From Protula sp. h YS-2021 (lineage: Eukaryota > Annelida > Polychaeta > Sabellida > Serpulidae): a DNA stretch of 64,000 nucleotides. The stretch is taken from the NCBI GenBank assembly GCA_949752745.1, contig OX457027.1, forward strand, positions 91,285,720-91,349,719, given 5' to 3'. The translations under genes were made by a program, and so were the position numbers. Positions 1-64,000 of the stretch are shown one piece after another. The notes beneath the pieces are model-generated. The model was given only the letters and a program-made list of their open reading frames with translations. It did not search any database and had not been told where the DNA came from. How positions within the stretch are numbered: the first letter of the stretch is position 1; each line of letters starts with the position of its first letter.

Positions 1-1542
1 CTTGTATTACTCAGAGAAGGTGCTGTTATGGAAACAACAGATGAAGATAAATGGAACGCGTTATTCCACGCATCACAAGGAAATGCTTATCAGGCTGTGG
101 AATTGCTTTTACAGAAAGGTGCTGATGTGAATCTTTGCAATTCATCTGGTTTAACGGCGTTAATGATAGCGGGAGCAAATGATGCCTTGGATGTATTATC
201 GATATTGCTGAAGGTTGGGGCTGATATAGAGGCTATAGATGATGAGAACAATAGCGCATTGCTTTATGCTTCAGGGAAAAATGCTTGGAAAGCAGTACAA
301 TTATTATTACTCGAGGGTGCAAATATCAATCAATTCAATTCAGTCGGTGCTACAGCACTAATGGTTGCGGCGTTGAGTGATTCAGTTGACGCTATCACTG
401 TTTTACTTGAAGCTGGTGCAAGTCTAGACGCATCAGATGCAGACAACCAATCGGCTTTGTTTTACGCAATCGACTATAATGCTCTTCAAGCATTAGAATT
501 ACTACTTCACAGAGGAGCTGACGTCAATCATCGTGACAATGTTGGTACCACAGCTTTAATGTTGGCAGCGAGCAGGGATTCTACCGATGCTATTGCGGTA
601 CTGCTTGAGGCTGGGGCAACTCTTGAAGCAAAAGACAAACAGCATTGGACAGCACTCTGTTACGCTATAGCGACAAATTCATATGAAATAGTAAAACTGT
701 TACTGAGTAAAGGTGCTAATATTGCTCATCGTGTGAAGTACGGGACCAATGGACTCATGATTGCAGCGGATACTGACGCAGAAGCTGTGATACCGCTGCT
801 TCTTGAAACTGGTGTAGATGTGCAAGCAACGGACGACCAGCATTGTACTGCGCTTTTTTATGCATCAGAGAAAAACTCACAGAATGCTGCAAAACTGTTG
901 TTACTGGAAGGATCTGATGTTAATGTTTGCAACAATAATGGCTCAACGCCTTTAATGGCTGCGGCGATAAATGACGGTATCGATGTAGTCATAATGCTGC
1001 TTAAGTCTGGTGCTGCTATAGAAGCCACAGATGTGGAGGGCTGGACCGCTTTGTTTTATACTGCAGAGAGAAATGCGCATAATGCTGCGAAATTACTGCT
1101 AAAAGAAGGTTCTAATGTCAACCACAGAGACAAACACGGCGCAACGGTGTTAATGATTGCAGCCGAAAACGCGGCCACTGACGTCATGGTTTCACTGCTT
1201 GAAGGCGGGGCCACTGTAGATGCAACAGATGAGGCAAATATGACGCCGTTGTTTTATGCTGCGGCGAAAAATGCAGACGAAGCAGTAAAACTCCTTCTAT
1301 GTGGAAGTGCCGATATTAATCATCGCAGTAAGTACGGCTGTACAGCGTTAATGGTGGCAGCAGTGAATGACGCTGATGACGTCATACGAGTGTTAATAGA
1401 CGCCGGTGCTTCTGTGAATGTCACTGATAACGACAACTACACTGCAATACTTCATGCGTTGGAACAGAATGCCCAAAATGCAGTGGAATTGTTGTTAAGT
1501 CAAGGTGCCGAGGTTAACGTATGTCATGCAAACACTAGATAG
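1..1542 (+). CDS. Ankyrin-repeat protein, 3' part (5' end outside window)
   Basis: The frame is open from base 1: the residues before the first ATG (position 28) already continue an ankyrin helix, so that ATG is probably internal. About 15 ankyrin repeats are visible, with the usual G-x-TALM-x-AA and LLL-x-x-GA-D-V/I-N signatures. They alternate between a TALFYA-type and a TALMVAA-type repeat, giving a 66-residue supermodule repeated about seven times. There is no signal peptide, membrane segment or second domain in the visible part. The stop at 1540-1542 falls early in a repeat. A possible splice donor (GTATGT) lies at 1519-1524, so the true exon may end there and the terminal CHANTR residues may be intronic. 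Ankyrin arrays are protein-binding scaffolds; no specific partner can be inferred. Confidence 0.85.
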   Translation, partial: LVLLREGAVMETTDEDKWNALFHASQGNAYQAVELLLQKGADVNLCNSSGLTALMIAGANDALDVLSILLKVGADIEAIDDENNSALLYASGKNAWKAVQLLLLEGANINQFNSVGATALMVAALSDSVDAITVLLEAGASLDASDADNQSALFYAIDYNALQALELLLHRGADVNHRDNVGTTALMLAASRDSTDAIAVLLEAGATLEAKDKQHWTALCYAIATNSYEIVKLLLSKGANIAHRVKYGTNGLMIAADTDAEAVIPLLLETGVDVQATDDQHCTALFYASEKNSQNAAKLLLLEGSDVNVCNNNGSTPLMAAAINDGIDVVIMLLKSGAAIEATDVEGWTALFYTAERNAHNAAKLLLKEGSNVNHRDKHGATVLMIAAENAATDVMVSLLEGGATVDATDEANMTPLFYAAAKNADEAVKLLLCGSADINHRSKYGCTALMVAAVNDADDVIRVLIDAGASVNVTDNDNYTAILHALEQNAQNAVELLLSQGAEVNVCHANTR

Positions 1543-2955
1543 GGTTCCCATTGCGCAGCAAAATGAAGCACCTAAAATGTTATATTTCCACAGTGAGTAG
1601 GGGCGCTGGGGTGGGAGAGGCCACTTTTTATTATTTTTACTTCGTGCAGGCCGATTGACCTTTCCAGTGCCAGCCCCCACCCCCCCTTCCCAAAGTAGAA
1701 TTTCTGCTGCCACTTTCCAAAAGCTGTACTCCTACAAAATTATGTATAAACAACTTTATGGTAAAATACTAGAATCTTGTAGCGATCTCAACATACGTAT
1801 ACTTGACTTTGTGTGACATAGATTCCACTCCATCTAACTATGTTGTGTTAATTCCAAATTTTGAGGTAACGGGTTAATGCAACATATCACCCTACGTAAA
1901 GACCTGAAAAGAAATCTATGAACGATCTCAGAACATCAGTGGCCGTATTCACAAAAGTCAACTGTACAGTACAGTACAACTGATCCCATTAACTGCTCGT
2001 GTAGCAAACAGAACATCTGAAAATTAATTCATAAATTTTACTCTGATGTGAAAACATAATCTTGGAAAAGTTGTTTGCGTAATTTAGCTAAAATGGTTGA
2101 TTTCCCTTGTGCGATGTACGGTTAACTGCACAGTTAACTTTTGGAAATACATGGGCAGCTGTTTAAAGCAATTATTTTTGTTGTTATTATTATAAGAGCC
2201 ATTTATATAGTGCCTTTTATGTTGTTACACTTGGATTTGCCAAAATCCCCCAGTGTATTGAATTTGTACGAAAATTATAGCATAGTTGTGGCATGTTTTT
2301 CCTTTTTTTTTAGTTTGTCCGTGGAACTAGTCGGAGGCCTTTAGGGGTAGAAAGATCAAATTTGGATATGATAAACTTCAGTATGTCTAGTTGACCCGCC
2401 TGTAATTTTTTAAATTCGCTTAATTTTTCAATTAAAAAATGACAAAACAAATTTGCTAAACAGGCGGCAAGAAGCTGAGAGCGGTAGTTTATAAACTGGT
2501 ATGAGATTAGCCTCTCTGTATTGTTCGAACAACTCTCAATGAAAGCCATCACAGCATGCGTGTGCAAGTTTAAGTTGGCTGCAGCGTTCGGGTTTTTAAC
2601 ACTTGGCTTGGTCAAGGCCTATGTGAATTTATGCGAGCAGCCGTTGGCGCTTTTTTTCTTGACAGTGAAAATCCATTTTCTTGTCCCAGCTTCTTCTCTG
2701 ACACTACAGGCCCTAGGACCACAAAACTTTGTACTTATGTAGAACTAGATCTCAGGGTGTGCACCCCGCCTTTTTTGTCTACGATTTCGTTTTCATGCTT
2801 GTCTGTTCAATCAATAAAGCCGTTGAACCAACATAACCAAGCAGATGTTTGTCAAGTGTTGAAGATTTAGCTTGCGGTTCTAGTCCCAATTGCTAAAGAG
2901 TGATGAAATTTGGCTCACTGATAGAGGGTGATTAGACGTCGTAAAATCCGAATTT
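1543..2955. other. Intergenic, no gene seen
   Basis: Short C-rich and AT-rich stretches only. Small frames near 2141-2870 have no recognisable composition or domain. Positions 1660-1690 carry a C-rich tract. Confidence 0.5.
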
Positions 2956-2959
2956 ATTT

Positions 2960-4290
2960 TATCCATGACCTTAGATAACGACTGACATCCTCTGCCATGG
3001 TCAAGTAAAAAGCCGGAAAACGGTTAGAGATAGAGCGACTTTAAGCATATTTCCGCCCGTTTGGGCCTCAAAAGACCATGTGTAAGAGGTACCTCGGTGA
3101 CCTCGACCTCCTCGGTCACGGTTAAAATAAAAACCCGGAAGTGGGCCATTATCTCGAAAACGGCTTGAGATAGAGCAAATCTGAGCTTACTTGCGACTCT
3201 TTGGGCCTAAAAGACGACATGTAAGAATCCTTGGTGACTTTGAATTCCTCGGCCGTGGTCAAAGTCAAAATCCGGAAGTGGGCCATTATCTCGAAAACGG
3301 CAAGAGATTGAGCTTGTTTTCGACCCTTTGGGCCTAAAAAGAAGATATAAAAGAGGAACCTCGGTGATTTCCACCTCCTCAGTCATGGTCAAAGTCAAAA
3401 ACCGGAAGTTGGCCAATATCTCGAAAACGATTAGAAACACAGCGATTTTGAGCTTATTTCGACCCTTTGGGCCTAAACCATAAATGAAAGGTCCTTGGTG
3501 ACCTTGAACTTCTCGACCAGGGTCAAAGTAAAAAACTGGAAGGGCCATTATCTCGAAAATGGTTAGAGATAGAGCAAATTTGAGCTTATTTTCGCCTTAC
3601 TTTGGCCTTAAAAGGAGATAGAAAAGAGGTACCTCGGTCACTTTCACCTCTTCAGCCATGACCAAAGTCAAAAACCGGAAGTTGGCCAATACCTCTAAAA
3701 CGGTTAGAAACAGAGCGATTTTGAGCTTATTTTCGACCCTTTGGGCCTAAGAGACCATATGTGAAAAGTCCTTGGTGACCTTGAACTACTCGGCCATGGT
3801 CAAAGTCAAAAACCGGAAGGGGGCCATTATCTCGAAAACGGTTAGCAATTTTGAGCTGATTTTCAAACTTTTGGGTCTAAAAGGCGATGTGTAAGAGGAA
3901 CCTTGGTGACTTTGACTTCCTCGGCCATGGTCAAAGTCAAAACCAGGAAGTGGACCATTATCGCGAAAACGGTTAGAGATAGCGATTCTGAGCTTATTTT
4001 CGAATGTTTGGCCCTAAAAGACCATACATAGGAAGTACTTTGGTGACCTAGACTTCCTTGGACATGGTCAAAGTCAGAAACCGGAAGGGGGCATTATCTG
4101 GAAAACGGTTAGAGACAGAGCGATATTTAGTTTATTTTCGATCCTTTGGGCCTAAAAGACGATATGTAAGAGTCCTTAAACTCTTAAACCCCTCGGCCGG
4201 AAGTGGGTCATTATCTTGAACACGGTTAGAGGTAGAACGATTCTGAGCTTATTCTCGACCCATTGGGCCTAAAAGACAACAGGTAAAAGC
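2960..4290. repeat. Diverged ~140-bp tandem repeat, about nine units
   Basis: A unit recurs that reads roughly: GGTCAAAGTCAAAAACCGG, then a 'TTATCTCGAAAACGGTTAGA' block, then 'TTGGGCCTAAAAGAC', then 'CCTCGGTGACCTTGA'. Units differ by many substitutions and small indels, so the array is old. Each unit carries AACCGGAAGT (ETS-type core) and most carry a TGGTCAAAGTCA or TCAAGGTCA nuclear-receptor-like half-site. The same family reappears at about 7796-8095 and, in fragments, at about 8870-9500. No coding potential. Confidence 0.85.
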
Positions 4291-4333
4291 TTAAGAGTTC
4301 AGAATCGTATATTTTTGCGACCCCCAAGTGTAA

Positions 4334-4356
4334 TTTTCGCTACTCGGTAGCGAAAA
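4334..4356. repeat. Perfect 10-bp hairpin (TTTTCGCTAC / GTAGCGAAAA)
   Basis: Arms 4334-4343 and 4347-4356 with a 3-nt loop. A second hairpin with almost the same stem lies at 9062-9083, which suggests a shared dispersed element. Confidence 0.7.
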
Positions 4357-4689
4357 CGGTCTAGTTACAATTCAAGTTAATTATAAGATTTACTTAAAAT
4401 TCAATAAAAATTATAATATACAGATAACATAAAATACAAAGACAGCTTTATACCGAATACATGGACTATACAAATGAGTGTCTAAATACGTACATATTCA
4501 AACATGTGTTTTTGTTTCCCCGATAGGGCTGTCACAAAGTTTTATTTGAACAACTGTGTACTATTTTCAGAATAATAAGAACTTTTACCTTATATAAATG
4601 AGCCGGGTTGTGTATCACCTTTATCCAACGTTTGAAGGATATGGGGGGGGGGGGGGGGGGTACGTAACTTGAAGTGTGGGTATTTCAAT

Positions 4690-5045
4690 CCTCTTTTTTA
4701 TACAAGTTTAGACTTTGGTGTTTTATCTGGGTCTAGACGATGGTGACTAAAGCGGTTTTACTGTACGACTTTTTGTCCGGTTCCAGATATTGATCGCTAA
4801 AACAGGTTTTACTGTACGTTCTTTTTATCCCGGTTTTGAAGTTGGTCATTACAGCAGTGTTACTGTACATTATTTTGTCTATTCGGTTCTGGAAGGTGGT
4901 CAAGACAGGCAGGTTTTAATGTACGTCTTGTTACCCGAAACTGGAAGTTGGCCATTACGAACAGCTTTTAGTTTACGTCATTTTATCCTGGTCTTGAAGG
5001 TGGCAGTTACAAATAGGTTTACCGTAACAGTTTTTTTTTTTTTTG
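4690..5045. repeat. ~60-bp tandem repeat, about six diverged units
   Basis: Recurring core of TTTTACTGTACGT, then TTTTGTCCGGTT, then GAAGTTGGTCATTAC. A poly-G run (about 4638-4660) lies just upstream and a poly-T run ends the field. No gene seen from here to about 5630. Confidence 0.7.
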
Positions 5046-5639
5046 CTTACCTTAACCAGCCTCGTCCTCTTCAGCTATCTAATGTAACCCAAACCACTTT
5101 AGCAAACATTGCCGTAAAGGGTTGTGTACTAAGTGCAGTTATAGCCATAATGGTATACCTTGTCTTCGTTCATTCCCATCGGCCAAAAAGCACCAGAAAG
5201 ACAATTCTTCAAAAATTGTGACACACATCGCCCTCCTCGGTGGAAAAGTGGGGGGAGGCATTTTGGTCTCAAAATTTAGCGCTGCTTGTCATAACACAAC
5301 GTATAAGATGACCCACTTTAAAAATGAACGTACTGCAGGTACTGCACAAACATTGCGAGCCGTTACATAATTACTCCCGTATATGGAATCGCTGGGTAGC
5401 CAAATGAAAATAATAGCTGTAGGTAAGTAACGCACAAAAAGATCCATGACACGAAATGCAAGAAACGATCGATATTTGTTAAGCTAATGTTTTCAAGTAT
5501 GTCTAAACAATGCAGGAACACTGGAGAATCTTCTGGAAAACGCTGAAATCCCAAGCGTAGTTAATAGCCATCCTTAGTTAACAAAAGAGTCGACAAAAAG
5601 GGGAAGCGGGGGTGGGGGAGGGGGCGAGATGTTTGCAGC

Positions 5640-6395
5640 GGAAAGTCGATCTGATTTTCCGCTATCGAGATATTTTTACCCAATGGCGTCCGGCCATATT
5701 ACAGAACCTAACAAGCAACATTTCCACCGAGTTTCAACTTTCTGCGATCTTCGGCGGCTGAAATGTACACATATAAAATTTTAACGCAATGACGCCATAC
5801 GCCTTTCTTAATTTCGCTACACCCGTCAAAAGTTGAAAGAACCGTCCGACTGATCTAAAGAACACCCATATAAATTTGAAGTCGATAGGACTTAAATTTC
5901 CATTACCGAGAAATTTAGCACACAAGAGTTTTACGTAATGACGTCATAAGCCTTTCCTAATCACGCGACATGCGTCAAAAGTTTACAGAACCGTCCGACT
6001 GACTAAAGGAATATCAATATAAAATTGAAATGAGATACGACTTTCCGTTATCGAGATATTTTGCAGACAAGATCTTGTTCATAATATGCACACATTTTTC
6101 GTGATGACGTCATACACCACATTCGTTGTTTGTACTCGCGAAAAAATTTTATAAAATCTTTCGAACCTACCAAGCAACAATTCCACCAAGTTTCAACTTT
6201 CTCCGATATTCAGCGGCTGAGAAATTTCGCACACAAGATTTTTACGTGATGACGTCATTACACCTTCTCTAATACTGTAACGTGCGTCAAGAGTTGACAG
6301 AACCGTCCGACCCAGCCAAAGTATAAACAGACAAAGTTTGAAGCTGATCCAACTTTTTGTTCTTGAGATATCTTGCACACAAGTTTTTTTTTCAC
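5640..6395. repeat. ~150-bp tandem repeat with CRE palindromes
   Basis: Four to five diverged units share 'CTTTCCGTTATCGAGATATTT', 'ACAGAACCGTCCGAC' and a CRE/ATF palindrome. Perfect TGACGTCA occurs at 5939-5946, 6105-6112 and 6250-6257; a one-base variant lies at 5790-5797. Spacing is about 145-166 bp. Ends in a short (CA)n. The stretch 6400-6975 that follows shows nothing recognisable. Confidence 0.75.
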
Positions 6396-6999
6396 AACAG
6401 ACTGACACACACACACACATAGAACGCACAAATACCAAATGTCTCCCCCAAATGGGAGAGATAATTAAGGTAGAACATTGTTAATGTTATCAGCTGGTGC
6501 TTGTATGCGAGAAAAGTCTCGAAAAAAATTGCTGTATAAACGTGGGCTTCTGTTGTTGCAAAAACAGCGGGGCTACACAGGGGAGTTGGACCGTACAAGT
6601 CTGCGAGTTAAACAGCGGTTCTGTTGGTTACCAACGCAGCTTCATGAAAGCTCGAACAACACGTGCATCGCGCGCTATTCACGCCGAGTCGTGCTGCGTC
6701 TTTACTCTCTGCTCAGTAAACAAACCGATAACAACATCTCGCCATAATGAATGCTTTGTGACCAAAACACTTTTGAGCTAAAGTGACTTGAAAATCGAGA
6801 AATCTTAAAAATAAAACAAATAATTATTAAAATTAAATCACGCCATTTCGGCAATTTTTGGCAACTCGCCAAAAACAACTTAATAGGAAACTAACTGTGA
6901 AACATTGGTGCGTGACCTCCAAATATCTAAAGGAAATCCCTATGATTAATAATCTGAAAGGTTTCTAGTATGTTCAAGTATTGGGGTTCGCAATATGCG

Positions 7000-7140
7000 G
7001 TAGTTGCTCCCCACGGCATTCGGTTAGTCGAATAATGGAGCGAACTCCAATGCCCCGCTTACCACCCCAAGCTGGTGTCGAACTGGGGACCTTGAGATTA
7101 CCGAACCAACGTTCCAACCAACTGGCTGAGCGGTACCTCT
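7000..7140 (-). mobile_element. tRNA-derived SINE, copy 1
   Basis: On the minus strand a pol III A-box-like element (complement of 7114-7131, GCTCAGCCAGTTGGTTGG) is followed by a B-box-like element (complement of 7074-7091, ending in GTTCGACACC). The tail 'GCTTGGGGTGGTAAGCG' is shared with the copy at 16600-16720, so this is a dispersed family and not a functional tRNA gene. Confidence 0.7.
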
Positions 7141-7395
7141 TCATCAACTGAACTTCTGTTAGTTTCCACATCAAAGCCTTCAGTGGTCCAGTCTAGAAAA
7201 TTAAGGTAAATTGATGCTGTTCTTTCAGTTTGAATCTTCGAAACCACTTTAAATATTTTCAAACGCACATATGGAAGAAAGAAAATTTGGAGACAAAAAT
7301 GACCACGGCTAGAATATAGCCTTAACTAGCTTGGAAAATATAGGATGCCTCGGTGTGTCCAATGCCAAAAATTTTGGCAAAAATTGAAGGGTTCC

Positions 7396-7435
7396 GTGCA
7401 CAAACCTGTTATGTTGAGATAACATGTTTGTGCAC
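7396..7435. repeat. Subterminal hairpin, 17-bp arms with one mismatch
   Basis: Arms 7396-7412 and 7419-7435 (GTGCACAAACCTGTTAT against GTGCACAAACATGTTAT) around a 6-nt loop. It overlaps the left TIR of the candidate transposon and has the look of a transposase-binding or hairpin end structure. Confidence 0.75.
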
Positions 7436-8097
7436 TGAGGTATATTTGAGTTCCTGGAGTCCAGATCTATGATCTGTAAAGTTTCCACCGATGAAATATG
7501 CTTAGAAATGGTCATCAAAACATGTTAAGTCCTGTTTGAAATGAGAAATCGGGTGCACAATAATGACATGCCGAGATAACAGGTCTTTTCCCATAAAATT
7601 TTGAAATTTTCCCGGTTGCACAATCCTGTTAAGTTGTATTAACATGTGAATAATATCAGAGATAAAATGTAAACAATGCAGAATTCTCGGGTGCACAAAA
7701 ATGTTATCCCTTGTTGAAATGTAAATATTTACATATAATACTTCATCTGCTGATATTTTTCTGTTAAAAATTATTGCGCATTACACGTGTAACCATGACC
7801 TCCTCTGTCATGGTCAAGGTCAAAAACCGGAAGTTGACCATTATCTCGTAAACGGTTAGAGAAAGAGAGATTTTGAGCATATTGTCGACCCTTTGAGCCT
7901 AAAAGACGTTATATAAGAGGTACCTCGGTGACCTTGACCTCCGTCATGGTCAAGGTCAAAAACGGAAGTTGACCAGTATCTCGTAAACGGTTAGAGATAG
8001 GACGATTTTGAGCTTATTTTCGGCCCTTTGGGCCTAACAGACGTTATATAACATGTACCTCGGTGACTTTGGCCTCCTCCGTCATGGTCAAGGTCAA

Positions 8098-8850
8098 CAA
8101 GCATGTCCAAGGACATGACCAGCCGAATTAATAAACAAGGAAAGAGAGAAAAACTCTGAAACGAATACTGTTAGGAAAAAAATAAAGAACTTTGTTTCTG
8201 AGCGTAACTTTTTCATAATTTTAATGCACAAAAACGAGTTTTCCCGGGTGGAAGCTACCCGAAAAGGGATATTAGACAGGTTGGGTTTTGACGATTCACG
8301 TATTTACCGACATTTACACAATTTCACAAATTTTTCAAATTTCCACCATTTCGGCATTTTTTGTCATTTGCGAAAAAAGCAAAGTCCAGGTGGAGAAGCA
8401 CCTAAGAAACTTTCAATTAAAATTTTATAACTATTTGAAAAAGACAGAGAAATGAATGGTTTGACAATTCAGTTATGTACTACCATTTATTCCAGTTTTT
8501 ACTAAACTTCAAAGTTCCGCCATTTCGGCAGCTTTTGGCGAATCGCGAAAAAAATAATAGCCTGGTAGGCGAAACTCTGGGGAACATCCCTGCGTAACAT
8601 TTAAACGATTGGAGTAAAACTGTAGAAGGGGTATCATTTTTAAAATGGGTCAAAACGGGCACAAATTTGTTAGTTTTTCGTCAATCGTCAAAAAAAAAAG
8701 TAATAGGCAAGTGGGGGATCACCCAGAGAACATCTCTGCGCAATACCAAAACGACTGGAGCAAAACTGTAGGAGGAGTAGCATTTTAAAGAAAAAGTTTA
8801 ACATGCGCACATACATTCAAGCCCCCTATAGTGATACGACCAACCCAGTC
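8098..8850 (+). repeat. Dispersed repeat, copy 1 (matches interior of hAT element at 20128-20700)
   Basis: The two stretches share many blocks in the same order and orientation, for example 'AACAAGCATGTCCAA', 'GAAAAACTCTGAAACGAATA', 'TTTTGACGATTCACG', 'GTCCAGGTGGAGAAGCACC' and 'CAAGCCCCCTATAGTGATA'. This copy keeps longer versions of some segments, so neither looks like a direct parent of the other. Confidence 0.75.
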
Positions 8851-9061
8851 CGACCGAATCGGCTGGGTTAAAAACCGGAAGTTGACCATTATCTCGAAAA
8901 CGGTTAAAAAAACTGAATTTGATTAATTGTACCCAAGACAGATTACATTATATTTATTTCGATGTACTCGTTCAAGATAATAATTCGGAAGTTGATAATT
9001 ATGTCGAAAAACGAAAAATGTGTCTTTGACCAGATATATTGTACCATTGTAAGTGGGTGCC

Positions 9062-9083
9062 ATTTCGCTACGTGTAGCGAAAT
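9062..9083. repeat. Perfect 10-bp hairpin, second copy of the 4334 stem type
   Basis: Arms 9062-9071 and 9074-9083 (ATTTCGCTAC / GTAGCGAAAT), loop of two bases. Nearby 9120-9500 holds fragments of the ~140-bp family; no gene is seen between 8900 and 11480. Confidence 0.7.
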
Positions 9084-11479
9084 TCGGTGTAGTTTTTTGT
9101 TTGTGGTGCACCTGATACAAATTTTTGACCTTGACCTTACTGGTCAAGGTCAAATCGCGAAAAAGTTCAGTCGGTTTCCAGACATCTCCTGCAAGGCCGT
9201 CAAGCTAGAAAAGCCAAACTTGGCACATATATAAATGACGATGTGAGCTGAGGCATCCGTTAAAATTTTTTGACCTTCACCTTGATGGTCAAGGTCAAAT
9301 CGTGAAATACGTTATTTAAGAAAAAAAAAAGATTTATCTCGAAAACGGTAAGAGATAGAGCAATTTTGACTTCATTTTCGACCTCCACCCCCTAAACGAC
9401 GTTACGTAAGGTATAACTTCCGGTGTCCTTGACCTCCAGGTCACTTTCGAGCCCAAAACCGGAAGTTGGCCTTTTTCTCGAAAACAGTAAGAGATAGAGC
9501 AATCTGTTTCCAGACATCTCCTTCAAGACTGCTGAAGCTAGACCAATCAAACTTGGCACATGTATGGAGGATCATCTGAAGTGGTGCACCTGATAAATTT
9601 TTTTTACTTTGACCTTACCGGTATAGTTGGTAGTATTTAGGAGCATGCTGTACGCATTAAAACTCAGAAAAAGATATAACAAGCCATCGTCGAAGGCGCA
9701 GACCCCAACCGGACACAACAAGTCGCCATTTTGGCAATTTTTTACCGATTTGATATTTGATTTGATACCGATAACATGGCGTTGCACAACTTCGATATAT
9801 ATATTTTTACTGTGCAAGGTAGCATATGTCTAGGATTAATAGTTTCGGAGATCTTGCGTGGAAAGCACCCAAGTCTTATATTGCAGTTATCTCAAGAAAT
9901 CACAGTTTTTGACAAGTCGCCATTTTAGCAATTTTTGGCGGATTTGAAAAATAACACGACGTTGTACAGATACGCTAGCGACAAACGCAAAAATAAGTCG
10001 TAATAAATTTCAAAAAATAAATGCATTCTGTTGCAGAAAAATGAAACAAAACGCGTCCTGTGTGTCGCAAAATGCATTTGGCAGGCCGCAATAAATCGCA
10101 ACAAATTTTACATACATTGTAACTTGCCTGAGTGTTATGCAACACATTGTCTTTTGATGTTTTGCATTGCGTGCTGTCGTTATCGCATCAACTAATCCCC
10201 AGTAATGCGCATTTTGTTTGCATACAAGAAGTATTGTGTGGGATGCTAGCAGTGTTTAAATATTATGTTGTTTTACAGTGTGCACGGCCATTTATTTTCC
10301 CGACTGAGGATTACACCTTTTATTTTCTGGTCGATTCGTACCCAAGTCGTTTCGTACCCAATTTAGATGATTCGTACCCAAACTGGTTGGTCGATTTGTA
10401 CTTATGTGAAGTCGATTCGTACCTCCCAAAAAAATTTTTCGAGTAACACCGGCTTTCGTTTTTTTGTTTGATTGCTTGCTTAATTTTACTATTTTGAACC
10501 AGCTTTCGAATTTCATAACTCCTAATCGTATCGTGATTAATAACATATCTCTTAATCAGGTTAAGCTGAAATATTAAGCCAAATCGCCTCCTGTATGAAG
10601 CATAATCTCTCAATTTGATTAGCATAAGGGAAATTACCAATAAGAGACGATTGACTGATCTGTTCTTTGTCGCTTGTTAAAATCGATATAAAGAACGATT
10701 GATCTGTTCATTGTCGCTCAGTAACAGGGATGTAAGAAACGAGAGATCTATTCGCCAATATTGATCTTAGGAAAGACTTATGCCTAAACTAATTGCAATT
10801 CTAATTACAGTTGGTTTCCTATTGGTGAATTGCAATTTACCGAGGTGCAATACATTCAATAAAATAAATATAATTTTATTTCATTTGTCCTTGTAAGCCA
10901 AGAAACCAAGAAAAAATAGTATATGGAGGCTGGGCAAATTACCACCCCTTCATTTTGAAGGGGGGAGGCAGTCGACCGGGTTGCAAAAAGGGGGGGGCAG
11001 ATAACATGGGATTCAAATTTAAAAATTTTCACTTAAATATGGCAAAAAAAAAAACAGATGAGAAAGAAAGGAATAAAAGAAGCTTTTTCTTTAATATTAG
11101 TTAACACTGGCATTCCATTTTTAATTGTATTTCATGTCGCCCGAGAACATGTACATATATACAGTAATTTTAAACACAAATACAGCATATTACACGTCCA
11201 TACACACAGCTGAAGCATTGACTTGTTTACACAGAGTACATACAATTGGAGTGAATGCGCCAGGTGATTAAATCGCTTGCGTGAATGTTTGCTCAAGGTG
11301 TAATCTTATCTTCAATATAAAATAAATCGCAACATGTTGCATGCTCAGGACGCGTCCTCTAAAATATTGGATCGCGGCTAGTTGCGATAAAATGCAATAA
11401 GTCGCAATAAAAAATTGCAACTTTTTGCGTTTTATTCCAACATATTTTGGCGTTTGTCGCAAGCGTATCTGTACAACTT

Positions 11480-11481
<2 letters not shown>

Positions 11482-11563
<82 letters not shown>
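11482..11563. repeat. (TA)n microsatellite
   Basis: About 41 TA units. The flanks ('GTACAACTTC' before, 'TGTGCAAGGTTGCATATG' after) match 9778-9830, where only a very short TA run is present, so the two loci are copies of one family that differ in TA expansion. Confidence 0.95.
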
Positions 11564-11566
<3 letters not shown>

Positions 11567-12180
11567 GCAAGGTTGCATATGCCCAGGGTAAATAGTTTCG
11601 GAGAACTTGCGTGAAAACAGAACAGCATCCAAAGTGTGACACACGGCAGGACAGACAGACGGACAGACGAACAGAGGGCAATCCTATAGAGCCCCTGCCC
11701 CGGGCTCCTCCGGTTCGGGTCTAAAAATTTACTTAAACTTGTTTGGTTGCGATGGGGATAAGGGGGGGGGGGTGGTAGTGAAATAACGTTACTATAGCAT
11801 ACAAATATGCATGTTTTTGCACCCTAACTAACACAGACGCTTTACATGTTATCTGGACATTTGTTTACATGTTAAGTCGGAATAACAGGATTGTGCACCC
11901 TGAAAGACATTTTCATTGTGAATGCTATGCCGTAATACCATGTTGATTTTTTTAGTTTTTCTTAGTTTTCTGGCACATTTACACATCAAAATTGCATTTT
12001 ATAGCTTATCGTGTTTCTGAAGCAGTGACAAATCTGGAGATACCTCATTTATTAAAATCGGTCAGACAATAACAATAACAGACTTAAAATTCAGATTTTG
12101 CAGTTTTTCGAACTTTAAGAGCGATTTTCTCGAGTGCTGTTGACCCTACATAACAGGTTTGTGCACGGAACCCTTCAATT

Positions 12181-12555
12181 GTAAATTGTACTTCCAGTTT
12201 CAATCTACTCGACCTTTAACCTATCTCCAAATGAACAAACGTTAATATACCAAAAGTGAGAGGAGAGAAAATAACGAGACAGTGAAGGACCAGAGCTCTT
12301 TTATTTATTTACCAGACATTTTGACACTAAACAATGAAATCAATACACAAAATTCTTCGCACTTTTAGGTACACAAATGGTTTGAACAAATCAAAGTTGC
12401 TGTTAAATACTGAACAAATAAAACACAGTAACATGAACAACTGTGTGTTACCTAAGTATCGACTACATATAACCATGTAAATGCAAATCAAGTACTTCAG
12501 TATTCAAGGATACACGCGTTCGTTAACAAACGAAAGTAAAGCTGGTCTAGAAGCG
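12181..12555. other. Intergenic, no gene seen
   Basis: AT-rich sequence between the right TIR and the 41-bp minisatellite. Nothing recognisable. Confidence 0.5.
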
Positions 12556-12559
12556 GGCA

Positions 12560-14245
12560 CGACAGGCAGGACATTGTACCAATGTCCCGGAAGTGGGCAC
12601 GACAGGCAGGACATTTGTACCAACGTCCCGGAAGTGGGCACGACAGGCACGACATTTGTACCAACGTCCCGGAAGTGGGCACGACAGGGAGGGCATTTGT
12701 ACCAATGTCCCGGAAGTGGGCACGACAGGCAGGACATTTGTACCAATGTCCCGGAAGTGGGCACGACAGGGAGGGCATTTGTACCAATGTCCCGGAAGTG
12801 GGCACGACAGGCAGGGCATTTGTACCAACGTCCCGGAAGTGGGCACGACAGAGAGGGCATTTGTACCAACGTCCCAGAAGTGGGCACGACAGGCAGGACA
12901 TTTGTACCAACGTCCCGGAAGTGGGCACGACAGGAAGGGCATTTGTACCAATGTCCCGGAAGTGGGCACGACAGGCAGGACATTTGTACCAATGTCCCGG
13001 AAGTGGGCACGACAAGCAGGACATTTGTACCAACGTCCCGGAAGTGGGCACGACAGGGAGGGCATTTGTACCAATGTCCCGGAAGTGGGCACGACAGGCA
13101 GGACATTTGTACCAATGTCCCGGAAGTAGGCACGACAGGCAGGACATTTGTACCAATGTCCAAGAAGCGGGCACGACAGGCGGGACATTTGTAAACGCGT
13201 CCCGGAAGTGCCCACGACAGGCAGGATATTTGTACCAATGTCCCGGAAGCGGGCACGACAGGCAGGACATCTGTACCAATGTCCCGGAAGTGGGCATGAC
13301 AGTCAGGACACTTGTACCAACGTCCCGGAAGTGGGCACGACAGGCAGGACATTTGTACCAACGTCCCGGAAGTGGGCACGACAGGCAGGACATTTTGTAC
13401 TAACGTCCCGGAAGTGCGCACGACAGGCAGGACATTTGTACTAATGTCCCGGAAGCGGGAACGACAGGCGGGACATTTGTACCAATGTCCCGGAAGCGGG
13501 CACGACAGGCGGGACATTTGTAAACGCGTCCGGAAGTGCCCACGACAGGCAGGATATTTGTACCAATGTCCCGTAAGTGGGCGCGACAGGCAGGACATCT
13601 GTACCAACGTCCCGGAAGTGGGCATGACAGTCAGGACATTTGTACCAACGTCCCGGAAGTGGGCACGACAGGCAGGACATCTGTACCAATGTCCCGGAAG
13701 TGGGCACGACAGGCAGGACATTTGTACCAATGTCCCGGAAGTGGGCACGACAGGCAGGACATCTGTACCAATGTCCCGGAAGTGGGCACGACAGGCAGGA
13801 CATTTGTACCAATGTCCCGGAAGTGGGCACGACAGGCACGGCATTTGTACCAACGTCCCGGAAGTGGGCACGACAGGCAGGACATTTGTACCAACGTCCC
13901 GAAGTGCGCACGACAGGCAGGACATCTGTACCAATGTCCCGGAAGTGGGCACGACAGGCAGGACATTTGTACCAACGTCCCGGAAGTGGGCACGACAGGC
14001 AGGACATCTGTACCAATGTCCCGGAAGTGGGCACGACAGGCAGGACATTTGTACCAATGTCCCGGAAGTGGGCACGACAGGCAGGACATTTGTACCCATG
14101 TCCCGGAAGTGGGCACGACAGGCAGGGCATTTGTACCAACGTCCCGGAAGTGGGCACGACAGGCAGGAAATTTGTACAAATGTCCCGGAAGTGGGCACGA
14201 CAGGCAGGACATCTGTACCAACGTCCCCGGAAGTGGAGAAGACGG
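12560..14245. repeat. 41-bp minisatellite, about 40 copies
   Basis: The unit is GTCCCGGAAGTGGGCACGAC followed by AGGCAGGACATTTGTACCAA and one more C or T. Units are well conserved with scattered C/T and A/G changes. Two internal blocks (about 13190-13330 and 13510-13650) share the same rare variants in the same order (TGTAAACGCGTCC, AAGTGCCCACG, GGATATTTG), which indicates duplication of a multi-unit block. The unit has no stop in several frames, so long open frames exist on both strands; these are a by-product of the repeat and not genes. Confidence 0.95.
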
Positions 14246-14249
14246 GCAG

Positions 14250-16060
14250 GACATTTGTATAACCGCACCAGAAAACAGCTTGAAAATTTGAATGAAAATA
14301 TTCTGGCATCACAAATAGGAGCGGGGGGGGGGAAGGAATGGCATCAACAATGACCAAGATGATAAATCCATACGAACATCCCTGACACACTGAATATCCA
14401 TTCGCCCCCACCCCACTCCCCTCCCCACCCGCAACGAACAGAAGTTATCGAAGAAAAGAGGACCTTCGGTGTGGAATATTTCTGTTAATGGAGAAAAACT
14501 TCCACCAAAGTTATGACCCGTCTTTGTCCCGCTAACAAAAAAAAAAAAAAGAGGGAGAAAAAAAAAGTAGCACCGTTTTAAACAAAACTCTCTTACAAAC
14601 AGAGTGAAAAGCATATGGTGGCAGACCAAGGAATTCACTGCGTTCAGCGTTAGATAAACTCCTCGATAAGCCATTGTAATGAATGGAAACTTTTCAGAAA
14701 TTAAACAATTTAACATCTGTGATCTTCCTGTAATCTGTAATCTTTGTTTTGTTTTTTTTTGTTTTTTTTTTCTCGTTCTGATTCATTATTAATTTTTCTT
14801 TTCAACATTTTCAAAATAACCAGCGTTTTTTACACTACATTTCGATTTGAATTCCTGGAGGAAACCGCAGATGTTAGGACCTTCAAACTAAAGAGGAGAG
14901 CCGCGGACACTCGACAGGAGCGGTGTGTGTGTGTGCACAGTTCTGTAACGTTACTCTGTGTTATCACGGCAGGGTGACCCTACTGATAACACACGCGTCA
15001 AATGTTAAACCTTCATGACATCACAGCGCTCCCACATTCATGTTTGTATGTTCCTTCATGTTTTTTTTTAATTTGTTTATATTTCACTTTCTGGAAAACT
15101 TTTTTTTTCTTTTATCAATCTGGCGCCATGCAGGATCACACGGAAACTTGTTATTTTTTTATTTACGTTTCACCACTGTTAAGCCCTGACTATACATATA
15201 TAATTTATACCGACCACGAATTGTCGCAATTCTCCCAGTTGTCGGAAAAATAAAATGCCACAATAATCATTTGCAAACCATTTTGTAGACGCATAACTTA
15301 GAAACCAAGTAGCCCTCAAGTTTTTACACAACCGTATTATTGTTTAAAAAAACAATCCTATGAATAATCGACTCTAAAAAAATCTGCATCGTTTATTTTT
15401 TTTCTGTACCAGTTTTCTCAGGTACGGGTTTATCTGCACACAATATATACAAAACATCTTACCATACGGCTGTCAGTAGCCCAAACTACCACTTCTTCAC
15501 AAATGCTCGTGATTCGTTAACTAAAAAGCGAGTGATTAGTTAACCAAAAAGCGTGTAGAAATAAATGAAAACCCAACACCAACATCAATCTCAACTCCTG
15601 TTTAGTATTATGACAATTGCGTTCTTGGCCCGCCCACAAAAAAGTACAAAAGATCGATAATGTATACAAATAATATGAAAGTTAACGCAAATAGTAACGA
15701 CCCGAACTATTCGCATTGTGCTTCCGCATAGAATAATATACAGAATCTTTTTTGGGGGGGGGGGGGAGGGGGAGGGAGGGAGGAGAGATTTTCCTCCAAA
15801 GAATGGCAGTTCTGGCATACTAAGAAATATCTGACTCCCCTTTTACAAATTCCCTGTCCTTCGACAAAGGATACTACCAAATTAGAACTTAGGGCGATTT
15901 GAAAACGGGGCTAAATCATTGACTTCAGGTGTATGCACCAGACGATGTTGTGAACTCACCCGCTGTTTGTCCAAACCACAGATAAGCCCTTATTACCGCA
16001 CAACGCCAGCCGTGCTGCTAGTATTTCTTAATCAATTTTTGAATTACTTGAATTTGAATA
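14250..16060. other. Intergenic, no gene seen
   Basis: Contains poly-A/T runs, a G-rich tract near 15750-15785 and AT-rich sequence downstream (on the minus strand) of the EMC8/9-like gene. No coding frame of convincing composition. Confidence 0.5.
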
Positions 16061-16068
16061 TTTATGTA

Positions 16069-16074
16069 TTTATT
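16069..16074 (-). promoter_or_regulatory. Candidate polyadenylation signal of the EMC8/9-like gene
   Basis: AATAAA on the minus strand, 110 bp beyond the stop codon at 16185-16187. Confidence 0.5.
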
Positions 16075-16184
16075 TTTGGCTACTCGCTGCGAGGACAGCG
16101 ACACAGCACTGACACCACTCCTCGAGCTGACCGCCAACTACGTAATAAAACGAAAACCGCAAATACGACGTTGGCGGCAGACGA

Positions 16185-17745
16185 CTATGTGGCGGCCGCC
16201 AAGTGTTCGTCGATATACGAGTTCGTCCAGCTTTTCGTGATGTCGTCTAAATGTTGTCAAAATCGACCAGCTCCTGGTGAACTTTACTATGCAGCAGTGA
16301 TGACGTCACTGCCTCGGCGTTCTCCTCAAGGTCACTGAAAAGGTCAATGAAAATATATCTTCAATGCTACCAAAAAAGTTTTTGAGGTCGCTGAAAATGT
16401 CAGCTAAATATAATCTCTATAATAAAATTCAACCCTCTTTATAGTTTGACTTCTGGGAATGATAATCTGTGAGGAACTACTGGCCCAGAAAATTCCGCCA
16501 CAACTCATAAAACACAGTACAACCTCGTCACAACAACATGTCGTAAGGGATGGCCGAAAGACACGTGGGGCGTTTATTTTTGCTTTCCGAGATCAGTAAT
16601 CTAACCCAATGCACTCGCTTAGGTGAAGCAATTACAGCTACCGCCAATTCCTCGCTTACCACCCCGAGCCGGAGTCGTACCTTCGGATTACCAGACCAAC
16701 GTACTCCGTGCTGCGTCGTTAGAACTGACGTCGTTATAACGAAGCTCTACTGTACATGAATATATACAAGTAGCTTCCATTTGTCACATTGTCTCGTGAG
16801 GTAGGTGTCTCCCCCACCTCCTTCTTCACGGTACAAGCCCCTCTCCCCACCCCCAAATTTAACTCAAACCAAGGCTACACGTAAGCGTTTATTATCCTAT
16901 TTATTAACAGACCCACCCCCCCCCTCCACCCCCCCCCCCCCCCCCACCCGCCCGAGCTCACCATTGAATGTTTTTCTTCCACTTGCCATCCTTCTCGTGA
17001 GTGTACACGGTGTAGCAGCTCTCGCTGCAGTCCACTGACAGCTTGCGATTGTCAATCTGAAAACAGCACAGGGTTAATCGTCTTTCTAACCCACGGGCAG
17101 AGCTCTTTACATCTCCCCGCCGATGGGGCGTCAACGGGAGCGCTAGTCGTGTGAGATTGAGCCACTGAAACCCTAAATACTGAGAAATGGAGAGATTCAA
17201 ACTGAGGCTAATTTGAATGCTCGGTTCTATTGATTTTGATTTGATTGTTTGGTTCTACTGAGGCTGATTTGATTGGTCGAACACACATATAGTCGATGCA
17301 CAAAAAAGCTCATACACCACGAAACTGGTCTAACTACAATCGTCGACTCATCTAAAGCAGCTGGATTCAAAGTCCCAAGGGCAAAAAAAATTTAAATGAC
17401 ACACATGCGTAAAAATATTATTTTTGTGCTTCAGGAGTACGTCTTAACCCGGAGGATGTTGAATTACGATCGCAAAGTGTAACAGGTGTGGGACTTGCCA
17501 TGAATAAGTAAGCCTGACTGAAATGCTCCTGAATTCTGTCCATAACTCGATGCGCCACGCGGTTAGGTCTGAAACAGGAAAACACAATGAATTAATGAAT
17601 ACTATCCGAAAATGTTCCCCGATATTTATCAATTAAAGATGAAAGCCGGACATAATCCCATAAGTCTACCCATAGGTATTGCAAACAATATTTTCTTAAT
17701 CAAGAATGATACCACTTTATTTCGCTAGTAATTTATTAAAAAAGG

Positions 17746-17798
<53 letters not shown>

Positions 17799-20700
17799 GA
17801 AAAGTATCACAGTATTTATATCCATTGGTAATGCAAGGTAGCATTTTTAGTGTTTTATGGCGCGTGAATCTTGATGCGTATTCATGTGAAGAAAGGCGCG
17901 GTGTAAAAATGCAAAAACATCTGGTGGATGCTGCTGAAAGCGACTACCAGCTTGATGGAGAATCGAGAAAAAAATCGAATAACCGGCTAAATCAGTCATC
18001 CTTTGCTTCTGCAACAGAATAAACTTCCCCAAACCAAAACATCGAGAAGGCACTTAAATTACATGCAGTGAATCCTTGTAATTGCGCCCCCCTCCCGTCT
18101 CCCAAACTTTGGTGAAGTTGACCCACTGCCCCGCACCACCCACCCCTCATTGCTGACTCACTTGCAGTCTTCCGTGTGCTCGTTGGCCTGGTAATACCCA
18201 GCAATGACTAGGCCGGTTCTCTTACAGTACGCATCAACCTGAAAACATTGCAGAATGTATACACACAAAACAGCTGAAAATGTACATGCCACCGGAAAAG
18301 ACAAGGGAAAAAATGTCCAGGGTAATTGTGAATGTACTTCGAATTTACCACGGAAAATTCAATTACTGTCTCCTGCCTTGATATTTCCGGTTTTCAGGTC
18401 CATTTCGTCGCTCGACTCGTATGAACTATGAAACGTTACTGAGAAAATTATAAATAAAATGGTTATCGGGATGTCGAGAACAATGTCGAATGTTCCCGGA
18501 AAAGATAACGTAGAAACATATGCCCATACGAAGACGGCCCGTCACCCAGCACTACGTAATAGAAAGACGGCACGCTGCCTAGCACTATGTAACAGGAAGA
18601 CGGCCCGTCACCTAGCACTATGTAATGAGAAGACGGCACGCTGTCGAGCACTATGTAACAGGAAGATGGCCCGTCACCTAGCACTATGTAATGGGAAGAC
18701 GGCACGTCACAGACACGAAACCAGTACAACAAGAATGTCCATGGACCTGGTGACCAGCCACAAAAAGCGAAAACATTACAAAGGTGGAAGGAGAAAGCGA
18801 CCAATTATGACTAACTTTAGATTTGGTAGGCCTCATGCACAATATTATCACAGCGTTCGCGATGACGGCGTTTTTACGCGGATTTTACCACTTTTTTGGG
18901 CTTGTGACGCGGCTTTTCACAGCCCACTGCGTCACAGTGACACGGTTTTTGGAAACCACCGCGTTACACTATAGAAAAATCTTAATCGACCTAGTCAAGA
19001 ATTACACCGTATTTTGTGTCAATTGAAACGCGTTTGTTGTCTTGTATTTGTTACTTAGATAAGCCGTTAATAAAATCAAAAATAAATGTTACTACAGCTC
19101 ATTTTTGCATGGGGGTGGGGGAGGGGGTTGGGGTATCTGTTTCAAAAGATACCTGTACTTTGCATTGAAAAAATGCTTGGTGGAGAGCCTGTGACGCGGA
19201 TTTTTAGATCCCACCGCGTCACACAATTATGTGTGACGCGGTTTTCTGGAAGGCCAGCGCGAACGCTGTTATCACCAAAGTAATCGGAGAGAACATGCGG
19301 GTAGAACGCCATTTTTGTATTTCTATAAATAATTTTCGCTTATTTGGCCAGTTGTTGCCGAATCGATAAAAAAAATATTACAACTCAATTAACGACTATC
19401 TGGGACCACGGAAGAGGAGGGGGCGGAAACGAAGGACAGAAAGAAGAAAAGAAAGACGAAATAATGTATTATGAGTCTTTATATATTTCTATGAGAGGCA
19501 GAACTACAAAATACGGCATGTCATTGATCTCAATTTTGTCAAACTCGACGCACGACTGAGGCCAAAGGTGCATCACATACTCGTAAATGGCCCAATTGTA
19601 AATTATGGCGCACAAATGTTTTGATAAAGTAACAATTATGTACTGAGAAAAATTGATGTTTTCTTTATATCATTATAGAGAATTCCTCACTATCAACAAC
19701 AATAAGTCTATAGTTGCGCCCTCTTTACTCAAGTTTGGTAGTTTGGCTGAGGTGCGCCAGGATACTTCTCAGTATGATTTATAAGGAAAAGCCTTCTAGT
19801 CCAAACCTCGGTGTCCTGGAAGTAGGGCTGTGAAGTAGGGTTCGAAAAACTGAACCGCGGTTCGAACCGGTTTTCTAACACAAAAAACCGGTTTTATCCG
19901 GTTTTTTCATGAGAACCGTTATTGGCCAAAAATAATGTAATTTTTTTTTATCACATCAAAAACGTGAGTATAACTTCCTAGCCAGGACCTCTGTTTTGCT
20001 ATGTATACAAATCGGTATTTTTCGTAAAGATCAGCAGCTGCAATTGCACTGAGTTTCTGCTTCAATTTTCAGCTAAAATAATTCAGTGTTCAACAACTTC
20101 AAATTGTCCAATTCCTTTGGCAAAACGTAACAAGCATGTCCAAAGACATGACCCAGCCGAGTTACCAAACAAGGAAAGAGAGAAAAACTCTGAAACGAAT
20201 ACTATTAGGCCAAAAAATGAAGTATGTAAAATGCATTTAATTCGAATTTGGAAGCTACCCGAAAAGGGACGTTGGAGAGACTGGGTTTTGACGATTCACG
20301 TATTTACCGAAATTGACACAATTTTACAAAATTCCACCATTTCGGCAATTTTTGTCATTTGCGAAAAAAGCAAAGTCCAGGTGGAGAAGCACCTAAGAAA
20401 CTTTCGATTAAAATTTTATAACTAGAGTTTAGACTGAGAGAAATGAATGGTTTGACAATTCAGTTATTTACTACCATTTATTCCAGTTTTGCCAAACTTC
20501 AAAGTTCCATCATTTCGGCAGTTTTGGCGAACCGCGACAAAATAATAGCCTGGTAGGCGAACCCCAGGAGAACATCTGTGCGTAACATCTAAACGATTGG
20601 ACTAAAATTGTAGAGGAGTAGCATTTTAAGGAAAAAGTTTAACATACGCACTTACAGTCAAGCCCCCTATAGTGATAGGGTTAAAAACAAAGTCGGCTGG

Positions 20701-21678
20701 GTTAAAAACATAGACATCAGATATGCAAAGCCCCCAGCCCGCGCCAACAAGTCGCAACAAATTAAGTTCAGAGGTTTATAACTTCAACATTTTTGGGCCG
20801 ATCAAACTGAAACCTTGACGTTTGCACATCTTTTGTTAACATGCCGCACGAAAGATGGCGTGTAAAATAAAACGGGAAGCAACGAAACCCATTTTTGGCT
20901 TTGCGTTGTGTTTTGCAGACATATTACTAAAAGTAAACGAATATAAATAAACAAAAAAAGCGAACACAGCACAAGATTTTAAAAACCGAAAAAACCGGTT
21001 TTTCATTTTCGAATCGATTAACTGAACCGCGATTATAAAAAACCGCGGTTTTCAGGTGAACCGGTTTAACCGCACAGCCCTACCTGGAAGGTGCGCCAAA
21101 AGATTCATAGCCTCGAAAGTTGAGATCAATGGTCATTTCTATTACAGGAACTGTGACTTTTTCTGACCCACGGAAGGGGATAGAATGAATGGCTGCAGTA
21201 GATCCAAATTGGTGAAATTGAAAAGACCATCTTCCATAGCTGAAAACAATTTTCATTTGTCACGTATCGCATAATAAGGAATATTTCAGTCGAAAGGCTT
21301 GACAAATTTGCGTCCGGCTTATTAAGCTTAGTTAAAATTGAACATTTTGTTGTCACCAATTACGATCTACTCTGACCAATTCTATCTCCTCTCCCTCGTA
21401 GGAAGACAGAAAGGGTCGATCGACACTTGTTCCTTCAGTGCAGTCAGGCCTAATCCATTTTGTTTTTGCTGTACCTGCTGCAGTGCGATTTCCATCATTG
21501 GTGCTAGCGTTAATGTTAAGTGAAACAATGGTATAGCATCTATTAGATTTAAACATTTATCGTCTTTTCCATGTTTCTGGTCAGAGAGTAAGAGACCATT
21601 TATTGAACAATGTGGATATTTCGCTGCATGAAGTAGCATTTTTGAAAATGCTTTAGCTGTCAGGCAAACTTCTCCCAT
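16185..21678 (-). CDS. EMC8: EMC8/EMC9-like ER membrane protein complex subunit, five exons
   Basis: Joined exons on the minus strand: 21678-21475, 18238-18162, 17568-17499, 17056-16962, 16334-16185. Phases agree at all four junctions. Exon 1 gives the family start (AAKYPHCSINGLL, IPLFH, LAPMMEIAL); exon 2 VIAGYYQANE; exon 3 PNRV...; exon 4 IDNRKLSVDC; exon 5 LVDFDN and SWTN. The predicted length of about 198 residues is close to the ~208-210 of vertebrate EMC8/EMC9. The product should be a cytosolic subunit of the EMC membrane-protein insertase, with an inactive MPN/JAMM-like fold. Donors are GTACAG, GTGAGT, GCAAGT (GC-AG intron 3) and GTGAGC; each acceptor ends in a TTTCAG-like tract. Codon use is more GC-rich than the surroundings. 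In exon 5 the frame is broken by one base just after DFDN (about 16251-16256) although conserved sequence continues to the stop; this is either an assembly indel or a recent lesion. Confidence 0.93.
16600..16720 (-). mobile_element. tRNA-derived SINE, copy 2 (degenerate)
   Basis: On the minus strand 'CGTTGGTCTGGTAATCC', a B-box-like GGTACGACTCC and 'GGCTCGGGGTGGTAAGCG' align with the copy at 7000-7140 in the same order. The A box is eroded. Confidence 0.6.
17749..17797. repeat. (AG)n microsatellite in intron 2 of the EMC8/9-like gene
   Basis: About 24 AG units, uninterrupted. Confidence 0.95.
18525..18720. repeat. 34-bp minisatellite, about 5.5 units
   Basis: Unit GAAGACGGCCCGTCACCTAG followed by CACTATGTAACAGG, with alternate units carrying GGCACGCTG in place of GGCCCGTCA, giving a 68-bp dimer. 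It lies in intron 1 of the EMC8/9-like gene. Long frames on both strands here are repeat artefacts. Confidence 0.85.
18860..19265. repeat. Cluster of CGCG-containing hairpins
   Basis: GTGACGCGG and its complement CCGCGTCAC recur as short inverted pairs, for example GTGACGCGG ... CCGCGTCAC at about 19191-19222, and similar degenerate pairs at about 18900-18970 and 19230-19262. Looks like eroded MITE ends. Intronic. Confidence 0.6.
19815..19822. repeat. 8-bp target-site duplication (left), CCTGGAAG
   Basis: Identical to 21083-21090 on the other side of the element. Confidence 0.85.
19823..21082. mobile_element. hAT-type non-autonomous element, 1,260 bp
   Basis: Begins TAGGGCTGTG and ends CACAGCCCTA, flanked by the perfect 8-bp duplication CCTGGAAG. 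Subterminal blocks such as GAACCGCGGTT and AACCGGTTTT occur in inverted orientation at the two ends. TIR sequence and 8-bp duplication are typical of hAT elements. No transposase is present; the interior (about 20128-20700) matches the dispersed repeat at 8098-8850. The insertion is inside intron 1 of the EMC8/9-like gene. Confidence 0.9.
21083..21090. repeat. 8-bp target-site duplication (right), CCTGGAAG
   Basis: Matches 19815-19822 exactly. Confidence 0.85.
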
Positions 21679-21918
21679 TTTCGTGAACTGGAATCCTTAG
21701 GGATGTCATTGAGACATTTAGGTGACCAGGCTACTATTTCCGCCAAAGGCCACAATTAACCATGATGGTTCATTTGTTCCAGTAAACCTGGCATGAAAAT
21801 GAACAAGATTATCAGTCAGAAGCCTACTCACACTTGATATGTTCAAATCAGTTTCTAGCTTTAACACAAAAGAATCTAGGAGACAGGCTCACAGTTACTG
21901 TTCATCCCACAAAGCTAT

Positions 21919-22116
21919 TCAAGAATTCAAATCAGACGCCAGCGTATATTTTATTTCTTCGATATAGGAACTAAACCTTTTAATCGCAGGATCTTGGGAT
22001 TGGTGAAAAACCCGGGACATAAGCATTGCAAGACCAAAGCTGCAAGCAACTGGGCTAACTGCCACTCCTTCATTTACAGTCTTTTGTATCTGCTCTCCTC
22101 TATATTTCCATGGCAT
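21919..22116 (-). CDS. Small ORF of unknown function, 65 residues
   Basis: ATG-initiated (MPWKYRGEQIQKTVNEG...) and complete to a TGA. It lies on the same strand about 240 bp upstream of the EMC8/9-like start. Composition is ordinary for a soluble helical protein and codon use is less AT-skewed than random frames nearby. I do not recognise it. It could be a small gene, an exon of a longer one, or chance. Confidence 0.35.
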   Translation of the reverse strand: MPWKYRGEQIQKTVNEGVAVSPVACSFGLAMLMSRVFHQSQDPAIKRFSSYIEEIKYTLASDLNS

Positions 22117-22689
22117 TTTGTTGATTTAAAAATAGCATAAAAGTGTATGTCTTCAGGCATAAATTGCGTCATCTTTCGCTCATATCAAGAAGAACGTTTG
22201 GCCAACGCATTGCTTCTTCACTTCAATATGAGATTCTTAAATTTTACTTGTTCTAGGTTTTGCCCACATAAATACGCAAAGTATTTCATCTAACTTAGAT
22301 GCAGTTATGATTATAGTAAACATTATAAAAGTAGTTGTTGTTTTTTTTTAGTGAAACTGATCTAAGATTTCCGCATACCGTAATGTTAGCAGCCAAAAGC
22401 TTTCTCACACTTGATAGATTCAAACCAGTTTCTAACTGGTGCACACAAGCTCGTAAGGACAATTCATGTTTCTCTCTTTTTCTCTTCAAAGTGTGTCTCT
22501 GCAACTCATCACATATATCAACAGCTATAAAATATAAACAGACATTTTATATAAGCATGGGAGTATGCATTCTGGTACTTTGTGAATTGTTGAGGTGAAC
22601 GATGCCTCACATGTTGTATCTTATGAGTAAATGGGCTTTAACAAAGCATCTGAATTTCTTTATTAATCGTTCTTATGTTATGTGATTGC

Positions 22690-23110
22690 GTGAGCAACTT
22701 ACTTACTTAAGGCCATCGCCCATAGTAGGACATAACCCACCGACCAGTGTTCTCCATCTTCTTCTGTCCTGGACTATGGCCTCCAATTTCATCCAGGTAT
22801 GGCTCATCTTCTCAGCGTCTCATTATATGTTTCTTCGCCACGTGTTCTTGGGACGGGCTCTCTTCCCTCTTCCCTGTGGGTTCCACTTCAGTGCCTGCCT
22901 CGTTGTGTTTGCCTCTTTTTTCCGTAGCGTATGGCCGATCCCTGACCATTTTCTTTTCCTGATATCGTCGCTCACTGGTTGCTGGCCCGTTCGTTCCCAG
23001 AGATCGGTATTGCTAATGGTCTCGGGCCAGTGGATGCGGAGTATTTGCCGTAGGCGTTGGTGTTGACAAAGGTCTGCACTTTGCTTATAGTTGCTTTGGT
23101 GGGTGAGGAA
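22690..23110 (-). pseudogene. LINE reverse-transcriptase C-terminal fragment
   Basis: The minus strand encodes, across frame changes, the typical tail of a non-LTR retrotransposon polyprotein: [49 protein letters not shown] and, near the end, VGGLCPTMGDGLK. It ends in a short TAAG repeat at about 22690, as LINE 3' ends often do. No catalytic RT core is present, so this is a 5'-truncated copy. Confidence 0.8.
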
Positions 23111-24810
23111 TATTTGCCTCTAAAGTGGTCATTAGATTTCAATGCGATTAAATTTGAATGTTTATAAATCAGTTCTATTAAAATAAGTGAAGGGGCATTT
23201 CTTTCGATATTTCCACCAAATCCTGAACATAATATAGTATCAGATGTGGAATAGAGTAATCCAGCAGCACGCCGAAGCTCAATCCAAAAGCACTTAATTT
23301 AAAAAAAAACAAAGAGCTGGCCACAGTGGAAACAGAGATGGTTCATATTCTACATCGCCACCAGACTCAAGAAGGAAAATAGTGATGTGAAGGTAGCAAG
23401 TCTCATATATGCAATGACTTACGAGCAGAGACAGTCTATAACACATCCAACTTTACCACTGAGAGCCAGGAAGCTAACTACAAAGTGGAGAAGTTGATGA
23501 GTATTCTGTACCAGCAGTGAACAAGGTCTGGAGAAACACCAAAATTTCTGCGACAGGTGAACAAACAAGCAAGCTCTCGCTTGTCTCGCGGTGCACATAC
23601 CTTATATGGGTGCGCACATATGCGAGAGCCATGCTTTCGCAGTGAACGTGTGTGAACAGGTAGCGTAAGAGGTACTGTTTAGTGTAAGAGGTACTGTTTT
23701 GTTTAAACAAAACTTATATTTATTTGTTGTTCTGTTTTTTTCTGGGGGGTGGTGGGGGGGGGGGCTGTGATGTTTAGTTGAATTATGGCATGTTATCCAT
23801 TGTGTGTCTTGCTACTTAAATCAATTCTGTATTTTTTGTGCTACTGTTGTTGTGAGATCTTTAACAAATTTAACTATTTAATATGTTCTGGTCTAATACT
23901 TATGTTAATATGCTACCGCCGGAGAGTGCCATTTAGTAAGAAATCGTAACGCAAACACTCTGTGGGAGTCCAACCCACAACAGCACAAAAAAAAAACAAA
24001 ACAATAAGTATTGACCAACATTAATTTTTTCTTTTTGTGTTTTGTTTTGTTTGTTTTTATTTCTGGACAACAATTTTAAAACATAATAGTAAATGGAATT
24101 GTTTTAACAGATTGTAGCAATTTCGTTATATAATTTCCTAGTAGAGATACGCAAGAACAGGAAATTCCGAAAGTATCAAGTGAACTCTGCAAGAAGGGCT
24201 GAGGTGAGAGGGGCGGCGATGAGTAAAAGAATAGGACTAATTAACACAACAATGTTAGGTCGTTTAAAACGTGTATTGAATAACAGTCAATCAACCAATA
24301 TAAAACATGTAGATCCTACCCCCCCCCCTCCCCACCCACAATTTATGCCCTCTAGGTATCAGAATTATAAAAACAAGACAACAAAAAACACAAAATGTGT
24401 AAAGTAGTTGGGGTTTTTTTCTGGAAAAAGGATTCGTTTCGCAAAAATAAACGGAGAGGGTCCGCGTAGGGGTCGGTTGAAATGGATGCTATCTGATACC
24501 GTAGCTTTTTAAAGATGAATTAATTGCCTACCCAATTGGTGCCTCTGCGTGCTTCGAGTTGATAAGAGAGATAGGAGAGGATTGCTTGGGATTTTATTTA
24601 CATTTTCATAGTATTACTCATTCACGTTTTACAGATCATCATTATTTATTGGAGAGTCAAAGGTGGTAGACGTGTTATTCATTAACTGATTGTTTTAATT
24701 GATGGGAGAAATACAAAGTTGGCAATTTCATTAGAGTGAAAGACATCAAAGCAGGAGGTAAATATTATGTTGGGATTTTTTCCCTCTTCTTTGCGCTGAA
24801 ATCCATGGAG
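23111..24810. other. Intergenic, no gene seen
   Basis: AT-rich sequence with a G-rich tract near 23745-23764 and a C-rich tract near 24320. No border structure of the following virus-like block was recognised here. Confidence 0.5.
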
Positions 24811-25034
24811 TGCTGTGAAGAACAAAACAGTCATCTTACATTCTCTTTTTTGGCTTATATTTAGTTTATATTTTATTTTTGTTTTATTTAATTATATAGC
24901 TAATACCTGCATATGTATATATGTTTATAAACAGGTGAGACACAAGGGCGGAAAAAGAGGGACGAGAGGAAATTCCGAAGAAAAGGCTCAATGTACCGAC
25001 CCGTTATCGACCTTGCAAAAATCCGGCATCAAAA

Positions 25035-27223
25035 ATGACGTGTTCCCTGGAAGGACGCCCAGCGATAATCGGAAAGTGGTCGATGTGTCGTCATTTGCGT
25101 GCTAAGACAGTCGTCCATGCGAAATTTTCAGACGACCAGATTCAAAATGCACTGAAAACTTTTCGAAAGAGTAATATTGCGAGTGAAGGAAAACGCGTTT
25201 ATGCGTGTCGCAAATGCCCTGTAGAAAACTGTGTATGGAAAGGGCGGCGGCTTGATATGCATTTAAAGCGAAACCATTCTGAACTCGATGAAGCCGTTCG
25301 AAAAGACATGTATGCCTATGCTGACCTTCTTGATAGTAGCACTGTTATTACGATACCGTCACAGGCTCTTGATGACTTCATAGCTCGTTTCAAGCAGTGG
25401 CTAAGTACATCCGAAGGAGGCAAATTTATAGATGTGAATTATCCGTAACAGGCCACATTAATCAGATGGGCAATGAAGTGAAGAAGATTACAGAATTTGT
25501 TTTTAAAGATCGGCCATTTACAACTACTGACTTAAAATTGCTGCGGGTATGGACGCTGCCTGCTGAAAATGGTGGTATTATGGACTTTCTACACGAGCAC
25601 TACATGTATTCTACCATAAAGAATCACTGTGTATCTATGATAAACTTTGTGCGACAACTGCGTTTAAACAGGTCATTTTATCCCGAGATAACAACAAAAG
25701 AGTTAGACGAATGGACAATGGCGCAAACAAACACTTTAAAAACGTTAATAAAGGAGAGTAAAACAGAGCAGGCGTCACAGAAAAAGAAACTGGCAACAGC
25801 AGTCGGTGGTGGCGATATAACCTATGCAGATATTGCGAGATACCTTCAGAGCGCCCATATACAACGCACAATCTGCGCTATAAACGCATTCAAGGATACA
25901 GACAAAGTCACATCACATGAGTACGCACTCTACCAAAGCCATCTAATTCTAGCCCTACAGTGTTTGAACGCTAAACGAGTTATTGTTACCTTAACAAAAG
26001 AAGACATGGGAAACGCGCGCGCCTTGCGAGGTAAAGATGGGAAAGACGTAGTACTTATCAGTAAAGTTCAACACAAGACATCTTTAGCCTATGGTAATGC
26101 ACACATTTTTATGGCACCGTATTTCTTAGAAAAATTAAGAAAATGGATTTCAATACTCGTGCCAAGTTTACCCAACTATGAAAGCCGGAGTAACGAAATG
26201 AAATCTTTTCTATTTGCGTGGAAAAAGGGGACAGCGTTATTGTCCAGTGATGCGAATTTTTTCATAAACAAGGCGTGGCAACAGTTTTGTAGTGAAGAGT
26301 TAGGGCCCCGCAACAAAATAATAAGCGGACTGGTGCGGAAATGCCTGGTCTCGGCAGCAGAAAAAGACGGAATGCCACACGAGGATAGAAGTAAACTCAC
26401 GTGCCACATGGATCACTCATGAGAAACGGCGTCGACGTATTATGACGTGTCGGGTAAGGAACAGAGCAGTGTAGACACATACTTTACCGTGAAAAAGTTA
26501 ATAAATTCAGCTCTGGCTGAAAACGAAGTAGAGGGGTTTGTAGGACCACGAGAATGTGGCAACAGTGTGGAGAGTAGAGGTAGTGAGAATGCAAACGGAT
26601 CTATAGTTGAAGGTCAACGACGTACGAGTACAAATACAAAAACACCAACGACACAAAAAGCACCAGTTCCTTCACAACAAGATGTAGAAATACCCACATC
26701 AGTTTTAGCACGAAGTGTCAAACGTACAATTAACACTCCCAGAGATAATACAGATCATGAATGTATTTCGAAGGCAAAACACGTGAAATGTGAATTCTCA
26801 TCTCCTGAAAGGAAAATAATTAAAAAGTGTGATCACGCAAGTCGTCAGTTCTGTACAGATGAGTATATTCAGGATTGTCCTGTTATATTAGAAGATATAA
26901 GTGGTATTGTTCAAAAGTATGGAGCTGATAAATGTAGTGTCGATAAGTATCCGTTAAAAGACGCCGATGTGAAACAGGTCTCATGTATGTTTCCATCATG
27001 TGAAAATGAAATACAAGATGTCTCTCGTTTCATAACGAAATCTGTTTTGAATGTAGCAGGCGATTATGTTCAATGTCGTATAGCTGACAAGCTACCAATT
27101 AAAAAGGAAGACATTCTCAGTTTGTTTCACGGGAATAGTAGTTTGTTCCGGGTAAAATCTGACAGCCAAATTGTAAACATGGTACGAAACAAGATAAAAC
27201 GGGCAAGAAAATCGGCGGACTAG
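25035..27223 (+). pseudogene. Tyrosine recombinase of the virus-like block (broken)
   Basis: The ATG at 25035 opens a frame with a C2H2-like finger (CRKCPVENC ... H-x3-H, about residues 59-84). A one-base frame change near 25,420-25,450 leads to the recombinase frame, which runs to 27223 with a single TGA at 26420-26422. Catalytic features in order are: Arg in LNAKRVIVTLT, Lys in QHKTS, Arg in GLVRKC, His in TCHMDHS, and a Tyr pair in TASTYYDV (26438-26443). The stop falls between the His box and the nucleophilic Tyr, so the copy cannot make a full enzyme without readthrough. The ~250 residues after the Tyr are a low-complexity linker and a Cys-containing C-terminal region I do not recognise. 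Layout (zinc finger, core domain, RK and HxxH boxes) resembles Crypton or viral eukaryotic tyrosine recombinases. The likely job was integration or excision of the whole block. Confidence 0.75.
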
Positions 27224-27423
27224 TAATAATACATTAATGTTGCTTGTCACATTTAGATAAAAAGAGTCGATTGTTCTTTCACTGTTATGTTTTTTTTTGT
27301 TTTTGGTCCTCACTCCCCCCGGATATAAACGTTTGATATATATAGAAAAAGGGAGGGCTAGAAATACAGCTGCAGTACAATACTTTGACAGAAAATCTCG
27401 TACAGACCGCACAAAAAAAAAAC

Positions 27424-28000
27424 ATGGACAGGGCAGAACAAGAAATGGCAACTATGTTTAGACAGCTGCGCATATGTTCTTAAAAATTGATTCTAAACGG
27501 AACAGACAGCAATGGCGGAAGGAACTGAATGCCAGATGGATTGAGGAGTGTTTATTAGTTCCGAAAGAAGAAATAACTTATTGGTTTTTAGAAGAATGTA
27601 AAAAGCGTAATTTACCTGGAGACGAATTTAACATAAGTAATGCATTTAAAAAAATAAATAAAGAGTGGATGTTTGAAATGAAAAGATTAGTTGCAAGGAT
27701 ATTTATATACAGAGCTATGGAAGACATATTTAAGGACTGCTTTGCTATACATATTAACATCTAAAATTAACATTTAAGGCTCAAAGTCTACGTATTTGGT
27801 GGCAACACTTCAGTGACACGTATGAACTTGGACTTCAGAAAATCTCAAAACAAAATATTGTTCGAGATGTTTTAAGAGAATGTCGCAGGAGAAATCTACC
27901 GGAAGGTCGATTTGATATGGACGAAGCCTTTGATAAGGCATTAAATGAATGGAGTGATGACATAAAGAGTGTAGCTATGGTGATTTTCATAAGAACTTAG
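27424..28000 (+). pseudogene. Tandem ~95-residue domain array 1 (two units, unknown family)
   Basis: After an ATG at 27424 and a frame change near 27,470, unit 1 shows W-x3-LN-x2-W, VPKEEI, FLEECKKRNLPG, F-x-ISNAFKKINKEW and ends RAMEDIFKDCF. A second unit follows a TAA (about 27790-28000): W..., KISKQNIVRDVLRECRRR, NLPEGRFDMDEAF, KALNEW. The same unit, with the same junction motif (Y-R-x-M-E-x-x-F-K-x-C), forms array 2 on the minus strand at 31752-32660. The consensus is W-x(n)-NW, K-x-SKE, F-x-x-EC, LPG-x-x-F, D-x-AF-x-KAE-x-EW. It is helical and rich in charged residues. A TATATATA lies near 27334. I know no named family with this pattern; a DNA- or protein-binding helical module is only a guess. 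Confidence 0.6.
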
Positions 28001-29330
28001 GGTATGCACATACATTTCCCATAAAACAACGCCACAGGTTTATGCTTTTAAGTGTTATGTTCTTTTTAAAGTATATAATCCATGAGTTATGTTTACATGT
28101 GCTATAACATAATGTGAATATATTTAGGTTTTACGAGAGAATACATTTAATAACATATGCCGCTGTGAAAGGAGGGAGGGAGGGCGCCATTGCTGGATGA
28201 AAACTAATGTCACATTTTTTGTGTAGGGTAGCAAATTTATATATTTGTTGTTTTTTGTGCCTATTACTTTTATGACATGGAAGTCCCTTAACTTATATGA
28301 GTGTAAATTATGTACAAATCAGACCAATAAAAGGACATATATGAAACACATGCTGTTCGTGTTACATCATTGTTAGGGGGCGGGGGCGAGTTACCCCCTT
28401 TTTGATATATCGCTCGGACCAGGAAAAAGGTTTAAAGTGCGACGGACGGACGGACAGACAGACGGACATGGGACAAACCGAACCCCATAACCCCCCTCCT
28501 TGTTGCACATCTATACCATATATACTCTTCCTTTCCAGTAAGGTTTGGTGAAGATGCGATGAATGGTGCTTTGTTTTTTATATATATTTCGTCCTGACAC
28601 GACGAAAGTTTAAAGTGCGAGACGGACGGACGGACGGACACGGGACAAAATTGAACTCTCCGTCGCACACCATATATACTTTCTTACTGTAAGGCCTGGT
28701 AAAGCCCCAATGAATAGGTTTCAAGATATCGTCCTGACCAATAAAGAAAGGTTCACGAAGGACGGACGGACAGACCGATAGCAATAGCCTGCCGCCAATA
28801 TTGGCTGGGGACTAAACCAAAAAAGTGAACAAATTAAATACACAAAAAGAACTACCTCTCATGTGTTTTATTAATTGTTTATCTGAAAGCAGTATTAACA
28901 GCTCCTGCTATCTATTTAATTTTTAATCTAGATAATTTAAATACTCCAAGGGGGAAGACGGATGGCGGAGGTGAGAATGATCTCCATACGCTCCTTCTCC
29001 CTCTTCTCAACAGAAATGTAACTCCAACTAAAACCACTATGCAGTTTTGTAAAAAACAAATATATATACACAAATATGTAGACATTAGTCAATAATAAGG
29101 GTTAAGGCAAGCACCAGTAACCCGATACAGGGCCCCTCTATCTAGCTTATTTGTATTAACACCATCCGTATTTCATAACAAACCTAATAATGCAAATAAA
29201 AAATAATAGAATAAATTCTATAAATATATTGAAGGTTTACAAAATATAAAAACATATTTCTATTAAACTAAAACCTAACTGATGATCCAAATGGCTACCC
29301 CGACAGCATCAGCTTTGCCTGAGGCTCTCC
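28001..29330. repeat. Spacer with three ~115-bp GACGGACGG-type repeats
   Basis: Between about 28430 and 28800 a unit recurs: CATATATACT..., GTAAGGTTTGGTGAAG..., ATGAATGG..., then AAAGTGCGACGGACGGACGG. AATAAA near 28327 may end a transcript of the preceding array. The rest (28810-29330) is AT-rich with no gene. Confidence 0.7.
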
Positions 29331-29333
29331 ATG

Positions 29334-31167
29334 TCATTTTGCCCCCGAATGCTCGTTTACAGAACGTTTACGTATAATTGGCAACAATATTGATTTATTA
29401 CAACGTTTACGATAGCAAACAAATGTAATGAATATCCCAACACCACCCAATATTACTAAATTTAGAAACAAAAGTGCTCTTAGCACAAAAGTTACATGGT
29501 TTGACAGTTTACGAGGTTTCGCCATCAGTTCAGTTAATGTTGGAAGGATTTGTTTAAAGTGCTTTAATCGTATGTGTTCTACCTTACCTTCAAATAGTGT
29601 CCTATCTTCTTCATTGTTCCATTTATCAGGGGTAAAATTCACAAACGATAACTCGGCATTGAACTTTATTTGTTGTTCTTCAGATGAGCCTGCGATTCGA
29701 GTGAGAAATTTAAAGTATTTTGAGGTAGCCGAACAATTATTTTCAATTGGGATGAGGTAAACGTTTGAAATTTCAACTTGTCCAGTATTACTTGGACATT
29801 TTAAACTTGAATGCAGTAGAAATGAGCACAAATCCTTCAAATACGACAGGTACGGGTGGAAAATTCTAAACCTTTTTATGAAAGAATTGTTTAATTCTAT
29901 GCTTGTTTCTCAGAAATAGGGACAATAAAACAAGTAGGGTACGAGATCACATTGTACCAGGGAGAAACAATTTTGCATGCGGAACCCCATATGCACGGCA
30001 AAAATTCTTCTGACTGTATAAACGCAAAGTAATGTTCATCTTTCGATACTGCAAAATACGCAGATTCTAGAAGGTAGGTTGCACCTAACTGCAGTTGCCC
30101 ATCTGACATGGGCACTTGAATAGCTCGATATATATCGAACTGTTTATCTACATGTAATAAAGGTAATGCCACGACAATGTGGAAGCCATCTTGAATTGCC
30201 ACAACAGACGGGCGTATAAATTTATAGTACATTAATAAGCCATCTTCTGTAAGAGGGAAAGGTAGTTTATACTTTCCAGATATTTGTACGTTAATTTGTT
30301 CGAGTATATCTCTAAGTTCTGTTGGGCTGATTAAAATGGGTGATAACTGACCTTGAATTGATAAATGAATTTGAGAAAAAAGATCAACAATATTTAAACG
30401 GATTTGCCTTATGGAAGCTGTAACAACGTTAAAAATAGCCTGCAACCTTGATACAAACATGGTGTAAGTTCTGTCAGGGAACAACACTAGTGACGCTTCA
30501 TCATACAGATACATTAGTTGTCGATGTAACCTTCTTGTGGCGTTAGATAGCTTTTCTATAGCGTTGCGATTTATTTGAGCGTGAGTGTTAGTTTTGTTTA
30601 GTAATGTTACACTGTCGCTAAAGAGATTAACTAGTTGCTGTTGTCGTGACCCAACGTTACTTATAACTTTACGTAATTCATTAACGTTATGCTGCGTTGC
30701 TGTTCCGAATAAGAAATTAAGTAGGTTACCGACTGTCGGTAATACAGGCTTCGTTTGGTATGTATTGTATTTGGTGGTTAAAGCTCCAATTTCGTCAAAC
30801 AACACACCGATAGTTTCATATTCCTGGATAAATTGATTAGATTCTTGTTTCAATAAGTACACCATTTCCCGCCGTATATACTGGAATAAGTTACCATGCG
30901 CCTCGTTAACATAGATCAGAACTTGTTCATTCAAAGTCTGTACAGCTTCTTCGAAATTCTTAATTTCCACTCGTGTAGGTGCTTGCGACATGGGTTTAAG
31001 TCAATAGTATATGTTAATACCCATGAGCTGTAAGATGCGTAAGCGGCATTTTCGTAGAGGAAATATACTCCTATAGGCGATTGACTACCAACGCCCTTAG
31101 CACATGGCCAAACACAACCGCGAGTGTCACGGCTAGGTAAGTCATTGTTGAATACGAGCAACAGCAA
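29334..31167 (-). pseudogene. Baculovirus-F-like envelope fusion protein (broken)
   Basis: Three pieces in consecutive order on the minus strand. The N-terminal piece (about 31167-30995) has a GVYFLYENAAYASYSSW-type segment; the middle piece (30991-29897) has heptad-like helices and VGNLLNFLFGTATQHNVNEL, which matches the fusion-peptide and adjacent helix of Baculo_F/Env proteins; the C-terminal piece (from about 29915 to 29334) has a membrane span (ALLFLNLVILGGVGIFITFV) followed by a basic cytoplasmic tail. The pieces are in different frames, with changes near 30,995 and 29,905, so this copy is not expressible as one protein. No furin-type RxxR is evident before the fusion peptide. In intact relatives this is a class I fusion protein of the virion envelope, also carried by errantivirus-like elements. 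Next to a recombinase and a nuclease it argues for a DNA virus and not a retroelement. It shares strand with array 2 just upstream. Confidence 0.7.
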
Positions 31168-31751
31168 AAATTTCAGTCATTGTAAGTATCCCCCTCGGCC
31201 AAAAAAAGTGTTTCTCTTGGCTGTTGTTAGATTTTCCACCAAGCTTCTGTTTCTGTTATATTCAAGAGTTTTTTTTAACTTTATAACAGCTGCTGTGATA
31301 TCTGATGATTTCCACCATTCACCAGTTTCCTGTAACATCGGAGAAAAATCCACCACACATCAGCTCCTGATATTGATTCCGTGTTATGATTTTCTTTCCC
31401 AGATTCGATTTAAGAAATATTAAGTAAATTCTTTGAAAAAAAGATCATCAGCCAGTTGCAACCAAATATATAGCCTGACCGGTTACGATATGTCAAGAAA
31501 ATAAATAATTCAGACTTCTTGTTTTTCTTCTTCTTTTTGTTTGGGTTTTGGTAAACTCGGAATCAAGTAAAAGATGAGTTTCCACAATTTAATTTTAGAG
31601 ATGCCACACGTTCAGACTCTAAGCAAGAACTGTAAAGCCTGTTCGTCGGTTTGTTTTTTACGATTTAATCCTTTCGTAAATTAAAAAATAATTAGCAGCT
31701 ATCTTACGCTTCAAATAAATTGTAAAAAAGTCTTCTTTCCCGTGCCATCCC

Positions 31752-32660
31752 TTAGGGTCTATGTAGAAGAAGTGAAACTCCTGAAACATCTTGCTTCAGT
31801 TCGGAAACCCAGTCATTTTCTGCTTTTCTAAAAGCATTATCTATACGAAAGTAATTGCCAGGTAAAGCATGTTTTTCGCATTCTTTTAAAAATATCTTAG
31901 TAACAAACTCCTTTGAAATTCTCTGCTGTGCTTTTGACCAGTTCTCATCCAAATTTTCCCATAAACGATCGTGTTGTATAATCCTAGTAATATCCCAAAT
32001 CATCCACATAAGATAACATTTTTTAAACAACTTTTCCATAGTTCTATATGTATGCATTTGTATAACTAACTTTTCTATCTGTGGTCGCCATTCATTTTCT
32101 GCCTTTCTAAAAGCTTCTTCTATGCTGTATCAAAAGACTTTGAATATAAATTAAAAGTTTCGCACTTTTGGAAAAAGTACTCTATGACCTTTGTTTTTGG
32201 TAATTTGCTGCTTATTTTTAACCAGTTTTTACCAAGTTCAAACCGCCATCGAGTACGTGTGGCAAATGGTGGAATAGCAAAGGTCATACAGATTGCATAA
32301 AAGTGTTGAAATATCGTTTCATATTTCTGTAATGCCCAGAAGCCACTTGTTTTCTGCCTTGCAGAAAGCTCTATCTATATAAAAAAGGTGAGAGTAAAAA
32401 CCTCTATCTTCGCAAATTTGGTGAAATCCGCAGACAGTAGCTTCCTTTGATAATTTTGCACATGCTGCCACCCAGTTCTCATTTATTACCTCCCACCATC
32501 GACACATATTTTTTCCACGAGGAATATTTATAGCCACATGGGCAGCATAGTGGCTTTTAAAAATACTTGTGATTATCGCTTCATCTGATTCATTCCATGC
32601 TTTCTGGTTCTTTTGATTATGCTGTTCTAGTCATTAAGGTGTACTGACGCAATATAACCC
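31752..32660 (-). pseudogene. Tandem ~95-residue domain array 2 (three units, unknown family)
   Basis: Reading from high to low coordinates: a partial unit ends KAWNES; unit A (about 32590-32330) has WWEVINENW, KLSKEATVCGF, FYIDRAFCKAENKW; unit B (about 32320-32065, interrupted by a stop and a frame change near 32130) has LGKNWLKISSKLPK, YFFQKCE and AFRKAENEW; unit C (32057-31752) has WENLDENWSKAQQRISKE, FLKECEKHALPG and FRIDNAFRKAENDW. The unit junction motif YRTMEKLFKKCY equals YRAMEDIFKDCF of array 1 on the other strand. Units are quite diverged, so the duplication is old. Function unknown. Confidence 0.6.
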
Positions 32661-32972
32661 TCACACGTCTCGCCTGTCCTTAAAAAAACGATATAGGTAA
32701 CTAACTAAATGAATGTGTCCTCTCTCGGTGCTTCAGATACCTAGAACAATGCAAAACACTCGCTATACATGCATATGAAAGCACCAAGGAGCATTAGAAT
32801 TAATTTGTATTACTTTATTAAAGTAAAAAAAAAATACATTAGACAACAAAGATATGTGCATATAAAAAGGTAAATATCGAGATTTAACGACAGAGGTGAT
32901 TTTACTAGATATTCTTATATTTGTGTTTGATAGGCTTTAGCTTTTTGTTTGAAATTTTGTTCAGAGGCGAAA

Positions 32973-33666
32973 AATGACTAGAAAGCAACATATGGGTAAC
33001 AGTAGCTACAAAAATGAGGAGCTCTTTGTTGTTTAGGATCGTGAGTTGACAAGAGGAGAAATTCATGTTATCCATGCTTTTAATGATGAAAGATTTTCAT
33101 CCACAGTAATTAATATTCTTGCCTTTTACAGCGATTTGAATGAAACTGTTGAATGGATGTTTATAAACAGCTTAATGGGTTTCTTTCGGATAGTTTTCGT
33201 AGCTGAATACATCGGGCATAAACAACTTAGATATAACGGTACAGATGTGATACCGTACCAAAAATATAGTTTAAATTTGTCTCGGGAATCATATAAATCG
33301 ATCATATCGGCAATAGCAATTCTTTTCCCACAATTGTTTCAAGTGGCAATGAATAGCAAAAAAAGTAAATGTCTGCATTCTATCACATCTGCAAGTGATG
33401 TAGATTTGCATGCAAAAATCTCAAAACTGGTACCGTCTGTAAACATTAAATTCCTTATGATGTCTTTATAGTAAAACGAATTATTTAGTTTTGAAGACAC
33501 AGTGTATAATTTTTCACAATTATATGAAGTAGAAGAATTTGCTGACCAACAGCGGAAGTGTATAGATACAATGATGGAAAAATACAATATACAAGACAGT
33601 GTTCCAAAAACGTACGCGTTTTTAGCTTGTCTAGATTGTGATTCAAATGCCCCTAAACATTTTTAA
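32973..33666 (+). pseudogene. Unknown virus-block gene with in-frame stops
   Basis: One frame runs from the ATG at 32973 to the TAA ending at 33666, interrupted by TAG near 33034 and by consecutive TAG and TAA at 33466-33471. Sequence after each stop keeps coding character (for example FSFEDTVYNFSQLYEVEEF and QDSVPKTYAFLACLDCDSN), so I treat it as one broken gene of about 230 codons. No domain recognised. Confidence 0.5.
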
Positions 33667-33786
33667 AAGGATATAAAAAAAGATTGAGGTGGGTTTATCG
33701 GTCGTCTACTGTATAAACTTCATTATCGAAATGACAGAAAAATATATAATATACAAAATATTTTTATTCTTTTTTTGCTTAAACCA

Positions 33787-33832
33787 GGAAGACCACCCCC
33801 GCACACACACACAAACACACACACACACACCT
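33787..33832. repeat. Short (CA)n tract
   Basis: Imperfect CA dinucleotide run in the spacer between two virus-block genes. Confidence 0.7.
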
Positions 33833-33850
33833 CTACACAGTGTCATTCAA

Positions 33851-34334
33851 TTAACGTTCATAATCTTCAGGTAAACGAAGTCCATTTTTGTGGAGATTAT
33901 TGTGCGGCTGTTCTCTACCCTTGAGGGTTAAAAACACAAAACCACTGGAACGCCTATTCCTTTTAACGAAAGTTTTTGAATTAACTTGGCGAAATAATCT
34001 ATTCGTTTCGCAGTTCTTATACTTGTGACTAACAAGTGTTTCATCTTCTGCTGTAAATAAAATAGAAGCCTCGTACGAGCTGTTGGCAAAATGTACCCGA
34101 CTGAGCGTCATTATATCTATTGAATGGGATATTTCGTATAATATCATGAAAATAGTTGTCATAGAATTCACATTGATCAATATGTGACAGACGCCGAGTA
34201 CATTTCCTCCAACGTAAAACTTCACAAAACATATGTTCGTGTCTCGGAAGTAATCCATCTGATTGTTTTTCTAGTTGCGTTCTACATTTTATAATCGCCA
34301 CATCTAGCTTAACGTTGGCGTCATCTTCTAACAT
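33851..34334 (-). pseudogene. Unknown virus-block gene, one frame change
   Basis: The N-terminal part (34334 down to about 34110) starts at an ATG-less frame with EDDANVKLDVAIIKC and a Cys-rich WRKCTRRLSHIDQCEF stretch. The C-terminal part (about 34110 to 33851) continues in a second frame with RVHFANSSYEASILFTAEDE and a basic RNRRSSGFVF segment, ending LRLPEDYER. Each frame loses coding character where the other gains it. About 160 codons in total. No family recognised. Confidence 0.5.
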
Positions 34335-34339
34335 TTTTC

Positions 34340-35161
34340 ACCAACATCTGAAATTACAGGCAATAATTCAGGTCCAGAAATAGCACTAGAATTAAAACAC
34401 TTATCGTGAACTTGTATTTCAGTTTTTCAATGGTGCTAAACATTTTATACGTTTATGTGCTATATCCAAGATATATGGAGACTTTATTTTTTTCGCTGTA
34501 TAATTACACCCTCCTCTAAACAAGTATTCATAACAAGTACAAAAATGCGTATAATTTGATGGATTAAATGACGCGATCATTTTATGTGTTTTAAAATTTG
34601 CTACTTTTCACTGCTTTATTCTTAAAACTAGCCTCATTGTATACACCTGATATGATACTATCAACCGTAATTGAATTATTGTGTTCGTTCGCATTTATAC
34701 TATGTAGGATGATTTGACAGTGTTCATCGAGTACCAAGCAGCCATTGCTCGCAAATTTATCTTCAATTCATAAATACCCCGTGGCAGATTTATATTTATG
34801 AGACATAACATCTATGTCATAGTGAGCATGTAAAAAAATTCGCAGTGTTATTCATTCTATATTTCGCTATGGTTGCTTTCATATCCGTTTTTGTAACTTC
34901 CTGAAGAAAATAATTTAATGTATTTAGATTTACTTTATTTTGAACATTTATAGCTCCAGTTAAGCCCATCAGTCTGGCCGTATTTTCTGGGATAATTGTG
35001 CAACTGAAAACTTTAATTTTTTCGAATACAATAATATATCTATGGTTAGCTTTCTCTGTGCATTTCCACATGTTACGATCTTCATCAAACCCTACATTTG
35101 ACGATGACCTATGAAATGTGCCTTTAGCTACCTTATGGCCGTATTCGCGCAACACATCCAC
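34340..35161 (-). pseudogene. Unknown virus-block gene, several breaks
   Basis: Reading down from 35161: VDVLREYGHKVAKGTFHRSS, then IIPENTARLMGLTGAIN, a frame change in a T-run near 34830, an in-frame TGA near 34771, LVLDEHCQIILHSINANEH, a frame change near 34590, a Cys-rich NYTHFCTCYEYLFRGGCNY block, and another change near 34425 before the end at about 34340. All parts are on the minus strand in order, which fits one gene of about 270 codons. The Cys block could bind metal. Not recognised. Confidence 0.45.
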
Positions 35162-35341
35162 CCGTAATTTTTTTATATAAACTCCGGCATTTATATGTAA
35201 TGGCGACCAGTTTTGTGACCGTGGTACGTTGTGTGCAATATGCGTTGCCTGAGATCGTTGCAGTCAACATCCATGATTCACTTTTTTGTCTATTGTCTAT
35301 TTTAATTGATTTCAGTTTTAATTGAGTCTTCCTATAGCAAC

Positions 35342-35404
35342 AGAACCGACACAATATGAGCCTAACGGGTTGCCGGTGTCGTTAAATAAATTAATCAATC
35401 AATC
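35342..35404 (+). repeat. Intergenic motif, copy 1
   Basis: ACACAATATGAGCCTAACGG then GTTGCCGGTGTCGTTAAATA, followed by AATTAATCAATCAATC. It belongs to a set with copies at 35553 and 42411 and weaker ones near 42547, 42793 and 42975. Confidence 0.7.
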
Positions 35405-35552
35405 CCAACAAGGTCTTAGAATTTCTAAAAGAGATTAACCTGTATTCGTATGCGTAGATTAACGCTCAGTTCAATTTTTTAATATATTTAAGATTTTATC
35501 TTGTACTGACTTTTAAGCAGTAAAGTATAAATACGATCAAGCTATCAGGAAT

Positions 35553-35619
35553 GACACAATATGACCCGCAATAGGTTGGCGGTGTCGTTAAACCAACCAA
35601 ATAATTAACTAACTAACAC
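35553..35619 (+). repeat. Intergenic motif, copy 2
   Basis: ACACAATATGACCCGCAATA then GGTTGGCGGTGTCGTTAAAC, followed by CAACC and (TAAC)n. GGTTGG and CCAACC can pair as a stem. It lies ahead of the gene at 35839. Confidence 0.7.
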
Positions 35620-35838
35620 CTTTTTTGTCATGGTAAAGAAAGAAACATCAGATAGCTTGTCATGGGGTGCCAGGAGAAAACTTGATATTTATGCCAAACT
35701 TTAATGCATGCTTTGACTAAGATACGATTTATCAATACTGCGTTTATGTAATTTAGTTGCATTTTATGTTTGACGATTACAATAAGTGGAAGAATTAGAA
35801 GAAACAAACTTATCAGGAAACAACAGCAACAACAACAA

Positions 35839-36726
35839 ATGGTTAAAATGAGTTATATTGTTCGCATATCAAAGCAATTTAAAATCAGAATAGGCGTAGA
35901 CAGATTCGGAAAATTTATAAAAATGGAATTTGGTAAAACTAAATTGTGCTTAACACATAATGAATGGAAACAGTTAAATTCAAATAGAGCTTTACTGTTC
36001 CATAAATTAGATATTGGTGAAGAATTTTACCTAACGCTAAAACACACGAAATATGAAAATTTAGAAATCGGGGTTCGTGGTGCTGAGATATATTTGCAAC
36101 AGAATCATTATCAAGATCACGATGTGAAGGATACTACAAACAACATCACATTGCATTTATCTGACTGGTGCCCGTTGTGCAAAAAAATTAGTCTCATTAA
36201 CGAACCCCTATCATACAAGACCATCTATATGGATGTTTATGGAAAATGGCATTTAATTGAAGAAGCCGCAATAAATTTATCGGAAATTCGTCCTATAAAT
36301 CAAAGTATTAAATGTAGGTTTCTGAAACCAATGGCACCAGAGCGCATCGTCTATGAATTATGGGCTTATTTAATATGTAAACGGGTCTTAGAGCTTTCAA
36401 AAGATACATGTGGGGGATGTATTCTCCACGATCCTAGGCGCACTGCACATTTCTACGGTTGTTCAAAACCCTGGCACGATTTAGTGCTAAAATACTTTGA
36501 TGATGCAAAGGTATCAAGTGATCACCTTGAAGCTGCTTTAAGTTGTTTAAGCGAAGCTTTGTGTTGGAATGTCACAATTCCAAGAGCTCTAAATGGCAAT
36601 CCTATTTTAGACGACAGCTATGTACGTGACATTGTGAATAATCGTGGAGGATTTCCTGTATGTTATACTTATGCTAACCACAGAGACATTATTTATATAC
36701 GATTATTTGAATACCTTCTATTATAA
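35839..36726 (+). CDS. Virus-block protein with PC4-like N-terminus and Cys/His cluster
   Basis: This is the longest intact frame of the block, about 295 codons from the ATG at 35839; the frame is open further upstream, but the leading residues there are a glutamine run without an ATG. Residues 1-60 (SKQFKIRIGVDRFGKFIKME ... LTHNEWKQL) look like the PC4/Sub1 ssDNA-binding fold, which has two beta strands and a terminal LT-x-x-EW helix. Later come W-C-P-L-C-K-K and, near residue 190-212, CGGC-x-x-H-x5-AHFYGC, a possible zinc site. PC4-like proteins bind melted or single-stranded DNA in transcription and replication, so a replication or late-transcription role is plausible but inferred. A mobile-element or viral relative with a similar Cys/His pattern is expected; I cannot name one firmly. 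Confidence 0.6.
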   Translation: MVKMSYIVRISKQFKIRIGVDRFGKFIKMEFGKTKLCLTHNEWKQLNSNRALLFHKLDIGEEFYLTLKHTKYENLEIGVRGAEIYLQQNHYQDHDVKDTTNNITLHLSDWCPLCKKISLINEPLSYKTIYMDVYGKWHLIEEAAINLSEIRPINQSIKCRFLKPMAPERIVYELWAYLICKRVLELSKDTCGGCILHDPRRTAHFYGCSKPWHDLVLKYFDDAKVSSDHLEAALSCLSEALCWNVTIPRALNGNPILDDSYVRDIVNNRGGFPVCYTYANHRDIIYIRLFEYLLL

Positions 36727-36750
36727 GAAAATATGTGTATTTTTTAATGA

Positions 36751-36882
36751 ATGCGTCCAACTACAGCCTTCATACTGGCTGAACAGGACAACCAAAATGA
36801 AGACCTAATTGCGTATAGCATAAAAATAGTTTTCAAAGATTTCTTTAAATTGGTTTATGACCAGCTGTTTACATGTCATTAG
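36751..36882 (+). CDS. Small ORF, 43 residues, unknown
   Basis: ATG-initiated and follows the PC4-like gene by 24 bp on the same strand (MRPTTAFILAEQDNQNEDLI...). No family recognised; may be chance or a fragment. Confidence 0.3.
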   Translation: MRPTTAFILAEQDNQNEDLIAYSIKIVFKDFFKLVYDQLFTCH

Positions 36883-37365
36883 CTTTCGTTGGGGATAAGG
36901 GGGGGGAGGGGGTTGCGAATGACAGAAGAGCAAGAATAGTCGCTATTGTTAGAAAAGATGTACTTTTAAATAAAACAATTGATTACATAATTTGTAACAC
37001 TTCACCCATCTCTTTCTCTTACTTTTCTTTTTTTAATAACTTTGTCTCCTCTTCCTTTTGACATTGTATAATGTACATTTGCGAAATATATTTATACAAG
37101 CGAGTCTTGGGTAAAAACTTTATATGGCCATCACGTGTCATAAAACGAAAAGAAATAAAGGTGTATTTGCCACATTTGTTATTATATATTTTTATCTTAT
37201 AGTCGTATATACATGTAGCAGTTCCTGTAAAAAAATTTACCTCCTCATTAAAACATGCTAATTCTGTATTTTATGAAGGTATTATTTTTTGCAACTATTT
37301 TTACCCAAGAACTTCTTTGATATACATGGTTTTAACTTACCTTGATTTTAACTTGTAGCATTGTC
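36883..37365. other. Spacer in the virus-like block, no gene seen
   Basis: G-rich tract at 36899-36913, otherwise AT-rich. Confidence 0.5.
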
Positions 37366-37367
37366 TT

Positions 37368-38219
37368 CTAGTCACTGATGTATTGATATGCAGGGAGCAA
37401 AAAAGTCAATCTCTGTAAATGTTTTCGCTTTTCCCCTATGTCGGTGGTGTCTATTCCAATGAGATTCATGAAGTTACTTGTTCCATCATCATTTTTAATG
37501 TATGAAGTTTTGGATGATACACTGATTGCAGTGTGATATTGGTACATCATAATGCAACATATACACATACGGTTAAAATGATACTTCTTTATCTCTGTTT
37601 TGTGATGTGTGGGCTCATTAGTACCACCACTAATATAAAGGCACATGGTGCGAATAACTTTCGTAAAAATGTCAGGATTGGACGTCGAGAGGTTAGCATT
37701 AAGTGTTATCATACGTAAGAGCACCGGTGATATCATAGCAGATCCTGCTCTTTTGACATGCGGATACAACGTACAAAATACATAAGAATCATTTCGTCGG
37801 CATGTGGCTTCAAGATTGCGTTTTAGCACTTCAATCTCTTCCTCTTTTATCTCTTTTTGTAGCTTATTCCCATACATATCTAAACTAGGCTGTAGGAGTG
37901 TTTTTCATCTATTCGGGTTGATTTGTTCTTCTATGTCGTAAATATTATAAATAGCTGGCTTGTGTTCTATTGAACACAGTGCGGGTGAAGTAGATAGTAC
38001 ATCTTCTTTGATTTTTTTACTTGCTTCGGGATCATTATCTAATTCTACCCTGTCCAAGTATCTGCAAATTTCATTAAAAAACAAATGTGTCTCACCTTCA
38101 CTTTCTCTATTGTATGTATTTTCTCCTTTCGGGGTTTTAATTATACACTCGTTTGTATATTTGTCGCGATTAATTCGAATTGGACAGCAAATATCAGCTG
38201 TTCCATTTACATCAACCAT
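37368..38219 (-). pseudogene. Unknown virus-block gene with one in-frame TGA
   Basis: One minus-strand frame runs from the ATG at 38219 (MVDVNGTADICCPIRINRDK) to 37368, with a single TGA at about 37905-37907 and continuous coding character on both sides (DIEEQINPNR before, LLQPSLDMYGNKLQ after). Length about 283 codons. Acidic and Lys/Glu-rich segments (KLQKEIKEEEIEVLKRNLEA) suggest a helical middle. No domain recognised. Confidence 0.55.
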
Positions 38220-38393
38220 ATTTAGTTATATGAAAAAATGCTCATCAACTAAGTCATTATCAAAATTGAATGAAAACTGTTCTTTTTCCATAATAATTCT
38301 ATTTTACGTGCTGCAGCGAAATAAATTTTGTATATAGTTGCAGCAGATTTTATTGGTTGATATTTTCCCGTCCTACTTTGCCTCTGAAAGATA

Positions 38394-39175
38394 ATGACTT
38401 CTTCTCAACCAACACCCGGAGGAGTTCAAAATATATAGATTCAGAGGTTTATAGCACAACATCTACTCGATAATCCTGTGCCCTCCAAGCTGCAGCTGCA
38501 TGAAGTGCGAACATTAAGTGAATTAAGAATATACAAAACAATACAACACACATTTTCTCTGAATGCATATTGGTGGTTTTAATTACACGAAGGTGGTGTT
38601 CACGCTGGAAGATTTAAAATATTCGTTTTTCCACAGGTATATAAAGATAAAACCCATGACATCGATTAAAATGTAGCTTTAATATATTCATTTATTAGTG
38701 TTAAAGACCTTGATACAAACTTTTGTGCAAATTACATTTCAATAAAAATGTTTATTCCAGAAATGCTCTGCCCGATAAAGTGTATAAATCAAACGCGTCC
38801 TTGTTTAAAATTGAATGTGAAACAAAAACTCCCCTTTTAGATGTATTTAAAAATACGAATAGGTATAGAGAGTACATAGAAAAACTCTACAATATACCCA
38901 TATATATATATATATGTGGTCGTTTTTGTGAACGGAAAAATGATAATATTTGTATTGGATTGGCAACCCACGATGATTTGATCCTGTATGAAATCTTTTC
39001 TTTTCAAGAAGACTGTTGCATCTGGGAGCGTGTTACTAAATGCCAAAAACAAAATACGTATTTTAAATTAATAACACCTCATATAGCGTTTGAAATTGTA
39101 TTTTACTTGCATTGGATGGGTAATAGATGGTATCGTGCTATTTTCACCATACTTAGTTGGATAAATAAAAGTTAA
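38394..39175 (+). pseudogene. Unknown virus-block gene with three in-frame stops
   Basis: From the ATG at 38394 (MTSSQPTPGGVQNI) the same frame passes TAG at 38436, TAA at 38580 and TAA at 38667, with good coding character between them (LLDNPVPSKLQLHEVRTLSE; GGVHAGRFKIFVFPQVYKDK; FISVKDLDTNF). A frame change near 38,750 leads into the open part ending at 39175 (RNALPDKVYKSN ... WMGNRWYRAIFTILSW). About 260 codons. The C-terminus is hydrophobic and Trp-rich. No family recognised. Confidence 0.5.
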
Positions 39176-39249
39176 AATATAGATATATTTCTTATCTAAT
39201 AACTGTTTTTTTTAAAACACAATCTGCGCTAGTTCTTGTTTTCAAAGCT

Positions 39250-39858
39250 ATGGCAACACATGAAGAGAATACAAACAAATTAAATATTAAAGTACGCATG
39301 TATAGAGAAGCTGCAAAAGCCATTTTAGAGAATAAATCAATCAATGTCAATAAATCAATGTCACTAACTGCGCAAGATGTTCATGTATTAAAAATTTTTA
39401 CACAAAATATTAATAAAAAACAAAGAGACTTAAATCATGAAACTGTTTGCCCTGGAATTAAATCTAAGATTGAAGAAGAGGAGGTTGCAATGAAAAGGTC
39501 TGGGGATTTGATTCCGAGAATTAAAAAATTAAGTAAAGAGAGTAATAGGCTTGGTACGAATTCTCGAAAGATAGAAAAAGTGAAAAAACATATAGACGAT
39601 TTCTACGACGCCATCGAACAGTCTAATGAAGTTTATAATCTTTATGATGAAATTTGTAAATCGGAAGATGTTGCTGGTTACATGACCCCGATCAACTCAT
39701 CGGAAGCTGATATACTAGAGAGAGTTGTACAAGATGTTTATGGAAAGTTTTCGTCCAACATAGCGGATCAAATAGCTAGGATCATATGGACAGATTTTTG
39801 CCACCAGTCCCTACTTCTACCATTGATCAGTTGTAACTTTGTAACAAGTTATTATTAA
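39250..39858 (+). CDS. Coiled-coil virus-block protein, unknown
   Basis: ATG at 39250, 202 codons, intact. Lys/Glu-rich with long predicted helices (for example KSKIEEEEVAMKRSGDLIPR and RKIEKVKKHIDDFYDAIEQS). The last ~20 residues (SLLLPLISCNFVTSYY) look out of character; another frame reads LPPVPTSTIDQL to a stop there, so a late frame change is possible. It is followed by the nuclease after 20 bp, as in a compact viral cluster. Confidence 0.5.
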   Translation: MATHEENTNKLNIKVRMYREAAKAILENKSINVNKSMSLTAQDVHVLKIFTQNINKKQRDLNHETVCPGIKSKIEEEEVAMKRSGDLIPRIKKLSKESNRLGTNSRKIEKVKKHIDDFYDAIEQSNEVYNLYDEICKSEDVAGYMTPINSSEADILERVVQDVYGKFSSNIADQIARIIWTDFCHQSLLLPLISCNFVTSYY

Positions 39859-39878
39859 ATGGTTGTGAGTTAAATACT

Positions 39879-40746
39879 ATGCATCCAACCAAAAACAACG
39901 ATGTCCCAAACTATTTGGCTTTCTGTGTCCCAAATATTGCAACATATGTGGGATCAAGGAAAAATACAAGACAGTGAAAACAAAGGGAGTGAAAAAGACC
40001 ATAGAAGAGATAAAGCAGGTCAACAGCGCATTAGCAGTGAAATCAGGTCGAAAGGTCGGACCATCCATTCGTTTTGTGATCCATTTAATCTTAAATCTGT
40101 TCCTTATATACGGGAAAGTGAGAGAAATGTGATTAGCCTATTAAATTTAATTTCAAAAATAAGATATTTAATAGATAACGGTGTCACATATGAGCTACAG
40201 CTCTCCCTTCCTCTGAGCGTCTTAACTGGCGATGAAACATGCGACTCATATAGGGTTTTTGGGACTATAGATAAAATTCTTCTCGACGACACTGGTGGAC
40301 TAGTAGTTGTTGAATTAAAAACACATATGAAAACATGTGCCACAGGTTATCCCAGGGTTGAGAAAATATGGGAAAGATATGCCCAAAAGCAAGTTAATGT
40401 TTATGTTTTAATGCTAGATCGTTTCATACAGGCTATTAATAACAGATCAGAAATTGTAAAAAACCTGTTTACTGATTTGGTTCCCTCAAGGCAAATATAC
40501 AATCTTATTTACCCACACCGTTCGTTAGACAAAGTCTACCTTGAGTTAGAAAGTGAAATTGCTCGTCTCTCACATCGGTTAAAACGTGCCACACGAGGTA
40601 TGGCTTTCCACTGTTCCCAGACATTAGCTTTACTTAGTATATATTTTGGTCAGTCGGCAATTCCAGCATACGCAACAAAAGTACGAATTTCACAAACACT
40701 CACACAGAAACAACTAATAGACATAGTACCATGGCAAATACGTTAA
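39879..40746 (+). pseudogene. RecB/Cas4-type PD-(D/E)XK nuclease of the virus-like block (N-terminal frame breaks)
   Basis: The core is intact in the frame beginning at 39901: GTIDKI (Asp at codon 124), VVVELKT (Glu 138, Lys 140) and a Q-x3-Y motif (Q164, Y168). Together these form the D, ExK and QxxxY signature of RecB/Cas4-like and lambda-exonuclease-like enzymes. The N-terminus seems to start at the ATG at 39879 (MHPTKNNDVPNYLAF) and reaches the core frame through two one-base frame changes near 39,970 and 40,080. Such nucleases process DNA ends in replication and recombination of large DNA viruses. The gene overlaps the next one by 16 bp. It is either mildly decayed or affected by assembly indels. 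Confidence 0.75.
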
Positions 40747-41186
40747 TGAGCAAGGTCTCCTTTATACAATCCAAATGGAAATATATTGAACTCGGCGTTA
40801 AAAATATGTCTACTATGTCACCCTTTGATTTATTACACAACACATCTCTAAATGGATTGGTACAGTTTATAGAGCAATTAAATTATTGTTTAGAAGATTT
40901 AACATCTGGTCATAAAGACGTTGTGTACAAACTTGTGCAAGGACGCGAAGATACACCTCTAAATATAACAGTACGATATGCACATGGCGTCGTATGGCTA
41001 GGACTTTGACGTCTAATTAAGGGATTAAAATTTGTAACTTCTAATTTTTCTGCATCCAATAGAAGAGAAGTCAAAAGTAAATATTTCAGTTTGCTATTAA
41101 TACCACCCACGCACCTCTATCATTGCACTTACGGTCTCAATATTGCTTCAGATCTGCTACATAATGTATTTTATATTTGTTTTTGA
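40731..41186 (+). pseudogene. Unknown virus-block gene with one in-frame TGA
   Basis: The ATG at 40731 is in a good context (ACCATGG) and overlaps the end of the nuclease gene. The frame meets TGA at 41007-41009 but stays coding for 58 more codons (RLIKGLKFVTSNFSASNRRE ...). It then ends in a TGA (41184-41186) that overlaps the ATG of the next gene (TGATG). That junction supports the view that the longer frame was the original gene. No domain recognised. Confidence 0.5.
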
Positions 41187-41755
41187 TGCATTCGGATATA
41201 ACCTACAAATTAAACATTGGAATATATCGACGTCATATCAATAGTGTTTCTTGTGAAGATATTGAAAATAATCCTATTATATCTCATATACCTAGATTAA
41301 ATGAGCTTTTAATCTATTGTGCTGAATTACAAAGCTTCCCAGTCGTACCTCCCGATTTAGCTGGGTTTATCTGTTCAACAAAGCACAAAGTTGTTCAAGA
41401 AGACATGGAAATACTTACACCTGGTCCCGATAATAGATGTCATATTAATAGTTTAGAGGATATTAGGGCTTGTATTTTATATAAAATAAGTAATTTGAAT
41501 ATAGGTATTACAGATGAGGAAAAACAAAACACAAGAGTACCATGTAGGTGTTTATTATATAGCGGAGGATTTTTTTCTGAATTTTTTTTCCAAAGTTCTT
41601 ATCTAACGCGCGCATGTTTACTTATTCATGTGTTGCTCACAAAGAGAGGCCAAGAAAAAATCGAACAAGGAAGTGGGTGTGATGAGCACAAACGTGTTTT
41701 TCGTAAGCATGTTAACGACTGTCGTAAGGTATTAGAAAAGCCCGGCTTATGTTGA
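41186..41755 (+). CDS. Unknown virus-block protein, 189 residues
   Basis: ATG at 41186 overlaps the stop of the previous frame. Intact. It has several Cys and His residues (NRCHINSLEDIRACILYK; RVPCRCLLYSGG; CDEHKRVFRKHVNDC), perhaps metal-binding. No family recognised. Confidence 0.5.
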   Translation: MHSDITYKLNIGIYRRHINSVSCEDIENNPIISHIPRLNELLIYCAELQSFPVVPPDLAGFICSTKHKVVQEDMEILTPGPDNRCHINSLEDIRACILYKISNLNIGITDEEKQNTRVPCRCLLYSGGFFSEFFFQSSYLTRACLLIHVLLTKRGQEKIEQGSGCDEHKRVFRKHVNDCRKVLEKPGLC

Positions 41756-41941
41756 TGTATAGGCGCAATTTGCTGTCCAATAGAACCCGGTTATGTCAAT
41801 AAGAGAGGCGAAGGCCCTCTCACAACATTGAACATCTGTTTTCATTACATGTGCTTACAGAATAAAAATGTGAAGATGTAGAGGTTTCGTAGAATTCCAC
41901 GTTATTCTGTCTGCACGCTCTGTGAACTTAAATAGGAAAAA

Positions 41942-42334
41942 ATGGCAAAAAATTCAAACGAGATTACAAACTGTGACACGAGAGTGATGTTCGAAAATTG
42001 TGTGAGGAGCCTTCTCCACACCAAGACCATTGAGGTGGAGGACGAGTATAGGCTTTGCATACCGGGGAAAATCCGGTTTGGAAGCTCGGCACTGAAAGTA
42101 GACATGTACAGAATTAGCCAATGTTTCCCGAAAAGAAACATTTGTGTATTGTTCGATCATTTCGAAAAGCTGGATTGTCCTGTCAAGACGTTTGGGGAAA
42201 AGCCTGTTGTATTTCCTTCCGATGAATGCACGAGAAATGATGACGACGAAACAGACGAATGGCTAATGGTGGAAGGGCGGAAGGCCCTCAAGGCTCTGAA
42301 TGCGGCATGTTTCGTCGAAGAAGTTTGGCCATGA
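41942..42334 (+). CDS. Unknown virus-block protein, 130 residues
   Basis: Begins with a good ATG (AAAAATGGC) and is intact. More GC-rich than its neighbours. Acidic stretch NDDDETDEW near residue 105. Last recognisable gene of the block on the right side. Function unknown; it may instead be an unrelated gene. Confidence 0.45.
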   Translation: MAKNSNEITNCDTRVMFENCVRSLLHTKTIEVEDEYRLCIPGKIRFGSSALKVDMYRISQCFPKRNICVLFDHFEKLDCPVKTFGEKPVVFPSDECTRNDDDETDEWLMVEGRKALKALNAACFVEEVWP

Positions 42335-42410
42335 GGATAGACTTTTCAACAAAAAAAACACAAAACCCAGTTCTGTTCACTAGAACTGACGTGTCACTGA
42401 CATGTTCTGA

Positions 42411-42478
42411 TACAATGTAACCCGCTAAGGGTTGGTCGTGTCGTTGAACAAATCATATAGCTAACTAACTAACTAACT
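42411..42478 (+). repeat. Intergenic motif, copy 3
   Basis: ATACAATGTAACCCGCTAAG then GGTTGGTCGTGTCGTTGAAC, followed by (TAAC)n. Weaker relatives occur near 42547-42567, 42793-42840 and 42975-43030. Confidence 0.7.
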
Positions 42479-44390
<1,912 letters not shown>

Positions 44391-44393
44391 CTG

Positions 44394-44394
<1 letters not shown>

Positions 44395-44436
<42 letters not shown>
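44395..44436. repeat. (CT)n microsatellite
   Basis: About 21 CT units after a TGTCC/TGTCT-rich stretch. A weak exon-like frame follows at about 44540-44660, preceded by a pyrimidine tract and CAG, but it is not recognised. Confidence 0.95.
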
Positions 44437-44437
<1 letters not shown>

Positions 44438-44839
44438 ATGTAAACCACACACCAAATAAGTGCCCACCATGCTTTTCATTAAACTGTGGTCATAAAAATA
44501 AAAACATTCCGATAGCACTTTGTTGTATTGACTTCTTTCCCAGCAGCCCAGCAGCGAATTGATCGATGCCAAGCTAAAGCATTTGCGTGGTTTGTTAGCT
44601 AAATATAGTGCCGTGACCTCGATTATATTTTGTAATGCCATCAAGCGGATTGCGGGGTTTACAGAAAGAATAGAAAATAATATTAGTTTCACCTCTAAAT
44701 GTGTTTTACCTTCAGCCCATTTAGCTACAAGTTACATTGAATATGAAAACCGCTGTATCTCCAGAAAAATAACTTGTTAAAAAAGCGCTCCTCTCAGAAT
44801 CGCACAAGCTATAACCGATTTTCGAGATCAACCAAGTGT

Positions 44840-45177
44840 ATTCAATATAAATCAGGAATTCCTTTACAGTGTTACTGCATAATAGTTGAGAAGCGTTCAT
44901 AAACAAATGGTGCCGTGACTTGATGTAAGCAAATAAAGGTAGTCTGTCGCGGCTTCTTAGAGAATTAATGAAATATGCTAATTTATACTGGTCATGTGAC
45001 CCCAGTCTTTTTGTCCCAGTCACTTAATACCTAACATACTTGATTCGGTGTTTTTCACTGCCATTAAAAACATCAATATGTAACTGGGTCACTGTAACCT
45101 ACCTGCCAGTCAATTAGATTATGGGTTGGACTTATTTAGGTCGTCACGTGTCTAATTGCGACCAATCAGGGTGCAAC
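44840..45177 (+). repeat. Direct repeat A, copy 1
   Basis: Matches 52775-53110 over about 330 bp in the same order: 'AATCAGGAATTC', 'AGTTGAGAAGCG', 'ATATGCTAATTTATACTGGT', 'GTGACCCCAGT', 'CAATATGTAACTGGGTCACT' and 'GACCAATCAG'. Contains a CCAAT box and a CATGTGA/CACGTGA E-box position. Confidence 0.8.
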
Positions 45178-45414
45178 CACAGGGTAGGAGGACGTACTTG
45201 TCCAAAAACGTACTCCTACCCTGTAATTTTTTGAGCGATAATTCCAAATTGTCTCATTGACTTCTATGCTTTAGACTGGCAAACTATATATAAAGCATGC
45301 TAATGTATACTAATGAAAAATACTATAAAGCATACTAATGAATCTAAAGCATACTAATGTATACTAATGAAAAATACTGTAAAGCATACTACTGAAACTC
45401 ATATGAGAGAGGGG

Positions 45415-46085
45415 GCATTATATAAAGCATACTAATGAAACTCATATGAGAGAGGGGGTGAAGAAGAGCTACGTCATTATATTTTTAAACCAACGAGATA
45501 ATTTCAAACATGTGGCCTTAAGCAGAATAAGGGTCTTATATGACAGAAGGAAAGAAGAAACGATATATTCAAACATGGGAGCACACAGACGATTTTTTGC
45601 TTTGTTTGTTCTTGATCGCAGTACCCTGCCACAGGCCAAGCTATAAAGCATACCAATGAAACTCATATGAGAGAGGGGGTGAAGAAGAGCTACGTCATTA
45701 TATTTTTAAACCAACGATATAATTTCAAACATGTGGTATAAAGCAGAATAAGGGTCTTATATGACAGAAGGAAAGAAGAAACGATATATTCAAACATGGG
45801 AGCACACAGAAGATTTTTTGCTTTGTTTGTTCTTGATCGCAGTACCCTGCCACAGGCCAAGCTATAAAGCATACTAATGAAACTCATATGAGAGAGGGGG
45901 TGAAGAAGAGCTACGTCATTATATTTTTAAACCAACGATATAATTTCAAACATGTGGTATAAAGCAGAATAAGGGTCTTATATGACAGAAGGATAAGGAA
46001 GAAACGATATATTCAAACATGGGAGCACACAGACGATTTTTTGCTTTGTTTGTTATTGACCGCAGTACCCTGCCATAGGCCAAGC
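45415..46085 (+). repeat. ~222-bp tandem triplication
   Basis: Three copies beginning at about 45421, 45643 and 45865 (ATACTAATGAAACTCATATG ... CCACAGGCCAAGCTATAAAG), more than 95% identical by eye, so recent. The short frames inside are repeated copies of each other and are not genes. Confidence 0.9.
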
Positions 46086-46275
46086 ATTTAACCTGTCTGT
46101 TTCGTGGTGCTATAGGTAAATTTGCAAGTAGGTATAGGTATAGGTATAGCTATAGGTAAACAGCTGAAGCGTTATTCGGAAATTACTCGCATTCTATATC
46201 TTGAATAAACTTTTATTGTTTAAATTGCTGTACAAGCTGAACGAAATTGTGTCAATTAATCAGTGTTATTTAAAG
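46055..46275 (+). repeat. Direct repeat C, copy 1
   Basis: Matches 51161-51372: GCAGTACCCTGCCATAGGCC, AGCATTTAACCTGTCTGTTT, AAATTACTCGCATTCTATAT and GTGTCAATTAATCAGTGTTA. This copy has a (TATAGG)n expansion that the other lacks. Confidence 0.8.
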
Positions 46276-46778
46276 TCAAGATATCTAAGTGACAATTTAA
46301 AGTTTGATGAAGTTTTTCCAGAGGGAGAGTGTGAACTGAGTAATTATTTTCATTTCAACGGTTAAATGTTGTTAGTTACCCCCCCCCCCTCCTCCCTTCC
46401 GTAATATATAGCGAGGCGTCCCTGCTATCAGCTGTTAGCAGATTCAATTTCAGCCAGTAATATTATTTTCTGTCTAAAAGTCCGTTTATTCCCCGTCCCT
46501 ACCTAAATGCCAGTTCGAATCCCAAATACGAGCTTGTGTCGACGATTAAATATTTATTTACATTGTCTGGAAGTTTTAGAATAATCTATTTATCCATCTT
46601 ATAACCATTTTATAAGTAATACAAGAACAACGCTTCATACACACGTCGTAATGTTGACGTCGTGATGTTGACTACACCTCTCACAACGGGTTAGATTATA
46701 AAAGGTATATTCATCTTTTTATTTGACTAACTTTTCTTGTGGAAATTTTATCCCAAATCGTTACTTAAATAATTTATT

Positions 46779-46790
46779 AACTCTGTTCAA
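46779..46790. repeat. 12-bp target-site duplication of the LINE (5')
   Basis: AACTCTGTTCAA, repeated at 51053-51064 right after the poly-A tail. Confidence 0.85.
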
Positions 46791-46826
46791 GAAGCCGTGT
46801 GTTCGAGTCCCACCACGGGTGCTATT
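46791..46826 (+). other. tRNA-like 3' half at the LINE 5' end
   Basis: GTGTG-TTCGAGT-CCCAC fits a T-arm with one mismatch, followed by an acceptor-like CACGGGTG and a T-run. No A box or anticodon arm lies upstream, so it is not a tRNA gene. Confidence 0.5.
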
Positions 46827-47025
46827 TTTTTTTTTTGCCTTTTTTCCAGTAAATCGCTGCATGGCTGCCGGCTCGTATATTGGTATATGTTCAGCTTGGT
46901 TTGTGTGACGTGTGTTTGTTTGTTTGTTTTACTTGTTCCGTCTCTTGATTCAAAAGAGTGCTGCTGTATTTCACAAGAGATGATAGTTCTTACTGTAAGC
47001 ACATTGGTAGTTGCCATTATGTAGA

Positions 47026-50000
47026 ATGGAAGTTAAAATAATTTCTCAAAATTGTCGTGGCCTTAGAAATAGGAGAAAACTTGAGGAGATTCTACACTGG
47101 GTGAAAAACCATAAAAGGGGCGATTTTGACATCATTATGTTACAAAAAACTCATTCCTGTGTGCAAGATACGAAACACTGGGAAAATAAATGGGCCACAT
47201 TTAGGAAAAATGATCAAATGATTTTTTCACATGGGAGCACTGCAAGTAAAGGTGTATTAACGATCATAAAAAATATACATGTTATGAATATCATCAACAT
47301 TGAGATTGATACGGAAGGTAGATACATAAGTGTAGATCTTAGGTTCGGTGATATAACTTATACTGTACTAAATGTGTACGCACCTAACCTCGAATGTCAA
47401 GTTGAACAAGTAAATTTTTTTGACCTAATTGATAAGCTAATAGAGAAAAATATTGAAAATAAAGTGGTAATAGGTGGAGATTTAAATGTCATCTTAGATG
47501 GCTCACTCGATAAAATGCCAACGTCCACAAAAACTTACCTCGGGGTTGAGCGATTAAAAGAAATTATGGAGCTACACGATTTAGTTGATCTTTGGAGAAT
47601 AAAAAATTGTGATATTAAAAGGTTTTCATGGCACCGTGCGAAACCGGTATTAATACAATCTAGATTGGACTATTGGATTGCGTCGAGTGAGTTGATCTAT
47701 GATATAATAAAAGTAGACATAGTTCCGGGTTTTAGGTCAGACCATAGTGCAGTTATATTAGCCTTATCGATTAGATGTCAACTAGAACAGAGGGGGCCAG
47801 GCTGGTGGAAATTTAATACAAATTTACTACAAGATATTGACTATACAAGGCAAATTAAATCCTTGATTATCGAAGTAAAAGAAAGTTCCACCAACTTGGA
47901 CCCCCATACCAGATGGGAGTACATGAAATATGAAATACGTAAATTTACGCTCTCCTATTCAAAACGTAAAGCCGCTAATACAAGAAAAAGTAAAAACCTG
48001 CTTGAAAAAAACTCCACACGCTAGAAGAAGAACTGAACCGCAATAATGACGATAATCCAGAGTACACGTTGTACCAAATTAAAGATTGTAAATTGGAATT
48101 AGAAAGAATAGAGGCAGTGGAAGCAATGGGGCATTATATAAGAAGTAAGGCATACTTTATTGATACCAATGAAAAAAATTCAAAATTCTTTTATAATATT
48201 AAAAAAAAGAATTATGTTAAAAAAAATATAACAAAAATTGTTAATAATAGGGGAATCCAATTCACTAAACAGAAAGACATTTTAGAAGAAACCGCTCATT
48301 TTTATGAAAAACTGTATTCTGTTAATCCTGCCGTTAATGATCAGTTTTATCAATCATTTTTTCAAAAAGAATGTAAAAATAAAATATCCTCTAGCGATCA
48401 ACTTTATTTAAACTCTGAATTTACTAAAGAAGAATTATATAAAACAGTTAAAAACATGGGCGTTAATAAAACTCCCGGATCAGACGGGCTGTCTAAAGAA
48501 TTTTATGAATACTTTTGGGAAGATATAGTAGACATGCTATTACAATCTTACAAATACAGCTTCATACAGGGCCATTTGAGTGTAGAACAAAAAAGAGGAA
48601 TTAATAAGCTTAATCCCAAAAAAGAATAAAGATTTGACAAATTTAAAAAACTGGCGCCCCATAAGTTTATTAAATGTTGACATGAAGATTTTAACTCAAA
48701 CTTTAGCGCATAGATTTCAAAAGGTTTTGCCAAAAATTATCGGACCTGAACAAAACGGCTTTATCAAAAATAGATATATAGGACTAAATATAAGAGCACT
48801 AATAGACTGCATAGACCACTTGAACAGAGAACAAAAAGGAGGATTCCTCGTATTCGTAGATTTTGAAAAAGCTTTTGATAAATTAGATTGGAAATTTTTA
48901 GACAAATGTTTAGAATATTTTAATTTCGGTCCCAATATTAGAAATTGGATAAAAATATTTTACACTGACATAGAGAGTTGTATAATCAATAATGGGACCA
49001 CAAGTAGGGCGTTTAAAATTCTTAATGGTGTCAGACAGGGTGATCCCCTCTCAGCGTTACTCTTTATAATAGCGGTTGAAATTCTAGCGTGTGCAGTTAA
49101 AAGTAACAGACATATAAAAGGAATAAAAATAGGTTGCATTGAAACTAAAATTAGCTTATTAGCCGATGATACGACGTTACTATTGACTGATGTGCTCTCA
49201 ATCCAAAATGCTTTAAATTGGTTTGTGCTGTTTTATTTTACATCAGGCTTGAAGGTGAATCTGGATAAGACTGAAATCTTACAAGTTGGCAAGCAAAGAA
49301 TCAAGTACCTAGAAAAAAAACCCTTCCGCATAAAGTGGTCTGAAGGGGATGTGGTCTCGCTAGGTATTAGATATTTCAATGATACAGCTAAAATAACTGA
49401 GGTTAACCTAAGAGATAAATTAAAAGAAATGAAAAAATCTTTATGTTCTTGGTCGAAATATTATCTCTCACTTAAAGGAAAAATCACAATCATAAAAAAC
49501 CTTTTGTTGCCGAAGTTATTGTATGTAATGAATGTAATGGAAACCCCAGATTGGTTCATAGCGGACGTAATTCAGGAATTTAATAATTTTATATGGGATA
49601 AAAAACCACATCGCATACAATCCAACGTACTAATTCAAGACTACCAAGATGGTGGCCTCCGTAGCTTGGACTTAATATCATTCTTGAACACCCAAAAGTT
49701 AACTTGGGTGAAAAGATTAATTGAACACGAAAATTCTCTGAGTGTCAATTTTTTAAAAATATATTTGCCCAAATTTAGCTTGCGGAAAGTTCTCAATTTA
49801 TCCCTTAATGTAGATAAACTATCAAAAGAAATACCATCCTTTTATAGAGAAATATTATATAGATGGTATCTGCTGAAAAATGCTCCATTGAATGTTTACA
49901 GTATATTGAAACAGTGCCTTTGGCACAATCAATATATCTTAATACAGAATAAGTTTGTTTTTTACATTGAAATGGAAGAAAAAAATATATCCTTTGTTGG

Positions 50001-50838
50001 TAATCTAATAACAGAACAGGGTACCTTTATGAATCCGTTTGAAATTAAATACCAGTATAAACTTGAACTAAATATTATAACAATTATGGGCCTTATTAAT
50101 GCTATTCCTAGCGAATGGAAATCTATGATATCACAGCATAAAAAGGATATACATGAGATTTGGCAAAATATCGCTCCAAGGAATGAATTGATGACTGATA
50201 TTTTAAGTGTTGATATAATTAAGTGCAACTCGAAAGCGCTCTACTGGTATTTTATAAAACAAAAGCAAGTTGAACCTAGCTGTATACGACGATGGCAACA
50301 GTCAGGTATAAACCTCCAAGAGCTGGAATGGAAAGAAATATTTTTAAAGACCAAGTACCTAACAAGAAACACCAAAAATAGCATCTTTTTATACAAAATT
50401 ATACACAAAAATTATGCTTCTGATTACATTGTTGCTAAATTTGACGCATCTGTATCACAGATGTGCAGACAATGTAATGAAATACGAGATTTAATTCACA
50501 CCTTTGCGACATGCTTTAGTTTAAAACATTTTTGGGCAATCCTTGAAAAATGGTTGAATAAAAATTTTCTGGAGAACTCTCCTCAGGTTGTCTTAAATAT
50601 TAGAATAAAAATACTAGGGTTGCTAAAAAAGGAAACAATAGAAGCTGTAAGATTCATTCTTGATTATGTTCTCCTTCAAGCCAAGTTGTATATTCATAAA
50701 TGTAAAAACGCCAATGAAGAGGTTTATTTCTACCGTTTCTTAAAATATTTAAAGCATGCAGTAACAATTGAAAAGATGTTGTATCATAAGGACCACAGAA
50801 ACAAAAAAAACTTAGAGACATTAGACTGCGTCATTTAA
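47026..50838 (+). pseudogene. LINE ORF2: APE endonuclease and reverse transcriptase
   Basis: Starts MEVKIISQNCRGLRN at 47026. Endonuclease motifs: QNCRGL, LNVYAPN, GGDLNVILD, FSWHR, SRLDYW and GFRSDHSAV. RT motifs: NKTPGSDGL, NWRPISLLN, FVDFEKAFDKLDW, NGVRQGDPLSALLF and the catalytic LLADDT, followed by the L1-type 'GLKVNLDKTE' and a C-terminal Cys-rich CRQCNEIRDLIHTFATC (a CCHC-like knuckle). ADD replaces the usual FADD. The frame changes by one base at about 48,000 (an A-run) and again near 48,600, splitting it into three frames. Its function was target-primed reverse transcription. The length of about 1,270 codons is normal for ORF2. The Tx1-group assignment is an inference from sequence style. 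Confidence 0.9.
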
Positions 50839-51052
50839 AAAAAGAAGAAGAAAAAAAAGAAAAAAAGAATGTTTGAAATTATATAATGTTTAATGTGTTT
50901 TATGTTAGCTGGGCAGTACATAGTAACAATCTATGAAACTCTTGTGAAATATTTTGCAGCAAAAAAAAAAACACTTTTGCTGCTTGTTATAGTATGTATA
51001 CTACTGTACTAGGAACTTATTTTTGAAATAAAAGCAAAGTGTAAAAAAAAAA

Positions 51053-51064
51053 AACTCTGTTCAA
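51053..51064. repeat. 12-bp target-site duplication of the LINE (3')
   Basis: Same AACTCTGTTCAA as at 46779-46790; the exact left edge is blurred by the poly-A. Confidence 0.85.
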
Positions 51065-51160
51065 TACGCGTGTATTGTCAGACAGGCAACAATACAGATA
51101 CTATGTACTGCGTCCTTGTACCTGCAGCATTCAGGTCGCCCTCGTGCAGAGTCGCCTATT

Positions 51161-51372
51161 GATTGCAGTACTCTGCGATAGGCCAAGCATTTAACTTGTC
51201 TGTTTCGTGTTGGTTTAATCTAAATAAGAGAAAGTTCAATGTGTGTTGTAAACAGACGAAGTTTTATTCGAAAATTACTCGCATTATATATCTTGAATTC
51301 ATTTTATTAGTTTAAATTGGTGTACAGCTGAACGATATTGTGTCAATTAATCAGTGTTATTTAAAGTTTTCG
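51161..51372 (+). repeat. Direct repeat C, copy 2
   Basis: Second copy of 46055-46275, same orientation, with scattered substitutions. Confidence 0.8.
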
Positions 51373-51784
51373 TTATTACGTTGTATTATTGTATTTATTA
51401 TTATGTATAATTATTGCAGGTTTACCCTACTATAACACACGAATCATGAATATAAAATTAGCAAAAGCAGCGTCTTTTGTTTCTACAGAGTGCGCCCGTT
51501 CGTCCGTCCGCTAGAGGCCTTTCATTTTAAAAGACTTAACAAGCCAGTAGGTTTTTCTTGTCAATTCACCTCTTTTACATCAACACGAGCTAAGTAAAAT
51601 AGTTGCTTTGCAAGTCATGCAATACATTTGTGGGGAAGCGTGATGAGCCCAGACGTATTATTCATCTAACGGGGAAAATGGGCCCGGGCAAGACAAAGAC
51701 CACTTTAGAATTTTGAGTTGATCAATTGAGTCGAGGCTTATTTAAAAAAAGTCACCTATTTGGGTCCCACACGCTCGCTTGTTA

Positions 51785-52610
51785 GGCCCCAACCCTACAG
51801 GGTTGGGGGCCTATAGACTTGGGGTGTCTGTCTGTCCGTCTGTCCATCCGTCCGTCTGTCTGTCTGTCCGTCATCGCTTTTTTGTACAAGCGATATCTCG
51901 AGAACGCAGAGGCCTAGAGACTTGATGTTGGGCTCATTTGAAAGGTCTCAACTTGTAAATGTGCCTTTTGGCCATTTTGGCCAAATTCGATAACGTGATC
52001 TTGGCCAAATGGGCCAAAAACGCAAAAAATCGACTTGTGTTTGTACAGGCGGTATCTCGAGAACGCAGAGGCCTAGAGACTTGATGTTAGGCTCATTTGA
52101 AAGATCTCGTGTTGTAGATGTGCCTTTTGGCTGAATTTGGTTACGTGATCTTGGCCAAATTGGCCAAAAACGCAAAAATCGACTTGTGTTTGTACAGGCG
52201 ATATCTCGAGAACGCAGAGGCCTAGAGACTTGATGTTGGGCTCATTTGAACGGTCTGGACTTGTAGATGTGCCTTTTGGCCATTTTAGCAAATTCGATCA
52301 CGTGACCTTGGCCAAATTGGCCAAAAATCCACTTGCTCTTTAAAAGCACACTGAGAAGTACCATGACGCATTATTTTTGACCTCAGCGAAACTCCCAAAC
52401 CAGAGTAAAGCGTGATTTTGCAACTGTGGATTTGTTTTTGTTGTCGGCGATAATGAGGGATTCGGTATCCTGATCTCAAGAACACACATATTTTTCTCAG
52501 TGAAAAATTGTTATTTGACCATAAAACCTGTGCGCCATAATTAGGCCCCAACCCTTCGGCCTGGGCCCATAGGTTTGGGATGTCTGTCCGTCCGTCTGTC
52601 AGTCATCGCT
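51785..52610. repeat. Hairpin/TGTC-repeat element with three ~143-bp units
   Basis: Starts with a strong stem (GGCCCCAACCC / GGGTTGGGGGCC) and a (TGTC/CGTC)n run, then about three units containing GATATCTCGAGAACGCAGAG, GCCTAGAGACTTGATGTTGG and TTGGCCAAATTGGCCAAA. A second head with the same TAGGCCCCAACCC and TGTCCGTC run lies at about 52542-52610. Similar GACGGACGG or CAGACAGACGG tails occur at 11645-11670 and 28435-28770. Nothing coding. Confidence 0.75.
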
Positions 52611-52774
52611 TTATACCCCTATGAACAGAGTACAAAAGCAAAGGTAAGAAAAATAAATATTTTCTGTTATACCTTTCTTTAACAAAAGGGGTCAAAGAGT
52701 TCATTTTATTTTAAAAAAGTAAACAAAACGCCAAAAAACACCCATTATGAAACAAATATATATGGAATGTATTT

Positions 52775-53110
52775 ATAAATCAGGAATTCTGTCACAATGT
52801 TACAGTATAACAGTTGAGAAGCGTCCGTAAAAAATTAGGGCGAGACCTATATTAATATAAAACAAGTGAGAAAGATAGTCTGTTGCGGCTCTCTTATGGG
52901 GAATTTAATTAAATATGCTAATTTATACTGGTCACGTGACCCCAGTTTTTAGTCCCAGTCACTTAGTACTTGACATATTTGACCTGGTGTTCTGACTGAC
53001 ATTAAACAAATCAATATGTAACTGGGTCACTGTAACCTAGTTCGGCCAATCAGATAACGACTTGGGTTTAATTATGGCAATGACGTGACGAATGTCGACC
53101 AATCAGTTGA
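52775..53110 (+). repeat. Direct repeat A, copy 2
   Basis: Second copy of 44840-45177 in the same orientation, about 80% identical by eye, with the E-box palindrome GGTCACGTGACC intact. Confidence 0.8.
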
Positions 53111-53151
53111 TGCTCCGGGCAGCGGAACAAACTCTGCAAAAACGTTCCGCT

Positions 53152-53152
<1 letters not shown>

Positions 53153-53224
<72 letters not shown>
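53153..53224. repeat. (CT)n microsatellite
   Basis: About 36 CT units, immediately downstream of repeat A copy 2 and just beyond the 3' end of the IAP pseudogene. Confidence 0.95.
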
Positions 53225-53228
<4 letters not shown>

Positions 53229-53282
53229 CTCTTTCTCACTCTGCCTCTCTCTCTCACTCTGTTTCAAGCTCTCTTACTCTGA

Positions 53283-54118
53283 TCATACAAATGCTTTTAT
53301 TGTACCAATGATACATTCCCGACAAATAGGACATCTCTTAATAGCCACAGAACAGGCAACACAACAGGCCAAATGCCGGCAAGGCAAGAATAATTCACTA
53401 ATAGATGCGTCAAAACAGATTTTACACGTCGTAATACTTTTCAGTTCTTCGTTTTCTTGCTTCAGTTTTTCTAGAACTTCAATAAATTGCCCAGATCTTT
53501 ATGCAGGCTGGTCTTTACATGATTGCTTAATTAAATGCTCTCGATCCTTATTGCTTGTATCATTTGTGGACTCAGGTGCGAATGACTGGAGTCTCCGTGC
53601 TTGCAAGGACGCACAATTAACACTAGCTTCCCTGAAAGCTGGTACATTTAGTTCCCTTGTGCGTATTGTGTCATTATTTTCGAATCGATTGTTGAATCTG
53701 TCAGTTTGTCTTTTTTCTCATTTTCTCCAGATATTGCATATATCTCATCGAGGATAACATCTGTGCTTAATTCAAGCTCTGTTTAAAATACAAACAGACA
53801 TTTAAAAAAATACACAAGAAGTGGAGTTAAATATGGAGAAACAGGCAGACAAGATAAAAATATAGAAAAACAAAAGTATTATTGCCCCTTTTTTAAAATT
53901 GCGTAATCAATTTTTCACAAAAAATGCTATATTGCATCCAAATATAAAAAATTGAAAACAAAATATAAAATTAAAAAACTAAAATTCCCCCAAAAAAGGG
54001 CGTCAAAATGTGGCAACAACAGACACGCTTTAGACCACATGAATGACAGGCATGTGTACTAAATACATACATATACAAAAATATATAGACTATTAGATAG
54101 GCCGTATCAGTTGTATAA

Positions 54119-54200
<82 letters not shown>

Positions 54201-54772
54201 CGATGATATTCTTGCAGTGCAATTATCTATTGTAATATTTGTCTTGCTTCTAAAAAGAATATAAAAGTAATAATAAATTTATATATACATAACTCACTCT
54301 GTGATTCACGAACCTTCAATTTTTGTATACTTCTAACTATCAGCTACTTTGAATAACCAAGGTCGTGAACTGCCTTCACGCAGGGCAACTCCTCCCACGT
54401 GGTTTCTTTGAAAGTACAATTAGGTTTGGTGCTAGGTCTAACCACTGGTTCTTCTAATGCCATTCTTATTTTCTCAGTCACAAACGTACACTTAGGAAAG
54501 TGACTCTTGTGTTCTCCGAGCCCCGTATTCCCAGCAACCTAGTTATAAACGACACCACTGCACGAGGGGCATTTTACACGATCAGCTATACCGGTATAAA
54601 ACCAACCCGTTCTCGCAAGCTCATTCTTATCTACTGGTACACTTGACGGCCATCTGTCGGTATTAAAACTTTCAAGCCTTATGGCTTCGACTTTATATAC
54701 ATCTAAATTTTCATTATTACCGCTGTGATCTAAAATTATATCATTTATGTTCAAAGCTGAAATATATGTCAT
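53283..54772 (-). pseudogene. Inhibitor-of-apoptosis (BIR + RING) gene, broken
   Basis: The BIR exon (minus strand, ATG 54772 down to 54298) has RLESFNTDRWPSS, LARTGWFYTG and the full zinc pattern C-x2-C-x16-H-x6-C. A TAG at 54539-54541 occupies the position of the conserved BIR tryptophan. A UBA-like ELPCVKAVHDLGYSK follows, then another TAG, then a donor AGA|GTGAGT at 54298/54297. The RING exon (acceptor at about 53779; 53778-53283) has a Ser/Asn-rich linker with a frame change and a TAA, then CKICFD ... LPCRHLACCVAC ... CPICRE, a complete C3HC4 RING, ending at the TGA 53283-53285. IAPs block caspases and act as E3 ligases. The intron argues for a host-derived gene. Several lesions make it a pseudogene. 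IAPs are also common in large DNA viruses, so a link with the block at 25-42 kb cannot be excluded. Confidence 0.85.
54121..54196. repeat. (CT)n microsatellite in the IAP intron
   Basis: Two CT runs split by TGTCA. Confidence 0.95.
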
Positions 54773-55050
54773 GTTGTAGCAGCACTGATTATCTTCCAAA
54801 AAAGTACAAACAGAATTTTAAAATTTAAATAAAACCCACACGTGACTCGTTCATTAGATAACTATTAATATGCGATTTTCAATTTCAAACGTGTTTTCTG
54901 TTTTCCTCTAAATGATCCCATCCACTGCTGTATCTGTAAAGTATTTATATGAATCATCCATAGGACCTGACCTATAAAGTATTTATCTCTGAATGTTATT
55001 ATCATATAAACAAGTTCACCCCTTTTTGTACTTAACGAGACTACAAAAGT

Positions 55051-55251
55051 ATGGATGAAAAAGAGACAAAAGTTGTGACAGCTTTTGAGATTATTGAAAT
55101 GTTAAGTTCCGATTCAGACACTGAAGAAAACAAATGTGGTAACAGTGACAAAGAACAACATTCAATATCGTGGGAAGTGGTCTCGATCAGCTCGGATAGT
55201 AGCACTTGTTCGTCTAATAATAACTCAACAATTATAATTTCAGATCAATAA
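55051..55251 (+). CDS. Small acidic ORF with SUMO-interaction-like motifs, 66 residues
   Basis: ATG at 55051, intact. Two segments have the hydrophobic-core-plus-acidic/Ser pattern of SUMO-interaction motifs: IIEMLSSDSDTEE (about residues 14-26) and VVSISSDSS (about 43-51); the tail TIIISDQ is a weaker third. Ser/Asp/Asn-rich, probably disordered. TATAAAGTATTTAT lies about 75 bp upstream and is half-repeated near 54940. It could be a small viral-type regulator or part of a larger host gene. Function inferred only from motif shape. Confidence 0.4.
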   Translation: MDEKETKVVTAFEIIEMLSSDSDTEENKCGNSDKEQHSISWEVVSISSDSSTCSSNNNSTIIISDQ

Positions 55252-55620
55252 TATTTCACTCTAATCCTTTAACCGCATGGTTTCATCTCGCATTGCGGCA
55301 TTATTTGCTAAAAAAATCACACCTTGAAATTTCTCCTAAATTCTCAGACTGTCTTCTTGCAGACTAATTGACGAAGAGGCGGAGGATGGCTCCGTGGCAT
55401 TGCTATTCTAGAAACACAGGTAACCATAAAGCAAGATTTTTTAATTACACTTCTCAAAAAAATTATTTGCACAATGCCTTGAAGACCTGTTCTAAACATA
55501 CAGTCACGTACCATTAGTCTTCGTCGTTTTCAAAATGGCGACGCGTTTGGCGTTTAAATGATTTGCAATTCAAACTTCATTAAATTTGCTATTAAATTTG
55601 CTTAACAGCACAATCTTTAC
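55252..55620. other. Spacer, no gene seen
   Basis: Includes ACAGTCACGTACC near 55500, which could be a transposon end of the neighbouring Tc1 copy, but no matching inverted partner was found by eye. Confidence 0.4.
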
Positions 55621-55621
55621 C

Positions 55622-56480
55622 TTAATATTTGGTGAGATGGCTTTTCATTTTTATCACCTCTGCTAAACGAGCTGGAAAAGTGCTTGAAAGCGTTTGAATT
55701 GTTGTTACATCAATGCTTTCCCACACCTGTCGTACTTTTGCCATCAACTCTGTCTGGGAATCTATTTGGTTTGAACACTTTTGACTTCTCGCTTTAAGAT
55801 TAACCACACATTCTATATGATATTCAAATCAGTGCGCTGGCCAGTCTGATGTGTGAATATTGTTCTCTTGGACATAATTCTAATTCTCGATGACCTGGAG
55901 CATTGCAATCTTGAAAAATAAAATTTTGATCCGGGAAGTGCTGGGCCAGAACAAGCCAACGGCTCTCATCTAAGATATCTGTATATTTCTAAGAGTTTAT
56001 ATTACGGTTGACGTCAGAAATTGTTCCAACACCATGATATGTTATGCACCCCCAGACCATTAAAGTCCCTTACTCCGGTTCCTGGGGGTACACCAACTGA
56101 GGGTCATATATTTCATCTCTGTCTTTCCAGATGTAAATCTTGTTGTCTGCTCCGAGAAATATCTGACTTTCATCATTAAAGATCTACTTTTTCCACTCTT
56201 CATGAATTTTCCATTTTCTCCTTTCTTTGCACCATTTAACTCGCTTGTTTCTGTTTATCTGTCCCACAGATACTTTCTTCCTACTAACCCCACTTAAATA
56301 TAACTAACTTTCAATTTTCCTCCTCAGGGTAAAACGTGACACTTTTATTTGTTTTTCGTCATTTAAAGCATTTGTAATTTCCAATAAAGTCTGCTTTCTG
56401 TTCCGTTTAATGGTCTTCGAAAGCTGGGTTTCATCGCGCTTCGTGAAAATTTTTTCTTCCGGGTCTTGGCCGATTTTCTA
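55622..56480 (-). pseudogene. Tc1/mariner transposase, dead copy
   Basis: Read on the minus strand across several frames: TQLSKTIKRNRKQTLLEI, RFTLRRKI, RVKWCKERRKW, then the first catalytic Asp in FNDESQIFL (about 56166-56180), LMVWGCITYHGVGTI, the second Asp in FQDCNAPGH (about 55890-55916), and DLNII-stop-NVW, where the third catalytic residue (Glu) is replaced by TAG at 55813-55815. The end, KVRQVWESID ... RLAEVIK ... LTKY, is typical of Tc1 C-termini. Multiple stops and frame changes. Confidence 0.85.
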
Positions 56481-56689
56481 CACTTTTAAGCTTTTCCAAT
56501 TTTTTTCAAAAGACTAGATATTTTAGTTTTGGGTATTTTATATGTTTTTGCAAGTTATTACATGTTTTTGCTCATCCGATAGTCTTCTATAGTTGTCTCT
56601 TTTATTTGTTTTGCTAATTCTTTTCGTCGGATGCCATTTTAATACTGTCAAAATTTGGCATAAAAATAAAAATAAAGCGTCATTATTAA

Positions 56690-59600
56690 CAGAGTGCGAG
56701 AAACTGCGTTCGATTTACTATTATAACTGTTAAAATGATAATTGCGGCTCAATATTTTTCAAAAGGGCCAAAATTAAACACCCATAACGCGCTCTTCAAT
56801 GTGGAGAAGACTTTTGCAACGCGACTGTATATGCTACCTTGCATTAAAAAAACAAACAGAAGCAAATAAATGAGGAGTATCTGGGCCAGTTTCTGGGTGC
56901 GACTCGGTCTGCACAAAGTGCCAGTTTTGTTAAGAAATTTAATGTCTGTGCATGCTCGTTTTTGCACGTATGTACTCGTGTGAATGTATTCTTGTGTGCT
57001 TGTATTGATATATATGTATTTCTATTTGCGTGTATCCATGCATGATCATTCTTACATCTATGTTTATGCATAAATATGTTCCTGTTGTGTGCATTGGGTC
57101 ATATGCAATGCTATACGCAGATTTTATCAGATTGCACTAAAAGCTGTTGGGGCAGTTTTGATATTGCATTGATTAAAACAAGTCACAGAAACGCGATAAT
57201 CATTTGCTTTTTTTATCGACTCAAAAAATAGTATCATCAGTCGTATTATGATCGTCTTAATAACACGGATAAAAGATTCTCAGTTATAGCATTGATCAAG
57301 GTTCTTTTCTAGTTAAAAATCTAAAAAGGATATTTTAACATCGAAGTTGAGAAGCGCATTGACTATTTATCACATTAAAGTAAAGCGAAAACAATAAAGG
57401 TTGTTTTCTTGTCAACTTTGCCAGTTAATACAAATAATTATGCAAAATTACCCAGTGACAACAGAACAAAAAATTAGTTGGTCATCTGTAAAAAATTTTG
57501 AAGCTATAAAATACAAGTTATATATAAAAATTAGTTTAAAAGACAACAGGGTCAGTTTTCATCGATAAATGAGCTGACAACTATGTTGCACTTTTTTGTA
57601 TTGACAACAAAACACCCTAACATATCATAGACTGACATTTGGTTGCATCCCAGTGATATCCGGATTAGAGCGAAATGAAGGCTGGGTTTTGCGGTCGTGG
57701 ACGTCACCCTGCTGAGAACCAAAACAGGTAAGTGAGACTGAACCAGCATATCTAGAAATGAATTATCAATTACACTATTACATTTAGCCACATGCATGCC
57801 ATTACAAAAGCTCACTATTGTCAATGATCCACAAAACATGTGTTTCTTGTTTTCGTTTATAAAGTTGAAATGATTTTATCTCAACTAATTTGTAGTTTTT
57901 AAATACAATATGAAATGCAATGTGAATATCAGGCAAATGAGCAATTTAATTTTCTCTTAATATGTCGTATCACATGTAAATGCTTCCTTCCGTCTTCGTT
58001 TTATTTCAAAGTTCCTTAAACCTTTACATGATACCCGTTTGGCAAATTCATGTTTATGTTATCGGACACTTTTTATCCTTTCGTAAATATCTCGCATTAC
58101 AGCCTAAGGTTAAAACTGTTTGATATATTCTGTTATGTTTCAAGTATCGTCTCCTATAGCCTATTGTTTCATTTATTCTCATTTATCCCATCATTTCATG
58201 AATTTTTGTTTTAAAAGGGGGCAATTTCCATTCAGTTGCCTCGGTTTCTCACAAAAGGTTTATTTAGGAATTTCACTACGCGTCTGGTTAAAAAAAGACT
58301 ATGTTAATTGAAAATGTTCAAGTTTGGGGTTCATTTTATAAAGTCATGGACACTTATGGTAAAAAGTTGGTATGTGAGTGCCCCGCCTCGAGACCCTAAT
58401 ATATCATCTCTTATTGCTTCAAGTATTTTCTTCCATAACTTATTGTTAAATATATCCCCATTTTACACAGTGTTTCACGTTTCTTCTCAAATGACATATT
58501 GTTTACCGTATTCTCTTATATAACCTCTCGATTCATGTATCCTCTTAAATGACATGTTGTTTCATGTATTCTCATATAAGATATTATTTCATGGCCTCTG
58601 TTATATATAATATTTGATTTATAATAATAGGAAAAATCAACTCAAGCACTAAACGCTCCATTCCAAAAGTGTGATCTTCATTACTCAATCATTTACTCAA
58701 TAAAACTAATAGTGTGTGTTATTTTAGTTAATTGTCGACAGAGTTTTTATCGGTTACTTGCAGTGTGCAGTTTAGATTTTAGCTTCCTTTACTTGTACAG
58801 AACTTCGCATATCCGACATACCGAATGCTAATGAAGTGCACTTAATGCCTTAGTTAACATCACATTTAGCACAACCATGAACATTTTGAAAGTAATAGTT
58901 TCCGATAGGAATAAACTCACGACAGTAGTAAGGTCTCTGTAAGGCTGAAAGCATCAATTTTTATTCAATGGTTCAATGGAGTCTAAAGCTTTAACATAGA
59001 TTGCCTCATTTTGCATGTAAATAGACGGAATATCGTTATTTCTACGAATTCAATCAACGTTTATTTAATTTGTTTTAATCGGCATATAAACCTTCAATGT
59101 ATTGATTCTGTCTAATTAAAATACACATGTAATCCGCACATAAAATAAACAGTATAAACGAGAGGTCAAAGCCTTGCGTCACACCACTAAATAAAGGAAA
59201 GTAGCAAGGGAGATACTGGTATAGCCATTGTTAATCAGAAAACGTTATATTTGTGTGGTGTAACATTTCACCACAGAAATAAATTCGTTACAGTTGTTAG
59301 ATCCGGAAAGATAAATGATTCCATGGAATTTAAAGCTTTCACGTAAATCTCATGCATGGCAAATTTTAGTGTCTTGTTGTATACCGAAAATGGAAAAAAA
59401 TATTAAAAAAGGCAGAGGCTGATCACCTAGGCATACAACGGTATGTCCTAAATTTAGTGTTCTTACCACCAATGTTCTTGGATCAGTTCGCAAACAATGC
59501 AAACAAAACCATGAAATCTTAAATACAATCGGGTGTCTTTAAAAACATTCCCCTACGCAATCGGCCACATCAGATGTTGAAGTATATAATTTAACACGAT

Positions 59601-61550
59601 GTGTGTTTAGCAAAACGTAAAAATATATTATGATAAAGCTTTAGCCACCAACATTCCTTTGGCGTTTCTACATTAAAGCGTTACCATACAACAAATAAAA
59701 TTTTTGTCTGGAAAAGGTAAGAATAACTTTTAGAAAGTAGATGCATTTTTATAGCATTTCCCTAAATATTCTACCCGTTTTTACTGATCTCATACAAAAT
59801 TTAGATAATATATAAACACTTTATAATGACATAAAGAAACAAGAGGAAATTTAATAACCTTGATTTGAACAATCCTAGAATAAAGTGTGTGTTTTTTTTT
59901 ATTCCAGGTGAATATCTTTACTCAATCCAAGTTTATGTTTTGGGTTTTATGTATTTTTTAAACAAATGAATTTTTGAATTGTTTAAATAGAAGTGGAACG
60001 GGATTTTGTTGCCAAATATTAATATTATAGCATCGTCTCTTGTGTCTAGAATTTTATTATGTGACGTTGCAGCATCCCTGCATTTTATACATTATGAAGT
60101 TATATTATTGCTTTTAAACCTTCCTGGTATTTTTAAGGGAATGTGGAGTGAGTTTTAACTTTATCCAAGTCAAACGTAACAGTGCTGGAACAGAGCTGAA
60201 CAACAATAATTCCATTTACTTATCTGTCACTCAAACACTGGATTTTATAGATAGATATATCTACTTACTTTTAAGTCAGCATCAACTTAAGTTAGTTACA
60301 CTTAAACTATGCTATTGATTTAAATATTTAGATTTGCCGAGATATGACAATTTAAAAACATATATATTTACATTAACCAATCGTTCAATATTTTAAATCT
60401 TACATTTAATAATTTTTAAAAAATTAACTCTAATTAGGAAGACACAAGGAACATTATAAGGTCGGACAAAAATAGAATAAAAATTTTTTCTGTAGAAACG
60501 GCCAAGAAAGAAAAGCCCCTTTCCGGAAAATTGCTTTGCACATTCAAGGTTTATTATCACATATATTTAAGTAGTAAAGCCTTCATAAATATAAATGGAA
60601 ATTAAAGTGGAAGTTTGCAATTGTTTCAAAATAAGAAAGTGATACTCCACGAAATAGCTCTTAGAGTTTCACATGTTTTACAAAAAAAGTTTTTTTAAAG
60701 ATGTTGATATAGTTACTAAATTTTGCATTTTATCCAACAATGATTGCCAGACAACAAGTAGTAGAGTGATGCTCAAACAGCTCTCATCTTAGTGGTATTC
60801 ATCAAACCTCTAATTGTACTTTATAGGCGATCTTTACACTTCTGTTGCATCTTGAACTTGATAAAAGGCTTTTCGTGACCATAGTGGACTACTGACACAT
60901 TTTTGCGCTTTTTCCTCTCGTTTAATATAGTGTTTTATGCAATATCTTACATTATTTTTGACATATTTCGTCAGAGGAGAGAATCAATGTTTCTAAATGT
61001 AATTATCGTTAACAGAAATGATCCATAAATGTTGGTCTAAATTACATTTGTCGTTGGACAAGTTGGACTTTTGGAAACTGAGTGCAAATATTATTAGGAC
61101 TACATGAGTATAGTTCGTCTGATATTTGTGTTTTTGCCTTGCAAAATTAAACAACTCACTCCAAACTTTTAGGATTGATAGGACCCTAAGCAAGAATGTT
61201 CTTCGGTTCGACACCCTAATTTCGGCTATTATGGTTCGTAATTTGTGACTGTAACAAAGTTCTCCTTATCTCTTTACACAGAAAAGTACACCAACAAATC
61301 ATTCATCGACTTTAACAAGTACTCTGTCTTAAACACAAACTTTGATTGCATTATTGCTGGCAATGAAACAACAGTCCGGATAAACAAATGCACAGGATAA
61401 TAGTCCAAAACTCAAAAGCGTGTATTGAATGCATCCGTTAGCAGTAGTTTAGGTCCGCTATATTTCCTTTTTTAATCAAAAGCGATAGTTTTTTCAAACT
61501 GTACTCATATTATTTCGTGGAAGCTTAAAGAAATTCATTTTCCCTTCATA
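56690..61550. other. Long AT-rich stretch, no gene seen
   Basis: Many short frames, none with convincing composition, splice sites or domains. No strong tandem repeats. Could be intronic or intergenic. Confidence 0.5.
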
Positions 61551-61554
61551 ACAG

Positions 61555-61800
61555 GGAAGATGATAACGCAGCATTTCTGAAAATTTGGAGTGGATCACAG
61601 GCGAACCAAATTTTTGAATTGTGCAATGGTCGAAGTTATCCAAGAGAAGAAGAGCAGAAAAGCTTACCGGTTCCGAGTGGGGTCTGGTCAACTCCACTGG
61701 CCCGCTTCTGGAGGTACCTCGATGCAAGGACCAAAACGACCGTTGAAGAAAGACGCATCTCGATGATGGGAAAGGTTTTCTGCCACCCAGTGTCGTTTTA
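61555..61800 (+). CDS. Candidate coding exon, unknown
   Basis: More GC-rich than the surrounding 5 kb and open for about 80 codons (EDDNAAFLKIWSGSQANQIF ... ARFWRYLDARTKTTVEERR) to a TAG. Preceded by a pyrimidine-rich tract and an AACAG acceptor-like site at about 61550. No recognised family and no upstream exon found. Could be a terminal exon or chance. Confidence 0.3.
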
Positions 61801-63583
61801 GAATAGTGTACGACCTCTACTTATTGATGTCATACTAGAAGTTTGATTTTGTCAAGTCATTTTTACGTTTTAGAGGACATATTTCCTGTTTAAAAGTTAA
61901 CAAACTGGAGGTTTCTGCACAGATAAATACAGAGCAGACGGATATTTTAAACTGTTGTGCACTCTTAATTGGTATAACTCTGGCGGACTCAACAGTGGAT
62001 CTGCGGAGTAAAAAGGTATTACGCACAATTGACCGAACAGCCGTGGAGGTTTGTTGTTGAGCTTATTTAAAAGCGATTCCTCTCTGTTATAAGTACTAAT
62101 TTCCGCGGAATCCTCAGTGGGTCTGTGGAGTAAAAATGTGTTATTCATAGGGAGGTTTTTTTGGAACTCTAAGAATGTCTTAAAACATTCTGAGACCATT
62201 GTTTATGTTTTTTTGGGGGATTCTGAATGTCTTAAGACAATCTGAAACGTCTTGGGAGAAAAAGCTTGAGACACATCAGACTGTCGTAAAAAGCCGTAAT
62301 TGGACTCTCAATTCAAAATGGCGATAAACAACATGTTTAAATAACAAATTGCAATGTATCCCGATTAGATTTTCTTAAGTTTTCATTGCAATATAACACA
62401 TTTATCATGATACTTTGAAAATTTGGAGAATGTTTCGTTGTACGTAAAGCTTCGTCATTGTCATCGATAGCCATTTTCTGTTTTAAGACAGTATTTTTTT
62501 TTGACGGCTGTTTTAAGACAAACCTAACTCTGTGCAGCTTTTCGCGCATGTTTTCAGACGCATGAAAACAGGCCAAACAAAAAAAAAAAAAAACTCAGAT
62601 AGCAGACCTAACCGCCGTAGAGGTTGGCTGTTGGACAACAACGCATTAATTCCAAGAAGTCTTTTCAAACATAAGGAACAAATGATTCTCATAAATCTAA
62701 AAGCTCAGCTAGCCAGCACAAACAATAGATACATTGTTTATCGTTACTAATTACTTGATCCACTTCATCCATGCATCTGTCTTATTTTCAAAAAAAAAAT
62801 TATAAAGTAAAAAAAACGCTTTGTCAATTCCTAGAAAGAATTAAAATGCGCAATTAAACATTTCAAACATGAGAGCAAGCAGTATTTTTCAAGCATTTTT
62901 TAATCAACTAAAGGTGTTATAAAGCAGATGGAATTATAAATATTATAAAATATGATGACGTCATAATGAAAAAGAATACATATATAAAAATGAAATATAA
63001 CGATTTTGTTGTCAATGTGATATAAAGAGACTTTCTAATTTAATGCGTGAATGGTTAAGTACAATGTATGTGGAGATATCGATGATGTTATTGATGAACT
63101 TAATGTTATATTAATGAAGCTTGTATATTGCATTATATATACTTGAATTGCATGTTATTAATTTCTATTTTTGAATTTTATCACATTATGCTCTGACATT
63201 TTGTATCAGATAAAATCCTGCTATCTGAAACAAGTTATAAAATATGAAGTTAATACACATTTCAATGTTATTTTTTCTGTTCCCACGCAGGCTATAGAAT
63301 ACAAGTAACGACTAGTTTATTCTGCTCACCAGTGCAACTACCACAGGATAATAACAGATATGCTGGTCGTTCATGTTCAAAACTAGCTATTTTATAATGT
63401 GAGCAACTGCCTGTTCCTTAATACGTTATACTGATTATCTCAAACAAGTTACCGAATGACAAAGAGGCATTTTTTATTTCACCCAAATTTGAAAAGCATA
63501 ACAGTATGTTTTTTTGTATATTTTAGACCATTTCATCTTTTCTGTTTTTTATTTTGCTGTAGCTCTTCAAACACTGAAAAATT

Positions 63584-63586
<3 letters not shown>
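61801..63586. other. AT-rich stretch, no gene seen
   Basis: Contains two similar segments on either side of 62050-62140 ('CTCAACAGTGGATCTGCGGA' near 61986 and 'CTCAGTGGGTCTGTGGAGTA' near 62112) and a TGACGTCA at about 62954-62961. Nothing coding. Confidence 0.5.

Positions 63587-63654
<68 letters not shown>
63587..63654. repeat. (AG)n microsatellite
   Basis: About 34 AG units, uninterrupted. The last 345 bp of the window show nothing else. Confidence 0.95.
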
Positions 63655-63658
<4 letters not shown>

Positions 63659-64000
63659 AACATTATAACTATAAATACAAATATCATGTTCAAGATTTTT
63701 ATATATATGTAATTACGAAAATGCCACGATGAAAGCCAAGAGCAGCTCCTATCCGGGATGTAAATTAAAAAAAAACCTTTAACTGATAAAACAAAGGCTA
63801 GACACACTTGAGCCACAGCGTGTAAAAATGTAGTAGGAATTGGTAGTACATTCTGCTCTGTAAAATAAATTATCTGGGAATCGCGTGTGACGGTTCAGAG
63901 ACTATTTTTCCGAAATTGGCAGTGAACAACTAAAAAAGTAAAATACTATTTGTCTGGTTCCCTGTCCAAAAATTATTTGATGCAGAAAGTGTTTGACTAG

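What the first reader, a model, noticed from the sequence alone, without database searches (positions are those of the whole stretch)
25035..42334. Decayed endogenous large-DNA-virus-like block with recombinase, F-like envelope and RecB/Cas4-type nuclease
Seen: a ~17-kb stretch of densely packed, intronless, AT-rich frames on both strands that differ from the host-type exons around them. Recognised: a tyrosine recombinase with its Arg/Lys/Arg/His/Tyr set, a Baculo_F-like fusion protein with a membrane anchor, a D/ExK/QxxxY nuclease and a PC4-like protein. Known: such a mix occurs in large dsDNA viruses and virus-like giant transposons, not in retroelements. Inference: a tyrosine recombinase may have served for integration, giving a virus or transposon type not matching those I know. 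No capsid protein, DNA polymerase or packaging ATPase was recognised in the window.
Basis: partly seen in the sequence, partly recalled or inferred. Interest (0 to 1): 0.9.

Follow-up and report, generated by a model that had tools for sequence, protein, structure and literature searches.

The report
Relic of integrated herpesvirus-like giant element
The stretch looks like a broken, rearranged piece of a herpesvirus-like DNA virus at least 140,000 bases long that sits in an animal's chromosomes in two fuller copies, with its own likely DNA-inserting enzyme and a baculovirus-type fusion protein, which would link herpesviruses to giant jumping genes.

Summary
The block is ORF-dense (26 ORFs >=100 aa; shuffles mean 2.6, maximum 7) with a Baculo_F gene (E 2.4e-13). 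In the host's own genome (863 Mb) its recombinase, F and PC4-like genes recur together in two fuller elements on C4 and C6, alike at sampled points over at least 140 kb. A genome search for herpesvirus terminase gave two matches, one in each element (E 1e-11); both also carry an uninterrupted family-B DNA polymerase frame. The window copy is the recombinase/F end (23,525-32,458) joined in inverted order to an internal piece (32,667-43,194). Three copies share one right end beside the recombinase. Best reading: an endogenous herpesvirus-like virus or giant transposon that inserts with its own tyrosine recombinase and enters cells with an F-type fusogen.

The parts
23525..32458 (-). Segment A: the recombinase/F terminal segment of the element, reversed relative to the C4 copy (C4:99,966,160 down to 99,957,119)
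   Evidence: blastn 86-95% identity to L106 and L086/L087; end at 23,525 shared with C4 and C6 to within one base
24939..27220 (+). Broken recombinase gene (zinc-finger-like N-terminus, putative catalytic core, long C-terminus) in 3 frame pieces; unbroken 767-aa homologue L106:1478-3778(-)
   Evidence: tblastn 91-96% of the pieces to L106; whole-genome search
27462..27997 (+). Repeat-domain ORFs (two units of a ~90-aa family)
   Evidence: blastp between ORFs E down to 1e-10; alignment A1; homologues in L106
29337..31176 (-). Broken F-type (Baculo_F) envelope gene with membrane anchor, in at least 3 frame pieces
   Evidence: PF12259 E 2.4e-13; PDB 9w4c E 1.5e-4; P0001 79%; C4/C6 copies 91% over the main piece, 76-79% over the C-terminal piece
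31755..32630 (-). Second array of the same repeat-domain family, opposite strand; it runs to the edge of the inversion junction
32459..32666 (.). Inversion junction between segment A and segment B
   Evidence: blastn breakpoints
32667..43194 (+). Segment B: internal segment, same sense as C4:99,891,996-99,903,174
   Evidence: blastn 90% to L105, 92-95% to L094, 80-89% to L101; 38,212-42,331 is inferred from collinear spacing, its C4 counterpart was not read
33037..33468 (+). ORF, 86% to L105:8371-8832
34820..35263 (-). ORF fragment, 88-100% to a 317-aa ORF in L094
35752..36723 (+).
   Evidence: no PC4 profile hit
37371..38225 (-). Gene with one in-frame stop; the part 37,371-37,904 is 77-85% to L094
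39169..39855 (+). ORF, unknown
39874..40743 (+). Putative PD-(D/E)XK (RecB/Cas4/Exo5-type) nuclease
   Evidence: weak
40638..42331 (+). Three further ORFs (40638-41006, 41165-41752, 41936-42331), unknown
   Evidence: no Pfam family above cut-off

Best explanation
The block is a rearranged, decaying partial copy of an endogenous herpesvirus-like dsDNA virus (or giant transposon) of at least 140 kb. Shown: the host genome holds two fuller, nearly identical copies (C4 about 99.826-99.966 Mb, C6 about 47.024-47.167 Mb) with a herpes-type terminase, a family-B DNA polymerase, a Baculo_F fusion protein and a large recombinase-like gene beside one fixed end. Inferred: the zinc-finger tyrosine recombinase cuts and joins at that fixed end to insert the genome into chromosomes; the polymerase and nuclease replicate and resolve the DNA; the terminase fills a herpes/HK97-type capsid; the F-type fusogen mediates entry (no gB was seen, but gB was not searched for). 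The window copy inserted the same way at 23,525, then suffered inversion, large deletion and frame breaks.
For: Terminase DNA_pack_C: 2 matches in the genome, one in each element, over cut-off, 0 of 14 control genomes; the ORF scores PF02499 E 2.8e-14 and PDB 'Tripartite terminase subunit 3' E 5e-14 (that this is the herpesvirus enzyme is recalled). Family-B polymerase E 3.1e-26 plus exonuclease domain E 2.1e-11, uninterrupted 1,669-aa frame in both copies. F and recombinase within 10 kb at 4 places. C4 and C6 98.7-100% alike in four paired stretches of 3.9-9 kb and 95-99.8% in left-hand samples outside a repeat region, down to C4:99,826,001. Three copies share one right end to within one base; C4 and C6 flanks beyond it show no match. 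The unbroken recombinase frame abuts that end.
Against: Capsid hit sub-threshold (PF03122 E 0.0034, 15.4 bits, cut-off 25) and without a PDB match. The recombinase has no profile or fold support (a poor model gave no fold match). No terminal or target-site duplication was found, and the left end is not located. 27 of 31 distinct ORFs scanned from the copies and their surroundings reach no Pfam cut-off, and the polymerase's best PDB matches are polymerase delta, ahead of UL30-type entries, so kinship to known herpesviruses is distant. Coding cover of ORFs >=100 aa is only 0.47 and 0.43 in two inner stretches (L103, L104). Most of the 112 F matches have no recombinase match nearby.
Confidence: 0.78

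Rival explanations
1. A mirusvirus-like or other Duplodnaviria lineage rather than a true relative of Herpesvirales; such viruses also pair a herpes-like terminase with an HK97-type capsid and family-B polymerase (recalled).
For: Polymerase resembles polymerase delta somewhat more than UL30-type entries; most scanned genes have no herpes match.
Against: The only PDB matches of the terminase at E <= 1 are three sequences of tripartite terminase subunit 3; PF02499 over cut-off. No mirusvirus sequence was compared.
Confidence: 0.15
2. A Teratorn-like composite in which a DDE transposon, not the recombinase, moves a herpesvirus genome.
For: Giant size, herpes-type terminase, multiple copies, precise right end; the left end is unseen and about half of the element was not read.
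Against: No DDE or piggyBac family among the ORFs scanned (93 block ORFs, 31 ORFs from the copies); the three right ends are not at TTAA; the recombinase gene sits next to the fixed end.
Confidence: 0.08
3. A naldavirus/nimavirus-type endogenous virus with F, YR and a nuclease.
For: Endogenous nimaviruses use C2H2-bearing tyrosine recombinases and are giant integrated elements (PMC10871703 passages); F proteins are baculoviral.
Against: Herpes-type terminase present; no telomere repeat in the window or at the right ends. Nimaviral core genes were not searched for.
Confidence: 0.03
4. A patchwork of unrelated host transposons (for example an errantivirus env plus a Crypton) lying together by chance.
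For: F-like genes are numerous (112 match rows) and recombinase-core fragments are dispersed.
Against: Same neighbours at mostly 86-95% DNA identity and in the same local order in two other places; no RT or integrase family among 93 block ORFs and no LTR-like repeat.
Confidence: 0.01

Closest known systems
Teratorn (medaka; piggyBac-alloherpesvirus fusion, ~180 kb; PMC5601938 seen in search listing only, PMC10175614 passages)
   Same: Giant herpesvirus-derived element in germline chromosomes with polymerase and terminase genes and several copies
   Different: Teratorn moves by piggyBac; here a large recombinase-like gene abuts the right end, no piggyBac was seen in what was scanned, and the fusogen found is Baculo_F-type
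Endogenous nimaviruses (Majanivirus and others; PMC10871703 passages)
   Same: Large endogenous virus with its own zinc-finger tyrosine recombinase used for integration
   Different: They insert in telomere repeats or 28S rDNA (one group in AT repeats by a DDE enzyme); no telomere repeat at the three right ends seen here (rDNA not compared), and this one has a herpes-type terminase
Malacoherpesviridae and endogenous relatives (recalled, not compared)
   Same: Herpes-type terminase and polymerase, invertebrate hosts
   Different: No tree or gene-by-gene comparison was made; an integrase and an F gene would be unusual (recalled)
Baculovirus F protein family (PF12259)
   Same: F gene meets the Pfam cut-off, with an anchor
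   Different: Carried by a herpesvirus-like element, not a baculovirus or errantivirus
Crypton transposons (PMC3212892 passages)
   Same: Core motif order of the recombinase (recalled)
   Different: The gene lies in a >=140-kb virus-like element; no profile match
Meld19810 (PMC11071296, Figure 7 legend seen)
   Same: Animal virus contig uniting a tyrosine recombinase with virion genes
   Different: Adintovirus-like, with a primase-helicase; no herpes terminase is mentioned in that legend

Membership tests
Herpesvirales-like (herpes branch of Duplodnaviria) | Herpes-type terminase ATPase/nuclease | tested here: met
Herpesvirales-like (herpes branch of Duplodnaviria) | Family-B DNA polymerase | tested here: met
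Herpesvirales-like (herpes branch of Duplodnaviria) | Herpes (HK97-fold) major capsid protein | tested here: inconclusive
   PF03122 E 0.0034 on a 1,218-aa ORF, below cut-off; no PDB sequence match
Herpesvirales-like (herpes branch of Duplodnaviria) | Genome of about 124-295 kb | tested here: met
   C4/C6 alike at sampled points from C4:99,826,001 to 99,966,160, at least 140 kb; range from PMC10175614
Herpesvirales-like (herpes branch of Duplodnaviria) | Capsid protease, portal, triplex and gB genes | not tested
   No family search was sent for them; the genome search answered 5 of 43 requests
Teratorn | piggyBac transposase and TTAA junctions | tested here: not met
   no such Pfam hit in the ORFs scanned; right ends in 3 copies not at TTAA. 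Only about half of the element was read and the left end is unseen
Tyrosine recombinase | R-K-R-H-Y active site in a YR fold | tested here: inconclusive
   motif order read by eye; no profile, hhalign or fold support
Baculovirus F fusion proteins | PF12259 over cut-off, signal peptide and anchor | tested here: met
   E 2.4e-13 window piece, 1.6e-16 in L086; anchor and leader read by eye
Endogenous Nimaviridae | Insertion in (TAACC)n | tested here: not met
   no telomere-like repeat in the window or at the three right ends printed; left ends unseen
Endogenous Nimaviridae | Nimaviral core genes; 28S rDNA insertion | not tested
   no search made
Maverick/adintovirus | 15-40-kb size and retroviral-type integrase | tested here: not met
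   size at least 140 kb; no rve hit in the ORFs scanned
Errantivirus/Metaviridae with env | Reverse transcriptase, integrase and LTRs around env | tested here: not met
   no such hits among 93 block ORFs; no LTR-like repeat

The most novel reading that the evidence does not exclude
A lineage of herpesvirus-like animal viruses has made chromosomal integration a regular part of its life cycle by acquiring its own tyrosine recombinase, and uses a baculovirus-type F protein as its fusogen. It has spread recently in this host's genome (two near-identical copies, with different right flanks, whose recombinase, F, polymerase and terminase frames are unbroken) and has shed recombinase fragments that now form small dispersed repeats.
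Probability: 0.5. Interest if true: 0.92.

Novelty: new variant of a known kind. Interest (0 to 1): 0.82.

Why it matters
Most herpesviruses do not endogenize (abstract start of PMC5822658, listing), and the known giant herpes-transposon, Teratorn, uses a piggyBac transposase. An independent herpes-like element with its own recombinase at a fixed end and an F-type fusogen would show a second route from virus to giant transposon, with recent copies from which integration sites, age and host silencing can be measured directly.

Tried and rejected
Protein database searches: recombinase piece 0 of 2,364 candidates at E <= 0.01, PC4-like ORF 0 of 499 at E <= 1, F piece 2 of 1,624. Viral-contig scans with F, PC4-like, nuclease and recombinase pieces found no relative, nor did the prokaryote genomes with P0001 or the phage records. 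A degenerate recombinase-motif scan of viral contigs gave one locus, L084, not examined further. Structure models of the recombinase piece (pLDDT 43.7) and P0001 (39.0) were too poor; the one fold search was meaningless. hhalign of the recombinase piece to Xer/Fim/lambda Int: no better than shuffles (the piece lacks the Tyr end). Rejected: telomere-targeted nimavirus type, errantivirus env, chance patchwork. My first guess that the left end lay near C4:99.85 Mb was wrong: the apparent loss of similarity came from an offset shift at a repeat region (corrected). That no such element was seen in print rests only on the listings. PMC12440569 passages did not bear on it.
Full report
What is in the window. 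The block is unusually rich in reading frames. I scanned 93 chosen ORFs between 24,800 and 43,096 against Pfam, of 148 ORFs >=50 aa listed for 24,000-47,000. Baculo_F at 29,900-31,000(-), E 2.4e-13, is the only clear match. Its closest protein is P0001 (639 aa, 79% identical, from an unnamed 3.1-kb contig), then a Centruroides sculpturatus protein at 28%. Alignment with P0001 and the frames show that the window F gene runs over at least three frames; P0001 has a leader and an anchor, read by eye. The recombinase gene is broken by one frame change and one in-frame stop. The nuclease motif is found in 1 of 671 ORFs (0.05 expected in shuffles, pattern chosen after the fact), but its family hits are weak. 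The PC4 label found no profile support.

The host genome. When genome search answered, the window was placed at C4:91,285,720-91,349,719 of an unnamed 863-Mb genome in 218 contigs. Of 111 flank ORFs scanned (109 of the 120 listed and 2 LINE frames), hits were ankyrin repeats, UPF0172 (EMC8/9-type, recalled), BIR, RING, and LINE endonuclease and reverse transcriptase domains. That, and the genome size, points to an animal. A mollusc is my guess from recalled repeat types, not a result.

Other copies. The F piece has 112 match rows (lower bound). The two best after the window itself, 91%, are at C4:99,958,619 and C6:47,159,654 with unbroken 627-aa frames. The PC4-like ORF has 33 match rows; the only high ones outside the window are 91% at C4:99,895,193 and C6:47,096,174 (plus their two N-terminal pieces at 85%), 63.4 and 63.5 kb from those F genes. 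The recombinase has 40 match rows: unbroken 769-aa frames at C4:99,962,478 and C6:47,163,497, the window, and mostly broken or short pieces elsewhere, with one distant (34%) match in a long open frame at C7:32,416,374. F and recombinase matches lie within 10 kb of each other at 4 places: C4, C6, the window, and C2:79.91-79.92 Mb, where both are broken. Most F matches have no recombinase match nearby.

Map. Window 23,525-28,729 and 28,570-32,458 match C4:99,966,160 down to 99,957,119 in reverse. Window 32,667-33,636, 34,374-38,211 and 42,332-43,194 match C4:99,891,996-99,903,174 forward. The window copy is therefore a terminal segment joined to an internal segment by an inversion. The C4 sequence between the two segments (about 54 kb) and all to the left of the internal one found no long match in the window where sampled (L102, L103, L104, L125-L139 in part). 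Short matches of 29-89 bases link window 44,593-44,775 with L103, L131 and L133; I did not explain them. Window 38,212-42,331, with the nuclease, was not compared because its C4 counterpart was not read; its spacing (4.1 kb against 4.5 kb) suggests that it belongs.

Ends and size. C4, C6 and window agree up to the same place beside the recombinase, C4 and C6 for one base more than the window; beyond it C4 and C6 show no match, and the window's only match is an 80% hit of 208 bases to the C6 flank at window 21,175-21,381, a dispersed repeat by my reading. Leftward, C4 and C6 stay alike at sampled points to C4:99,826,001. At 99,816,001 no match was found in the C6 stretches tested. The left end is therefore not mapped, and the size is at least 140 kb. 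C4/C6 identity is 99.93% (9 kb), 99.65% (4.1 kb), 100% (3.9 kb) and 98.7% (5.2 kb); 95-99.8% in other left samples; and about 75-95%, with many cross-matches, in a repeat region near C4:99.850-99.856 Mb. Different right flanks argue for two insertions rather than one segmental duplication; the left flanks are unseen. Coding cover by ORFs >=100 aa was 0.73, 0.83, 0.47, 0.43 and 0.85 in five inner stretches (L101-L105), so the copies are not uniformly dense.

Core genes. PF02499 (herpes DNA packaging) gave 2 matches in the genome, one in each element. The ORF L136:1321-2781 scores E 2.8e-14 in Pfam, and its only PDB matches at E <= 1 are three sequences named tripartite terminase subunit 3. The polymerase ORF (L138, from C6) scores E 3.1e-26 for DNA_pol_B and 2.1e-11 for its exonuclease domain, in an uninterrupted 1,669-aa frame in both copies. 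Of 18 match rows the other 16 are short pieces on C2, C9 and C11, which I take mostly for host exons; two lie about 143 kb from the broken C2 recombinase and may be another relic. PDB matches of the polymerase (21 sequences) are polymerases delta and alpha and entries named DNA polymerase or UL30; delta ranks first. A 1,218-aa ORF shows a sub-threshold herpes capsid hit and no PDB match. Of 31 distinct ORFs from the copies and their surroundings scanned, four reach a Pfam cut-off: F, terminase, polymerase, and a BIR ORF outside the mapped element. The long ORFs of 1,166, 1,074, 1,003, 1,001, 719, 650 and 648 aa do not. Not every ORF in the fetched stretches was scanned.

Mechanism. Shown: gene content, a common right end, several copies, decay of the window copy. 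Inferred: the recombinase inserts the genome at that end; the terminase packages DNA into a herpes/HK97-type capsid; F mediates entry. The recombinase class rests on motif order (recalled) and on the C2H2-plus-YR design reported for endogenous nimaviruses (PMC10871703, passages). Tests of it by profile, hhalign and fold were negative or uninformative.

Comparison. Teratorn is the nearest idea: a ~180-kb herpesvirus fused with piggyBac (PMC10175614, passages). This element shares the herpes core genes found and the giant size, but shows no piggyBac in what was scanned and no TTAA at its right ends. Searches of the held papers listed no herpesvirus-like element with a tyrosine recombinase and a Baculo_F gene, judged from titles and abstract starts; subscription papers are mostly missing from that library.

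Verdict. Real, virus-derived, and more interesting than the finding claimed; new variant of a known kind (endogenous herpesvirus-like giant element).

Noticed in passing
own genome, for example C1:59,990,704, C1:6,336,011, C2:67,762,973, C10:18,257,572, C3:104,438,481: Eight dispersed pieces covering only residues 362/364-501 of the recombinase at 82-84% identity, in frames of 169-180 aa, plus further pieces of the same part: a possible small repeat family that carries the recombinase core
   Followed up: no
own genome, 112 F match rows: Many F-like genes of 28-46% identity with open frames of 600-700 aa, some in near-identical pairs; they probably belong to other elements
   Followed up: no
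own genome, PC4-like ORF matches of 24-32%: More than 20 distant homologues, many with open frames of 293-306 aa, suggest further related elements
   Followed up: no
C2:79,775,792-79,921,182: Polymerase pieces, F pieces and recombinase pieces over ~145 kb, mostly broken: possible older full-length relic
   Followed up: partly
C4 about 99,849,800-99,856,600 and C6 counterpart: AT-rich repeat region with direct and inverted repeats that differs in length between the two copies
   Followed up: partly
window 44,593-44,775: Short (29-89 base) matches to L103, L131 and L133 inside the C4 element, outside the mapped segments; unexplained
   Followed up: no
L143 (C6:46,992,000-46,996,500), ORF 3609-4187: BIR-domain ORF (E 2.8e-19) outside the mapped element; the window also has a BIR-like ORF at 54,542-54,817 (placed by eye; BIR hit)
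   Followed up: no
window 47,011-50,838: LINE with endonuclease and reverse transcriptase frames
   Followed up: no
window 12,550-14,259 and 3,016-4,177: 41-bp tandem array (about 42 copies) and ~137-bp satellite-like array
   Followed up: no
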